Part shown: one piece after another, positions 1 through 64,000 of the stretch | Layout: the number at the start of each line of letters is the position of its first letter | Numbering within the stretch: the stretch's first letter is position 1 | From: Pseudovirgaria hyperparasitica | Taxonomy: Eukaryota > Ascomycota > Dothideomycetes > Acrospermales > Acrospermaceae | Reading direction: 5' to 3' | Assembly (NCBI RefSeq): GCF_010093815.1 | Contig: NW_022985565.1 | Location: forward strand, 819,375-883,374 | Length of the DNA: 64,000 bases | Notes under the pieces: model-generated | Told to the model about the DNA's origin: nothing | The model's database searches: none | Seen by the model: the letters and a program-made list of their open reading frames with translations, nothing else | Made by a program: the position numbers and the translations under genes

Positions 1-1
1 C

Positions 2-514
2 AACGTCGACATCACATCCGTCCAGAACCTGATTGACGTGCGCAACCAGCTCGACAAATACGCCTCCCCGGACCGCGTCAACTGGCACATTGCCTGCATC
101 AACAACCGCTGGACCAAGCGCGCCCTCGCAAACGCCGGCTTCGGCTACCCGACCCCCGAAACGGATCCCAGCGAGGGCGTCAAGCGCTGGAAGCCCATCT
201 TCAGCGTTGCCGAAATGGGTGGCCACAACAATAGTGCCGCTGCCGCCGCCGAGGCCGAACACAACAAGCGACTTAGGAAATGGGGTAGTACCGATATTGA
301 GGTTGCGCCGCAGGAGGAGGCTAGTAGCTCCGATCACGACTCCATTGAGAAGAGAGTCTCGCGTTCGCGCGCGTATAGCACGAATGCGCGGGGTGGTGGT
401 GTTGGCGGCGACACCATCAAGGTCGTGCATGGCATCAACAGGCCTCTGTTCCATATTGATGTCACGAGCGCGCTCCAGGCTGCGCTTGCTAATGTTGAGC
501 ATAAGACGCATTAG
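2..514 (+). CDS. Sulfate permease (SulP family), C-terminal part only
   Basis: The 5' part lies outside the window; the frame is open from base 2 and ends at a TAG at 512-514, giving about 170 residues. The start resembles the end of a STAS domain (NVDITSVQNLIDVRNQLDKY), followed by an INNRWTKRAL segment, the FGYP motif, WKPIFSVAEMGG and, near the end, RPLFHIDVTSAL. These are typical of the C-terminus of fungal plasma-membrane SulP sulfate permeases of the Cys-14/SutB type, which carry sulfate into the cell for cysteine and methionine synthesis; the STAS domain is cytosolic. An Ala/Glu/Ser-rich linker separates the STAS part from the last motif. It converges on the Sel1-repeat gene across 1.5 kb. 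Family call is confident; the paralogue is not determined. Confidence 0.85.
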   Translation, partial: NVDITSVQNLIDVRNQLDKYASPDRVNWHIACINNRWTKRALANAGFGYPTPETDPSEGVKRWKPIFSVAEMGGHNNSAAAAAEAEHNKRLRKWGSTDIEVAPQEEASSSDHDSIEKRVSRSRAYSTNARGGGVGGDTIKVVHGINRPLFHIDVTSALQAALANVEHKTH

Positions 515-550
515 GCGGCGTGTGTTGCGATCCTGTTTCTATCGGTTTGA

Positions 551-610
551 CTTGACTTGACTTGGCCTTACCTGACTTGACTTGACTTGGCCTTACCTGA
601 CTTGACTTGG
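551..610 (+). repeat. 25-bp minisatellite, about 2.4 copies
   Basis: A 25-bp unit beginning CTTGACTTGACTTGG occurs at 551-575 and 576-600, followed by a partial third copy. It lies just downstream of the sulfate permease stop, probably in its 3' UTR or terminator region. Confidence 0.9.
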
Positions 611-682
611 GTATAATTTTTGCATTTCATGGAGACGGCCATTTACAGGCATACATATATACACATTAATATATATATGTAT

Positions 683-692
<10 letters not shown>

Positions 693-757
<65 letters not shown>
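693..757 (+). repeat. (AC)n microsatellite
   Basis: An uninterrupted AC run of about 32 units follows an AT/TACA-rich lead-in. Open frames reading only Cys-Val through it are artefacts. Confidence 0.97.
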
Positions 758-758
<1 letters not shown>

Positions 759-1733
759 TGGTTCGGTCTCGTCGCGGGTAGTATAATGTAATAGACTGCG
801 GCGGTCAGGAGTCGTAAGCATGCTAGGCCATGACAAGAGAGGAGGATACATACATATATCTATATCTATATACATCTATATATACCCCAAAAATACACGG
901 CACACGTCAAGGGGTCCTTTACCTGTAGCTTGCTTGGTACGGCAGGTGCTGTGTGCTGTGCATTCCAATGCTTTCGTTCCATCTTTCCTTCCTTCCATCC
1001 TTCCTTCCTTGCATCTTTCCTTCCTTCCTTGCTTCCACTCACTTGACACTCGACACGGAAGGAACAACACAAGGGACACGACACGGAAGGAACAACAAGG
1101 CACACAAAACGCACAAAGACACGCTAGCATCGCGTTTTATATATATACACATTACGAGGCGGAGAAAGGCTCTGTTTCCAAGCCCAAGCGTCCACGTACC
1201 GGAGGGAGCGGCATATCTACAAATCTCAGCCCCCTTTCATCCTCCCTCTTCCTTCTTCCTTCTTCCCTCTTCCCTCTTCCTTCTTCCATCTGCACACTGT
1301 CCCATCTACCCTACCATCCACTCTTCCCGTCCCTCTCACTCCCTAAGCTTGTCCTCCTACCGAAACTTGTCCCCTTATCCTCACCGCCCAACCAACCCAA
1401 ACCAAACGAAACCAAACCAAAAAAACGCCACTGTGCCGACGAAGCAGACAAGACAAAACAAACCAAGACAACCCAACAATAAACAGAGAAGAAAGAAAGC
1501 GAAACAAAAAAAATGGTGGTATCAAAACAAACACATCATCTAACAGAAAATAAGTAGTAAGTAGTAAGTGGTTAGGGAAAAAAAAAGGGAAGAGAGGGGT
1601 CGGATCGAGTCACAGGGTATGTATGTATATATACCGTGTTAATGTTGTTGTTGTGTGTGCTTGAGCGAGAAAAAAACACCCAGGGTCGGGGGTGCGGCAA
1701 TTGAAGGAAGGGCCTTTCTCACTTCCCCCCCCC

Positions 1734-1743
1734 NNNNNNNNNN
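1734..1743. other. Assembly gap (10 N)
   Basis: Ten N bases lie between a C homopolymer and an A homopolymer, so the true length and content are unknown. It lies in intergenic sequence and affects no gene call. Confidence 0.99.
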
Positions 1744-1832
1744 AAAAAAAAAAAAAACCTCCCAGATGTGAGAATGCGAAGAGGGGTTCATTCCATTCTC
1801 CCCAAACCCAAAAAATACAAAGAAAAAAGGAA

Positions 1833-1860
1833 GAGGAGGAGGAGGAGGAGGAGGAGGAGG
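1833..1860 (+). repeat. (GAG)n trinucleotide repeat
   Basis: About nine GAG/AGG triplets in a row in intergenic DNA just after the gap. Confidence 0.9.
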
Positions 1861-2053
1861 ACAAGACAAAAGGTATGCATGATTAAGACGCCGCCACCTG
1901 CCGCCACCTGCCGCCGCCGCTGTATTTGGACAAAGTCGTGCTCACAACGAACCCCGCCCGCCCAAAACAAAAAAAAGGGGAAAATAACTCTGCAGACAGA
2001 GACAAAGACAAGACAAGACAAGACAAGACAGGATGGGAGGGAGGAGTGTGTCA

Positions 2054-4492
2054 TTAGGCCGGCGCAGCGTCCGCCGCCGAAGAAGAAGAAGAAGACGCGA
2101 CAATGGACTTTTTACGACCGAAGATTGTGCGCGTTCGCGATTTGTCGCGCGGCTTCTTCGTCGATGACGGGTCCTTGTTGGCGGTGCGTGGGCGACGGTC
2201 GGATGAGTCGTCGGTGGAGGCGGCGGCGGCAGCGGCGCCGTCTTGGTCCATGTATTTGTCCTTGTAGATCCTAGAAGTCATTGTTAGCTTGTACTGACTG
2301 TTTGCCTGTCTGCCTTCCTGCCTGCCTGGCTCGCAAAATGCGACAAATGACTTTGACATGTTCGAAATGAGAACAAGGAAATGATGGATAATTAGGTGAA
2401 AGGAGAACACGACGTACCAGTTATTCCCAACCATGCTGATGCCTTTCGCCTCGGCCGCTCGGTAGAACTTTGCCGCCTTCTTCATATCCTTCTTCGCGCC
2501 GATGCCCTCAGTGTAACAGTACCCGGCCTCGGCCAGGGCGTCCGCATCGCCCCAGTTGCCCGCAATCTCAAAGCATCGCAGCGCCATCTTCTTGTCCTGG
2601 TTGATGCCCCAGCCATTCATGTAGCTGACTCCAAGCTCGTAGATGCCGAGCGCGAACTGCGCCTTGTGTGTCTTGCTCGAGATGCGGTCGTGCGGCTTGC
2701 CCTGCTTGGTCGAGTTTTCGTCTTCGGCCACCTCGGATTGCGCCAGGTCGACGGCTTGCTTGAGCCATTTCACGCCTTCTGCCTGGTTCGGCCGCATGCC
2801 CCAGCCGTGCCGACAGGCGAGTGCGTAGAGGAGCATGCCGGTCGGATGCCCGCCGCGCGCAGCGAACCGTAAATGGTACGTGGATTTCTGGAGTGAGCCG
2901 GATTCGTGGCATTCAATGCCCTTCTCAAGGTGTTCTTCGGCCGTCCAGTCGGACATGGGCTTGGACGCGGTGCTTGGGCTTGCCGTCGCACTTGCCTTGA
3001 TGGTGCTATTACTCGAGGCGATGGATGGCGCAGACGGATTGGAGACGTGCTGGCTGGGCCGTGCGAGAACTTGCTCGTCGAACGAGGCACCGCGCGTCGA
3101 GATGGGCACCGTATTCAGACTGTCCTTCTGCTCTGGCATGCTGTTCCCAGTCCGCGGTGGCGATGGTGGCGAATGCGGTCGAGCACTGGTGGCTCCTGTG
3201 ACGCTCGTCCGGTTCGATGGATTTTCCCATATTTTGTTCATAAACTCTGCTGGACCAATGGACTCGCGCTGCAAGGCCCGGCCTCGCGGCAAACTGTATT
3301 TCGAATAGATGTATGATCCCGCTGTGCCATGCGGGTCGTCTTCTCTGGCAGAGTGGTACTCATCACTGGTCATGCTGACAGGCGTGTGTACTTCGTGGAG
3401 AGGATAGTTGTGTTGTGAGCTGTCTCCGGAACCTTGCCGGATTGGCACTTCGAGTGAAGGTCTTGATTCGTGACCATGCTCCAACGTGTGTCGTGGAGGA
3501 GGCTCAATAGGCGTTCTTGCGTCAAATGATGGACGCGCACTGAGTGGCCTCGAGAAGTTGAACGAGGGTCTACCCAGTCTGGAGCCCCCGACAGAATATT
3601 CCGACGAAACTGAGGGTGATCTGGGAATTGAAGACCCAATCATGGGAGAGAACGGTGACGGGGCTCTGTTGGAAAAACTAGAATTTGATGACATGTGCTG
3701 CGTTGGAAGAGAGTCGTAGGAGCCCCCTAGCGATAAGCCGTCAAAATCATCTGTTGGCTCCACAGGCACCGAACGTATACTCCTCGGTGATTTTGGTATT
3801 CCTGGAGATGCTTGGGGTAGTGGCAGCAGATGAGGACTCGGGCTGTACCGCCCAGAATTGCCTGAGCCGCCCGATGCGATCGAGCTGACAGTCAGTTTCC
3901 TCGGCTTGTCTCGGGGTGGATAGGAGTGGTCCCGTTGATTGGGAGTGACATCTCGAGATTCATTCGCAGGCTTGCCGTCTAGAAAGTCTGGCGACAGCGC
4001 TCGTGGGATCTGGAAGTAGTCGATTTGCGACTCCGATCCCTGGGTAGGTGAGTATCCCTCTCCAACCGGAGAAAGCTCATTTTTGAAGTGCGATGACTGT
4101 TTTGTTGGCTGAAGAAGAGCATCGTCCGATTGGATGACTGGATAGAACGACTTATGTCTATTCTCAACTTTCTCCGGGGTTATGATTTGTTCTGCGCTCG
4201 TGTCTGGCTCGTATTCGTCTGCAGCTGTCTCGGTTATGGTGCGGGTGAGAAACGGCCGCGATCGGCCGAACTGACTTTCAACGGTGTTGGGCGGTAGCCT
4301 ACTGAGACGTCTGCCATTCTTGTTTGGTTGCTCGAAATGTCTTGCCAGCATACGACTCTGGAGTGCAAATGCATCCAACGGTGAAAGCGCCGGAGGTATC
4401 TCGCCAGTTCGCGGGGAGGGTAGGTCATAGTTTGAACGTGTAGAGTCGTACGAATGAGCGCGAAGGTCGATATAATCCGGTCGTTTCGCCAT
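2054..4492 (-). CDS. Sel1-repeat protein, Nif1/Dsf2-like cell-cycle or cell-wall regulator
   Basis: Two exons on the minus strand: 4492-2418 and 2270-2054, giving 763 residues. The first ~510 residues are Ser/Pro/Arg-rich and probably disordered, a likely target of phosphorylation. Residues ~515-690 carry Sel1/TPR-like repeats (EKGIECHESG, GMLLYALACRHGWG, LGVSYMNGWGINQDKKMALR, AGYCYTEGIGAKKDMKKAAK). Removing the intron 2417-2271 (donor GTACGT, acceptor TTCTAG) restores GNNW-IYKDKYMD, as expected for this family. A basic Ser-rich tail follows. The domain layout matches fungal Nif1/Dsf2 proteins, implicated in mitotic inhibition or septation in yeasts; the role here is inferred. The ATG at 4492 starts MAKRPDYIDL. 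The intron is 147 nt, divisible by three and without a stop, so unspliced reading gives a false 812-residue product. Confidence 0.85.
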   Translation of the reverse strand: MAKRPDYIDLRAHSYDSTRSNYDLPSPRTGEIPPALSPLDAFALQSRMLARHFEQPNKNGRRLSRLPPNTVESQFGRSRPFLTRTITETAADEYEPDTSAEQIITPEKVENRHKSFYPVIQSDDALLQPTKQSSHFKNELSPVGEGYSPTQGSESQIDYFQIPRALSPDFLDGKPANESRDVTPNQRDHSYPPRDKPRKLTVSSIASGGSGNSGRYSPSPHLLPLPQASPGIPKSPRSIRSVPVEPTDDFDGLSLGGSYDSLPTQHMSSNSSFSNRAPSPFSPMIGSSIPRSPSVSSEYSVGGSRLGRPSFNFSRPLSARPSFDARTPIEPPPRHTLEHGHESRPSLEVPIRQGSGDSSQHNYPLHEVHTPVSMTSDEYHSAREDDPHGTAGSYIYSKYSLPRGRALQRESIGPAEFMNKIWENPSNRTSVTGATSARPHSPPSPPRTGNSMPEQKDSLNTVPISTRGASFDEQVLARPSQHVSNPSAPSIASSNSTIKASATASPSTASKPMSDWTAEEHLEKGIECHESGSLQKSTYHLRFAARGGHPTGMLLYALACRHGWGMRPNQAEGVKWLKQAVDLAQSEVAEDENSTKQGKPHDRISSKTHKAQFALGIYELGVSYMNGWGINQDKKMALRCFEIAGNWGDADALAEAGYCYTEGIGAKKDMKKAAKFYRAAEAKGISMVGNNWYVVFSFHLIIHHFLVLISNMSKSFVAFCEPGRQEGRQANSQYKLTMTSRIYKDKYMDQDGAAAAAASTDDSSDRRPRTANKDPSSTKKPRDKSRTRTIFGRKKSIVASSSSSSAADAAPA
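2271..2417 (-). other. 147-nt in-frame intron of the Sel1-repeat gene
   Basis: On the minus strand the donor is GTACGT directly after AACTG and the acceptor is CTTCTAG before GATCTACAAG. The length is 49 codons with no stop. The encoded stretch is hydrophobic then low-complexity and breaks the conserved W-IYKDKY junction, which supports splicing. Confidence 0.8.
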
Positions 4493-5816
4493 TATATTAT
4501 GTTGCAGAGTATGGTAATGGTATAGTCAGTAGGATGCCCTGCATGGGTGATAACACGAACGGTTCCAGACAAGGGTCGCTCGGGCGGTCTTGAAGTGATG
4601 CGAACGAGCGAGGATACAAGATTGGATGGCGTGTAGTGTCCTGATAACAATGGCAGGGCTTTTGCTTCCGGAGTATGTTTGGCACGGTAAGAGGCTGAAT
4701 TGTGGCAAGCAGTGGAAAGGCGATGCAGTTGTATTGTAACGGGCGAGGCGCAGACAGTTAGTGGCGGGGGATGGATGGTATGGAGTGAACGAATGCGGTC
4801 GGACAGGCGGCGAGCGGACGGATAGAACGAGAGGCGATGGCGTAAAGAGTGAATGATATTCGCCGGCTGGTGAGAGAGGGCGAAACTGGTATTACGGTTG
4901 CTGGTGGTGATCGTGGTGGTGGTGGTGGTGGTGGCTGTTGTAGTGAATGAAGAGTGAATGGTTGCAGAGAGGGTGGTGGTGGTGAGTTCTGACCTGCGCA
5001 CGGGCCCTTGACTCGCTCTGGCGGTGGCTCGCCCAAAATGCAAAAGGGGTCGCGGCGGGCTGGCCGGTTATGTTGTGCTTGGCAGGTGTAATTATGATTA
5101 GGATTAGGTATGTTAATGATGATTTATCGTTGTTATTGTACCCATCCATGTCGTCCGGCTGTTTCAGAGTCACCCTGGCCCTGTAAGAGCAACTCTGTTC
5201 GCCCATAATTCATTACTCAAGCCGCGTCCAAGGGCTTCTTTGTCTGTTTGCCGTTGCTCTGGCTGCCGTCGGGGGGGGCTCAGTGCAAGAGTGCAATGTT
5301 TTCTCCCGCATGACGCATCAACACATGCAACAATCGAGTCGATGCGTCTTTTCTCTCCCGGCATGTGCACATGGTTCGTAGAAATAACAATCGCGGGCGT
5401 ATTATTACGAGGTATTATATTAGGCGCAGCACCTCATGCAAGCCCTTGGTACTGGAGATTGAGGCGACAAGGCAACAGGGAAACAAGGCAACAAGGCAAC
5501 AATGCAGAACACATGAAACCAAGTCTGCATATCTCATTCGTCCGTCGTATGTTAGTCCATACCAGTGATCCTGCCATGTTCTAGAGGGAAGTGCTAAAGT
5601 GCTACATTAGAGAAACTAGGCTGGGTACCGTCGCGTCGCGTTTGGGGTCAAAAGATACAGGCATTCGCTCTGCTGATGGAGAATCGATTAAGGTCCTCTC
5701 AAATTAATATGTACAGGGGATGGTCGTCTACGCTTGCTAGGAGTGAATGAGAGTGGAACGTTGCCTAATCTTACATTCCATGCAGTCTGCCAGCTGGAGG
5801 GTGCCCTCTCACCAAC
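4493..5816. other. Intergenic: upstream region of the Sel1-repeat gene
   Basis: About 1.3 kb upstream of the Sel1-repeat gene and downstream of the DUF1776 gene. It has a CACCAC-rich tract on the minus strand near 4905-4985 and a short CAACAAGG repeat near 5465-5500. The open frames are low-complexity and overlap each other; I see no gene. The large size would suit a long 5' UTR. Confidence 0.5.
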
Positions 5817-7347
5817 TTACTTTTCCACCTTCTCCCATGACTGCACTGTGTCTTCGAGTCGCGGCTCCGTTGTCATGGCTTCTACTGGCATTCGTCGGAT
5901 GCCGAGCATGTACCCTACCACGCCGCTTGGTATCCAGTTACCAACAAAGTCGTATGCCACGCTGCCTCGACCAACTCGCCATATACGCTTAGGCTTGCTC
6001 GCCGTCAATGCATCAAATACTGCGTTGTGTAGGCCGCGTAGAGAGCTCCCCTTTGAGCCTTTGCCATTCTCGCAGAACAGTCCCGTCCGCTCTGCTGACG
6101 CGCCCTGTGCGACGTAGTTCTGAGCGTACAGAGTCTTCGAAGACGCAGGCCATGTCCGCACCTGATTGTGGCTCATTGCACGGAGCTGATTCTTGTTCCC
6201 TATGTGGCTGAAGTCGAACGTACCAAGCTTCATTAGACACACCGGAATGCCAAGCGTCCCAAGCTCTGCTCGTAAAGACGCAGTGAAGCCTTCTATAGCA
6301 CTGACAACTGTGCTCTCCACCGCATGAAATGCTGGCCTCAGTGAAGAGACGACTCCAGGTGCTAGCACCAATATCCGAGCCTTCGTCTCATACACAACAG
6401 GGAGGAATGCTTGTATTGTTGCGATCGTGTTCAACACTTTGGCGTTCAAAGCGTCCGACCAAAGCTCGGGGGACACTGTCTCCACGGGACCAGATGGATA
6501 GATGAGATCGGGAACCATGATGATACCTGCGAGGTGCAGGTTGTGTGGGGAAGCGCCTGCAAATGCTTGATGCGGACTCATCAAGATGTTGCGAAAGTGA
6601 TCGATCGCGTCCTGACTACTCAGAGGCTAGTAAGTTGTCAGCACGCGTTTTCAGCTCTGCTACTATCACAGATTCTCGGCCTGGAAGCACTTGAAGCGGT
6701 TCGTCTTTGCGAAAAGTGTCGCTCAACTGATGTCCTCCTGTGGACTTGTAAAACTTACATCTACTATGTCCAGGTTCAGCGGCTTGATGTCGACCCTGCC
6801 TTCACTTTGAACAATTTGCTCCTCTTCCGTAGAGTTTACCACAATGTAGACTATGAAGCCTCTCCTTTCAAGATCCAAACTTATCGACTTCGTGACTGGG
6901 GAGCCAGCGGGCCCAGCAATCGCAACAACTTCACGCCTTGCACCATTGCTAGCTCTTCTTGCCCTCCGCTTCTTGTTGTGCCCGAATCGTTGTCGGTATA
7001 TCAGAAACGCGCCTGTACCCAAGAACGCGATGATGGCTGATGTGAGCGCGCGATTCTTATCGGTCCACTCTTGGAGTCTTGCGATATAGCCTGTCGATGC
7101 GTTCTTCAGAATTCGAGGCGGAGGCGAAGGCGGAGATCGGGCAGTGCCAGGAAGCCATCCGGTCCCTGAGAGCTTTTCTCGTATGCTCGCAGCTACATAT
7201 TCAAAGTGTCGGTCTGTAGCATCGGCCAAGTCTTCGGCGTACGTGTGTATGTCTCGCGATATGCCGCCGAGCTATACAAGATTAGCAGTCTTCAAGTGCA
7301 TTCAGAGTCCATACTATCTGAAGGAAATGCTGGTCGTCGCTAGTCAT
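5817..7347 (-). CDS. DUF1776 / short-chain-dehydrogenase-like membrane-anchored protein
   Basis: Three exons on the minus strand: 7347-7315, 7271-6759 and 6626-5817, giving 451 residues. Intron 1 (7314-7272, 43 nt) has branch-like GCTAATC; intron 2 (6758-6627) has donor GTAAGT and GCTGAC before the acceptor. All junctions keep frame (FLQI-LGGISRD, LDIVD-PLSSQDAI). A hydrophobic segment lies at about residues 86-104. A Rossmann-like start follows (EVVAIAGPAGSPVTKSISLD), then the central part (SPHQAF, MVPDLIYPSGPVETVSP, IQAFLPVV, ILVLAPGVVSS). It matches the fungal DUF1776 family (S. cerevisiae YNL181W type), an SDR-related group with divergent cofactor and catalytic motifs, so enzymatic activity is uncertain. 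The ATG at 7347 gives MTSDDQHFLQI. Confidence 0.82.
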
Positions 7348-9395
7348 GGTCACGAAGTCTAGGCTGTGACTAGATTACGTACATATGTCCGAGACAAGAT
7401 GTGGAAATGGATTCAACGTGTCAGAGGTCAAATCAGACGATCGAAGTGAAAGTTGTGATGATGCGAACTACGTACGAGCGGGGATAAGAAGCTTATCGCC
7501 ACGTGCAGCGGCCTCCGAAAGCCGCCTGAAAAGCAATCGCCAACGCAAGTTTGATTTCACCACCATCAGAACATCCGTTTGACCTCGTGCTCGCTATGTA
7601 TCCTGTCGTTCATAACAGCACTGGGATCAAGACCAGTTCGGAATCATCATCTCTGGTGACACAGTCAATACCATGGATGCATGGACATCCGCCAAGCCAG
7701 GCAGACGTTCGTCGTCAACATTGTGCATACTGCTGCGTACGGACTCATTGATGAGATGGACTACAGGCGAGAACGTGATCGATGCTTACCTTACATAAAG
7801 CATCTAGAACCAAGAAACTGTGTATTCCTGTCGGAAGGTGCAGATCCTCTGAAACTATATAGCAACATAGTAAAAGTGTGATTTCATGTCATTGGGCGTT
7901 GAGCTACGGTATGTCAGAGACAAACTGGGTTTGTTTAGACTTGCTTGATTTAGAGATAATACCTTTGATTCGGCTCGGTCCAACCGAATTTCAGGAAGTA
8001 ACTAACGGACGATATATTTAGGGCGGAGTTGAAAGAAAGGATCTACTCTCTCTCATACATACGCTTCTAACAGCTCATTTCAGAGAGTGTAGCTCTGCAG
8101 TTGACGCAATTCACCCTCCAGCAAGGCACCCACCGCATCCATATGCTCAATTTGCTGTCGACTAAGTTGTCCCGAATGTGTAAGGGAAGACTGACAACAC
8201 TCGGGCGGAAGACGGTACCTAGTCAACTCAGTTCACATCACACCCGACCTGCATGAGCTCCCGCCAATACGGTCGTGGAAGTTCTAAAGTAGTAACCGGA
8301 GTTTGGTGTAGGTAGGCAATCGTCGTCTATCACAGACAACGATCTTGTTCGGCCCGTCAGTGCCGCTGATGGACTTCATCGCAACATGATACCATAAGCC
8401 AGTGTCTAGCATCTACAGTCCGGAAATCCACATTCGTGATGAGCTTGCACGCGCAAACGTAGGGGTACAAAAGAGGCTGCTACGTTGCCGGTATTCTTGC
8501 GTGCCCTAATGAGCGTGAAGAGCATTGCGAACTAGATCCCATGGTGCTTTATGGATATATATGCCTAGCTTGGAATGAAAATTACCATCATAGTGGACTC
8601 GTCCCGATCCTCATACAGGTACTGTAGGTGGCAGATCTGCCGAGCCGAGGCTCGTCCATCTGGGCGCAGGGAGGCGCAAAGCCATGAAAAGCAAGAATGC
8701 AGGTGCGTCTGCCCCTCAACAAACTGCCTGTTGTGCCCCTTGTTCCTGCCCCTTTTATTGGAATCTTGAGGTGGAATGTGGAAGCTGCTACTGTAGTGCC
8801 AGAAAAGTTCTCAGGATGGAAAGTCCCACCAGAAACAGAAACCGTCACCCACCGGGATCGACACAGCCACGTTTCAGACTTTTCAATTCTGACAGTCCCA
8901 CTAGTACTAAGTTGGATTAGTGGCTATCACTCCAATGATGTCACTGTCACTTGTCACTCGCCGCCATTAATTACTACTTACTAATCGTTGGATGGCCATG
9001 AATGGCTTCTTCACTATTCTGGCCATCTCTTCATGGCTATGCTCTGGAAATACTACAAGATACAGTATACAATGTTCCAACTGAGCTATCGGCTTACCTC
9101 TTAGGCCTCAGCTCCACGTCCGACTGGTTTCAGGAAATGATTATAGGGGGGCGCTTCGTACCCACAGGTTCGCCACGATGTCACTGTCGCCCTCGGCACG
9201 GTCATCGACGGCGCCAATTTTATTTTGCTGCCATGTATGAGTAGGTATTATTAGGCGTTAGATGACCGCACTCTTTTACTATTTTCTCTTTCTCCCTCTT
9301 GCTTTCTCTATGTTTTCGATCCCCATACAAGCCTTCATGCCGCTCTTCTCTGTTTGTCTGCTTTGACGCTTTCGCTCTCTCTCACAACGAAAACA
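7348..9395. other. Intergenic, about 2 kb, no supported gene
   Basis: Divergent upstream space between the DUF1776 gene and the membrane-protein gene. Composition is normal and there is no RIP-like AT enrichment. Several open frames of 60-95 codons exist on both strands but lack motifs, overlap each other and have no convincing start or splice context. A pyrimidine-rich stretch lies at ~9275-9390, just before the downstream ATG, as in many fungal promoters. Confidence 0.6.
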
Positions 9396-11359
9396 ATGGA
9401 CACCGACTCCAAATATTACCTCTCGACTCGTCCCAGTGAGGCCTCGTTACGCCCAAGTGACGCCTCGATGCGTACGATTAAGAGTATGGACCAATTGATT
9501 GAGGGCGACCCTCTGAACAACAACCGACACGCGGATGGCCAGAACTCTCGTGGTCCCCAGCGCCAGCCATGGCAACCCGGTATTTGGCATCGACTTCCAT
9601 GGGTCCCTTTCACTTCCCTCATCGGAAGCACGCTCTGTACGTGACCACTCAGCAACTGATTCATCCCTGTCCTCTCTCGGTATGAGACTTACGAGCTTCA
9701 AAGGCGCGATTGGAGGTATCATCGTACTGATCACCAGCGACCGAAAAAGCACTTCAGCATGGGACGAAAAGCTTCATTTGCAACCCGCTGTGTATCTAGC
9801 TATTCTTTCGGTCCTTGCCAATATTTTTCTCGTGTTCGCGCTCGCCAAAGGGTTGGTCATAACTTTTTGGACTGCCGCACTGGACGGCTGCACTGTAGGT
9901 CAACACTTGTTCAGCCACTGAACTTAGCCCGTATTAACGTTGACAGCTCGCTGATCTTCATTACATCTGGGACTCTGGCACTTCATTCTTTGGTGCTATC
10001 CAAGGTGTGTCCCACAAGAAGGCCGTTATAGTTTCGATCGCTTGCATCTTCACCGTTATTTCCGTTGGTCGAGGACCACTCAATCAACGAGCGACCAATA
10101 TTTAGTCGAATCATGTGGTTTATTCTAATGGCACCACTGTTGTCAATATCGCACAGGAGCTCCCTAATACCTTTGGGGGGTATCCAGTCCTATCTAGGGC
10201 TGCCGTTCGACAGACCGCACGACTGACGCCAAATCTAACCCAGGTTTTGCAGGAGTATTCGCAGCGGCAAACAATAGAGCTCACCCATTCTGGTTGCGGC
10301 CAACAATGCGATGCCACCATCAAGGGCTTTGGCTTTCGAGTCAACTGCAGCGAGCAGGTTGAGTATGAAGATGTCGTAAAAGTTGGTACCTACCAGACCC
10401 TGTTCGCGTCCTGGGCTTCTCTTAATTGGACTTCTAACGACTTTTACAACCCGGTGCCTTCGTTCATCACACTGAACGCAAGGTATCGAGTCGATGATGT
10501 CCCTGTCGAAACGAATGCGACTACCCATGCTGCCAAAGTGTCCTTCAAGCGTCACTCCTGCGACCTTCACGGGGGCGTCACCGCGTATCAGCTCAATCTG
10601 ACTGCCCACTCCGTCAACTTCAAATACCCCGACTGGCGTTCTGACGCCTTCGAAAGAGAAGTCGAGCTTCTAGGACCGACCAATCAGCCAACTGGTGGGC
10701 CCAACGTTATCGGCGGCTTCCAGAAGGCCATAGACACCCTGTTCAACTCGACAGCTATCTACTTCCTTGGTGGTGCTGTTTCGTCGACTGACTTGACAGG
10801 AAATCTGGCCAACCAGTATGTCAAGGACAATGGTAGGCCCTATGACCCACTGTTCACTTTTAACGATCCAATGGAAGAAATGTTGATTGCTGTCCGCGAA
10901 CTTTCATTGCGTGCGTCCATAGCAGCTGCAAACCAAGCCTGGTCCCATGCGCAAGGAAACAACACGGCGATGACTTTGGCCCAAAACACTTACCAACAGA
11001 ACGTGACATACCATGGGTATTACTTCGACGACATATACGTTACGGACCGGGTATACTTGGCCGTCTCTGCACTAGTCTCTCTTTTAGGTATAGTTGCTGT
11101 TGCCGCGACATTCTGGGGGTACTGGAATCTTGGCCGCAATGTATCGCTGTCGCCCTTGGAGATCGCGAATGCGTTTGACGCTGATGTTCTAAGCCACCTT
11201 GGCGACAATGCTGAAAGTGCGACATTGGCGAAGTATGTCAAAGGTGACTACGTTCGCTATGGCGAAAAGCATATGCCACTACCCGAAGGACGCATGACTA
11301 GATTGCGGTTTGTACGAGGCCCGGAGGCAAACCGTCCGTATAGGAACATGTACTACTAG
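9396..11359 (+). pseudogene. Fungal multi-pass membrane protein with glycosylated domain, in-frame TAG
   Basis: Exons 9396-9636, 9704-9894 and 9947-11359; introns of 67 nt (donor GTACGT) and 52 nt (donor GTAGGT, acceptor GACAG). Together they form a 614-codon frame broken by one TAG at 10103-10105 (codon 197). Hydrophobic segments are predicted near residues 70-93, 105-135, 165-190 and near the C-terminus (VYLAVSALVSLLGIVAVAAT). The long middle part has many N-x-S/T sites and paired Cys, suggesting an extracellular glycosylated domain. The layout resembles an ascomycete family often labelled 'formylmethionine deformylase-like', for which no such activity is established. The TAG follows the conserved GPLNQRATN block, and no donor GT lies between that block and the TAG, so an intron cannot easily remove it. 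It could be a nonsense mutation (CAG to TAG) or a sequencing error; otherwise the gene looks intact. Confidence 0.65.
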
Positions 11360-11418
11360 CGATAACGTCGAATTACGGTGTACCCTTGGATCCTCTTTCT
11401 TTTTCGAACCCGATCTCA

Positions 11419-13130
11419 TTATCGCAGTATATGCTTCCTCACTGTCAGCATGCTTCGAGGCCACCAGCTTTCCTTCGAACAATGGTTTGAGCATTGAAGG
11501 TCCACGATGGACAAGAACCTCTCAAGCTCCCATTCCCCGAGGTTTCCAATCCACCAGACACCATCCAGAAGAGTCACCAATACAAGCCAGTAGGCGAAGA
11601 TTTCTGCAGCCAGTTGTTCGACTGGACACCATCGCCCATAATGCGATCCAGCAGGTTGTATGTTGAGGTGTAAGGAGTTCACTTCTTTTGGCACCGTTGT
11701 TACGTGCTGGACAAAGGTAATGAAATTAGTCGGTACTAGATTCAGAAAGGACATGATGGTTCTACGAAGAAGCTTCGATGGCTCAGCAGATGTTACTCGT
11801 GCCAGGTATGTCCTCAGCCATGGCGAGCCATTGGTTGGAAGCGTATTGTTGCGAAAGATGTGAGAATTCGGCGACATGTGTCCGGGTGGAGAATGATCTT
11901 CACTTGAAAACATTGCCGACGCAACCTTCTGCAAGACCTCCATAGCCGTTACGCAATCATCGATTCGAAGACGATTGGAAGGTGATGACTCGTATGTGTG
12001 GTCGCCATCTAATAGCATGTCAAGCTTTTGCGATTCCACACGAGTTCGGAGTTTCTCGAATGCACATGAATACGTGCCGGCGATGATTGGCAGGACAAGT
12101 CGACTTGTTTCCTTTGTTGGTCCGCTTTCTGGACACAAAACCACACATTCATGCCCAGCTGTTCGTTCGTATCCAGGCTTATCCTCGCTACAATCCCACG
12201 ATGGATACCCATCATGCACATACTCCGGACTCGATAGCACCCCTACAAAAGCCAAATGCGCAGTCCTCACCAACATCATCCAGTCCCCCTGACCGGGCTG
12301 TACCCGAGAATCTGGCTCTGTTTTCCCTTCTATCGTCATCATCGCCAGCCGTATCCGCAGACTTTGATCGGCTAAACCATACATAACCATGAGCGCCGCA
12401 TTTGCCAGCACAATATCATAACACCCTGGCTCGAGAGCTGCTACTTGCATCTCGCGCAGTGCGATCTGGTAGTGCTGGCCTGCAAGTTCTAGAGTGTGAA
12501 CAATCCTGTTCATGATAGCTTGTGTGACTGATTTGCCTTGGGCGAGCTGAAAGCATCTTGAAACACCGGAAAATGCAAGGACAGAGGCCATGAGCGGGCG
12601 GCTACGCAGTGCAAGGTTGGGCACGCCGACTTGCAGTACATACAGTTCATCTTGATCGAATGCGACAAGGCGTCCGGTTCTGGTTATGTAATCTCCGAAA
12701 AGCACAAGTTCAGTCGCTCCAAAGAAGCCAAAACTCTCTGCAAGCGGTGTAGGTGTGTCGATTCGCCCAAATGATTGCGGTTTTGTAGCATATTCTTTCA
12801 ATATCGATAGTTCGCGGGTACTGGATCGTGTTGATATGCCATCAAGTACTTGACGTTTTAGTCTCACAAGACTCTTCTGGGAGCTTTTGGCTTGAGGATA
12901 GCAACATGTATATCCGTATGCTACACAGCGGGAACATGATGGTTTTATTTCGTCACACTGTATTCATTTTTAGCCATCTGACCAGATACCGCTTACGACA
13001 ATGCAATGGATCGACTGTTGTTTCGATGGCTTACCTTTTTTCTCTGCTGCTTACATCGCAAACATCCATTCCTGGATTTTCCATGAGGTCTGCGAAACTT
13101 GAACTCAGATGTTATCGACATCATTGACAT
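11419..13130 (-). CDS. Zn2Cys6 transcription factor
   Basis: Two exons on the minus strand: 13130-13035 and 12957-11419, giving 544 residues. The 77-nt intron (13034-12958; donor GTAAGC, acceptor ATACAG) splits the zinc cluster. Spliced, it reads CLRCKQQRKKC-DEIKPSCSRC-VAYGYTC, a perfect C-x2-C-x6-C-x6-C-x2-C-x6-C pattern at about residues 23-50. The remainder resembles the fungal-specific transcription factor domain 2 found behind 'GCLRCK...KKCDE' zinc clusters. It is a nuclear DNA-binding regulator, probably recognising CGG-type sites. Several in-frame ATGs start the protein (13130 is the first). It is divergent from the cupin gene, with 1.45 kb between them, and ends 59 bp from the membrane-protein gene. 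Its position makes it a candidate local regulator; targets are unknown. Confidence 0.88.
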
Positions 13131-14582
13131 GGCGCGAGCAGTAATTAGCGTAAGGAATGAGATGTCTGTCTATGGTCGGACTTTGATTCTAGAAGGGAGG
13201 GCTCATTAGGATTGATATTATACGCGTGATGGATCTATCCGAGAACCGGTGGCTCAGTCTGGTACCGCGCGATCCGGCAAACAGTCGAGCCCCGCTCTGG
13301 GCACTCCCGTGTGCTCAGCCATATTGCGGCTGAATGCATCGGCTCGGACAGGGTCTCACCGTAAATCTCCTGGCTTATAACAGAATCTCCTTCCGGACTT
13401 GCTTACAATTCTGATTATCTGCATCTTTGCCCTTCCTTGCTTGCATCAATCACACTGGCGGTCGGAATTCTCTGACATACTTTGTACCGCTCCTCCAAGT
13501 TGGGTGTTCCGCAAAATCCAACTCATCATGCACGAGGATGCTTAGCAATAAGATCGAGGACTTTTTACACACGAGGGGTGTCTTTGGATGGAGAGTGGAT
13601 ACAGCTCCGAACAGAGTAGAATTCGAGGTCTTGGTGACTTTCGAATCCTAGACCAGATATATCATATTAGTAAATGTGCCCAGAAACAAAGGATTTGAGC
13701 TTCCGATCTTGTGCCAGCAGAAATGATCCCGAAGGTAGATAAAATAAAGGGTATGAGGTGGTTGATGACTTGATTATTGTCAGTATCTTGGACTTCCAGT
13801 CCAGAGCAAGACAGTGATGACGGACAACACACAATACAAATGGAATGGCGGCCCGGATACTGAGCATGGGAGGTCTTTTAATCAATGAGGCTTCCTTCCA
13901 TCGGAAGTTGACATGCGGATCTTCGTTTCTTTCGGATCAGTACGCCTGTAGATGTTGATGGGACATGGTTTCTTGGCTTGTGTGAAAATGACTCCCCGCA
14001 TTGAAGGACACCAGACAATTACAATTACATGTACTAAATAGCAAAGTGTGAAGCTAGAGAGCTCCAAAAGCTATGCCGTGTATGCAGGACAACCAACAGA
14101 CACCTGTGGGGTGGAATGGATGGAGTGGAAATATTGAACGGGCCACTCCGGGACCAACTCAGCCGCGGTCCAACCACAATAATAATTTGGCATGCTAAGT
14201 TGTAAGCATTTCAGCCCCGTTGGCTTGGGCTGACAGGGAACATTCGTCGATTTGTCACGTAGCCACTAAGCTGCTAAGCCTACCCCAAGTGCCAGCAAAA
14301 TAAAAGTCAGGTGCGTTTGCGTATGCTGACCTCGTGCGTATAACGCCTATACGCTTCATAAGTGAGCAAGAGCACTGCTAGCCTTACGAGACGGAAAGAC
14401 GATCATTCCTTGTAGAGCGAAATGCCTTGGAACAATTTGCAGTCGTAAACGCGGCAGTGTATATATTCGAGATATAAAGATGTTGAGATGGCAGGCAAAA
14501 AAAGTGTCAACTCACTTACTCGCAACATCAGACTCCAAATCAACACTATCAATTTGCAATCAAGATTATCTTCAGAAACAAA
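13131..14582. promoter_or_regulatory. Divergent intergenic region between transcription factor and cupin genes
   Basis: A 1.45-kb region shared by two outward-facing genes. It contains several CGG/CCG triplets, e.g. near 13246-13275 (CCGGTGG, GATCCGG) and 14140-14170 (TCCGGG, CCGCGG), the kind of motif Zn2Cys6 proteins bind, although such triplets are common. A TATA-like GTATATATTC lies near 14458, about 125 bp before the cupin ATG. No coding region is supported; one 74-codon frame at 13427 has no recognisable features. Confidence 0.35.
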
Positions 14583-15412
14583 ATGATTTCCAAGATTCCT
14601 CCTCATGTCTTCCTTGCCATCATGGCTTTGTCTCCTGCCATACACGCTGCACCTCGTCCAGTCACTAGAGAATCTCCTTCTGGTCTTAGTTTGACGCAGC
14701 AACTTACTCTGGCAGACACGTACGTCACAAATGATCGATGGATATCACAGCCTTGACAAATTCATGTAGTGCTGCCGACCGATATGCCCTCCTGCCGAAT
14801 GACTCTGACTTCGTATACGACTTCAATACTGCCAGCCCGCAGCTGCCCAATCGCAAGAATTTCCCAGCGCTCGTTGGCACCGGAGTCAGCATGGCTACGG
14901 CATCTTTTCCAGGTATGTTCTCAATCGCCCTCACCCGAACTCATGATCACGACGGGAACAACTAACGTCATTTATGAGTAGCCTGCGTTGTAGCCCCAGT
15001 CCATATCCACCCCCGAGCCACTGAGCTGTTCCTCGTCACCTCCGGTACAATTCAGACCACCCTGATCCCCGAATTCGGCGCTGGTCCTCTACCGTCAACA
15101 TCAAATACTGCGAACCCAAATACCCGCATCATATCCAACACTTTGACCGCAGGCCAGATGACTGTTTTCCCTCAGGGTGGCTTCCACCTGCAGATCAATC
15201 CAACGTGTGAGAATGCGACTGCGGCGGCGGCATTCTCGAGCGATGACGAAGGGGTCATCGCAATCGTACCTAGTTTAGTTTCTCTGAATGAAGGGTTACT
15301 ACAGGATGTGTTTGGTCAGAGTCTCGGTGCGGAGGAGATCGGTCGGGTCAGAGAGGCGGCGAAGCAGGGGCTGGCGCTCATGGAGGAGTGTAAGAAGAGC
15401 TGTGGTCTTTGA
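14583..15412 (+). CDS. Secreted germin/spherulin-like cupin
   Basis: Three exons: 14583-14719, 14770-14912 and 14982-15412, giving 236 residues. Introns are 50 nt (donor GTACGT, acceptor ATGTAG) and 69 nt (donor GTATGT, branch ACTAAC at 14961, acceptor GAGTAG). The N-terminus (MISKIPPHVFLAIMALSPAI...A) is a likely signal peptide, cut near residue 22. Cupin motif 1 is APVHIHPRATELFLVTSG (His-x-His ... Glu) and motif 2 is PQGGFHLQIN (P-x-G-x2-H-x3-N), so all metal ligands are present. FPALVGTGVSM is also typical. Germin and spherulin-1A-like cupins are secreted metal proteins with varied activity; the substrate here cannot be named. A C-terminal helix with two Cys (EECKKSCGL) may form a disulfide. 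It lies 1.0 kb before the four-domain enzyme gene, same strand. Confidence 0.87.
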
Positions 15413-16431
15413 GAACGATGTGTCACTTCTCTGGCACACGAGACGTATCGTCAGCGTGTACTAGAGAATACATCGAGAAAGGCGAGTTTTGACTTCAGTT
15501 TCATGCGTACCAACTAGATACATTCGTTACTTCAGCTTAGGAAGTTTCAATAGAAAAAAGTGCACAATATCCCAGAATACTCAGGATAACACGTAGTAGT
15601 TTCTGTTAATCAAATGTTAGTAAGTTGTTGTAAGGTCAAAACCAAGCCAAGGAATATTTCAGTCTATCGTCGCTAAGATTCATTGAGATAGCGTGCTATA
15701 AATGGCACTGATGGAATAAAGGGGTGAACGATCAACTCCGTGTTTGACTAGTTCCGATTTACTGAGTACAAAAGTGAGTGGATAGAATCGGTGATCAATA
15801 AACGAATGGATAATTATCTACGTTTGCTATTATTGCATAATACCTGCCGTTTAAGGTACCTTTAAGGGGCATTTCAGCTTGATGTTTAACCAGGAGCCAC
15901 CATTGACAAACAGGGGTATTGCAATGGAATCATTCAAAGATCATGCCAAAATCCACTGGAAGCACAAGAGCGGATGACTCTATCCTGATAGCTCTAGCTA
16001 ATTATAGACGGTTACACGACGTCTTAATGTGCACTTCCGTAGGACTTTTACTGCTCTACAATTCCCGGAGCAGGTGAGATGCAAAGAAGATACGACTAGT
16101 GATACAGGTGACTCATTCCGGACATGGTTTGATTGTATATGTGACGCCAAGATATTGAATTTATTGCTATGCGTCTCAAACCTTGCTTGTTTCTGCATGT
16201 ATATTAGGAGCCGTGCGCAAATATCATGGGACCCCTGAGTCCTCTTCACAATCGATTTGCTAGCCACAATCTGCAATCAAGAGAGAACATTGCCATGCGA
16301 GGTAGCTCGCAGACCGTGGTATATAATCTTGTCTTCCATTTTTCTGCACTGGAACCGCCATCGAACTTACACAGACTATAACCATCGCCGAGCACCCCTA
16401 ACTTTCACTGTGAACATTCGTCAGTAACAAC
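15413..16431. other. Intergenic between cupin and four-domain enzyme genes
   Basis: About 1 kb of somewhat AT-rich sequence with no supported gene. A TATA-like GTATATAATC lies near 16319-16328, about 105 bp before the ATG of the downstream gene, followed by a C/A-rich leader. Confidence 0.5.
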
Positions 16432-19400
16432 ATGACCACACTCGAAGATGTCAAGAAACATCTTCGTCTAGAGGCCGATGCGTACATGCCATTCAATCGA
16501 CGACCTCTGACAGACGAAGAATACGGCAATGGTTTTGCCATCATACGCAACGGATCGGGTGCGTTGATCTACGAAAACTTCATTGTTCCTCAACTCTCAC
16601 GTGTTACATCTTATCTTCTTAAATTTCAGACAAGCCTTACTTGCCTTGAAGTCGGTCCAGGACCAAGAAGTGTTCTTGGTGCACTACCTCTTGATGTTCG
16701 TCGAAGCATCACCAAGTTCGATGTCTTCGAGCCGAATGTCTTATTCGCATTGGAGTTACAAGAGTGGCTTGAACCTACCACAGGAATTGATCCTCCGTTT
16801 CCATCATTATGCGACAAGTCTACTATTCATGTAGAAAGATTCGGGATAGACTCGCGCCCATCCATAGCGAACTCCACACCCCAGTACAACCTGATATTGT
16901 TCTGTCAAAGTCTATACGGACTATCTCCGAAGCACGAGGTCGTTCGTCAAGCTCTTAGTATGGCCACCAAGGCTGGGATCGTGGTTGTGGTTCATCGAGG
17001 CACTTCGCTGGATCTCGGTAGCCTTGTGTGCCACGACAACGTGTTCGATACAACGGGGCAAGTTCAGGTTGAAGAAAGTGATGAAGCTCTGGATCGCTTC
17101 TCTGCATTCGTGGCAGGTTTCAAGCCCAGTGAAGTGGATACAGATAAGAGTATCCGGCCCAAGTGGCGCGCGGTATGCCGTGAGTACGGAAAGCATGAGA
17201 TGAGCAAGCCCACTCGTATATCCTTCTCTTGCCCTACCATGATGGTCACGTTCAATCATGGCGCGACTGCGCTGACGGAACTTATAGACAAAGTTCCCAT
17301 AGCCGAGCCTGGAAGGAGAATCAAGAATTCCGAAGCACGACTGAATCATCCCGCTGCGATATTAAGACCAAAGGATCATGTTCAAGTTCAAGAGTGCGTA
17401 AGATGGGCACTTAAAAACAAAGTAGGCCTTAGTGTCATGAGCGGAAGCCACAGTGGGCACTGCCAATGGTCCAATGTGGTAGCAATCGATATGGAGGCAT
17501 TCGACCAGATTCATATCATCAAGAATCAAAGGTCAGACATAGAGTCTCTGGTGGTTGCTGGCACCGGCTGCAAGGGCGGAGATATTGTCAAACGAGCAAT
17601 GGCAGAACGCCTGAGTATTCCCTTGGGATCTCGTCCGAGTGTCGGTGCAGGACTATGGCTACAAGGTGGCATCGGTCATCTTGGTAGGCAGTATGGCCTT
17701 ACGTGTGACTCCATCATTGGAGTTGTCCTTGTTGGTGTCGAGTCTGGTCAAATATTTTACATTGGGAATGTGCCAGCTCAATACAGACCAGCGGGTGCCA
17801 CCCGTCCAGAATTCGAACTTGACTTGCTCTGGGCAATCAAGGGAGCTGGAACCAATTTTGGCATTGTCACCCACGTCATATTCAAAGCTGTTCCAGCTCT
17901 CGTTCACTCTGTTCAGCACTACGAGCTACGACTTTCCACATCAGACGAGGTCTGTTTGGAACTTGGAAATTTTCATCGGCTGCTCGCTAGCAAGGCTCCT
18001 CGTGAAGAGTCTGTCGATGCCTACCTATATACTTACAAAGGTCAGCAGATACTAGCGTGGTCGGTCATTAAAACCTCCACCACGAAGCTCCGCTTTGCAG
18101 GCTTAGTACCCATGAAGGAGAGCACAACGGCCCACCACTCTAGTATTGTTGATGATAATGGCCTTTTTGATGAAGAATACCACATCTCAAGCATGCCGGG
18201 TGACCATGGGAGTGGCAAGACGTCGTCTTTCAAACGATGTGTCTTTCTCAAGAGCATAGAAACAGCAGAAGTTCGTGAGAACCTTTCCAGAGCTACATCT
18301 TCTGCCCCTTCGGAGTCTTGCTATGTCCATCTACTACATGGTGGAGGAGCCATGGCTGATGTCTTAGAGAGTTCAACTGCTTTCGGCTGCCGCGACTGGG
18401 AATACGCCTGCGTGATTACCGGCGTCTGGAAGCGAGACAAGGATGGCACACCTATTTCGAGACGTACCGTGGGATGGGTGTATGACACCGTGAACAGTTT
18501 CCTACCGCTATGCAGTGGTATATATGGTGCGGACCTAGGGCCAGATCCACGGGACCTCCCTCTCGCAGCCAAAGCATTCGGGTCCAACCGACCTCGCCTT
18601 GCTCGACTGAAGGACACACTTGATCCTTATAATGTATTAGCATATGCATGCCCCCTACCACCAATCACTCAAGGACAGAAACTCATTGTTCTTGTGAGCG
18701 GAGATACGTGCGCTGGCAAGGATTATTGTGCTAAGATATGGGCCGACTCTATCAATGCATGCATGCCCAAAGCTAACTACGCCCAAGTGATCAGTATCAG
18801 TAACCAAGCAAAGAAAGACTATGCGGCCGCTACACCTGGATGTGATTTAGACCAGCTCCTCTATGATCGCGCCTACAAAGAGGAGCACCGTGCGGCCCTA
18901 ACATTGTTCTGGCAGCACCAGATGGCGCTGAATCCACAGCTTCCTGAGGAGCACTTCCTCGATACAGTGGCCGGGGCTGCAGCTGCAGATGTCTTATTCA
19001 TCACTGGCATCCGGGACGATGCTCCTGTGGCAACTTTATCCTATCTAGTCCCAGCATGCCGAGTCGTCGAAGTTCGCGTTACATCCAGTAGAAATGTACG
19101 GGAGGTCCGTTCTAATGGCAGAGACAAGCTCGAATCAATGGCTCTCAAGCATCGTCCTTGTCTCAATTTCGAGAACAATGCAAATGGGCCCGAACTAGCC
19201 AAAGGATTTGCGACACGTTATCTATTCCCATACCTCCACGAAGATCTCCGGAGCCTGGCTGAGTTGGTAAACAAAGTACGCAACTTTCCTACACCCGGCA
19301 CAGACTTTTGTCACATTCTTGGAATTGTACAACGACCCGGAGGTCTGAGCCTCTGCACTTCACTCCTACAGGCCCACTTCCATGGCTCTTGGTCAGATAT

Positions 19401-19824
19401 CGACGCCATCGTATCTTGTGAAGCTGGTGGGTTCATCTTTGCATCTGCCTTGGCAATTCAAGTCAAGAAGCCTCTCATCTTGATCCGTCGAGCTGGAAAG
19501 CTTCCGCGTCCAACGGTTTCAGTACTAAAGCCTCAATCATACATATCAATTGTAGGTCAGACTGCCAAAGAACCTGAGAGGCTTGAGATGGATCGTGATG
19601 CTCTGCCAAGAGGGGCCTCCGTAGCTATTGTGGATGACGTACTATCCACTGGAAGGACAATGTGTGCAGTGTTAGAGCTGTTGGAGCAGACTGGGGTCAG
19701 CGCCGAGAAGATTAGGATTCTTACGGTGGCAGAATTTCCAGTTCATCGTGGAAGACAGCTAATACAAAGAGGCGGATATGGGAGGAGCTTAGTCCAAAGT
19801 CTCCTAGTCTTTGGTAATAAATAG
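16432..19824 (+). CDS. Four-domain enzyme: methyltransferase-like, FAD/BBE, PMVK-like P-loop, APRT-like
   Basis: A single uninterrupted frame of 1130 residues. Residues ~30-250 look like a SAM methyltransferase (motif I LEVGPGPRSVLG at 72-83, acidic FDVFEPN at 96-102). Residues ~303-740 are an FAD_binding_4/BBE-type oxidoreductase: SGSHSGH at 337-343 with the likely FAD-linking His340, LWAIKGAGTNFGIVT at 466-480 and a C-terminal LKDTLDPYNVL. Residues ~750-940 resemble animal-type phosphomevalonate kinase: P-loop SGDTCAGKD at 756-764, then LDQLLYDRAYKEEHR and FITGIRDD. Residues ~945-1130 resemble adenine phosphoribosyltransferase: CEAGGFIFA and the PRPP site VAIVDDVLSTGRTM at 1064-1077. In the FAD domain the usual second linking Cys is absent (GSRPSVGAG), so attachment may be through His alone. 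The APRT EARGF motif reads EAGGF. Probably cytosolic (no signal peptide). Substrate unknown. It is the last gene before the RIP block. Confidence 0.85.
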   Translation: MTTLEDVKKHLRLEADAYMPFNRRPLTDEEYGNGFAIIRNGSGALIYENFIVPQLSRVTSYLLKFQTSLTCLEVGPGPRSVLGALPLDVRRSITKFDVFEPNVLFALELQEWLEPTTGIDPPFPSLCDKSTIHVERFGIDSRPSIANSTPQYNLILFCQSLYGLSPKHEVVRQALSMATKAGIVVVVHRGTSLDLGSLVCHDNVFDTTGQVQVEESDEALDRFSAFVAGFKPSEVDTDKSIRPKWRAVCREYGKHEMSKPTRISFSCPTMMVTFNHGATALTELIDKVPIAEPGRRIKNSEARLNHPAAILRPKDHVQVQECVRWALKNKVGLSVMSGSHSGHCQWSNVVAIDMEAFDQIHIIKNQRSDIESLVVAGTGCKGGDIVKRAMAERLSIPLGSRPSVGAGLWLQGGIGHLGRQYGLTCDSIIGVVLVGVESGQIFYIGNVPAQYRPAGATRPEFELDLLWAIKGAGTNFGIVTHVIFKAVPALVHSVQHYELRLSTSDEVCLELGNFHRLLASKAPREESVDAYLYTYKGQQILAWSVIKTSTTKLRFAGLVPMKESTTAHHSSIVDDNGLFDEEYHISSMPGDHGSGKTSSFKRCVFLKSIETAEVRENLSRATSSAPSESCYVHLLHGGGAMADVLESSTAFGCRDWEYACVITGVWKRDKDGTPISRRTVGWVYDTVNSFLPLCSGIYGADLGPDPRDLPLAAKAFGSNRPRLARLKDTLDPYNVLAYACPLPPITQGQKLIVLVSGDTCAGKDYCAKIWADSINACMPKANYAQVISISNQAKKDYAAATPGCDLDQLLYDRAYKEEHRAALTLFWQHQMALNPQLPEEHFLDTVAGAAAADVLFITGIRDDAPVATLSYLVPACRVVEVRVTSSRNVREVRSNGRDKLESMALKHRPCLNFENNANGPELAKGFATRYLFPYLHEDLRSLAELVNKVRNFPTPGTDFCHILGIVQRPGGLSLCTSLLQAHFHGSWSDIDAIVSCEAGGFIFASALAIQVKKPLILIRRAGKLPRPTVSVLKPQSYISIVGQTAKEPERLEMDRDALPRGASVAIVDDVLSTGRTMCAVLELLEQTGVSAEKIRILTVAEFPVHRGRQLIQRGGYGRSLVQSLLVFGNK

Positions 19825-19849
19825 CTGTAGTTCGAAGCAGACTTCCTAT

Positions 19850-20526
19850 CAAACAATTAGTTCAATTCTATGCCTATATTTGAAGTTAAACTAAAGTACT
19901 TTAGTTTACTCTACTATATATTTAAACTAAACTATTAGTTATAGTAGTAGAATTATAGTTAACTAAGTTAAACTAAAGTTTAGTAGGTAGTTGAAGAATC
20001 TCGTAAATATAGTTAAAATATTATATATTTAAGGCTATATAGTCGATTTTTATACGTCTTAGTATATACCTAGGTAGATTTAAGTACTAAATTATCTAAA
20101 TTTAATAAGAAACTAACTAGTATACTTTTACGTAAACTACTAGTTATAGATAAGGCTATAACGCTACTAACTCTTTAAATCTTATAGATAGTCGATTAAT
20201 AGTAGACTTATCTTACTTCGTTATAGTATAATTATATCTTCTACCTTACTAAATATATATTTATTATTATAGCTTAAAGCTAGTATAGAGAGTATATTAA
20301 TTATAAGTTTATAAAGGTAAGAAAACTTATTCTTTCTATCTAGCTACTACTAGATTAGACTATCTATAATATTAGACTTACTATTAAGGCGATAATAGAT
20401 ACTTAGCTTATCCTTCTCTTATCTTTTAGGGCTCTTTATCTTTATTTTATCTAAGTATTACTCTACTTATAATAGCTAAGATAGAGATTATATAACTAGA
20501 AGAGATAGAGATAGTAGTAAGAAGAG
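19850..20526. repeat. Left arm of an unidentified older repeat, RIP-degraded
   Basis: AT-rich sequence starts within about 30 bp of the preceding stop codon. The first 130 bp contain several TTAAACTAAAG-type motifs on both strands, also found in the right arm (36740-36910). The arm is cut by the LINE, and continuity with 33946 onward is shown by the 17-bp target duplication. The outer boundary is approximate; a DNA transposon with subterminal repeats is possible but no family was recognised. Confidence 0.5.
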
Positions 20527-20543
20527 TAATAGAGATTAGTATA
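20527..20543 (+). repeat. 17-bp target site duplication, left copy
   Basis: TAATAGAGATTAGTATA occurs here and at 33929-33945, flanking the LINE with its nested gypsy element. Confidence 0.9.
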
Positions 20544-20789
20544 ATAATAATAATAATAATATTATATAACTAGGTAGAGTAGTTTACTCTATAGGCGTAT
20601 ACCTTCTCTAGTCTAAGCTATTATATAAGAAGAAACCTTTATATAAGGAAAAACTCCCTTTTCTCTATAATTATATCTTGTGAAACCTTCGTATTATCTT
20701 AAGTATATAGCCGTTAGGAATATCTATAGACCTATAACCTATAGTACTATTATTTTACCCTTAGGTAGCACGTATAGAGTACGGGGGTT

Positions 20790-20816
20790 ATTAGTTAAGA
20801 GTTACCCTTAACTAAT
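20790..20816. repeat. Palindromic hairpin near LINE 3' end
   Basis: ATTAGTTAAGAG, a 3-nt centre and CCCTTAACTAAT form 12-bp arms (one G-T type mismatch). A near-identical palindrome lies near the LINE's other end at 33639-33665. Confidence 0.8.
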
Positions 20817-20899
20817 AATCGGGGTTCTCCCGGGGTTCTTCCGGCGTATACCGGGGTCTATCTAGTATATACCTAGTTACTTCTAGTATATATATCTAG

Positions 20900-23800
20900 G
20901 TCTATTAGTATTAGGGAAGAGGGAGATATATAAGTATCTACTAGGCGATCTCCTTAGGGTACTTATTAAGCTACTATATAATATTAGAGGTCCTTATTAT
21001 ATAGATAAGCGATTATCTCTATATATAGAGGTCCGGGTATATCGCGAGATAGTACTATATTATATCTCTCCGGCCGTATACTTTATACTATAGAGACGCG
21101 TCTAGAACGCCCCTCTAGTATAGATAGTATAGAAGTTCTATAGCTTCTATTTAGGCTTAGAGGAGGATACATACTTAGGCTTTTATAAGCCCCTTATATA
21201 TCTATCTACTTAGCTCCTTCTATAGTCCCTAAATCTATTCTAGATATCTATTCTATTAGGATACCTAATAGGTCTAGAGGACTTTCTTCTATTTATCCTA
21301 GGTCTATAACCGTATAGCCTATATAAGCTCTTAAGGGTTCTACCGGTCTAGGGAGGCGTCTGGGTTATCCCCGATCTCTTATATAATTTAGTTTAAGTCT
21401 ATCTCTATTAGGCTCTTATACTATAGTCGATTCTAGTCTATATATAGTAGTACTTAATAGTAGATACTAACTTATATATATAGCACGGTAAAGGTATATT
21501 TAGCGTATCCTACGCGTTCCTATACTTATTATTTAGTAAAGTATATTACCCTCTATATCTAGTAGAAGTTATATATACTTATTACGTTTATCTCGCGCCG
21601 TAGTAGTACTATATTAGTAGCCTTATATACGCTAGAAATAAGATAGAGTATATAGTTCTATATAGACTTAAGCTTTATTCGCCTAGCCTATATAAGGGCT
21701 ATATACTAGTACTCGTATCTATACGTGAAGGCGGGTTATACTATAGAGATATATAGTTAGCGTACCTTATCCTAGGCGGTTTCCTATATAGAGGCCGTAA
21801 TCTAGTATATAGCGGCTTCTACCTTAAGGGCCCTAGATACTATATATATAATCTATAGGCCCTATTTAAGTTTATTATTAATTATAACGCTAAGTACGTA
21901 TATACTCTATATCGGCGGTTTAGTAAAAGCATCTATTCTAGGATATTACTCTCCTTCCTTAGTAGCCTATTTCCTATAGTAGTTAATAAAGTATATAAGT
22001 TAGTATTTCTTAGAGGCAAACTTTACTCTATAGCGCTTTATCTACTAGATATATCTCTTATAGTCTTATTCGAGGTGTTTATATATTAAACTAGTATTAT
22101 TATTAATAGCTAGGAGGTATATATCGTCGGCGTATCCTACTACCTCTATATATTATATTCTCTATAGAAGGTCTACGGTAAAGAAGAGAAAGAGAATTAG
22201 GGAGATAGTACTTCCTTATAGAATACTATATATTATCTTCTTATATTTACTTTAATATCTAGAGATATATATCTAGGTAATTCTTTTAGTAAGAAAGGAC
22301 TATATAAACCTTATAATCTATTCGGGTATATATCTCTTCTATAGATTATAGATAAGTCTTATATAGTTTATCTTATTAAATGCGCCGGCTATATTAAGGG
22401 AGAGTAATGTTACTACGCGTCTCTATTTCTATATAGTCTAGATAACTTTAAGGATATATTAGATAGTAGTAATTAGGGAGCTCCTAGTTTTCACCTTCTA
22501 ATTTACTAGAAGAAGGTTATATTCTTATACTATGGTACTTATCTTCTTCGTAATCGTGGCCTTAAGTATTTTACTAAGATAGAAGAGAAGGGTAATTAGT
22601 CTCTATCCTTTTAGGGAGTTAGGGTTCTTCCCTAGTTTTAGAAGTATAATAGTATAGACAGCCCGGAAGCTTTAGAGGTGGTATCTATTCTTAGTATATA
22701 TCTAGAAGATAAGGCTAATAAGTAGTAGGGTCACCTATATAGTATATTTAAGGTATCTATTTAGTATTCTATCTAGTCTAGACACTTTATCGTTCGAGAG
22801 TACTCTAATAGTATTAAGAATCTTCTCTTCCGTAATCTCTACGGGGATATTAACCGCGTCTAGATATATATTATTATTAATATCTAATAGATCTACTAGC
22901 TCTAGGGGGGGAAATATAACTTCTTAGAGAATCTCTATCTTTTCGGGGCTCGTAGTATATATTCTCCCCTAGTATATTAGGGGAGGTATTAGTAGTAGTA
23001 GCGTCTACACGTCCGCGCTCTTAGCCTACTTTACTATATACTATAGCCCTATAGTCTATTATATATATTTATTAGTAATTATATACTAGTATTTATATTA
23101 TTTATTATAGAGGGTCTTATCTTAAGATTGGATTATCTCTTTCTATTCCTCCTATGCCTTAGTTATCTAGATATAGTATACGCGTGTATATAGTCTCCGG
23201 GCTACCCTTCTACTTTTATATATTTAAGGTATACCCCTTACGTCTAGAGGCTTATACGTTTAGTATAGTACGTATTTATCTCTTAAGTTTTAGAAGGCTT
23301 AAAGAAGAACTTACACGGCTCTATCTATAGCTAGGCTATTAGAGACGTTAACTATAGAGGGGTCTAGAATCGCCGATCCTAGGTTCTTCCTATACTTCTC
23401 CTAGTTAGTATCTTTCTATAGCTATCTCCCCTATTATTCGTTAGGTATAGATATATCTATCGCGGTCTCTATATATTTATAATTAGAGTCTATTTACGTC
23501 TTACTAGGGCGGTAGTATTATACTCTATAGCTTATATATTCTATAGCGAAGGTAAGGTTAAGTATAGATCCCTCCTTATCTTCCTTATATTTCCTCTATA
23601 TAATTTATCTAACCGGCGTAAGAAGGTATAGAAGGTTATAGTACCTTATATATAGCTCTCTTACTCTAAGCTCTTCCCTAATAACTATTAGGCCTCCCTA
23701 CTATCTATAGTAGAGGTTAAAGTTATCTAGAAGGATATATTATTCTAGTTCCGTAATACTCTCTAGTATAGTATCTAGTATAAGTAATTCTCTCTAGTTA

Positions 23801-24278
23801 TAGATATTATAGATATAGAGGGGCCCTATATCTATCTAGAGGTATAGTATTATCTAGAGATTATCTTATTCTATATAGAACTATTCTAAGAGCGGGATAG
23901 ATTTATATATATAGAAGAGAACTCTCCTATCTAGGCCCGGGGGGTAGATAGTATAGTATTCTAGGTGTGTCGTTAGTTTATTAGTTTAGTAGTATTTATA
24001 AGGTTCCTAAATAGCTATTATTATAGCGTCTATCTCTTCTAGAAGCATAGCCTAGTTTTCTTATTTATAGTATATATTCGCCTATATAATAATAAGTATA
24101 TCTTAACTCCTTATTAGGTGCTAGGAAATACTTAAGCCTATATACTAGTAGCGTTAAGGCGCGACTATCTCTACGCGGTAGCTACCTTAAGAATACCCTA
24201 GGGTTATTCTATCTTCCTTTATATAGTATACTATTACACGTTAGCCTCTTCTTCTTATAGATTAGTTAGTATAGTTAT
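20900..24278 (-). pseudogene. LINE ORF2 remnant (reverse transcriptase)
   Basis: The minus strand encodes an RT core: an AGAF...N...RLIYNL stretch (conserved DxxGAFDxxxxxRLxxNL block) and GYADD at 22137-22123. Many in-frame stops are present, mostly TAG/TAA explicable by C-to-T change. Endonuclease and RNase H parts were not resolved by eye. Limits are approximate. Confidence 0.6.
24274..24278 (+). repeat. 5-bp target duplication of gypsy A1 (left)
   Basis: GTTAT directly precedes the left LTR and recurs at 32322-32326 directly after the right LTR. Confidence 0.9.
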
Positions 24279-24516
24279 TGTAAAGAGTAAAGACGTGGGA
24301 TAGTAGTCTAACAGTTCATAGAGAGATATAGGAATGTATTTATAGAGTAATCTTACTCTCATACGAGGTTGATTCCTAACGAGTAGGAATCGGTTTATAC
24401 GGTCCACTTATATAGTAACCTCGCTTAACTTAGCTAACTTAACCCAGCTCTGGCCACTACGTGGCTGTATAGATTAGAATAGTCTATATAGGTCCGTTAT
24501 AGTTCCCGTCCTAATA
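24279..24516 (-). repeat. A1 LTR, left (3' LTR)
   Basis: 238 bp, plus strand TGTAAAGAG...CGTCCTAATA. By eye it differs from 32084-32321 at 16 sites, all C/T or G/A, with no insertion or deletion. The terminal CA has become TA. Confidence 0.93.
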
Positions 24517-24995
24517 ATATCCTTCTTCTTTTTATACTTCGCCCCGAAGTACTTAAGTATATATAATCCTAAGTCTCTATAATCTATCGTGTATCTATAT
24601 ATCCGTAACTAAGTTCCTATAACGTTATAACTATTCTTAATATAGGTGAACTCGAGATTCTAGTTTACTTTTATTAGTTTATATACGCGCTTATCCCTTG
24701 CTTCGTGGCTACTACCTAGGACACGTAATCGCTACTTTAGTCGAGCATATATTTAGCTTCGCTTACCTTTAATTTTATTCTCTAGTATATCTACCTCGCT
24801 CTTAAGGTAAGTCGTTAATTTATATACTATCTTCCCTAGTTTAGGTTTAGAAGGGTCTATAGTGGTCCATTCTTATTAGAACCGGTCCTATGTAACCTAT
24901 TCGCGTTATTACGGTTACTAATTTAGCTTCGTCAATCGCCGTTAAGGGTGGACGAATATTCCTTTCTTAGATCTCTAGCTAACGTGTATATATAG

Positions 24996-26390
24996 ATGTC
25001 TAATACTAGTCCTATCTCTAAGCCTACCTCCTCCTCTCGTAAGACTCGCTCTAAAGGTATCGCCTCCTCCCCGGCCACGCCGGCTAAGAAGCCCACCTAT
25101 CGCGGTAGTATAAAGGCGCGCTCTAAGTCGGAGAAGAGAGTAGCTAGGGCTACTACTACTACTACCTCTACTACTAATATGGCCACTAGTCGCTCTAATC
25201 TAGGTAATCCTAGTACTAAACTTATGGATAAAGTGGTCGTAGGTTCTCCTCTCGCTCTAAAGCGCACGCCGCCTACTCTACCTCCTCTAGAGGATAAAGA
25301 AGATCTTATTATAGATGATAATCGCGAGCCCTCGCGCTCACCCACGCCGCCGCCTCGCCGCTTTTCCTTCCGGTCTAACATGGACCGATTTAGTCGCTCT
25401 AGGTCCTTTTAGGACCTTAATATTCGCTCTAAACCCCAGCCTACTAATAATAAGGCCTAGGTCGCCGAGGATACTAAACGTGGTCACGGTTTATACTATA
25501 GGAAAACGGCGAACTACGGTTCGATATACTATAAGTGTATTAAGGGCTATACGGCCGGCTCTAAATATCTCTTTCGCTCTAACTCTAGCATTAGCTACTA
25601 CTCTACTAACCGCGACGGGCCTATACGCCCTATCTTTACTCTACCTACCCGCTACCGCCGCTATACCGTGACTAGTAAGACTTATCTATAGGTAAGTATA
25701 ATGGGCTATCTTAATCTAGTATGATCTAAAGTGGTCCGCGCTAATACATTCTTAGGTTCCTATGCGTATATAAGATATATATAACGACCTTCGCGTCCGC
25801 GAGACCCTCGGGGGTCCTTATAGCCGCCTATCTACTATATAGAGGGAGTTTAGGGAGCGCTATAAGCTCTTCCTAGAGGTTATTAAAGTATAAGTTACGA
25901 GCACGTTAATTATTTTTAACACCCGTTGATTTTTCTAGCCGCCGCGAGATCCCTAGCGCCTAGGCTACCTATTCTAGGGAGTCTATCCTAGCTATAGAGG
26001 CCGTAGAGAGGATTCGCTCTATCCCCCCCTATCCGTCTCGCGCTACTAACGGATCTCGTAAGAGGTCTACTATTTCTCCCTCTAAGTCGCCTTATAAGAG
26101 GGTATATATTCCCTTCTAGATTATTCTAGATCGTGTTAGCTAACTTTAGACCTAGTCGCTACGCTCTAGCGCTTAAGGCTCTTCTCTCTAGGCTCTAACG
26201 GATCGGGTTATTACTCTAGAGGCTAAGGTCGTCGTTCTCCGCCGCTATGTCGTGTAGTTAGAGAGGACTATACTAGAGATTAGGACGGATAATAAGATAG
26301 AGAAGTAGCTCTATGGTTCTGGCTCTATATGTTAGCTCTATGCCTAGCTCTATATATTCTAGATCTACTATAGGTGGTGCGCGCCGGCTC
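24996..26390 (+). pseudogene. Extra antisense-orientation frame in gypsy A1, unknown product
   Basis: Opposite to A1 gag-pol. A 138-codon frame starts at ATG 24996 (basic, Ser/Thr/Pro/Lys-rich; SRKTRSKGIASSPATPAKK), then continues in phase past TAG codons at 25410 and ~25458 to about 25689, reading GHGLYYRKTANYGSIYYKC. Tyr codons here may be former Cys, suggesting a lost Cys-pair motif. A GTAAGT follows. Further right, plus-strand segments read ERIRSIPPYPSRATNGSRKR (~26005-26060) and LEAKVVVLRRYVV..LERTI (~26218-26290), the latter coiled-coil-like. It keeps more G+C than its surroundings. Function unknown; it lies between pol and the 3' LTR. Exact frame joins are uncertain. Confidence 0.5.
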
Positions 26391-27269
26391 TGTTTACCTA
26401 GCTTTTATCTATTTTAGTCCTTTTTGGACCGTTTAGATACCCGTCGGCCAGTTTCTAGTAATTTAATTCTTAACTTAATGATATTATATGTGCGCTCGCT
26501 TAGCTTATGACTATCGGTTTCTACATTCTAATTTTCCTTGAGTTACCTAAGTGTGGGCACCGTATATAAATTGGTTTATCTCTATAAATTCCATTAGAGT
26601 ACCCGAACTAGTGGCCTAGTAGTTATTAGTTTAGATACTCTAACCTTTTATATTTCGTGTTAAGAGTTTAATTCTATGGTGGGGTACCTTTTTTTAGGTT
26701 CTTAGTCCCATGTTTTTCTCGTGTATAATGGTCCATATTAGTCTATTCTAGACTCTTCTATGTTATTCTATTGTAGTGTGTCGCGTCGCGTTCCTAAAAT
26801 GGTTATTTACGCTTTCTTCGCGTCTAGTAACCGTGCGACGCTTGAATTATGGGGCTACCATATAGAGTTTTCCTAGTACGCGTCTAGATTTCCTGGTTTA
26901 GCACTTCGTTCTCTACGGTATCCTTCTTCTTTTTATAACGACCGCGACGTCGCTATGCTTATATTAATAATACGCTATTCTATATCTTTTACTTATACGC
27001 AGCCATTATAGAACTTAAGATATATACCGCTAGTTCCTAGGTGTCCTCGTCCTTAGTATAGTCCTTCTAACGGATTCTATATTTCTAAACACCGTCTTTA
27101 TCAATCCTATGTTTAATAATATAGTCCACTTCGAACACGTCTAGTCCATCTTAGGGTATAATAGAGTATAACTATACGTTCGTACGGCCATACACGTTAG
27201 GTCGAAATCTTTCGAGTAGTAAGACGTGGAACACGTTATAGATTCTTATATCGCTTCCTAAGTTAAGCT

Positions 27270-30200
27270 CGTAGACTCTTATACTAATACGACGTTTAAT
27301 TCGGAAGGGACCAGCCATTTTATAATCGAGCTTCTTATTTACTCGCGATGTTCATATATTACGGACGTTAAGAAGGACCTCGTCGCCCTCCTCGTACGTC
27401 TAATCCTTAGCTAACCTATTATAGTACTTCGTATACGAGTCGTTTACTTATTAGATTATAGCGCGATAGTTACGTACGGTTTTAAAGATTTTAATCGCTA
27501 ATTCCTAAGCGTGGACGTTCACGTCTATTATTCGATTAAATTAGACCGTCTAAGGCTTAAAACCTATCCTTAGACTGCGTCCGAGGTTCGCCTAGAAAGG
27601 TATAATACCTGTCGTACTATAACGACTATTATTATATACGAACTCTACTATACTTAGTAGAGAGGCCTAGTCGTTCTACTTAAAATTATAGAATACACGT
27701 AGGTAGGCCTCGAGCGTCTAGTTCTATCGCTCTATCTAGCTATCCGTCTAAGGATAAAATACTATAGACATATTTCTATTTATACTTACCATTTCGTAGA
27801 ATAACGTCTAGAATTTAGACGTGAAGGTACTTCCTCGGTCCATAACAATCCTTTTTAGTATACCATGGACCTTAATAATCTCGTTCTAGAACACCTACGC
27901 TAGTTCTTTAGATGTAATCGTCTTCTACACTAGGATATACCTAGATATCTTTATAAGTCTATCTATAATAATAAGAATAGAATTATAACTCATCCTAAGT
28001 ATCTCGCTTAGAGGTAAGTCAACTATAAAGTCTATAGTAATATCTTCCCACATAAAGAGGGGGGCTAAAAGAGGCTGTAAATTCCTATATAGCTTATACC
28101 TAGGGGCCTTCGTTCTTTGATAAATCGGATAAGTAGCTATCTATTCTTTAATATACTTGGGTATATCTTTCTAAAAATAGTACTAACGAATTAAGCTTAG
28201 GGTACGTATATATCTAAAGTATCCTACTAGGTTAGCGTTATAGTATCGGCTAACTACGTTAAATCGCGCGTTACCCGTCGGCATATAGTACTTTCTATCA
28301 TAGTAAAGTAAGCCGTCCATAAAGGTCTACTTATAGTCTACTTTAGTCCGTAATAACCTATCTTACTATATTTTACGTAACTTTAAAACTATCGGGTCTA
28401 TCTTCTATAGATCCACGATTAACTAGGCGAGGTTAATTAGATATTTACGCCGGGTATTATCGCCCTTCCCGACAGCGCTAATAAACGGTCTACTAGGGAC
28501 TTCGGTACCGCGTCTTTAGTTACCGGCTTCGGTCTTAGAGATTCGATTACCGGTATTAACGTTAGCATCTCGCTAATCGCCTAATAACTTAAAATCTAAC
28601 CTTATCCTTAAGAGTTAGGCCTATAGCTACTCTAGGACCCTATAGCCACTATAATCCTAGGCGCCTTCTTTATAGTTAGGTCTTCTTAACATCCTATTAG
28701 CTAGGTTTATACTTCTAGGTCGATAGTAGATTATAAAGTAAAAGTTCGTAAGCTACTTAGCCCATTAGACCTATTAATAGTTTAAAACTATCGTGCTTAT
28801 AAACCCCTTTAAGTTATAGTAATTAGTTAGTAACTCGACGTTATATATGGTACCTTTAAGATAATATCGCCACTATTTAAACGACTCTACTATTACTAGT
28901 AGCTCTTAGTTATAGATAGTATATCTAGTCTTAACATCGACTATTTTGCGTAAGAAGAACGTAACTAGATACTATTAGACCTTTTTAGACTTAGTTAGTC
29001 TAGACTAGAAGAGAATGCCTAAGATTATAAATTCTAACGCGTTAGTTTCGACGCGGATAGGTTTAGTTAGGTCGAAGTATACTAGTAATAGGGTAGTTAT
29101 AAATGCCTCTTTGATTTTCTCGAAGGAGGCCCTTTCGCCTTCCGATAATTCTATAGGCTACGATTTAATATTATACTATTTCTATCTACCGCGGACCGTA
29201 ATAGACGAATCTATGGTAGTAGTACGCGTGTTAAGTAGTACTACTAGCCGGGAGAAATGCTTAACGAATTTTCGGTAGTAATTAGCGAATCCGATAAAGA
29301 CACGTATATCTCGAACCGATCTTAGTTTAGACTAGTCCACGATAGTAGCGACCCTATCCCTTTCTATGGTTATACCTTAATTAGTAATAACGAAGCTAAG
29401 GAAGTTAACGTGGTCCTAGTAGAACTCGTATTTAGATAGCTTAATATATAGCTTATGTTTTTCTAGCCTATCTAGGACTACGCGTACGTGCTAGATATGT
29501 TCTTCTTTGTTATTAGAGAAGATAAGGATGTTATCGAGGTATACGATGCACGTTATATCGAGTAGGCCTACTAGCGCGTTATTAATGTACGCTTAGAAGG
29601 TTCCTAGCGCGTTAGTTAGTCTAAAAGGGACTACTATGTACTCGAAGTGTCTATAACGGGTCCTAAACGCCGTTTTCTACTTATCGCCCTTCTTAATACG
29701 TAGGCGGTAGTAGGCATCGCGTAGATTAAGCTTAGTAAAGATCTTCGTGCGCCCTAGTCTATTAATAGACTCGGAGATAAGAGGTAGTAGGTAACGATTC
29801 TTTCGCGTGATATTATTTAGGCTATAGTAGTTAACACATAGACGGAGACTCCTATCCTTCTTCTTTATAAAGAGGATTAGAGCTCTAGCTAGGGATATAC
29901 TAGGCCTAATCTATCCTTATATAAGGTTCTTTTCGATGTATTCTCGAAGGACCTATAGCTCGGGTTCTAATAGAGGGTAGATGGGTCCGTGTAGGGGTTA
30001 TTAACCGTCTTCGAGGTTAATAGTAAGGTCGGTAGATTAGTATTAAGGTAATTTGGACGAGTCGATCGCTAACGCGACATGTTAGTATATTTTATACTAA
30101 TATAGTAGGTTTTTATCTACTTTAATACTAAGCTCTCTATTTTAAGTAAGTAAGAGAACGTAGATAGCGGAGATTACCTTTTCGTAGTCCTTCTAGAATT

Positions 30201-31900
30201 ATTCGTCGTCGACTAGCTATACTAGGTTCCATTATAGTAGGTACATGCGCTAGCCAGCTGTTTTCTAGATGAAGTCTAGTTTCGGGTTATATTTTTCAAG
30301 CTACGGTATACCGAGGATTATATCAAAGGGACTATCTACCATGATAAAGGTTAAGTAGTAGGGTTTCCACTTCCCCCCGCTATCCTAGATGCTATATTTA
30401 ATAGTATAGATACCCTACGATTTAATAGGACCGTCGATACTATAGAAGGTAGCACCTATTAGTGCTTGAATATCGACGTTAAGTTCTCGTGCTCGTTAAG
30501 TTAATATAACGTTAGTAGCTAAACCGCTATTAAGCATTGCGGTCTAATGTTATCTATAAGGGACCTCGATAGGCCTAGCCTATAGTTTAATATACTAGTT
30601 GGCTAGTTATCCCTCTATTTTAGTTGCGTCTACGAGTCGCGAGGGTTCCTTATAGATAGTTAGTTTTTTATATCGTGTACCGGGTAGTTAGGCGCGATGT
30701 GTCCTAGCTACTAGCACTTATAGTATATAACTAACTTAGTATCTATATTAGTATTCGGTGGTTTCCCTAAGCGGTACTCGGGTACTATATAGTCTATTCT
30801 ACCATAGGTATAGTAGGTGACTTTAGGTCGTTTATATAAGTCGTTTCTCACGTCTTAATATATCGACTAGTAGAAAGATCCGCGGTACGGGCCTCGTCTT
30901 CTTAAGTTCGTAGAGTAGTAGCGCCCATAAGGTGTTCCGCGCGATCTATTACTAAACCGGTCCTCTTTAGACGATTTTATATCGGATTAGATTAATAGGG
31001 ATAGTCGTGCGCCTATACGACGTTAGTTATTTATTATACGCTAATGTTATTCTATAAGATTCGCGAGTGCCTAAAGGTTAGTAGAGATAGACATTATAAG
31101 GTCGATGCGTTCCTTTACGCTCGGGTTAAGAGACCTTTTAAAGTTATCGCATTATCGAACCATGTAATCTTCCTCGGCTTCTCTCTAAAGAGGTCGGAGG
31201 TATTTAAGGAGTTATAACGGGGATTGTCTCTCTCGCTATTAAGTCTTAAAGATATAGCTCTAAGCCTATTCGCGTCGCTCGGCTCTATTACCGAAGTATT
31301 AAAGAAGGAATTCGGTGAACGTGTCCTAGTTATACGCATCCTTAGGGTGTTTAATTCGATGTACTATCTAACGTTTAGATGGCGTTAGGTCTAGGTAGTT
31401 CTATACGAACCTAATCTTATTACTATCGTTTATAAATAGGTAGAAGAATCGGCTATACTAGTAAGCCTATTCGTGAAAGCTCCTCCTGGTTTTACCGTCG
31501 AAGTAAGGTGGTTTCTTAGGCCAAGGTAACTAGGATAGTAATAGACTTAGTTAGACTGTTTTAGCTTAAGTTAATCCATATTAGTATAGATTAGTTGCTA
31601 CTAGCACTAAAGCGCGTAGTACGGCTTCGAGTCTAGCGGTTCGTCCTCGCGCTTCATTGAGTTTACGAAGTTACTACTCGAGCTAAGCCTAACGCTACCT
31701 CTCCGTGTATAGCTTGGTATATACGTCGTTATAAGGCGTGGTTAACGTTAGTCGGTTCTAACGAATTAATTCGTTAACGTTAATAGAGTCTAGTCTTATA
31801 GTAAGAATAGGTCTAGTATAGTATAAACTAGACCGCGATGGAGTATGATGGACTCCTTCCTTATTACCTAGGTAATCTTCTACGGTTATACGGAATACCG
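27270..31900 (-). pseudogene. A1 gag-pol remnant
   Basis: Minus-strand Ty3/gypsy polyprotein with many stops. A 74-codon open piece of gag remains at 31339-31115. The zinc knuckle reads YYKC..LGHIAPNY at 30725-30681, with first and last Cys turned to Tyr. The RT box IVYLDNILIFS lies near 29547-29515; the second catalytic Asp of YLDD is Asn. The C-terminal end reads GPFRIKRRISIRVYELN near 27320-27270. It cannot encode an active enzyme as it stands. Confidence 0.75.
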
Positions 31901-32083
31901 TACTAGTTATTAGTGCGATAGCCTATAGGGTGTACTTATCGGTGGAGGTAGTCATAGGGAGACTATTCTCTTCGTTTAGATTTAGAGAGAGTCTCTCGTA
32001 TAAGGTAGTGCCACGGGTATTATAGCGCGTAGTAGGAGCTATCTCTATAAGCTACTATCGTGCTATATAGAGAGGAATTAAAA

Positions 32084-32321
32084 TATAAAGAGTGAAGACG
32101 TGGGATAGTAGTCTAATAGTTTATAGAGAGATATAGGAATGTATTTATAGAGTAATCTTACTCTTATACGAGGTTGATTCCTAACGAGTAGGAATCGGTT
32201 TGTACGGTCCACTTATATAGTGACCTCGCTTAACTCAGCTAACTTAACCTAGCTCTGGCCACTACGTGGCTACATGGATTAGAATGGTCCATATAGGTCC
32301 GTTATGGTTCCCGTCCTAACA
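32084..32321 (-). repeat. A1 LTR, right (5' LTR)
   Basis: 238 bp, plus strand TATAAAGAGTGAAGACG...CCTAACA; here the terminal TG has become TA while CA is kept. The sense sequence just inside the element (TTTTAATTCCTCTC) matches the equivalent place in copy A2, which fixes the inner boundary. Confidence 0.93.
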
Positions 32322-33638
32322 GTTATAGGTAAGGTTAGAGTAGATAGTAGAGGCCTCGTAGCTTAGTATATCTACCTTATCTCTCTCGCCTTTATAGTGT
32401 TAATATACTTAGCGACTTATCTACGTTTTATATATATTATAGACTATAATAGATAGTTTCTATTATAATTAGAGTACTTAGTAGTATCTTTATTATATAT
32501 ATAGTTCTTCTATCCTTTATATAGGTATTCCTAGATATAGTAGTTCTATTAGTACTATCCGTAGGTAGCTTTCTAAGAGTATCTCTACCTAGTATATCTA
32601 TATCTCTAATAGTTAAAGTATTAGATTATTACCTATACTCTATTCTATAGTTCTACTATAAGTAACTTCCTCTTAGCTAAGAAGCCTTCTTATATAATCT
32701 AATAGACGAGGGCGGGGTCTTAGAGCTCTACTATTATAGTAGAATATTTTTTTAATTTTACTTTAATCCCTTATACATTCTTCTACCACGCCTTTATAAT
32801 CTTAATTCTAGGGTATTTCTAGTTATTAGATTATTCTATTTACTTAATATTATTAGCGCTAATAATATATCCCCGGATAGAAACTATATATATCTATATT
32901 AGATATATATTAGCGCGGACGGATATACTAGAGAAGATATTATTAATCGCGTTTAGGTCGCGGGAGATAGTCTACTAGGCTATATTAGTAGTAGTAGTTA
33001 GTACTATACCTTCTAGAGTAAGTTTAGCTATAACTATATTTAACTATATTTCTTTTTATTTATTAATCTTATTAATAATATTCTTTAGGGATACCTTCTA
33101 GACCTATATAAGGACTTCCTTATCCTAGATAGTAATCTATATACTATATACTTCTTCTATAGATATTCTTAGTATTTAGATTATCCCGGTTATACTATCT
33201 AATGGTACCGCGACTTATATCTAAGTAGTTAGATATCTCTCCTAGGTAAGGCCTTCTTAGATCCTTAGTAGACTAGCCTTAATTTAGTCTAGTCTAGACT
33301 CTAGACTCGTTTCTAGTATCTATTTTACTTCTATAGTAAGCCCCTTAATATTCCGGACTAGACTCTAAAAGATATTAAGGAGGGCGGTCTCTCCTTTCTT
33401 AACCTCCCTCTCTACACGTGCTATCTAGTATTTAATCTTATCTATAAGGGTGTCCACGAGTAGAGTCCTCCCTATCTTAGTTATCTATAGTACTTTATAC
33501 CCCTAGTTATTTTTTATTTTCTAGATAGTAGTTTAGTCGTCCTAGAATATACTACTATATAGCTATTTCTATTATACTAGTAGTAGAAGTATATCTAGCG
33601 GAAGTTAGAGTATATCGGTGCCGGAGGCCGCTATAATT

Positions 33639-33665
33639 ATTAGTTAAGGGCTACCCTTAACTAAT
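33639..33665. repeat. Palindromic hairpin near LINE 5' end
   Basis: ATTAGTTAAGGG CTA CCCTTAACTAAT is a perfect 12-bp inverted repeat with a 3-nt loop, 263 bp from the LINE 5' end. Its near-copy at 20790-20816 is 246 bp from the 3' end. Confidence 0.9.
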
Positions 33666-33928
33666 AAAGGGGGTTAGCATGTTAGCGTTTATTAGTAGTA
33701 GTCTATACTTATTACTCTAAAGAGTTTTTAAGTATATATATATAGTATCTCTATACGTTGGTACTATTATATATTATATACTATACGTACGTATATATAT
33801 TAGAAGTTATTATACTCGGTATACTCTATTAATTGGTATCTATAGATTGCTATATCGCCCTAAATTAACTAGTTCTAGTCCCTTCGAGATTAAACTTCCT
33901 TAAATACTACTAGTATACGCTTAAACAT

Positions 33929-33945
33929 TAATAGAGATTAGTATA
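33929..33945 (+). repeat. 17-bp target site duplication, right copy
   Basis: Identical to 20527-20543; marks the 5' end of the minus-oriented LINE. Confidence 0.9.
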
Positions 33946-36940
33946 AGTAATAGAGTATAAGAAAGTCTAATTTTAGACTATCTTATAATACCTATAGATA
34001 TAAGTCTACTAGATCCTTATTATCTTACTTAAAGAAGTATTTCTATATAGAATAAAGATATATAGTAGTATAGTATATAACGTTTTCCTTTACTAGGTGT
34101 AATGAATTACTAGCTAGAGCCATAGAAGGATACGTAGACTCTAGTATAAGTAGCGTAAGAGATAGTATAGTATGTAGGAGAGGTACCTATAATATAATAG
34201 ATAGCCTTAGATAGTAACCTAAGGCCAAGATAGATATCTATAGGAAGAGCTAATCATAGGTACTTAGAATAGGTATTCTAAGTAATCTATATAGTAATTA
34301 GAAATAGAATATTAGTATTCTAAGTAATATACTAAACGCTTAGAATAAGCATTCTAATTAGAGAACCTTAGTAGAACTATATAGACCCTTTAGACCTAAT
34401 CTCTAGAGATAGTTCTATAGTAATTAATTTAAACTTATACTAATATAATTACTACTTTACTCGCCTACTAGCTAGTTACTATTTATACTCTATTAATACT
34501 TACTATAATTCTACTTACACCTCTCGGAGCCTTCTAAGTACCCTTTACCTTTAGGAAAACCGGGATACTCTATAGAACGGACTACTTTAGGGATAAGCCG
34601 CACCCTTATTAAGGAAGGTTTATTATACTAGGTTATAGTACTTTACTAGCTTACTTCTCGCGTTATTAATTATAATCTATAGATAGTCTTTAAGCGGTAG
34701 ATTAGACTATACTTTACTAATAGATATAATAGAAGTAGATTTAGAAAACCTAAGGTTATTAAAGTATAATTCTAGAAAGTACATTAATAGAAGAATTTAC
34801 TAGATTACTCTATAATTAGTCTTATAGTCTCTTCCTTTAGTTCGTAGAAGTACTTTCTTAATAGATAAGAGAGTATTAATATATATATAAATAATACTCT
34901 AGTTATAGTTATTAAGTCTACCTTCTATAACGAATAATAGAATTCTATTTACTAAGTTAACTACTTTATTATTAGAGTCTTTATCTTTAGTATCTATAAA
35001 GAGATCTTAGTTAGACTACTATAGATTACTATATCGCTAACTTTAGAAGAGAATTTCCTTAATAAACTCGTTAATTATAGCTTATAATATAAGGCTACGC
35101 TCTATAAAGTCGTGATAGCTATTCTAGCACGTCTTAACTAGCTTCTTTAGTTAAACTAGGATAAACTTTATATCCTTTATAAGCGCGTTCTTATTATAAA
35201 TCTTCTTCTATATAGTCTTAAATCTCTAGTATCTCTTAGTAGAGTAATAGATAAAGTAGATAATAGACTAGAGTACTATAATTAGACCTTTTTTCCGCTA
35301 TTCTTAAAGGAAGGTAAGCTTAGTAATAAGATTCTTAGATAACTTATTAAATGCATTCTTATTCTTACTAAAAAGAAGCGCCTAGGTAGTAAGATTAAGA
35401 TAGTATAGAAAGTAATAAAGACGTGAATATTTACCTATACTAGGGAGTTCCTTTATAAGGAGTTCTACTACTATAGTATTATTATTTACTCTATTAAGGA
35501 CGAAGTAGCTAACTCTATCTTTAATCCCCTATCTCTTAAGTATAGCTATTATTAGATTCTTAAAGTTTTTACTAGTATAGCTACCTCTAATCTCTAGTAG
35601 ACTAAGGGAAATATCTATAAAGATACTATCCCTATTAATAAAGTATACGGTATATAACTATAGAGAGAGATAATAGTTTTATAAGCTCTAGCTATTAAAT
35701 AAGATATAAATCTTTAAGATAGTAGTATTTAGAATACTATAGAGGGATTTAGAGGCTTCTATATATATCTTTATAATATAGCTCCTAAGAGTATCTATAC
35801 TTAGCTATATTACTACTTCTATCTCTAGATTTACCTTTATAATAGTATTATAGAGATAGCTATTTTTAATTATCTATAGAGACTAAGAGTTAAGGATAAT
35901 CTACTTAGCTATTAATTAATTAAAGCTATTAGATTGGAAAGTCTTAATAAGTAGATTTACTATATTCTATTCTATCCTTAACTTCTTAATTATTATCTTA
36001 AGTACGTCGCCTTATATACGCTTCCTTTTCCTATCTCTATATATAGAGTATTTATTATAGAGATATTCTACTAAGTTTATTATTAAGTCTACCTTAAATT
36101 ATCTATCTAAACGTCTCTTATAATAGTATATATAATACCACTAGTACTTTACTCTATTATTTATCTATTAGAGATAATACCCGTATCGCTAGATCTAGCT
36201 AAAGCTATTAGCCCGCTTAACTATCTCTATAGACTTAATAAAGAATAAGAGATATTACTAATTAATATCTTTATATATAGACTTATTATTAGGGTTAATA
36301 ATAGAGTTATAATCTAGATCTTCTACGCTATCTATATTATCTAATTCTATTCTAGAGGGCTCTCGAACTAGATAACTATATAGATTAGTAGATATAGGCT
36401 CGTATAGAATAGGGCTAATACTAGAGAGAGATAGTATCGTCGAGTCATAGGTAGTAGTATCTTAAGTTAGTATTAGATTCTAAGATATATCTTAAGGCTT
36501 CTTTATATATATATTACGCTACGAACGCTCGGTCTAGCTATACTACTTTTTAAATATATCTTAAGAGTACTCCTTAGGGGCACGAATAGACCGCTAGAAT
36601 ACTATATTAAGGTTATTAACGTGTAGTTATTAACACGATAGTATTTAATATATATAGTAAATAAGGGAAGTTAGCCTACGGCCTAACTCTAGTACTTATA
36701 AAATTAGAATAATCTTAATACTATAGTCTATATATATATATATATATATACTTTAGTTTAGTTTAATTATTTATAGTTTAATACTATCTTAAATTAAAGT
36801 TAAACTAAAGTATTAGTTCTTAGTAAGAGACCTTAACTAAACTAAACTAACTAGTTCTTAAGGCGGTTAAATTAAAGTTAAACTAATTAATAGAAAGTCT
36901 AGTTCAAAGTATATTACCTTTAGGCCTATAGTTAATACCT
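33946..36940. repeat. Right arm of the unidentified older repeat
   Basis: Continuation of 19850-20526 beyond the LINE. AT-rich, RIP-like. A plus-strand frame with stops at CAG/CAA-derived codons reads coherently from about 34790 to 36180. The right end (36740-36910) has several AAATTAAAGTTAAACTAA-type motifs matching those at 19880-20000. The outer boundary is approximate. Confidence 0.5.
34790..36180 (+). pseudogene. Degraded long frame of unknown protein in older repeat
   Basis: Reading the plus strand gives long stretches such as LKEGKLSNKILR, KKRLGSKIKIV and EFLYKEFYYYSIIIYSIKD (near 35300-35500), separated by TAG/TAA codons of the kind RIP produces. No transposase, RT or helicase motif could be recognised. 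It may be a DNA-transposon transposase; this is a guess. Limits are approximate. Confidence 0.35.
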
Positions 36941-37049
36941 AGTTTCGGTTATTATTATAGTTAAATAGAAAAATAACGTTATTATTATATAGAAAAATTA
37001 CTATTATTTCTATATTCTATATTTAGTTAGAAACTTAATAATATACTAT

Positions 37050-37080
<31 letters not shown>

Positions 37081-37593
37081 AGAATTAGAGCTTTATATAC
37101 TAACTACTATACTAAAAGAACTAAATCTTAAAGCTACTACTCTTCTAATAAGAATCTAAATAGTATATAGAAGATATATATAGTATATATACCTAATAAA
37201 AAATCTATATTTTAATCTTTTTCTTCTTCTCTTCTCTATAGTATCTACTAATAGAGGTTTTCTTAGAATAATTTATCTATCTACTCTTTTTTTAATTCTT
37301 TAATATAGAGAGTAAAGGTCTATATAGAAGTAAGTATATTTAGATATTATTAAAAAACTTTCAAGTTCTAGAGCTCTAATTTTAAAGATATTAAAGAAAA
37401 TATAATATTTAAAGAATATAGAAAAATATTTTTCTATCTATGTATATAACATGTACTAAGTGTCGCGCTAAAAAAGGTATAGACCGGGGACAGCACACTG
37501 ATTAGCTACAGTAACAAGCCCGGACGTGACAGCCTCTCGGCCACAAATCCACCCTCGCGCACAACTGTGATTCAAACTGTGTCTCCTCAGCCC
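36941..37593. other. AT-rich transition zone, then normal sequence
   Basis: Up to about 37440 the sequence is strongly AT-rich with TA runs (37050-37080) and no gene. Near 37450 the composition becomes normal abruptly, marking the end of the RIP block. Confidence 0.6.
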
Positions 37594-37640
37594 TATAATT
37601 TGAACGGAATATATAAACCTATATCTATATAATTTGACGG
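37594..37640 (+). promoter_or_regulatory. Repeated TATAATTTGA(A)CGG motif and TATA-like box before kinase gene
   Basis: TATAATTTGAACGG at 37594-37607 and TATAATTTGACGG at 37628-37640 form a near-direct repeat, with AATATATAAA between them (37608-37617), 38-84 bp before the ATG. A core promoter or binding-site pair is plausible but untested. Confidence 0.35.
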
Positions 37641-37677
37641 TACCTCCCAGGTCACGGCCCTATCTTATCCTCCGGCT

Positions 37678-38721
37678 ATGGCTCAGCGTCCATTATACGA
37701 GATTGGGAACACCGAGAGCAGCATTCATAACACCGACGTTGAACTAAACGTCTTCGTCAGCGATACACACTTCTGTATTAACCTGCTCACTGCCAATTTC
37801 GAAGGTAGCCCCGGACTGCTAAAGGAGTATTTGCTTCATGTAGAACACTCGGATCCAGAATACATTCCGCCTCTGCCAGAGAATCCTGACGGTAATGAGT
37901 TCGTTGACCCTCTTGAAGAATTCTACGAATGGGCGACGAAACCGTTTCTATCGCTATTTCGCGAAATACCTCCCTTGGATCGCCAACGACTGTACACGCT
38001 CCAGGATTGCCTGTTTCCCAAACAAGTCAGTTACACCCTACAGTTGGCTGGGGATGAGCTGGTTCCAGTTCAAGTGCCAAATGACGCCGCTGTAGAATAC
38101 GCTCGTGTTGGTGTCCTACTTCCTCCCGCCAGAAGGCTCGACAGCTCTACATTCCCCGTTTACCGTCCGCGTGATATCCATATTCGGCTGAGCGATAACG
38201 CGATGGCCCTGCCACAGGCTGGTAGAGTATACCTCCAGGGACAGGATGTTTGCTTCTTTAAGAAGTTACTACCAGGTGACATCTCTATGACTAGTCGAGA
38301 GCTATCTACATACGCTAAGATTCATGCCGCTGAGCTCAAAGAGGACGTGCACACCTCTCGACTCCTCGGCTTAGTTGAAGACGAGGTAACATCGAGAATA
38401 GCCGGTTTTCTATTATCATACATCGACTGTGCTAATAAGACACTGCTCTGCGCTGGATGGGATCCGAATCAGGCCTTGCTGCGCGAAAAATGGGTTCAGC
38501 AAATAACACATTCGATCCACGAGCTTCACGCGCACCAGATCGTCTGGGGAGACGCGAAACCTGATAACGTCCTTATTGACGAGCTTGATAATGCATATTT
38601 AGTTGATTTTGGAGGTGGGTATACGAACGGCTGGGTGGATAAAGAATTGGTGAACACTGTGGAGGGCGATTTGCAGGGGCTCGAGCGAATAGCGAAATAC
38701 CTCTCTGAAGCTCCTGTGTAA
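37678..38721 (+). CDS. Fungal protein-kinase-like protein
   Basis: Single exon of 347 residues. Catalytic-loop motif WGDAKPDNVLID at ~290-301 (Asp292, Lys294, Asn297) and VDFGGG at ~309-314 (Asp310 of DFG) are clear. The HRD His/Arg is replaced by W-G, as in a large ascomycete family of divergent kinases. An ATP-binding lobe is not obvious: CFFKKL near residue 200 may supply the Lys, but no glycine loop was found. The C-lobe ends about 35 residues after DFG, so an activation loop and APE motif are missing, as is common in this family. Activity is uncertain. It lies alone on a normal-composition island between two RIP blocks and shows no RIP stops. Confidence 0.78.
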   Translation: MAQRPLYEIGNTESSIHNTDVELNVFVSDTHFCINLLTANFEGSPGLLKEYLLHVEHSDPEYIPPLPENPDGNEFVDPLEEFYEWATKPFLSLFREIPPLDRQRLYTLQDCLFPKQVSYTLQLAGDELVPVQVPNDAAVEYARVGVLLPPARRLDSSTFPVYRPRDIHIRLSDNAMALPQAGRVYLQGQDVCFFKKLLPGDISMTSRELSTYAKIHAAELKEDVHTSRLLGLVEDEVTSRIAGFLLSYIDCANKTLLCAGWDPNQALLREKWVQQITHSIHELHAHQIVWGDAKPDNVLIDELDNAYLVDFGGGYTNGWVDKELVNTVEGDLQGLERIAKYLSEAPV

Positions 38722-40788
38722 CGTAACAATCATACAGAGGCGGATAATCTGTGTTGGAAGTACGCGGTTGCCCTTGCAGAATCGCACGTCATTCATTATC
38801 TTTGCGAGTCCTGCACCATTATACAGTTCCCCTATGGCAACACTAACCAATTACATTTAGTTAACTACCTGCTTCATTGGATTTCCATTAAATTATGGTA
38901 TTCCGGCTTCACCGACTTGCCGTAACGCTCTAGAAGTTCGTTGTGCTCCTCACCCAGGTCGTTCAAGTACAGCACTTCACTATGATTTACTATACCATTA
39001 GATCCGAAGGGTGCCTTCAAGGACCTCAAAAGTTTAAGACGTGCGCTTAAGCGTTCTTCGCTGTGCTATGCGCCCTCGACATTCCTTCTACTGTGCCGCC
39101 GGCACAATGTTTCGCTCTATCTCAATGACTAGACATTGTCATCCCACCATAGAACGGAAACAGTCCAAGCGCCATGAGTAAATGAGATTCATTCCAGGTT
39201 TATCTGCGAAAAAGTTCAGTTGGAGAGAACACAATCCGAGGAGATTTTCAGGAGGTAGTCGTGGCAGCTGTGTTCCTTCAGCGCTTCGAACCATATTTAG
39301 CATCCCACGATAAAGGCGCAATTGAGTAGACTATGGTGTTACTAACAAGCATTGCTTCTGGAGGCATTGACAGATACGCTAAGCATTGGATCCGAGAATG
39401 GAGGACTATACCGATCTGGTATGATGCTTCTTCACGGGCTGTACGTAAGAGAAAAATACCTCGAGAGGGTAAATTTCCATGAACAATTGAATTAAGCATT
39501 TTTCAAATCATTTGACGTCTAAAAGCACCTTCTTTAAGTACACATTAGTATTCTTATCTTCACACAGACCAACCTCCAACTGAATGATACAGTCTCATTC
39601 AGTTGACTGATCCAACGTGCCATGACCAGTTAATCTAACAATTCAAATAAACGGCCCAGCGTCCTCAACCGATCCCCAGTACAGAGTATATCGATGTAGC
39701 CCCCGGGCTTTTTTTCAGGATCATGTATTGCCAGCGTGTGCGAGTTCATCCCAGAAATTGGAAAGCGAAAAAACCATGTATGGAATCGAAAGAACTGTTA
39801 CTGCCGTCGCGGACCCGAGCCTGTGCTACTGCCCGAAATGCTACTTGAAGGACGTGGTGCAAGGAGGCTAGTGGTGTTACATATGCTACCGTATCAAGGA
39901 CCATGGCGACTACCATTTCGAGCTGCCGCTCAATAACATGGCAGAACGTCACTATGCGGGTATCTAGTCTTCACGACGCGTTGCAAGTGTCTATGAATCA
40001 GTGTTATGCCGCTCGGGTTGCTTGGTACACCAAGATATAAGTATGGAGGGGAAAATTATTATCGATAAATGGAAGTTGATAGGCTCTCAATGGCATTTCG
40101 AGACTGTGCTCTAGTCTATCAACCATATTTCTCCCTCACACTTCGGCATTAGTATGTATGAAATATCCCGATTGGAACGGCGCTAAGGGCTTTACTAACA
40201 CTCCTTGGGCCAGAAGAACTTTTAGAAATTTGGTATGGCTAGCAGGGGGAGTGAAGGGTGCAAAGTGGTAATCAGGGGCGTACATAGATTTTAGTGTTTA
40301 CAGCGAACACGTTTGGGCTTTTTGTCTCATAAACTAGTGCGACGAGTTAGACTCCATGCCTAAAGATCGCCGTTATGTTATCATTTTAGTACCGGCCTTT
40401 TTGTCACAGTATTCCAACGCGATGTGCTGAAGACATGGAAATACATAGATGGCAAATGCATCAACTAGGTAAGTCCACATTCCAGAAACAGAGCTGTGCT
40501 CAGGCTATTGCTAACTGCTATCTCGAGTCATCGTATTACAGGATATATAAGGCAATGAACATTGTGCAAGCTGTCATACTCACGGTTCTATTGGTCGCTA
40601 TTATAGGTATGAGACTTGGAGGTCCCAGCATCTAAGAAAGTAGTCTTGGTTATTGCGTTTATATCAAGTCTCCTGTAAAAGGAGGAAACATTGCTTTTCA
40701 TTACGATGGTCAAGCGTAGCCGACAAATCTCTAGAGTCATTCAAGCAATCGCTGTTCGAATTCATTAACTCGGTTTAATGTATACAGC
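38722..40788. other. Intergenic, about 2 kb, short unsupported frames
   Basis: Normal composition, not RIP-like. Several 60-75-codon frames on both strands lack recognisable domains. One possible remnant, at about 39777-39969 on the plus strand, reads CYCPKCYLKD then, after a TAG, WCYICYR; it may be a broken Cys-rich gene. Confidence 0.5.
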
Positions 40789-41304
40789 CTAGATTGGCTC
40801 ATCGTGGGATCTAACATACCCAGAGGCTAGGATAGCCATTGCAATGAGCCTGACAGTAAACGTAGCAATTATTGCCCCTTGCATTCCGTTCCTCAAACCC
40901 TTAGTGGATACTATGTAGATAGGGTGGTCAAACAACGATGTCAGAAAGGGGCTAGGTTCCCGCGTGCCATACTCAGAGGGGTCGCCGAACAGTTCCAAGC
41001 TCTATATATTTAGTACAGGCTTAGTGATTCAGGAAGGCTCATAAACAACTAAGTTCGAGAGTTGTAGCAATGCAGGAAGGGAGGGACTAGAGATCATGTC
41101 GGCGGCAATCAAGGATGCCCTGAAAGCTAGTGCTGTGCCGCAGAACACGGGACCTTCATCCATAGAATAATTAATAGAGCGCCTGCTCATAGACGGTGCA
41201 GGTAGAGCGCCATCTAAGCCTGTAAAGCCTTTGTTTGCAGGAGAGTCGGCTCCACTTTCCGTGCATTGACTCAATTGCACAGCGATACTCATTCTGTTAA
41301 ACAT
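40789..41304 (-). CDS. Hypothetical two-exon protein with one membrane segment
   Basis: Proposed exons on the minus strand: 41304-41047 and 41001-40789, joined over a 45-nt intron (weak donor GTTTAT, acceptor ATATAG, CACTAAG inside), giving 156 residues. Both halves are open and join in phase (LQLSNLV-SLELFGDP). The C-terminal part has a hydrophobic segment (GAIIATFTVRLIAMAILASG). I recognise no family. The weak donor and small size make this tentative; it could be two chance frames or a decayed gene. Confidence 0.35.
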
Positions 41305-41502
41305 GGAACACCATCAAAGTTGAATTACAAGGCTAAGTTCTCAAGGTTCCAAGAGCTAGGCCACTACGTGTCGCCTCAATGATGAATGTGCCACACTAAT
41401 GCATATTTAAGTGACGTCTTGCCCAGCTCCCTAAAGGCTTGAGCCAACCTTGCACTTGACATTCCACACATCCTCTCCTCACAATCTATTAGCTCAGTCA
41501 GA

Positions 41503-42300
41503 ATGTCCTTTGAACTTAGCCCCGTGGAAAAGCACGAGTTGCGCGATGTTATTAATATGCTTTTCAAAGCCTATGATAGCGAGTCTGCCTTCGTTAATGC
41601 TATCTACCCGTATACTTTGACTGAGGATGGTATCAATGGCCTTGACATGGTCGTCGCTCGCCTCGAATACCTACGCGATGTACTTGATCCGAGTACCCAA
41701 TGGTGGAAAGTCACCGACATAAGCACTGGCGAGATTATCTTAGCTTCGCAGTGGAACGTGTACTACAAAGACTCGGAGAAGCCCCCACCGATGCACCTTG
41801 ATGGCCCTCCTAAAGCATGGAAGGACGAGACAGAGAAGAAGTATGCTATCGAGATGTTTAAGAACTTCATCGCGCCTAGGGAGGCAAAATATGCTAAGGA
41901 TGATGTACATGCCCCGATCATATGTGAGTTATGCATACGAATACTAGTAATAGCTCGATACTAACGGAATAGGTCTAAACATTATGGGAACTACTCAGAA
42001 GCACCGAAGCAAAGGGGCTGCATCTCTACAGATAGCCTACTACAACGAGTTAGCTGATAAGCTCGATGCCTTTGTAAGAAACGAGCTGTATTCCAAGCGC
42101 GCATTACTGAATATTATGCTATCTAGATCACTACTGAGTCCACCATAGCTGCGGAGAGACTGTACAAGAAATATGGGTATGAACCTAAACAGGAGTTCGT
42201 GGTAGAGGCGATTTCGGAGGAATTTGCCAGTCGACCAAAGGAGAAACTAATCTTCATGGAGCGCGAAAGACGTTCCAAGCGAGGAGACGTACATAAGTGA
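41503..42300 (+). CDS. GNAT family N-acetyltransferase
   Basis: Three exons: 41503-41923, 41973-42073 and 42127-42300, giving 231 residues. Introns are 49 nt (donor GTGAGT, branch TACTAACG, acceptor GAATAG) and 53 nt (donor GTAAGA, branch TTACTGAA, acceptor ATCTAG). The spliced protein has the layout of fungal GNAT enzymes: N-terminal MSFELSPVEKHELRDVINM, a strand with GEIILASQWNVYY, an acetyl-CoA-binding-like loop (LNIMGTTQKHRSKGAASLQI, with HRSKGAA in place of the usual QRxGxG) and the closing ESTIAAERLYKKYGYEPKQE block. These enzymes transfer acetyl from acetyl-CoA to an amine; the substrate is unknown. The gene looks intact despite lying among RIP blocks. Spliced reading is needed: the first exon alone runs into a false stop at 41964. 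Confidence 0.8.
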
Positions 42301-43490
42301 GGATGTTCCGCGATGCAGCCAAGCATAAGATGGTCGCTCTGTTTGCAGAGATGCATGTTAGCTAGCCTGAAAGTCGTTCGTTTTGTTAGCAACTCGGTAC
42401 ATTTGAGCCCATCACTGCTCAGCTTCTCAATACTGCCCTCGTCCAGCAGGGATACATCAAGGCTTGACTGCTCCAAATCGCATCACAAGAATCAACCATT
42501 CGGTAGACGATGATTCCAGTAATGGGAACGAACTAGTACGTATAAATAAGCGCGTGGATACACAAGTTGGTAATTCGGCAGACGTAAATTTGTTAGGTTC
42601 ACACATAGATGAACTTGCGCAATCCACAATTTCATTAATCGAGGTAGCTTGCGGTTCCAAGTTGGTAGAGGTAGTTAGTGTCGTCTTCATCGCCCGATCC
42701 TAATACCAATGTTCGCTTGTCCTCGAAATTATCGAATGTATTGCTCCATCGCCAATCTTTGGCTACCAGGTGTTTAAATGCGAATGTTGTGTGTTGGTTT
42801 TTATTGGACCAGATCTCGTGGCGGATGAAGTATGTGTGCGGCCTTGTTACTTTTAATGCGCCAATAAGAGACTCCCAAAGCCCAGTCTAAATTGTCATAG
42901 AAGATCTCTTAGGTATGATAAGTTAGGAAAGGAGATATGTCATGTATGTGTCTTAACATCTCGCTTTTACTGCATGAAAACTTCTCCGTAACAGTTTCCG
43001 TTAGGTCCATATTCTAGACTGCACATGTTCCCCTGGCTTGCGGTGCGACACGACGAAGAACAGGGCGAAGGTATACTTGACTGGAAGGTACTGCTAAGGG
43101 TGTAGGGGTGAGAAGTACAGAGGTTTGTAGTACATTGACGTGAGCGAGTTTCAAGCCGCCAAACCATTGTGTCAAACGGGGTCTTCCATTCGTACACATA
43201 TACACGAGTATGCAGTGATCGGTTTTCAGACTAAAACCCAACAAATAATTTGACCCGACAAGAAACTCGCTAGACATTATCATAGAACGATAGCACCGAG
43301 AAATCGCAAGTCCTCGCTGTCCCCTGTGGCCAGCTCCCCCTGCTAAAAGCCATTATCTAGGAACAGACCAATAAGTCTTGCGGCCTTGATGAGCCGCTTC
43401 GTCACGTCCGACGCACCTCCTAGATAGTAGTAAAACCGGAGCCAAAAAAGATCGCGGAGCTCTTCGTGATTGGCGTGGTAACGCTAACAG
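42301..43490. other. Intergenic, normal composition
   Basis: About 1.2 kb after the GNAT gene. Frames of 65-90 codons on both strands show no family features and no good splice context. No gene is supported. Confidence 0.5.
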
Positions 43491-44378
43491 TCCCTAGATA
43501 TAGTTCGAATCCCTAGCATGGTCTCGAGTCCCCCTAGCGACATTCCATATGGACTAAACTTGGCGCCGCTCTAGTCATAGATGCCTATAATTCTGCCCGT
43601 AGCTATGTTCACGTGAATATTATTATCGAGAAGGTTATCATGATTAAGCGTAAATGGCTAGTCATCGGCAAAGAGATCCGGGAGGCATAGGATAAGATTA
43701 TTAAGCGTCGAGCGAAAGCGCTTGGGAAGTCCTCCACGAAGTCGCTGGAGTTGCGATAGATAATTGTAATAGAGCTGGTCGGTAGATGCTCGTTCCATGT
43801 TCTTAGGCGTGTTATGATATGCTAAGGCGAAGAATCTACCCCGGCTATATTAGCTAACTGTGTAGCTACAAGGTGTAAAAAGAAGGGTAAACGAGCCTTG
43901 CGTAGTCGTCGATGGTGGATCGTAGGAGGTAGTAGTTGTCGCTCTGTAGCTCGGATCTGGCTAGATACATACAAGTCCCCCTAATATTGTTCATGATATA
44001 AACAAAGACATTGCCAAGGGTACCATGATATTTATGATGTGGTACAAAGCCCTAGTAGGCTTGCTTAATAGCCTAGAGTAGTTTCAAGTCGAGAGGCGAA
44101 TTCTAATCTCGAAATTGAATGACATGTGTCCCACCGTTAACGGTGTAACTAGTTACGCCCTAAGACGGTGTTAGGGTAACGGGCCCGCCAGTTATTTCTT
44201 GGGCTAATGCGTCGCATTCCTACTGCACGACAGAAGTGTTCTAGGTGAAAAACCTCTGTATCTGGTACTAGGATAAGGCAGAAAGGTCTATCGACATTAT
44301 GCGGTATGTCGCTGCGAATTTAAGGTAGTTTCATGATTAAAAATCAGGTGATAGAGAAAGCTAAGGCAGGGTACTAAC
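43491..44378. repeat. Old, moderately degraded sequence at edge of second RIP block
   Basis: Composition is intermediate between the gene island and the RIP block. A plus-strand stretch near 43560-43760 reads coherently (ALVIDAYNSARSYVHVNIII, KRKWLVIGKEIREA) with a few TAG/TAA stops, suggesting an old repeat-derived or gene-derived relic. Family not recognised. Confidence 0.35.
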
Positions 44379-44529
44379 TATTAGAACTTAGCCTTAGGTA
44401 ACGGCTAGACTCGTACGTACCTTAGTTAGAAGATAGTATAATAAGTAGTAAACGGTCACGTGCTAAATAGATCGGCGCCTCTTTATATATATACTCTTAG
44501 ATTTCTACTAAAAGAATTTAGTAGTAGCT
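44379..44529 (+). repeat. Truncated LTR of gypsy family B
   Basis: About 150 bp starting TATTAGAACTTAGCC resemble the first two thirds of the B LTRs (45518, 54344), then break off at AGTAGTAG, where family A sequence begins. Confidence 0.75.
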
Positions 44530-45512
44530 ATCTTTAAGATTAATAGTAAGGTTAGTAGATTAGTATTAGAGTAGTTTAGAAGAATTAATTACTAATATAA
44601 TATATTAGTATATTTTATACTAATATAGTAGGTTTTTATCTATTTTAATACTAAGCTTACTATTTTAAGTAAGTAAGAGTATATAGATAGAGTAGAGATT
44701 ATCTTATTATAATTCTTCTAGAATTATTTATTATTAATAAGCTATACTAGTTTCTATTAAAATAGGTTTATATACTAGCTAGCTATCTTCTTAAGAAAGT
44801 CTAGTTTTAGATTATATTTCTTAAGCTATAGTATATCTAGAATTATATTAAAGAGACTATCTACTATAATAAAGATAGAGTAGTAGAGTTTCTATTTCTC
44901 TCTACTATTCTAGATACTATATTTAATAGTATAGATACTATATAACTTAATAGAACTATTAATATTATAGAATATAGTATCTATTAGAGCTTATATATTA
45001 ATATTAAGTTCTTATACTTATTAGATTAATATAATATTAGTAGCTAAACTACTATTAAGTATTATAGTCTAATATTATCTATAAGAGACCTTAATAGATC
45101 TAGCCTATAGTTTAATATACTATTTAGCTAGTTATCTCTCTATTATAGTTATATCTATAAGTTATAAGAGTTTCTTATAGACTATTAGTTTTTTATATTC
45201 TATACTAGATAGTTAGATATAATATATTCTAGCTACTAGTACTTATAATATATAACTAATTAGTTAGTTATATTAGTACTTAGTAGTTTCTCTAAATAGT
45301 ACTTAAGTACTATATAGTCTATCTTACTATAGGTATAGTAGATAACTTTAGATTATTTATATAAGTTAGTTCTTATATCTTAATATATTAATTAGTAGAG
45401 AGATCTATAATATAATTTCTATATTCTTAAGTTTAAGAAGTAGTAGTAATCTTATAATATTCTATTATAAAGAAGCTATTCTTTTAATATATAAAAGAAT
45501 ATAGTATAGGCC
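44530..45512 (-). mobile_element. Fragment of gypsy family A (pol 5' part), minus orientation
   Basis: Closely parallels A1 from about 30007 to 30950 (GATTAATAGTAAGG, the palindrome-rich TTAGTATATTTTATACTAATATAGTAGG). It is more heavily RIP-mutated than A1. It covers the protease and zinc-knuckle region and is interrupted at 45512 by element B. Confidence 0.7.
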
Positions 45513-45517
45513 TATAG
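45513..45517 (+). repeat. 5-bp target duplication of gypsy B (left)
   Basis: TATAG precedes the 5' LTR and recurs at 54572-54576 after the 3' LTR. Confidence 0.85.
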
Positions 45518-45745
45518 TATTAGGACTTAGCCTTAGATAGGACCCGACCTACATATACCTTAGCTAATAGGGTTAGGAGGTAACGTGAAGGGCGGTAAAT
45601 AGTTATGTACTAGATAGATCGGCGTCCCTTTATATATATACTCTTAGATTTCTACTAAAAGGGTTTAGTAGTAATTCGTTCTATAATAGAATACACCCTA
45701 TTATTCTATCTAACTATACTACTATCTAATAACCCTATTCTTATA
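45518..45745 (+). repeat. B 5' LTR
   Basis: 228 bp, TATTAGGACTTAGCC...CCTATTCTTATA; compared with the 3' LTR I count 13 differences, all transitions. It includes a TATA-rich stretch (TTTATATATATACTC) that may be the promoter TATA box. Confidence 0.92.
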
Positions 45746-45989
45746 TTCGAATTACTCTCTATATAGTACTATAGTTAAGATAGTCTAACTAGAACCGAGA
45801 AGGTTAATATAATCTACTATAGGGATAAGTAATACTATATTAAATAATAGGGATCCTCTATAATTAGTATTAATCCTAGCCGTTTCTAACTAAGAAGTAG
45901 AAATATTAGACTAAATCACGGAGCTTTTAGACGAAGAAATAGTAGATATACTAAGTAACTTCTAATAATATAAAGCCGGACAACGAGTC

Positions 45990-48900
45990 ATGGCGGAGCC
46001 ACGCGAGGTATTATAATAAACTATCGCTAAACTTTAGAAATATATCGCGAATTAGGCTCGAGAGATTTAAACCCTTAAAGAATAGATAGAACGCGTGAAA
46101 CTCCTCGTAAAGAGACGAGAACTTAAGGAGTCTCTTAAAGAACTACGCCGAACGATAGTAGGTAGATAACTTCCTATACTAATTTAGGCGGAATTAGTTT
46201 ACCTACCATTAGAGTTATAATAATCTACTATATACCCGGCCGCTTCGTTACTAATTTACCCTACTCCTTCCCTAGGTATACTAAAATCTAAAGACCCGAC
46301 TATATTTATAGAGAAGAACTAAAAGGAGTAGAAAGACTAGAAGAGAGACTACGAAAAGTACTTCCTCGATAACTCTCTACTCTTTTCTACTAAAGTATAA
46401 CGTATTTCGTTCGGAGAACGATACCTAGGCTTATAATCCCGCGATTAATAGGATAGATAGAAGGAAGTATAGCTACTATCTACGATAACCTAGGAATATT
46501 TAGCTATATTTATACTAAATACCCTCGGAATAGATAGAGAACGTAAAAGAAAGGTACTATCTAAGTTAAGAAGCGTGGTATAACGACCGAACTAGACATC
46601 TACTTAACTACTATAATACCTCTAAAACCTATAGAATAATATCCCTATGCTATAGAAAAATATTTATATATTCTAGTTTCGCGAAGTACTACTTCCGTTA
46701 ATCCGCGAAAGACTAGAAATAGTATTATTAAGTTTTAACTATCTACACGAATTAGAGGAGAAAGCTAATAAATACTACCGTATTCTTAAGAAATATAGCT
46801 CTCTAGGTAAAACCAACGAACCCTATACGGGTTAGAAACGAGGTTAATCGAATACATTTAATTAAGAGTAACCTTACCGCGATTAGTACTAGAAGAGTAT
46901 AAATCGGGGTAGAAACGTGTTAAGAGAATACTAAAATAATTAAGGCGGTACTTCTTAACACGGAAAAGGATAATACATAGGCTTAAATATAACGCCTATT
47001 ATAAAATAGTAGGATTATAGTATACTTCGTTACTATAAGTATAGAGAAATAGAATATATTTCGCCTAACTATAAGAATCCGAAAAAAGAATAGGCTAGTA
47101 CACGAGATCTAACCGCGTCCTTAGCTAAATTATATATACTTAGGAGGAGCCGTAGCGCCTTCCGGTAAGTAAAGACCTAATATTACTAAAAGTATTATTA
47201 TCTATAGTAAATAGTAATAAAACTATATAGGCCCTCGTAGACACTAGTATAGAAGATAATTATATTTCGTCGATTCTTATAAAGGAGTATAGATTATTAT
47301 ACGATCTTAGTAAAGTTAGCTAAACTATTATAGTTAATAGATATAAAGTTAGAACTTTAGATAAAGCTATAACGAATTATAAAGTTTATAACTTAAAGAT
47401 AATAAAATAGTAGATGTCTAATAAATTTATTATAGCTAATATTAGCTAATAGAATATGATTCTAGGGATGCCTTAGCTTAGATATCTAAACTCTATTCTT
47501 AATTTTTAGAAGGAGATATTAACGTTCCGATAATACTATAGTAAATTATACTAGTAAGTCGTAACTATTAGTAAGGAGATATAGAACCTTACTATACGGA
47601 CCCGATCGTTACTAATCTATCTTACGTTCTTATCGATTATTAATAAAGATAAGAATAATAGTAATAATTAGGGCGAAGACACGCTACCTAACGTATATTC
47701 ATAGTATACGGATATGTTTTTAGTAGAAGATACGTTACTTCTCCCTAATTACGGGCTATATAAGCTTAAGATTAAGCTCGAAGAGAGAGTAGACGTCCCT
47801 TATAGTCTACTTTACCTACTTTCGAGACTAGAACTCGAAGTTCTTTATAAATATATTAAAGAATATCTTAGAAGAGACTAGATACGTTATAGTACGTTAT
47901 TAGCTAGTATATCTATTCTCTTTATAAAGAAGAAAGATAGAAGTTTATATCTATGCGTCGACTATCGGGTACTAAATACGGTAACTAAGAAGAATCGTTA
48001 TCTATTACCGCTAGTTAGTAAATCTTTAGACTAATTAATAAAGGTAAAGTACTTTATAAAGCTAGATTTACGAGATATATATTACTAGCTTTAAATTCGT
48101 CGCGGAGATAAGTGGAAAACCGCATTTCGGACTAGATATAGTTATTTTAAGTATACTATTATACCATTTAGGCTAATAAATGCGCTAGGAGCGTTTTAAG
48201 AATATATTAATACTATACTCGTAGGATTACTTAACGTGATTTACGTAGTTTATCTTGATAATATACTAATTTACTCCGATAGTATATAGAATTATAAAGA
48301 ATACGTGAAATCGGTACTAAATCGTCTAAGGTAGTATAAACTCTATATAAAATTATCTAAATATAAGTTTTACTAATAAGAAGTTAGGTTTCTCGGCTTT
48401 ATTATAATATATAGCGGCCTAAAAATAGAGCCGGAGCGTATAAAGACTATTATAGAATAGCTAGAATCTACTACTATACGTTAAATTAGAATATTTATGG
48501 GTTTCGTGAACTATTATTATAAATTTATTATAGGCTTCTTATAAATTACGGCGTCGCTTAATAAACTTATAGAGAATAGCGGTAAAATCCCTATAGATAG
48601 GCGAGTATAGCGTAAAGCTAAGTCGGTCGAGATATAGTTAACGCCGGAAGCGCGAGATACGTTCCGATTATTAAAGAATTACTTTATAACTACGCCGATT
48701 CTTAGGTATTTTAATCCCGAGAAGTATATTTAGATCGAAACTAACGCGTTAGAATTCGTAATTACTAGAATTATTAGTTAACTATATAAAGATATAAAAG
48801 ATAAGGTGTAATAGTACCTGGTCGCTTTCTTTTTCTATAAAATAGTAGATATAGAGACGTGTTATAACACGTATAACTAGGAACTACTTATAATTATTAA

Positions 48901-51900
48901 GAGTTTTAAGTAATGGTAATATTATTTAGAAGGCTCCGTATATTAGATTAAATTATTATTAGATTACGTAAATCTACGTTACTTTATATTAACTAAGGTC
49001 CTTAATCGCCGATAAGTATATTAGGCTAAGTAGATATTAATATTTAACTTTAAAATCTTATATAAAGCTAGAAGAGAGAATAAAGCTAATCCTCTATCGC
49101 GGCGTGAAGATTATAAGAAATTGTTATAGAATAACGTAGATAGTCGGTGTAAGTTAGACTATACTATACTTTAGATACTATAAGACTAGTTATCTAATAG
49201 AATACTAGAAGCTAGGATACTTTCGGCGATTCTCTACGGGAATTAGAGCGGGTATTAAGTAATCTAAATAAACGTCTAAGAAACTAAGAAAACCCTTAAA
49301 GACTTAATTAAATCTACCTAGAATTCTAATATATTAGTAAAGAAAGTTATAAGTATAAAAGGAAGCGCTATAGATCTGCTATGGTTATTAAGGTAGGAAT
49401 AACAATTAGACGCGATCTACTTCTAAGGCCGACTCTACGTGCCGGAAGGCGGCTTATAAATTAATATTTTAAGGGAATAGTACGATTATACGTTAGTAGG
49501 GCACTTTAGTATTATAAGGATAGTTAATTTAATCTAAAGAACGTACGACTAGCCGGGTCTTTATAAATATATAAAAGACTATATAAAAACGTATAACGTT
49601 TACTAGCATATAAAAGTATATAGATACTTACTATATAGTAAATTAAGGCTATTACCTATACTAAAGGAGGTATAGAAGGAATTATTAATGGATTTCATTA
49701 TAGATCTACCCCTAAGTAAGTATTCTAGGTATATTTATAATAGTTTACTTATAGTTCTAGATAGACTACGAAGTCTTACGAACCGCGTCCACGTTATCGT
49801 AGCTAGACAATGCCTCTTCGGAGGTAGTAAGAGGTTTAGAGCGGCGTTAATAGCGACCTCGTCATTACTAGGTAGATGGTTATAGAGTTTTCGCAACGCG
49901 TTACTCTATAGGGACCACACCGTAATAAACCAGCTAGGATAGTATATACTTCTATCCTATTCTTAATTAACGCGTTAAGAGGAGTCCACGAGGATACCGG
50001 GATAAGAAAACCATCTAACGCGCTACTACTATATTGAAAGCAGGCCTAAATCTACCTTACTATATAGGTAGAGAAAGCGGAAGTCCTAGTAGCGCGATAG
50101 GACACCTTAAGGCTTAAATGGCTCTAGATATATAAGAATTAGCGAGAAATCACGTCGAGGGTAACTATAAACTACTATAGATGAACTTATTAAGGCTAAC
50201 TCTCCTATAGTATTAAACTACATTTATTAAGACGCCTAGCGCGACCACTAGTAGCGCGACTCTATTAAGACCTTTCGCTTAATATAGGATACCGCTTAGG
50301 TCTAGGATAGATAGAGCGGCTCCCGTGCACGAGAGATATTATAGTCTACCGTAGGAGGTAGGGCGCTAGTATATATAGATAATAGTATACGGACATAGAT
50401 AAGAGGCGGCTATAGAGACCTATTAAAAAGTAGTAGAAATAAGTCGGGTTAGTAGATAGAGGATACTTAAGTCGCCTAGGCGCGTTACGCGAGTATACAC
50501 GTATAGGATTTAAAGAATACTCGTCTATAAGACACGGTTAGCCTATTATAGAGAGATCCTTATAGGTAACGCGAAACTAGATAGTAGCTATACTTAAAGG
50601 CGGGGCGTGGTATATAGTAGTAACTATTAGCTCTAAGGACCTTACCCCTTTAATAGGCTCTAACCTTTAGTATACCTAGAAGTAGGCGGGATTACGTCCT
50701 AGCTAGGGAGACTACTATATAGCCTAAGAGAACGGATACGCGTGTTAATTTATAAAGAGATAGAATATATTACTAGGCACGTACGCTAGTAATATAAGTT
50801 TAAGGAGTAAATCTCGTAGTTTCCTAGCTAGATAAGGCATCGTACCTCTCTTCTAGTAGAGCTAGAGGTATAAGTCTAAAGGGGATGAGATAAGGCGAAA
50901 ACAGGAGTAGGGCCTAATAGTATAGGGCACGTCGAACCTATAGGAGTCATCCAACTTTAAACTAGAGGCCCGATCTTTACACGCAAAGGTAGAAGCTTAT
51001 CTATACGATAAGAACCTCCGATATCATACGATGGCTTAATAAGTACTCTAAGGATGTCGCCCGGTAGATAATTACACACCTACTACTCCTCTAATTCTAG
51101 TAGACCTAGAAATATATACCGGAAGAAACCCGGTATACATTAGAGAAAACCCGGTATATACCGGAAGAACCCCTTAACTAATAACCTCCGTACCTACACG
51201 TGCTACCTAAGGGTAAAATAACGGTAACATAGGCTATAGACTAATAGGTGTACCCTATAGCTATATACTTAAGAAGAAACAAAGGTTTAACGAGATGTAA
51301 TTATCGACATAAGGAAGTTTTCCCCTCTTGGGTTTCTTCTTATATAGTAGCTTAGACTAGAGGAGGCATAGGCCTATAGAGTACTACTCTACCTAGTTAT
51401 ATAATATTATTATTATTATTATAGTTCTAGATAGATTTACGAAGATATTATACTATATCCCTATAAGGAAGACAATCTAAGTACCGGATCTTATAGATAT
51501 ACTACTCCGTAACGTAGTCCGGCTCTATAGTATACTAAATGGTATAGTTTTAGATAGAGGTCCGTAGATAACGTCTAAATTTTAGAAGGATTTCTACTAT
51601 ACGCTAGGAATTAAGCGGAAACTTAGTACTACGTTCTATCTATAAATAGATAGATAGACGGAGCGGTAGAATTAGATAGTCGAGGCGTATTTACGTATAT
51701 ATTATAACTATAAGTAGAATAACTAGGTAAGGTTAGTCTATATTGCGGAATTTGCGTATAATAATAGCCGATATACGTTAACCTACGTAAGTCCGTTCGA
51801 AGTAAACTTCGGTTAGAACTATAATATATAGTTCTTAGGGACGTAGTTTAAAGTAGAATAACCTAATGTTAAAGTAATAGAAATTACTATAGAACTATTC

Positions 51901-52230
51901 TAAACGTAAAGAAGTATTATAAAGTTACTATAAGATACTACGAATTATAGTAAATCGCACTATAATAAGGGTAGAAAACCTATGATCTTTAATATTAGGG
52001 ATAAAGTTTTACTAAATAGTAAGAATATTCGTAGTATTAGGCTAAAGAAGAAGCTTAACTATATAATAATAGATCTATATAAGATTACTCGTGTAATTAA
52101 TAACTAGGCGTACGAGTTATAACTCCCTCCTATATTAAAGATATATAATATATTCTATATTACACTTCTCGAGCTATTTCATGCCTTATTATTACTAGAT
52201 CGTTCCGAATAGATACTATATAAAGTAGTT
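45990..52230 (+). pseudogene. B gag-pol remnant
   Basis: The gag start reads MAEPREVL then, over TAG/TAA stops, a coiled-coil-like N-terminus (RVKLLVKRRELKESLKELRR). The zinc knuckle reads YYKYREIEYISPNYKNP at 47031-47078, with its Cys turned to Tyr and its Gly-His to Glu-Tyr. RT blocks include VLFIKKKDGS-type [29 protein letters not shown] and YLDNILIYS. Integrase: MDFIIDLPLSKY at 49688, then after the LINE DRGP, TERN/IVEAYLR and EFAYNNS. Near 52140 YNIFYITLLELFH matches the GPY/F end region. Catalytic and ligand residues are lost, so it is dead. Confidence 0.8.
49766..51420 (+). mobile_element. Short LINE copy inserted in B integrase
   Basis: 1655 bp flanked by ATAGTTCTAGATAGA at 49751-49765 and 51421-51435 (15-bp target duplication). 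It ends in an (ATT)n tail and is the inverse of 56085-58135. It starts at CTACGAAGTCTTACG, the same 5' point as that copy, but lacks about 400 bp internally near 50970. Confidence 0.85.
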
Positions 52231-52879
52231 ACGTAAGAAGGTATAGATATCTACGAAGTTAAGTAGATACTTAGCTAGTAACGCGCCGAAGATAGCACGT
52301 AGCTATATAAGATTTATTAGAAAGAATATAATCCTAACGAAGATACTTAGGAACCTATAATAAATATTAGTAAAGTAGCGATATTAGTATATAAGTAGCG
52401 ATTAGTAAAGGAAGCCGCGGAATCATAGAGAATTATACTAAAGTATAGTAATTCGATATTTTTTAGTATAGTTCGGCGCTAAGGACGGCCGTCTAAAAGG
52501 AAGAAGGTAAAAGAGATATAGATCTTAAAAACATTCTAAGGAATTAAGGAACTTCCTTAGAAAGTTTAAACTTAGAACTTTAAAAAATTTAACTAAAAAG
52601 GAGACTTAGAAAAATAATTTACTAAGAGAAATAGACATCAAAAATCACTACCAATCAGTATAGATCAGTATAGATTACTAAAGAGATTAAAGAAGTTATT
52701 ATTAAAGAAAGATAAAATTAAGAAAGCTAAAAGAAAATATAAAGATCTATATAGATCTATATAAACTCGTACTAATCTATCTAGAAGAAGTAAGATCGCT
52801 TTAAAATTAAAACTAAAAAACTAAAAACGCTAGATAAAAGAGATATATTAGTACCAATTAGTATAGATCTAAACCAATT

Positions 52880-54300
52880 AAGTCGGAGTAGGAGTAGAAG
52901 TACTAATTACCGCGATAGTTACATCTAATTCCTTCCGCTAGTTCTTATTTAGTATAGTATAGAGCTTTATAATATAAGTCTCTAGCCTTTCGTTCCGATG
53001 CTATAAATTCTATATAGCACGCCTTATAGCTATAAACTCCTCTATAGAAACCTATAGAGCGGTAGAACCTAGAATAGAGAGGGACGGACCGGTGTAGGCA
53101 CGCTAAGAATTATATAAATTAGTAAAAAGATTTAATAATCGGTATAGAACCATATACCTTTAGTATAGAAACTTCTAGATTAGAGCTATCTTCCCTAAAT
53201 TTATAGCTCTTTAGTACGTGTAAGGAAGGAACCTTAGCCTTTTTACTAGAACCTTTTCTAGAAATTTTAATATTACTAGTATATAGAAAGAAGTCTAAAG
53301 TAGTAGAGATTTTAGTACTATTATAGAGATTAATATATATTAGTAAGAATCTATAACGATTTAAGAAAAACGATATTATCTAGTAATCGCGGTAATAATA
53401 GCTATAGTAGATTCTAATAAATCCTTATAGATCTTATTAGAATCATACTCCTAGGCGTAACTCTTACCTTAGATATATAGCTCGTAGAAAGCCTTCTCTA
53501 AGGCGTTATAATCGGTAGTACTACGCTCCTTATTAGTAGGGGTTACTAGAGGCCTAGTAGTAATCTATACTAATATAAGTAAATCTATATAAAGTTCTTC
53601 GAACTTACTTAAATATCTATAAGTAATAACGCTTCTTAGTCACGTAAGTACCGTATATTATAGATTTAGTACCGCCGTAAGTAATATACGATAGAAAGCG
53701 ATAACTATAATAATATATAGCTAGATTATTAGAGCCCGGTCTAGGTCGGGGTAGATTAATAGCTTTCGATATATTAGTAATATATACGAGATAGGGATTA
53801 TTCAAAGGCACCTATTTCCGCGCTAATTACTTTAGAGCGTCGAGATTTCGGGAAACTATATTATAATTATTACCGATTTACATAGATTATTATAAATAAT
53901 GTTATTACTAGCTAAGGATGGTATAAAAATTAGTAAATTACGTAAATCGTACTAAATTATAGTAAATCTATATAAATCTATATCTATAAGGATCGGTTAA
54001 TATACCTAATAATCTAAAAAACTCTATAAAGAGTTAAGAAGTTTTTTAAAGAAAGAAATATTTCTAAGAAAAGATTTTAATATAGGTAGCACCCGGGCTT
54101 ACCTAATTATATTACGTGATACGCTAGGCCTAATTAGGTAATCTTACCTATATAAGAAGTTAAGATAGATAAAATCTAGTTTATTAGGAAAACGCTTATA
54201 TAAATCTTAGATTAGTAAATATTAGTAAGTATCTAAGACGAAGCGTAGAGAACGACTAAGGTCTTACGAGACTTAGGATAGGGATATAGAGATAGATAAC
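52880..54300 (-). pseudogene. Possible oppositely oriented frame between pol and 3' LTR of B
   Basis: The minus strand shows a 64-codon open piece at 53811-53617 (NPYLVYITNISKAINL, GSNNLAIYYYSYRF). Nearer 53100-52940 it reads SIEEFIAIRRAI..L..RNERLETYIIKL, a coiled-coil-like pattern between stops. Position and orientation parallel the extra frame of A1. A second frame over the same bases is also partly open, so this is tentative. Confidence 0.3.
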
Positions 54301-54343
54301 AATCTAGGTCACTAAGGGCAGCTTCCTAGAGGGAAGAGATAAT

Positions 54344-54571
54344 TATTAGAACTTAGCCTTAGGTAGAACCCAACCTATATATACCTTAGCTAATAGGGTT
54401 AGGAGGTAACGTAAAGGGCGGTAAATAGTTACGTGCTAGATAGATCGGCGTCCCTTTATATATATACTCTTAGATTCCTACCGAAAGGGTTCGGTAGTAA
54501 TTCGTTCTATAATAGAATACACCCTATTATTCTATCTAACTATACTACTATCTAATAACTCTATTCTTATA
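54344..54571 (+). repeat. B 3' LTR
   Basis: 228 bp, TATTAGAACTTAGCC...CTCTATTCTTATA, aligned without gaps to 45518-45745. Confidence 0.92.
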
Positions 54572-54576
54572 TATAG

Positions 54577-54816
54577 AGAAGCTATATATAACTCTTAGTA
54601 TAAAAAATAAGTAATTAAAAGAATACCTAAGATAGAGTTAAAAGGTAGCTCTTTCTATGTCTATACTATTATAAAACTTAGTAATAATACTTATCTATAT
54701 ATAAACTTTTATCTTTCTAAAAATAGAGTAAAATAGTCTAGTATTAATAAAAATATAGGCCGCTAAATAGAACGACTTTTTTAAAGTTCTAGTTTTAATA
54801 GGGTACTAGCTATTAG
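54577..54816. repeat. Short AT-rich segment between B and A2
   Basis: About 240 bp, continuous with the sequence left of B after removal of B and one TATAG. RIP-like. Not assigned to a family. Confidence 0.4.
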
Positions 54817-55051
54817 AATTGATACTAGAATAGACTTAGCTAGACTACTATAGTCTAGTACGGTCCCGTAACAGGCGGATCTAGATTAAGTTAGCTAGAT
54901 TAAGTAAGGGTACTATATAAGTAGAACGTATATATCTAATTCCTATTCTTTAGAAATTAATCTCATTATAAGAGTAGACTACCCCTTAAAATATATCTCT
55001 AAATTCTTCTATAATCTATTAGACTACTATTCTATGTCTATAATTCTTATA
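54817..55051 (+). repeat. A2 5' LTR
   Basis: 235 bp, the diverged inverse of the A1 LTRs (as listed on the plus strand). The following TTTTAATTTCTCTTTATATAG matches the A1 sequence inside its 5' LTR, which fixes the boundary. Confidence 0.8.
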
Positions 55052-56084
55052 TTTTAATTTCTCTTTATATAGTATAATAGTAGTTTATAGAAATAGCTCT
55101 AACTACTTATTATAATACTTATAGTACCGTCTCTTATAGTAGACCTTCTTCTAACTTAAATAAGAAGAATAGTCTATCTATAACTATCTCTACTAATAAC
55201 TATATCTTATAGACTACTATACTAATAACTTATATAATATTCCGTATAACTATAGAAGATATTATAGAATATAAGGATAGAGTCTATTATACTCTATCTT
55301 AGTCTAGTTTAAACTATACTAGATCTAATCTTAATATAAGGATAGAGTCTATTATACTCTATCTTAGTCTAGTTTAAACTATACTAGATCTAATCTTAAT
55401 ATAAGGCTAGACTCTATTAACGTTAACGAGTTAATCTATTAGAATTATCTAATATTAACTATATCTTATAATAATATATATACTAGACTATATAAAGAGA
55501 GATAATATTAGATTTAACTTAAGTAATAACTACATGAACTTAACGAAGCTTAAGAATATACTATAAGACTTAAAGCTATATTATATACTTTAGTTCTAGT
55601 AATAACTAATCTATATTTATATAGACCTATACTAACTAAAACGGTCTATTCTAGTCTACTACTATCTTAATTACCCTGACCTAAGAAACTACCTTACTTT
55701 AATAGTAAAAGTATAAAGAGTTTCTATATATAGACTTATTAATATAGCTAATTCTTCTATCTATTTATAAATAATAGTAATAAAATTAGATTTATCTAGA
55801 ACTACCTTAATCTAACGCCTTTAGAATATTAGATAGTATACTAAATTAAATATTCTAAGAATATCTATAACTAGGATATATTCACTAAATTTCTCTTCTA
55901 ATATTTTAGTAATAGAGCTAAATAACGCGACTAGGTCTAGGGCTATATCTTTAAGACTTAATAATAAGATAATTAGTTACTATTATAACTTCTTAAATAC
56001 CTTTAGCCCCTCTAGAGAGAAGCTAAAGAAGATTATATAATTTGATAATATAACGACTTTAAACAGTCTCTTACTCTAAATATA

Positions 56085-58135
56085 ATAATAATAATAATAA
56101 TATTATATAACTAGGTAGAGTAGTACTCTACAGGCCTATGCCTCCTCTAGTCTAAGCCACTATATAAGAAGAAACCCCATAGGGAAAAACTTCCTTATAT
56201 CTATAACTACATCTCGTTAAACCTCTATTTCGTCTTAAGTATATAGCTATAGGGTACGCCTATTAGCCTATAGCCTATATTACCGTTATTTTACCCTTAG
56301 GTAGTACGTGTAGATGCGGAGGTTATTAGTTAAGGGCTACCCCCGACTAATAATTAGGGTTCTCCTAGGGTTCTTCTAGTATATATCGGGTTACTACCAG
56401 CGTATACTAGGTCTCTTCCGGTATATATTTCCGGGTCTACTAGTACTAGAGGAGTAGTAGATATATAAGTATCTATCGGGAGACGTCCTTAGGGTACTTA
56501 TTAAGCTATTATACGATATCTAAAGTCTTCGTGACGTGGATAAGCCATTACCGTTATATATAGAGGTTAGAGTATATAGCTAGATAGTAGCGTATTATAC
56601 CTCTCCGGCCGTACGCCTTACACTATAGGGAGGTATCGGGAACGCCTCTCTTATAGATGTAGTATAGGAGTCCCATAGCGCCCGTTCGGGCTTAGATAAG
56701 TATAGATACTTAGGCTTTCGTTAGCCCTTTATACATCCATTTACTCGGTTCCTTCTATAGCCCTCGAATCCACTCTAGATACCTATTCTACTAGAAGGTC
56801 TAGTGGGCACGGAGTGCCTCTTTCTACTTGTCTTAAGTCCATAACCGTATGTTTTTCACGAGTTCTTAAAGGCTCTACTAGTCTAGGAGAGCGTCCGGGT
56901 TATCTCGGACTTCTTATACTACTTGGCTAGCCTCTAGTTCGAAGTCGGATAACTCCTATAGGTTCGACGTGCCCTATACTATTAGGCCCTACTCCTATTT
57001 TCGCCTTATCTTATCCTCTTTAGGCTTATACCTCCGGCTCTACTAGAAGAGGGGCATGACGCCTTATCTAGCTAGGAAACTACGAGGTTTACTCCTTAAA
57101 CTTATATTACTAGCGTACGTGCCTAGCGACACGTTCTATCTCTTTATAAATTAATACGCGTATCCATTCTCTCGGGCTATATAGTAGTCTCCCTAGCTAG
57201 GACGTAATCCCGCCTACTTCTAGATATACTAAAGGTTAGAGCCTATTAAAGGGGTGAGGTCCTTAGAGCTAGTAGTTACTACTATATACTACGCCCCGCC
57301 TTTAAGTATAGCTACTATCCGGTTTCGCGTTACCTATAAGAATCTCTCTATAATAGGCCGACCGTGTCTTATAGGCGAGTATCCTTTAAATCCTATACGT
57401 GTATACTTACGTGACGCGCCTAGGCGACTTAAGTATTCTCTATCTACTAACCCGACTTATTTCTACTACTTTTTAATAGGTCCCTATAGCCGCCTCTTGC
57501 CTATATCCGTGTACTATTATCTATATATACTAGCGCCCTACCTTCTACGGTAGACTATAATATCTCTCATATATAGGAGCTACTCTATCTATTCTAGACC
57601 TAAGTAGTATCCCGTATCGAGCGAAAGGTCTTAATAGAGTCACGCTACTAGTAGTCGCGCTAGGCGTCTTAATAAACGTAGTTTAATACTATAGGAGAGT
57701 TAGCCTTAATAAGTTCATCCGTAGTAGTTTATAGTTACCCTCGACGTGATTTCTCGCTAATCCTTACGTACCTAGAGCTATTTAAGCCTCGAGGTATCCT
57801 ATCGCGCTACTAGGACTTCCGCTTTCTCTACCTACATAGTAAGGTAGATTTAGGCCTGCTTTTAATATAGTAGTAGCGCGTTAGGTGGTTTTCTTATCCT
57901 AGTATTCTCGTGGACTTCTCTTAACGCGTTAATTAAGAATAGGATAGAAGTATATACTATCCTAGCTGGTTTATTATGGTATGGTCCCTATAGAGTAACG
58001 CGTTACGAAAACTCTATAACCACCTACCTAGCGACGACGAGGTCGCCATTAACGCCGCTCCGAACCTCTTACTACCTCCGAAGAGGCATTGCCTAGCTAC
58101 AACGACGTGGACGCGGTTCGTAAGACTTCGTAGCC
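56085..58135 (-). mobile_element. Short LINE copy inserted in A2 gag
   Basis: 2051 bp, minus orientation, with tail ATAATAATAAT at the left and a 13-bp target duplication TACTCTAAATATA at 56072-56084 and 58136-58148. It shares its 3' 700 bp with the LINE at 20544. A 99-codon open piece remains at 57254-57553 on the strand opposite to the LINE; it is probably chance. Confidence 0.85.
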
Positions 58136-58148
58136 TACTCTAAATATA

Positions 58149-61100
58149 AAGAACTATCTTAACCTTATAATAATAATCTCTATAGACCTCTAAGCTCTTA
58201 TAAACCTTATAGAGTAATACTAGTATATAATAAATAATTAATACCACGCTAGTGTACGACTATCCCTAATAATCTAATCTAATATAAAATTATCTAACTA
58301 AAACTAATTTAGTAATAGATCTTATAGAATATTATAAGGTTACTACTATACCTTAAATTTAAAACCACGAGAATTATATTATAGATCTCTCTACTAATTA
58401 ATATATTAAGACGTAAGGACTAACTTATATAAATAATCTAAAGTTACTTACTATACCTATAGTAGAATAGACTATATAGTATCTAAGTATTATTTAGAGA
58501 AACTACTAAGTACTAATATAACTAACTAATTAGTTATATATTATAAGTACTAGTAGCTAGAATATATTACGCCTAACTATCTAGTATAGAATATAAAAAA
58601 CTAATAGTCTATAAGAAACCCTTATAACTTATAGATATAACTATAATAGAGTAATAACCCGCTAAATAGTATATTAAACTATAGGCTAGATCTATTAAGG
58701 TCCCTTATAGATAATATTAGACTATAATACTTAATAGTAGTTTAGCTACTAATATTATATTAATCTAATAAGTATAAGAACTTAATATTAATATCTAAGC
58801 TCTAATAGATACTATATTCTATAGTATTAACGGTCCTATTAAGTTATATAGTACCTATACTATTAAATATAGTATCTAGAATAGTAGAGGGAAATAGAAA
58901 CCCTACTACTTAACCTTTATTATAGTAGATAGTCCCTTTAATATAATTCTAGGTATACTATAGCTTAAGAAATATAATCTAAAACTAGACTTCCTTAAGA
59001 AGATAGCTAGCTAGTATATAAACCTACCTTAATAGAAACTAGTATAGCTTATTAATAATAAATAATTCTAGAAAGATTATAAGAAGGCGATTTCTACTAT
59101 CTATATACTCTTACTTATCTAAAATAGTAAGCTTAGTATTAAAGTAGACGAAAACCTACTATATTAGTATAAAATATACTAATATATTATATTAGTAATT
59201 AATTTCTCTAAACTATCTTAATACTAATCTATTAACCTTACTATTAATCTTAAAGACGGCTAGTAACCTCTATATAGATCTATCTACCCTCTTTTAGAAC
59301 CTAAATTATAAGTCCTTTAAGAATATATTAAAAATAACCTTATATAAGAATAGATTAGACCTAGTATATTTCTAGCTAGAGCTTTAATCCTCTTTATAAA
59401 GAAGAAGGATAGGAGCCTCTATCTATATATTAACTACTATAGTCTAAATAATATTATATAAAAGAATTATTATCTACTATCTCTTATCTCTAAGTCTATT
59501 AATAGACTAGGGTGTATAAAGATCTTTACTAAGCTCGATCTATATAATATCTACTATCGCCTTTATATTAAGGAGAGCGATAAATAGAAAACGGCTTTTA
59601 GAACCCGTTATAGATACTTTAAATATACTATAGTCCCTTTTAGACTTACTAACGCGCTAGATACCTTTTAAGTATATATTAATAACGCGCTAGTAGATCT
59701 ACTTAATATAATATATATCGTGTACCTAGATAATATCCTTATCTTCTTAGATAATAAGAAGAAGTATATCTAGTATATATATATAGTCCTAGATAGACTA
59801 GAAAAGTATAAGCTATATATTAAGCTATCTAAATACGAGTTCTATTAGGACTATATTAACTTTCTTAGCTTTATTATTACTAATTAAAGTATAACTATAG
59901 AGAGAGATAGAGTTACTACTATTATAGACTAGCCTAAACTAAAATCCGTTTAAGATATATATATCTTTATTAGCTTTACTAACTACTATTAAAAATTTAT
60001 TAAATACTTCTTCTATCTAGCCGCACTACTTAATATATATACTACTACTACTAACTCGTCTATTACGGTCTATAGTAGATAGAAATAGTATAATATTAAG
60101 TTATAATCTATTAAATTAATAGAGGTTAAAAGAATATTCTTCGAGAAGATTAAAGAGATATTTATAACCGCTCTATTACTAGTATACTTTAATCTAACTA
60201 AATCTATTTACGTTAAAACTAATATATTAGAATTTATAATCTTAGACATACTCTTCTAGCCTAGACTAATAGAGTCTAAAAAGATCTAATAGTATCTAGT
60301 TATATTTTTCTTACGTAAGATAGCTAATATTAAAACTAGATATACTATTTATAACTAAGAGCTACTAGTAATAGTAGAGTTATTTAAGTAGTAGCAATAT
60401 TATCTTAAAGATACTATATATAATATTAAGTTACTAACTAATTACTATAACTTAAAGGGGTTTATAAGTATAATAGTTTTAAATCGTTAATAGATTTAAT
60501 AGACTAAGTAGCTTATAAACTTCTACTTTATAATCTACTATTAATCTAGAAGTATAAATCTAGCTAATAGAATATTAAGAAGACCTAACTATAAAGATGG
60601 CGCCTAGAATTATAGTAGCTATAGGGTTCTAGAGTAGCTATAGGCCTAACTCTTAAGGATAAGGTTAGATAATAAGTTATCTAATAATTAGTAAGATACT
60701 AACGCTAATACTAGTAATTAAATTTATAAGACTAAAGCTAGTAACTAAAGATATAGTACCGAAGTCCCTAGTAAGCTATTTATTAGTACTATTAGAGAGG
60801 GCGATAGTACCTAGTATATATATTAAGTAGATCTTATCTAGTTAATTATAGATCTATAGAAGATAGACCTAATAGTTTTAAAGTTATATAAAATATAGTA
60901 AGATAGATTATTATAGACTAAAGTAGACTATAAGTAGACCTTTATAGATAGCTTACTCTACTATAATAGAAAGTACTATATACTAATAGATAATATATAA
61001 TTTACTATAGTTAGCCGATACTATAATACTAACCTAGTAGAATATTTTAGATATATACGTACCCTAAGCTTAATTTATTAGTACTATTTTTAGAAAGATA

Positions 61101-61985
61101 TATCTAAGTATATTAAAGAATAGATAGCTACTTATCCGATTTATTAAAGAATAAAGATACCTAGATATAAGCTATATAGGAATTTATAGCCTCTACTAGT
61201 CCCCCTCTTTATATAGAAAGATATTACTATAGATTTTATAGTTAACTTATCTCTAAGTAAGATACTTAGAATAAGTTATAATTTAATTCTTATTATTATA
61301 GATAGACTTATAAAGATATCTAGGTATATCCCTATATAGAAGATAATTATATTAAAAGAACTAGTATAAGTATTCTAGAATAAGATTATTAAGGTCTATA
61401 GTATACTAAAAAGAATCGTTATAGACCGAGAGAGTATATTTATATCTAAATTCTAGATATTATTCTATGAAATAGCTGGTATAAATAGAAATATATTAAT
61501 AGTATTCTATCTATAAATAGATAGTTAGATAGAGCGATAAAACTAAACGCTTAAGGTCTATCTTTATATATTCTATAATTTTAAATAAGATAACTAGGCC
61601 TCTCTACTAAGTATAGTAGAATTTATATATAATAATAGTTATTATAGTATAATAGGTATTACGCCCTTCTAGGCGAACCTAGAATATAATCTAAGGATAG
61701 GTTTTAAACCATATACGGTCTAGTTTAACTAAATAATAGATATTAATATCTATACGTAGAAACTAGTAATTAAAACCTTCAAACCGTACATAACTATTAT
61801 ATAATAATCTAGTAAGTAAATAAGTTATATATAAAGTACTATAATAGATTAGTTAAAGATTAAATATATAAGAAGGAAGATAAAGTCCTTCTTAACATCT
61901 ATAATATATAAATATCATGAGTAAATAAAAAGCTCGATTATAAAATGGCTAGTCCCTTCCGAATTAAATGTTATTATTATAGAAA
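58149..61985 (+). pseudogene. A2 pol remnant
   Basis: RT blocks [31 protein letters not shown] and VYLDNILIFL, RNase H and integrase pieces can be read among many stops. The second catalytic Asp of YLDD is Asn here too. More degraded than A1. Confidence 0.7.
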
Positions 61986-63907
61986 TACGACGTATATATA
62001 GACGTAAGAGTATTTATAGAATATAGTAAGTTTAATAAGGGAGGAAGCTAGAGTCTACTCGGCTTTCTTAAGATATAGAATAGAGTATACTATTAAAAAG
62101 AGGCTCGCTTAGCTTTATTAAGTAAGGAGAGAGTAGTAGTATAGGCGTAGTATACTAGCGTTAAGTATACCTAGGGTCTACTCTTAATATTACCCTCTCC
62201 CTCTACTTATTTATTACTAGAGTCTACCCTAGCTATAGACTACTTATAAGCGTTAGCTAGCTTATTTCTACTAGCTTTCTAGAGAACTATTAATAAAGCT
62301 ACTCTTCTATACCTAGTTATTATAGTAGTAATTACTATTAGCTTATAGTAATACTTATTATTATATATAACGCCCCCTAATATAGGCCTTAGTAACTAGA
62401 CTTAACGTCTACTATTAGGTTATAGCATATATACCTTCTATTAAAAGAATCTATCTATTAAATCTATTATAGGTTATTTATAGAAGACGGTTTAATTTCT
62501 ATATTAGTAGCTCCTTTTATATCTATATCTCTCTAGTACTAGGTAAATAGCTATCTATCTAAGAATAGCTTCCCGACGTAGTAGTGTCTATTATTACTCT
62601 AGTAGTAATAATTATTATTATAGGATAGTAGTAACCTCTATTATTACCGTATATAGTACTCTCTATAAGCTAGACTACTTAGACTTAATATATATATTAT
62701 ATAGTAAGTCTAGCAAAATTCTACTAGATACACCATCCGTGCGTCTACTTTAATTTAGCCCTATACCTTCTTAGGCCTTAGCCCTATACCTTCTTAGACC
62801 TTAGACCTATTATTAAGTATTTAGGAGAAAGGGTTTAGTTCTTTAATTAAGAATTATTTTTATATTAACCTATCTCTTACTAGGTACTTCTTAGTTAATA
62901 GAGTGTCTATTATTATGTACGCTAGAACTATTTACTTATCTATTAAGAGTATATAAATAAGGGTTATTTATACGTTTTAGAGTTATATATAAATAGATAT
63001 TTATATATTATAGATGTCTTATTTATAATATTCTATTCACGAAGTTCTATTTATAATTTTAAGGGTCCTAGGTATAAAGGTATAGTTTCCCTTCTATTTT
63101 TCTAGACCTTAATAATCTCGTCTTTCTCTATTATAAGATTAGATTCTCCCTTCTTATCTAGTTAGAGTCTAGTTACTAATACTTAGGTTCTATAGATAAA
63201 TAATATTATCTACTACTAGAGCTATGCCCTAGCTAGTAAAGACTATACTAACTAAGTAGTAAGTATTAGACTCTATATTATTCTTATTAGACTCTACTAA
63301 TTTACTTAGTTAAACTAAAGTTACTTCTATACTTATTATACCTTAAGAAGGGTAAATTATTAGAATCTATAAGCTAACTTAGAAGCCCTTATTATAATAA
63401 CTACTAACTAAGTATTTTAGGCCGGAGATTACTTATATTACTTATATAGTATAGACTTAGTTAGCTAATACTAGGGCGTAAGTTCTTTTCCCTTCTAGTT
63501 CTATATTTTAATACCCGGCTAATAGTTAGTTTAGACTAGATATCTATAAGAATCTTACCTAGGTTCTAAAAGCTATAAAGGCTTTATAGCCTTTATAAGT
63601 AGCTAGTCTACTTTCTATATAAGACTATTTAGACTCTCTAGATAAATAATCGCTAACTACGCTTTTAATACTATTACCTTCTAAATAACTATCTAGATAA
63701 CTAATATAGTAGTCTAGTAGGGTTAAACGTAAGTTTAATCCTAGACTCTAGTTAAATTCTCTTACTAATCTTCTATTATAGTATAGATAGTATTCCTCTA
63801 GTATTAGTATTAGGGCTCTACTAGACTAATCTATAGGCCTATTAGAACGTACTAGTCTCTAGGTCTTTTTCTTTAGTATTTAATTCTCTTTTTTTTCATT
63901 CTTTTGG
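61986..63907. repeat. Subtelomeric RIP-like sequence, unassigned
   Basis: About 1.9 kb of AT-rich sequence between the end of A2 and the telomere. TAAGTCTAG/TAGACTA-rich; contains a tandem near-repeat CCTTCTTAGGCCTTAGCCCTATA at about 62765-62800. No gene, helicase motif or tandem subtelomeric array was recognised. Confidence 0.5.
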
Positions 63908-64000
63908 TTAGGGTTAGGGTTAGGGTTAGGGTTAGGGTTAGGGTTAGGGTTAGGGTTAGGGTTAGGGTTAGGGTTAGGGTTAGGGTTAGGGTTAGGGTTA
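63908..64000 (+). repeat. Telomere, (TTAGGG)n
   Basis: About 15.5 perfect TTAGGG units run to the end of the window, G-rich strand toward the end, so this is a right chromosome end. The preceding bases (TTCATTCTTTTGG) are not telomere-like. Confidence 0.99.

Follow-up and report, generated by a model that had tools for sequence, protein, structure and literature searches.

The 64,000-nucleotide stretch of DNA analysed here, which we call the window, is the terminal part of contig C17 in the genome of Pseudovirgaria hyperparasitica (35.0 Mb in 59 contigs), with a TTAGGG array from position 63908. Approximately 44 kb from the telomere, at the border of an AT-rich, RIP-like block, lies a gene that joins four modules: methyltransferase-like, FAD-linked oxidase, a kinase module resembling animal-type phosphomevalonate kinase (PMVK), and a phosphoribosyltransferase (PRT) module resembling adenine phosphoribosyltransferase (APRT). 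The gene, its parts and two neighbouring frames are listed below in window coordinates; membership of the neighbours in a common unit with the gene is not implied.

16432..19824, + strand: four-domain gene, a single open frame of 1130 amino acids
16432..17208, + strand: N-terminal methyltransferase-like domain, residues 1-259, with motif I
17180..17287, + strand: candidate 108-base in-frame intron (GTGAGT...CTGAC...TATAG), residues 250-285
17209..18672, + strand: FAD-linked (VAO/BBE-type) oxidase domain, residues 260-747, from Pfam and PDB alignment
18673..19239, + strand: animal-type PMVK-like P-loop kinase domain, residues 748-936, PF04275
19240..19824, + strand: APRT-like type I phosphoribosyltransferase domain, residues 937-1130, stop codon included
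11419..12963, - strand: neighbouring Zn2Cys6-type transcription factor frame, PF00172 at 19.5 bits (cut-off 21)
14978..15412, + strand: neighbouring cupin protein frame, PF00190 at 55.1 bits (cut-off 22)

Positions 16432-19824 code for a real, single-polypeptide four-module fungal protein, probably an enzyme. The original prediction of an 1130-codon frame was borne out: the gene is one frame with no internal stop, whereas each of the five other frames of the same DNA contains 42-62 stops, and the longest stop-free run found in 200 base shuffles of positions 9001-20000 was 234 codons. Six codons separate Met1 from the preceding in-frame stop, none of them ATG. When codon-use log-odds were derived from 1981 codons of four neighbouring frames, the frame of the gene scored highest in all four segments (0.08, 0.05, 0.07 and -0.05 along the gene), the PRT segment being the weakest and slightly negative. 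A fusion of unrelated genes that is decaying or an artefact of assembly would fit the position of the gene next to a RIP-like subtelomeric block, as well as the alteration of several strongly conserved residues in its PRT domain; nevertheless, this explanation is very improbable, given 3.4 kb free of stops, codon statistics that favour the same frame in 4/4 segments, and the composition of the DNA. The dinucleotide indices of 16001-20000 (TpA/ApT 0.78) resemble those of 1-16000; in the two stretches of AT-rich, RIP-like DNA, one at approximately 20-36 kb and the other from 44 kb onwards, TpA/ApT is 1.59-1.86.

The frame had also been called intronless, which is unproven, because a 108-base candidate lies in frame at 17180-17287; equally good ones also arise in codon shuffles. 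Its signals are a GTGAGT donor, a branch-like CTGAC and a TATAG acceptor; its length is divisible by three, it lies inside the open frame, and its removal keeps the frame. With a strict donor pattern, which was chosen after this candidate had been seen, it is the only one in the gene, and 49 of 500 codon shuffles contained at least one. A loose donor pattern gave four candidates, a count reached in 33/500 shuffles. It is possible that splicing of this segment would shorten the linker between the methyltransferase and FAD domains and leave the protein unsplit.

The original prediction had named the four modules in this order and had suggested comparing them with Pfam. Three modules scored over their Pfam cut-offs, and the methyltransferase was weak, with Methyltransf_23 under its cut-off. 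The key motifs were found where they had been placed: EVGPG from residue 73, His340, SGDTCAGKD at 756-764, and the DD of the PRPP loop at 1068-1069. Methyltransf_23 (cut-off 27 bits) gave 19.7 bits and E 7.5e-4 against the whole protein, and 23.4 bits and E 5.6e-5 against the isolated segment. No PDB sequence matched this segment at E ≤ 10 (phmmer), and a single weak match was obtained across 296 genomes. The sub-threshold match together with motif I suggests that the N-terminal module is likely a class I methyltransferase.

The second module contains FAD_binding_4 at residues 307-441 (E 9e-14 in the whole protein; 53.6 bits on the segment, cut-off 26.4) and a marginal BBE tail at residues 713-738 (E 0.0031; segment score 19.7 bits, cut-off 20.6), with approximately 16 residues between the end of the BBE match at 738 and the start of the kinase match at 755. 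Its best PDB relatives, among the best 60 of 98 rows, are 6-hydroxy-D-nicotine oxidase and EncM. His340, within SGSHS (337-341), aligns with the His of both enzymes (SGGHN and GGGHS, respectively), a position that we take to be that of the flavin-linking His. Arg401 is aligned opposite a Cys of the PDB chain 6yjo, which presumably forms a second flavin link there. Since His340 is present and Arg stands opposite this Cys, a flavin linked singly, through His340, is expected from the alignment. The module shares FAD_binding_4, a His at the linking position and, marginally, a BBE tail with BBE/VAO-type oxidases such as 6-hydroxy-D-nicotine oxidase, EncM and sorD, and differs from them in being fused to a methyltransferase and a kinase-PRT pair, and from 6yjo in having Arg401 instead of Cys. 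Matches to the whole protein came from 203 plasmid records; those listed, 30 in number, span portions of residues 241-787, corresponding to the FAD part.

The third module matches P-mevalo_kinase (PF04275, cut-off 33.8 bits) at residues 755-870, with E 9.3e-17 and 61.4 bits in the whole protein and 65.8 bits on the isolated segment. It keeps the GxxxxGKD and YKExxR motifs of animal-type phosphomevalonate kinases (3ch4, 7xnd), as GDTCAGKD at 757-764 and YKEEHR at 815-820. Unlike in those enzymes, the P-loop K/R/K is replaced by D/T/C, so that these basic residues are absent, and the domain is fused to a PRT. The only PDB matches of this part were the PMVK chains 7xnd and 3ch4, both weak (E 0.079 and 1.4), and the equivalog model TIGR01223 scored 20.9 bits, under its cut-off of 188.15. 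In this genome, PF04275 exceeds its cut-off once, at the four-module gene, with one other weak match (E 0.11); the kinase segment had no plasmid match at E ≤ 0.01. A search of 396 genomes from the phylum of the bacterial locus L042 gave no PF04275 match over the cut-off and one weak match (21.4 bits), which is weak evidence, as 0/14 control genomes were matched in it. PF04275 also gave no match in 3 genomes, a result that says little with 0/14 control genomes matched. An ERG8-type match is present elsewhere in the genome, so that the resemblance to PMVK does not imply mevalonate chemistry.

The C-terminal module contains Pribosyltran at residues 969-1101 (E 9.3e-17, 61.2 bits, cut-off 26.3). 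By sequence it is a type I PRT, and it shares with APRTs (1ore, 4x45, 1g2p) the FPTPG near the N-terminus, RxxGKLP and the PRPP loop, which reads VDDVLSTGRT against VDDxxATGGT: the DD, the TG and the last T are the same, A is replaced by S and the second G by R. Around this loop the domain is also longer than APRT, by four plus five residues. Among the APRT equivalogs of NCBIfam that were listed, none had its cut-off reached: the best, NF002636, gave 101.6 bits (cut-off 125), and TIGR01090 gave 90.7 (cut-off 185.85). An anti-phage reading of this domain was also tried and rejected, the PADLOC matches being marginal (16.8 and 14.4 bits).

The alignment of this domain comprised 23 further rows, namely the APRT fragment of the same genome and 22 bacterial loci, the full yield of the search for such loci, and human APRT numbering was counted on the 1ore alignment. 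Of 39 columns conserved at ≥90%, 26 are kept and 13 are changed, the latter including D28 (H961), R67 (G999), E104 (I1040), Y105 (V1041) and the TGGT that is TGRT here. At the three base-side positions, R, E and Y are found in 22/23 of the other rows, the exception, L051, being read out of frame. Because the patterns used to retrieve the bacterial loci came from the stretch around residues 948-963, conservation in that stretch, and with it that of D28, is in part a product of the search; positions R67, E104 and Y105 are unaffected by this bias. The loop has extra residues, so that where I1040 and V1041 fall is alignment-dependent; the alignment is anchored by Y1037 and G1042. According to a docking study, Glu104, Tyr105 and Arg67 are among the residues of human APRT that interact with adenine or kinetin (PMC7414151). 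Should the four modules work on one molecule, as proposed below, the domain would be an APRT fold with a PRPP site and without the usual adenine contacts, a directly testable case of re-targeting. With the equivalents of R67, E104 and Y105 missing, it could also be inactive rather than re-targeted.

These observations bear on the speculative suggestion, made in the original prediction, of chemistry on a prenylated or modified adenine, with a link to cytokinins. Under this explanation, an APRT-like transfer to adenine or prenylated adenine would serve purine or cytokinin salvage or modification, accompanied by methylation and oxidation. The best PRT matches are indeed adenine phosphoribosyltransferases (among the best 60 of 98 PDB rows), Phe26 of human APRT is kept as F959, and the genome contains IPPT and LOG matches. 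However, G, I and V stand at the positions of R67, E104 and Y105, a separate APRT match exists, and no chain named cytokinin dehydrogenase was found among the best 60 of 98 PDB rows or in the 40/40 rows of the FAD part. Moreover, a genome-wide search gave no IPPT or LOG match on C17: LOG and IPPT matches lie approximately 0.9 kb apart on C11, with a further LOG match on C14 and a further IPPT gene on C6. Because IPPT and LOG are adjacent on C11, the cytokinin idea is better housed elsewhere in the genome, and for the present gene we consider it decidedly unlikely.

The combination of a kept PRPP loop and absent base-contacting residues would also suit a sensor or regulator. PurR, the pur operon repressor, has a PRT fold that binds PRPP without transferring it, and the C-terminal half of the present protein might similarly bind PRPP and gate the FAD/methyltransferase half. 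PurR chains are among the PDB matches (E 7.9e-5; 5.8e-6 with the PRT part), but APRTs match far better, with E 9.8e-19 when the PRT part is searched, and the adjoining P-loop kinase with its kept GxxxxGKD argues for chemistry. We find a regulatory role of this kind unlikely.

The genome contains separate matches to both housekeeping enzymes that the C-terminal half resembles. An intron-split APRT match lies on C13 (150.4 and 28.6 bits, each piece below the cut-off of 185.85), and an exon-split ERG8-type PMVK match lies on C2 (239 and 65.3 bits, each piece below the cut-off of 376.95). Since these exist, the four-module gene is probably not a housekeeping copy, and a role as the housekeeping PMVK or APRT was set aside as unlikely. 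The whole protein has ten other matches in the genome, 0/10 of which cover the methyltransferase or kinase segment.

Ten other frames of the window were scanned with Pfam, and six had a match at E ≤ 0.01: Sel1, DUF1776 (two frames), Zn2Cys6 (under its cut-off, and with the zinc domain partly outside the frame), cupin, and a protein-kinase-like frame (under its cut-off). Together with intron-bearing genes and the RIP-like composition, neighbours such as DUF1776 suggest a filamentous ascomycete. PKS, NRPS, terpene and transporter families were absent among the matches of these ten frames, a scan that intron-broken genes may escape. In weighing the preferred explanation set out below, the subtelomeric site near the Zn2Cys6-type frame and the cupin was counted in its favour; the methyltransferase score below the cut-off, the weak PDB matches of the kinase and the lack of an evident classical cluster were counted against it.

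Most likely, the gene serves a specialised (non-housekeeping) pathway. The explanation that we prefer, at somewhat less than an even chance, is that the protein is a four-module tailoring enzyme which moves phosphoribose to or from a non-adenine acceptor, with all modules working on one molecule. The C-terminal half would be a kinase-phosphoribosyltransferase pair, in which the PRT domain may bind PRPP by its kept loop and transfer phosphoribose to the acceptor, or cleave it from the acceptor, and the PMVK-like domain, using ATP, may place a phosphate on the acceptor or on the phosphate group of the product. The two N-terminal modules would modify that same small molecule, one as a SAM-dependent methyltransferase and the other as an oxidase with a flavin attached to His. 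The open frame, the domain matches, the retained cofactor motifs and the missing adenine contacts are observed; the activity of every domain, the one shared substrate, the order of the steps and the specialised role are what we infer. As the PRPP loop is retained together with the Walker A lysine and the His that links the flavin, a phosphoribosylated product can fairly be supposed. Thus, of the interpretation originally put forward, the order of modules and a phosphoribosylated product are retained, while the link to adenine and cytokinins is weakened.

A more specific version of the preferred explanation, tentative and on the whole rather unlikely, is a pathway contained in one protein, which would build a natural product by phosphoribosylating an acceptor other than a purine; the result would be a fungal nucleotide-like metabolite of a new type. 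In such a pathway, PRPP transfer by a re-targeted APRT domain would be combined with phosphorylation by a kinase related to PMVK, with methylation at N or O, and with oxidation through a covalent flavin. If the four modules do share one molecule, a single gene would make up most of a small pathway, and it would point to an unfamiliar class of phosphoribosylated fungal metabolite.

Whatever its chemistry, the protein may belong to a widespread and ordinary, though uncharacterised, fungal multidomain family. We give this about an even chance, an estimate that concerns distribution alone and is compatible with the preferred explanation. Fungal proteins that pair a PMVK-like domain with a PRT and carry a CEAGGF-like motif are probably present in public databases, and a frame that stays intact next to RIP-like DNA is consistent with purifying selection; on the other side, no description of the four-module architecture was found in the literature, as covered by titles and the starts of abstracts, with most subscription journals outside that coverage. 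As fungal kinase-PRT fusions probably exist in databases, we stop short of describing the architecture as wholly new. For bacterial or viral relatives, scans with one sequence, which reach close relatives only, recovered no relative of the kinase-PRT half among 28 pattern-matching stretches in genome contigs and no relative of the whole protein among five such stretches in viral contigs.

Two described systems come near to parts of this arrangement and give the preferred explanation a precedent, as PRTs at work in specialised nucleoside synthesis. The protein scheme of the fungal cordycepin/pentostatin cluster shows, as here, both kinase and phosphoribosyltransferase domains, the former of the nucleoside kinase type and the latter of the HisG type (PMC11188397). 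The kinase and PRT of this cluster belong to other families than those of the four-module protein. Both presumably sit in one protein, Cns3, which we take to be without a methyltransferase or FAD domain. AgmE of angustmycin biosynthesis is a PRT-domain protein described as transferring a phospho-sugar in nucleoside biosynthesis, and it is alike in being a PRT-domain enzyme that serves specialised nucleoside synthesis (PMC8599513). Unlike the four-module protein, AgmE is a separate protein, is bacterial and has adenine as its substrate.

On contig C11 of the same genome (G000), a LOG-family match (locus L024, open frame of 210 aa) is followed on the same strand, after about 0.9 kb, by an IPPT-family match (locus L027, 305 aa), and this pair is possibly a cytokinin locus. 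In known fungal IPT-LOG fusions, IPT precedes LOG, which is the opposite of the LOG-first order on C11.

The window itself contains the following features:
5817-7271, minus strand: DUF1776 profile matches in two adjoining frames
20001-36000 and 44001-63900: two blocks of AT-rich DNA whose dinucleotide indices are RIP-like
37678-38721: kinase-like frame in the island at about 38-44 kb
63908-64000: TTAGGG telomere array

The TTAGGG array identifies the window as a chromosome end, and the four-domain gene is located about 44 kb from it. The island between the AT-rich blocks is nearer to normal in composition. The two DUF1776 frames were found to match successive portions of the profile, and presumably constitute a single intron-split gene.
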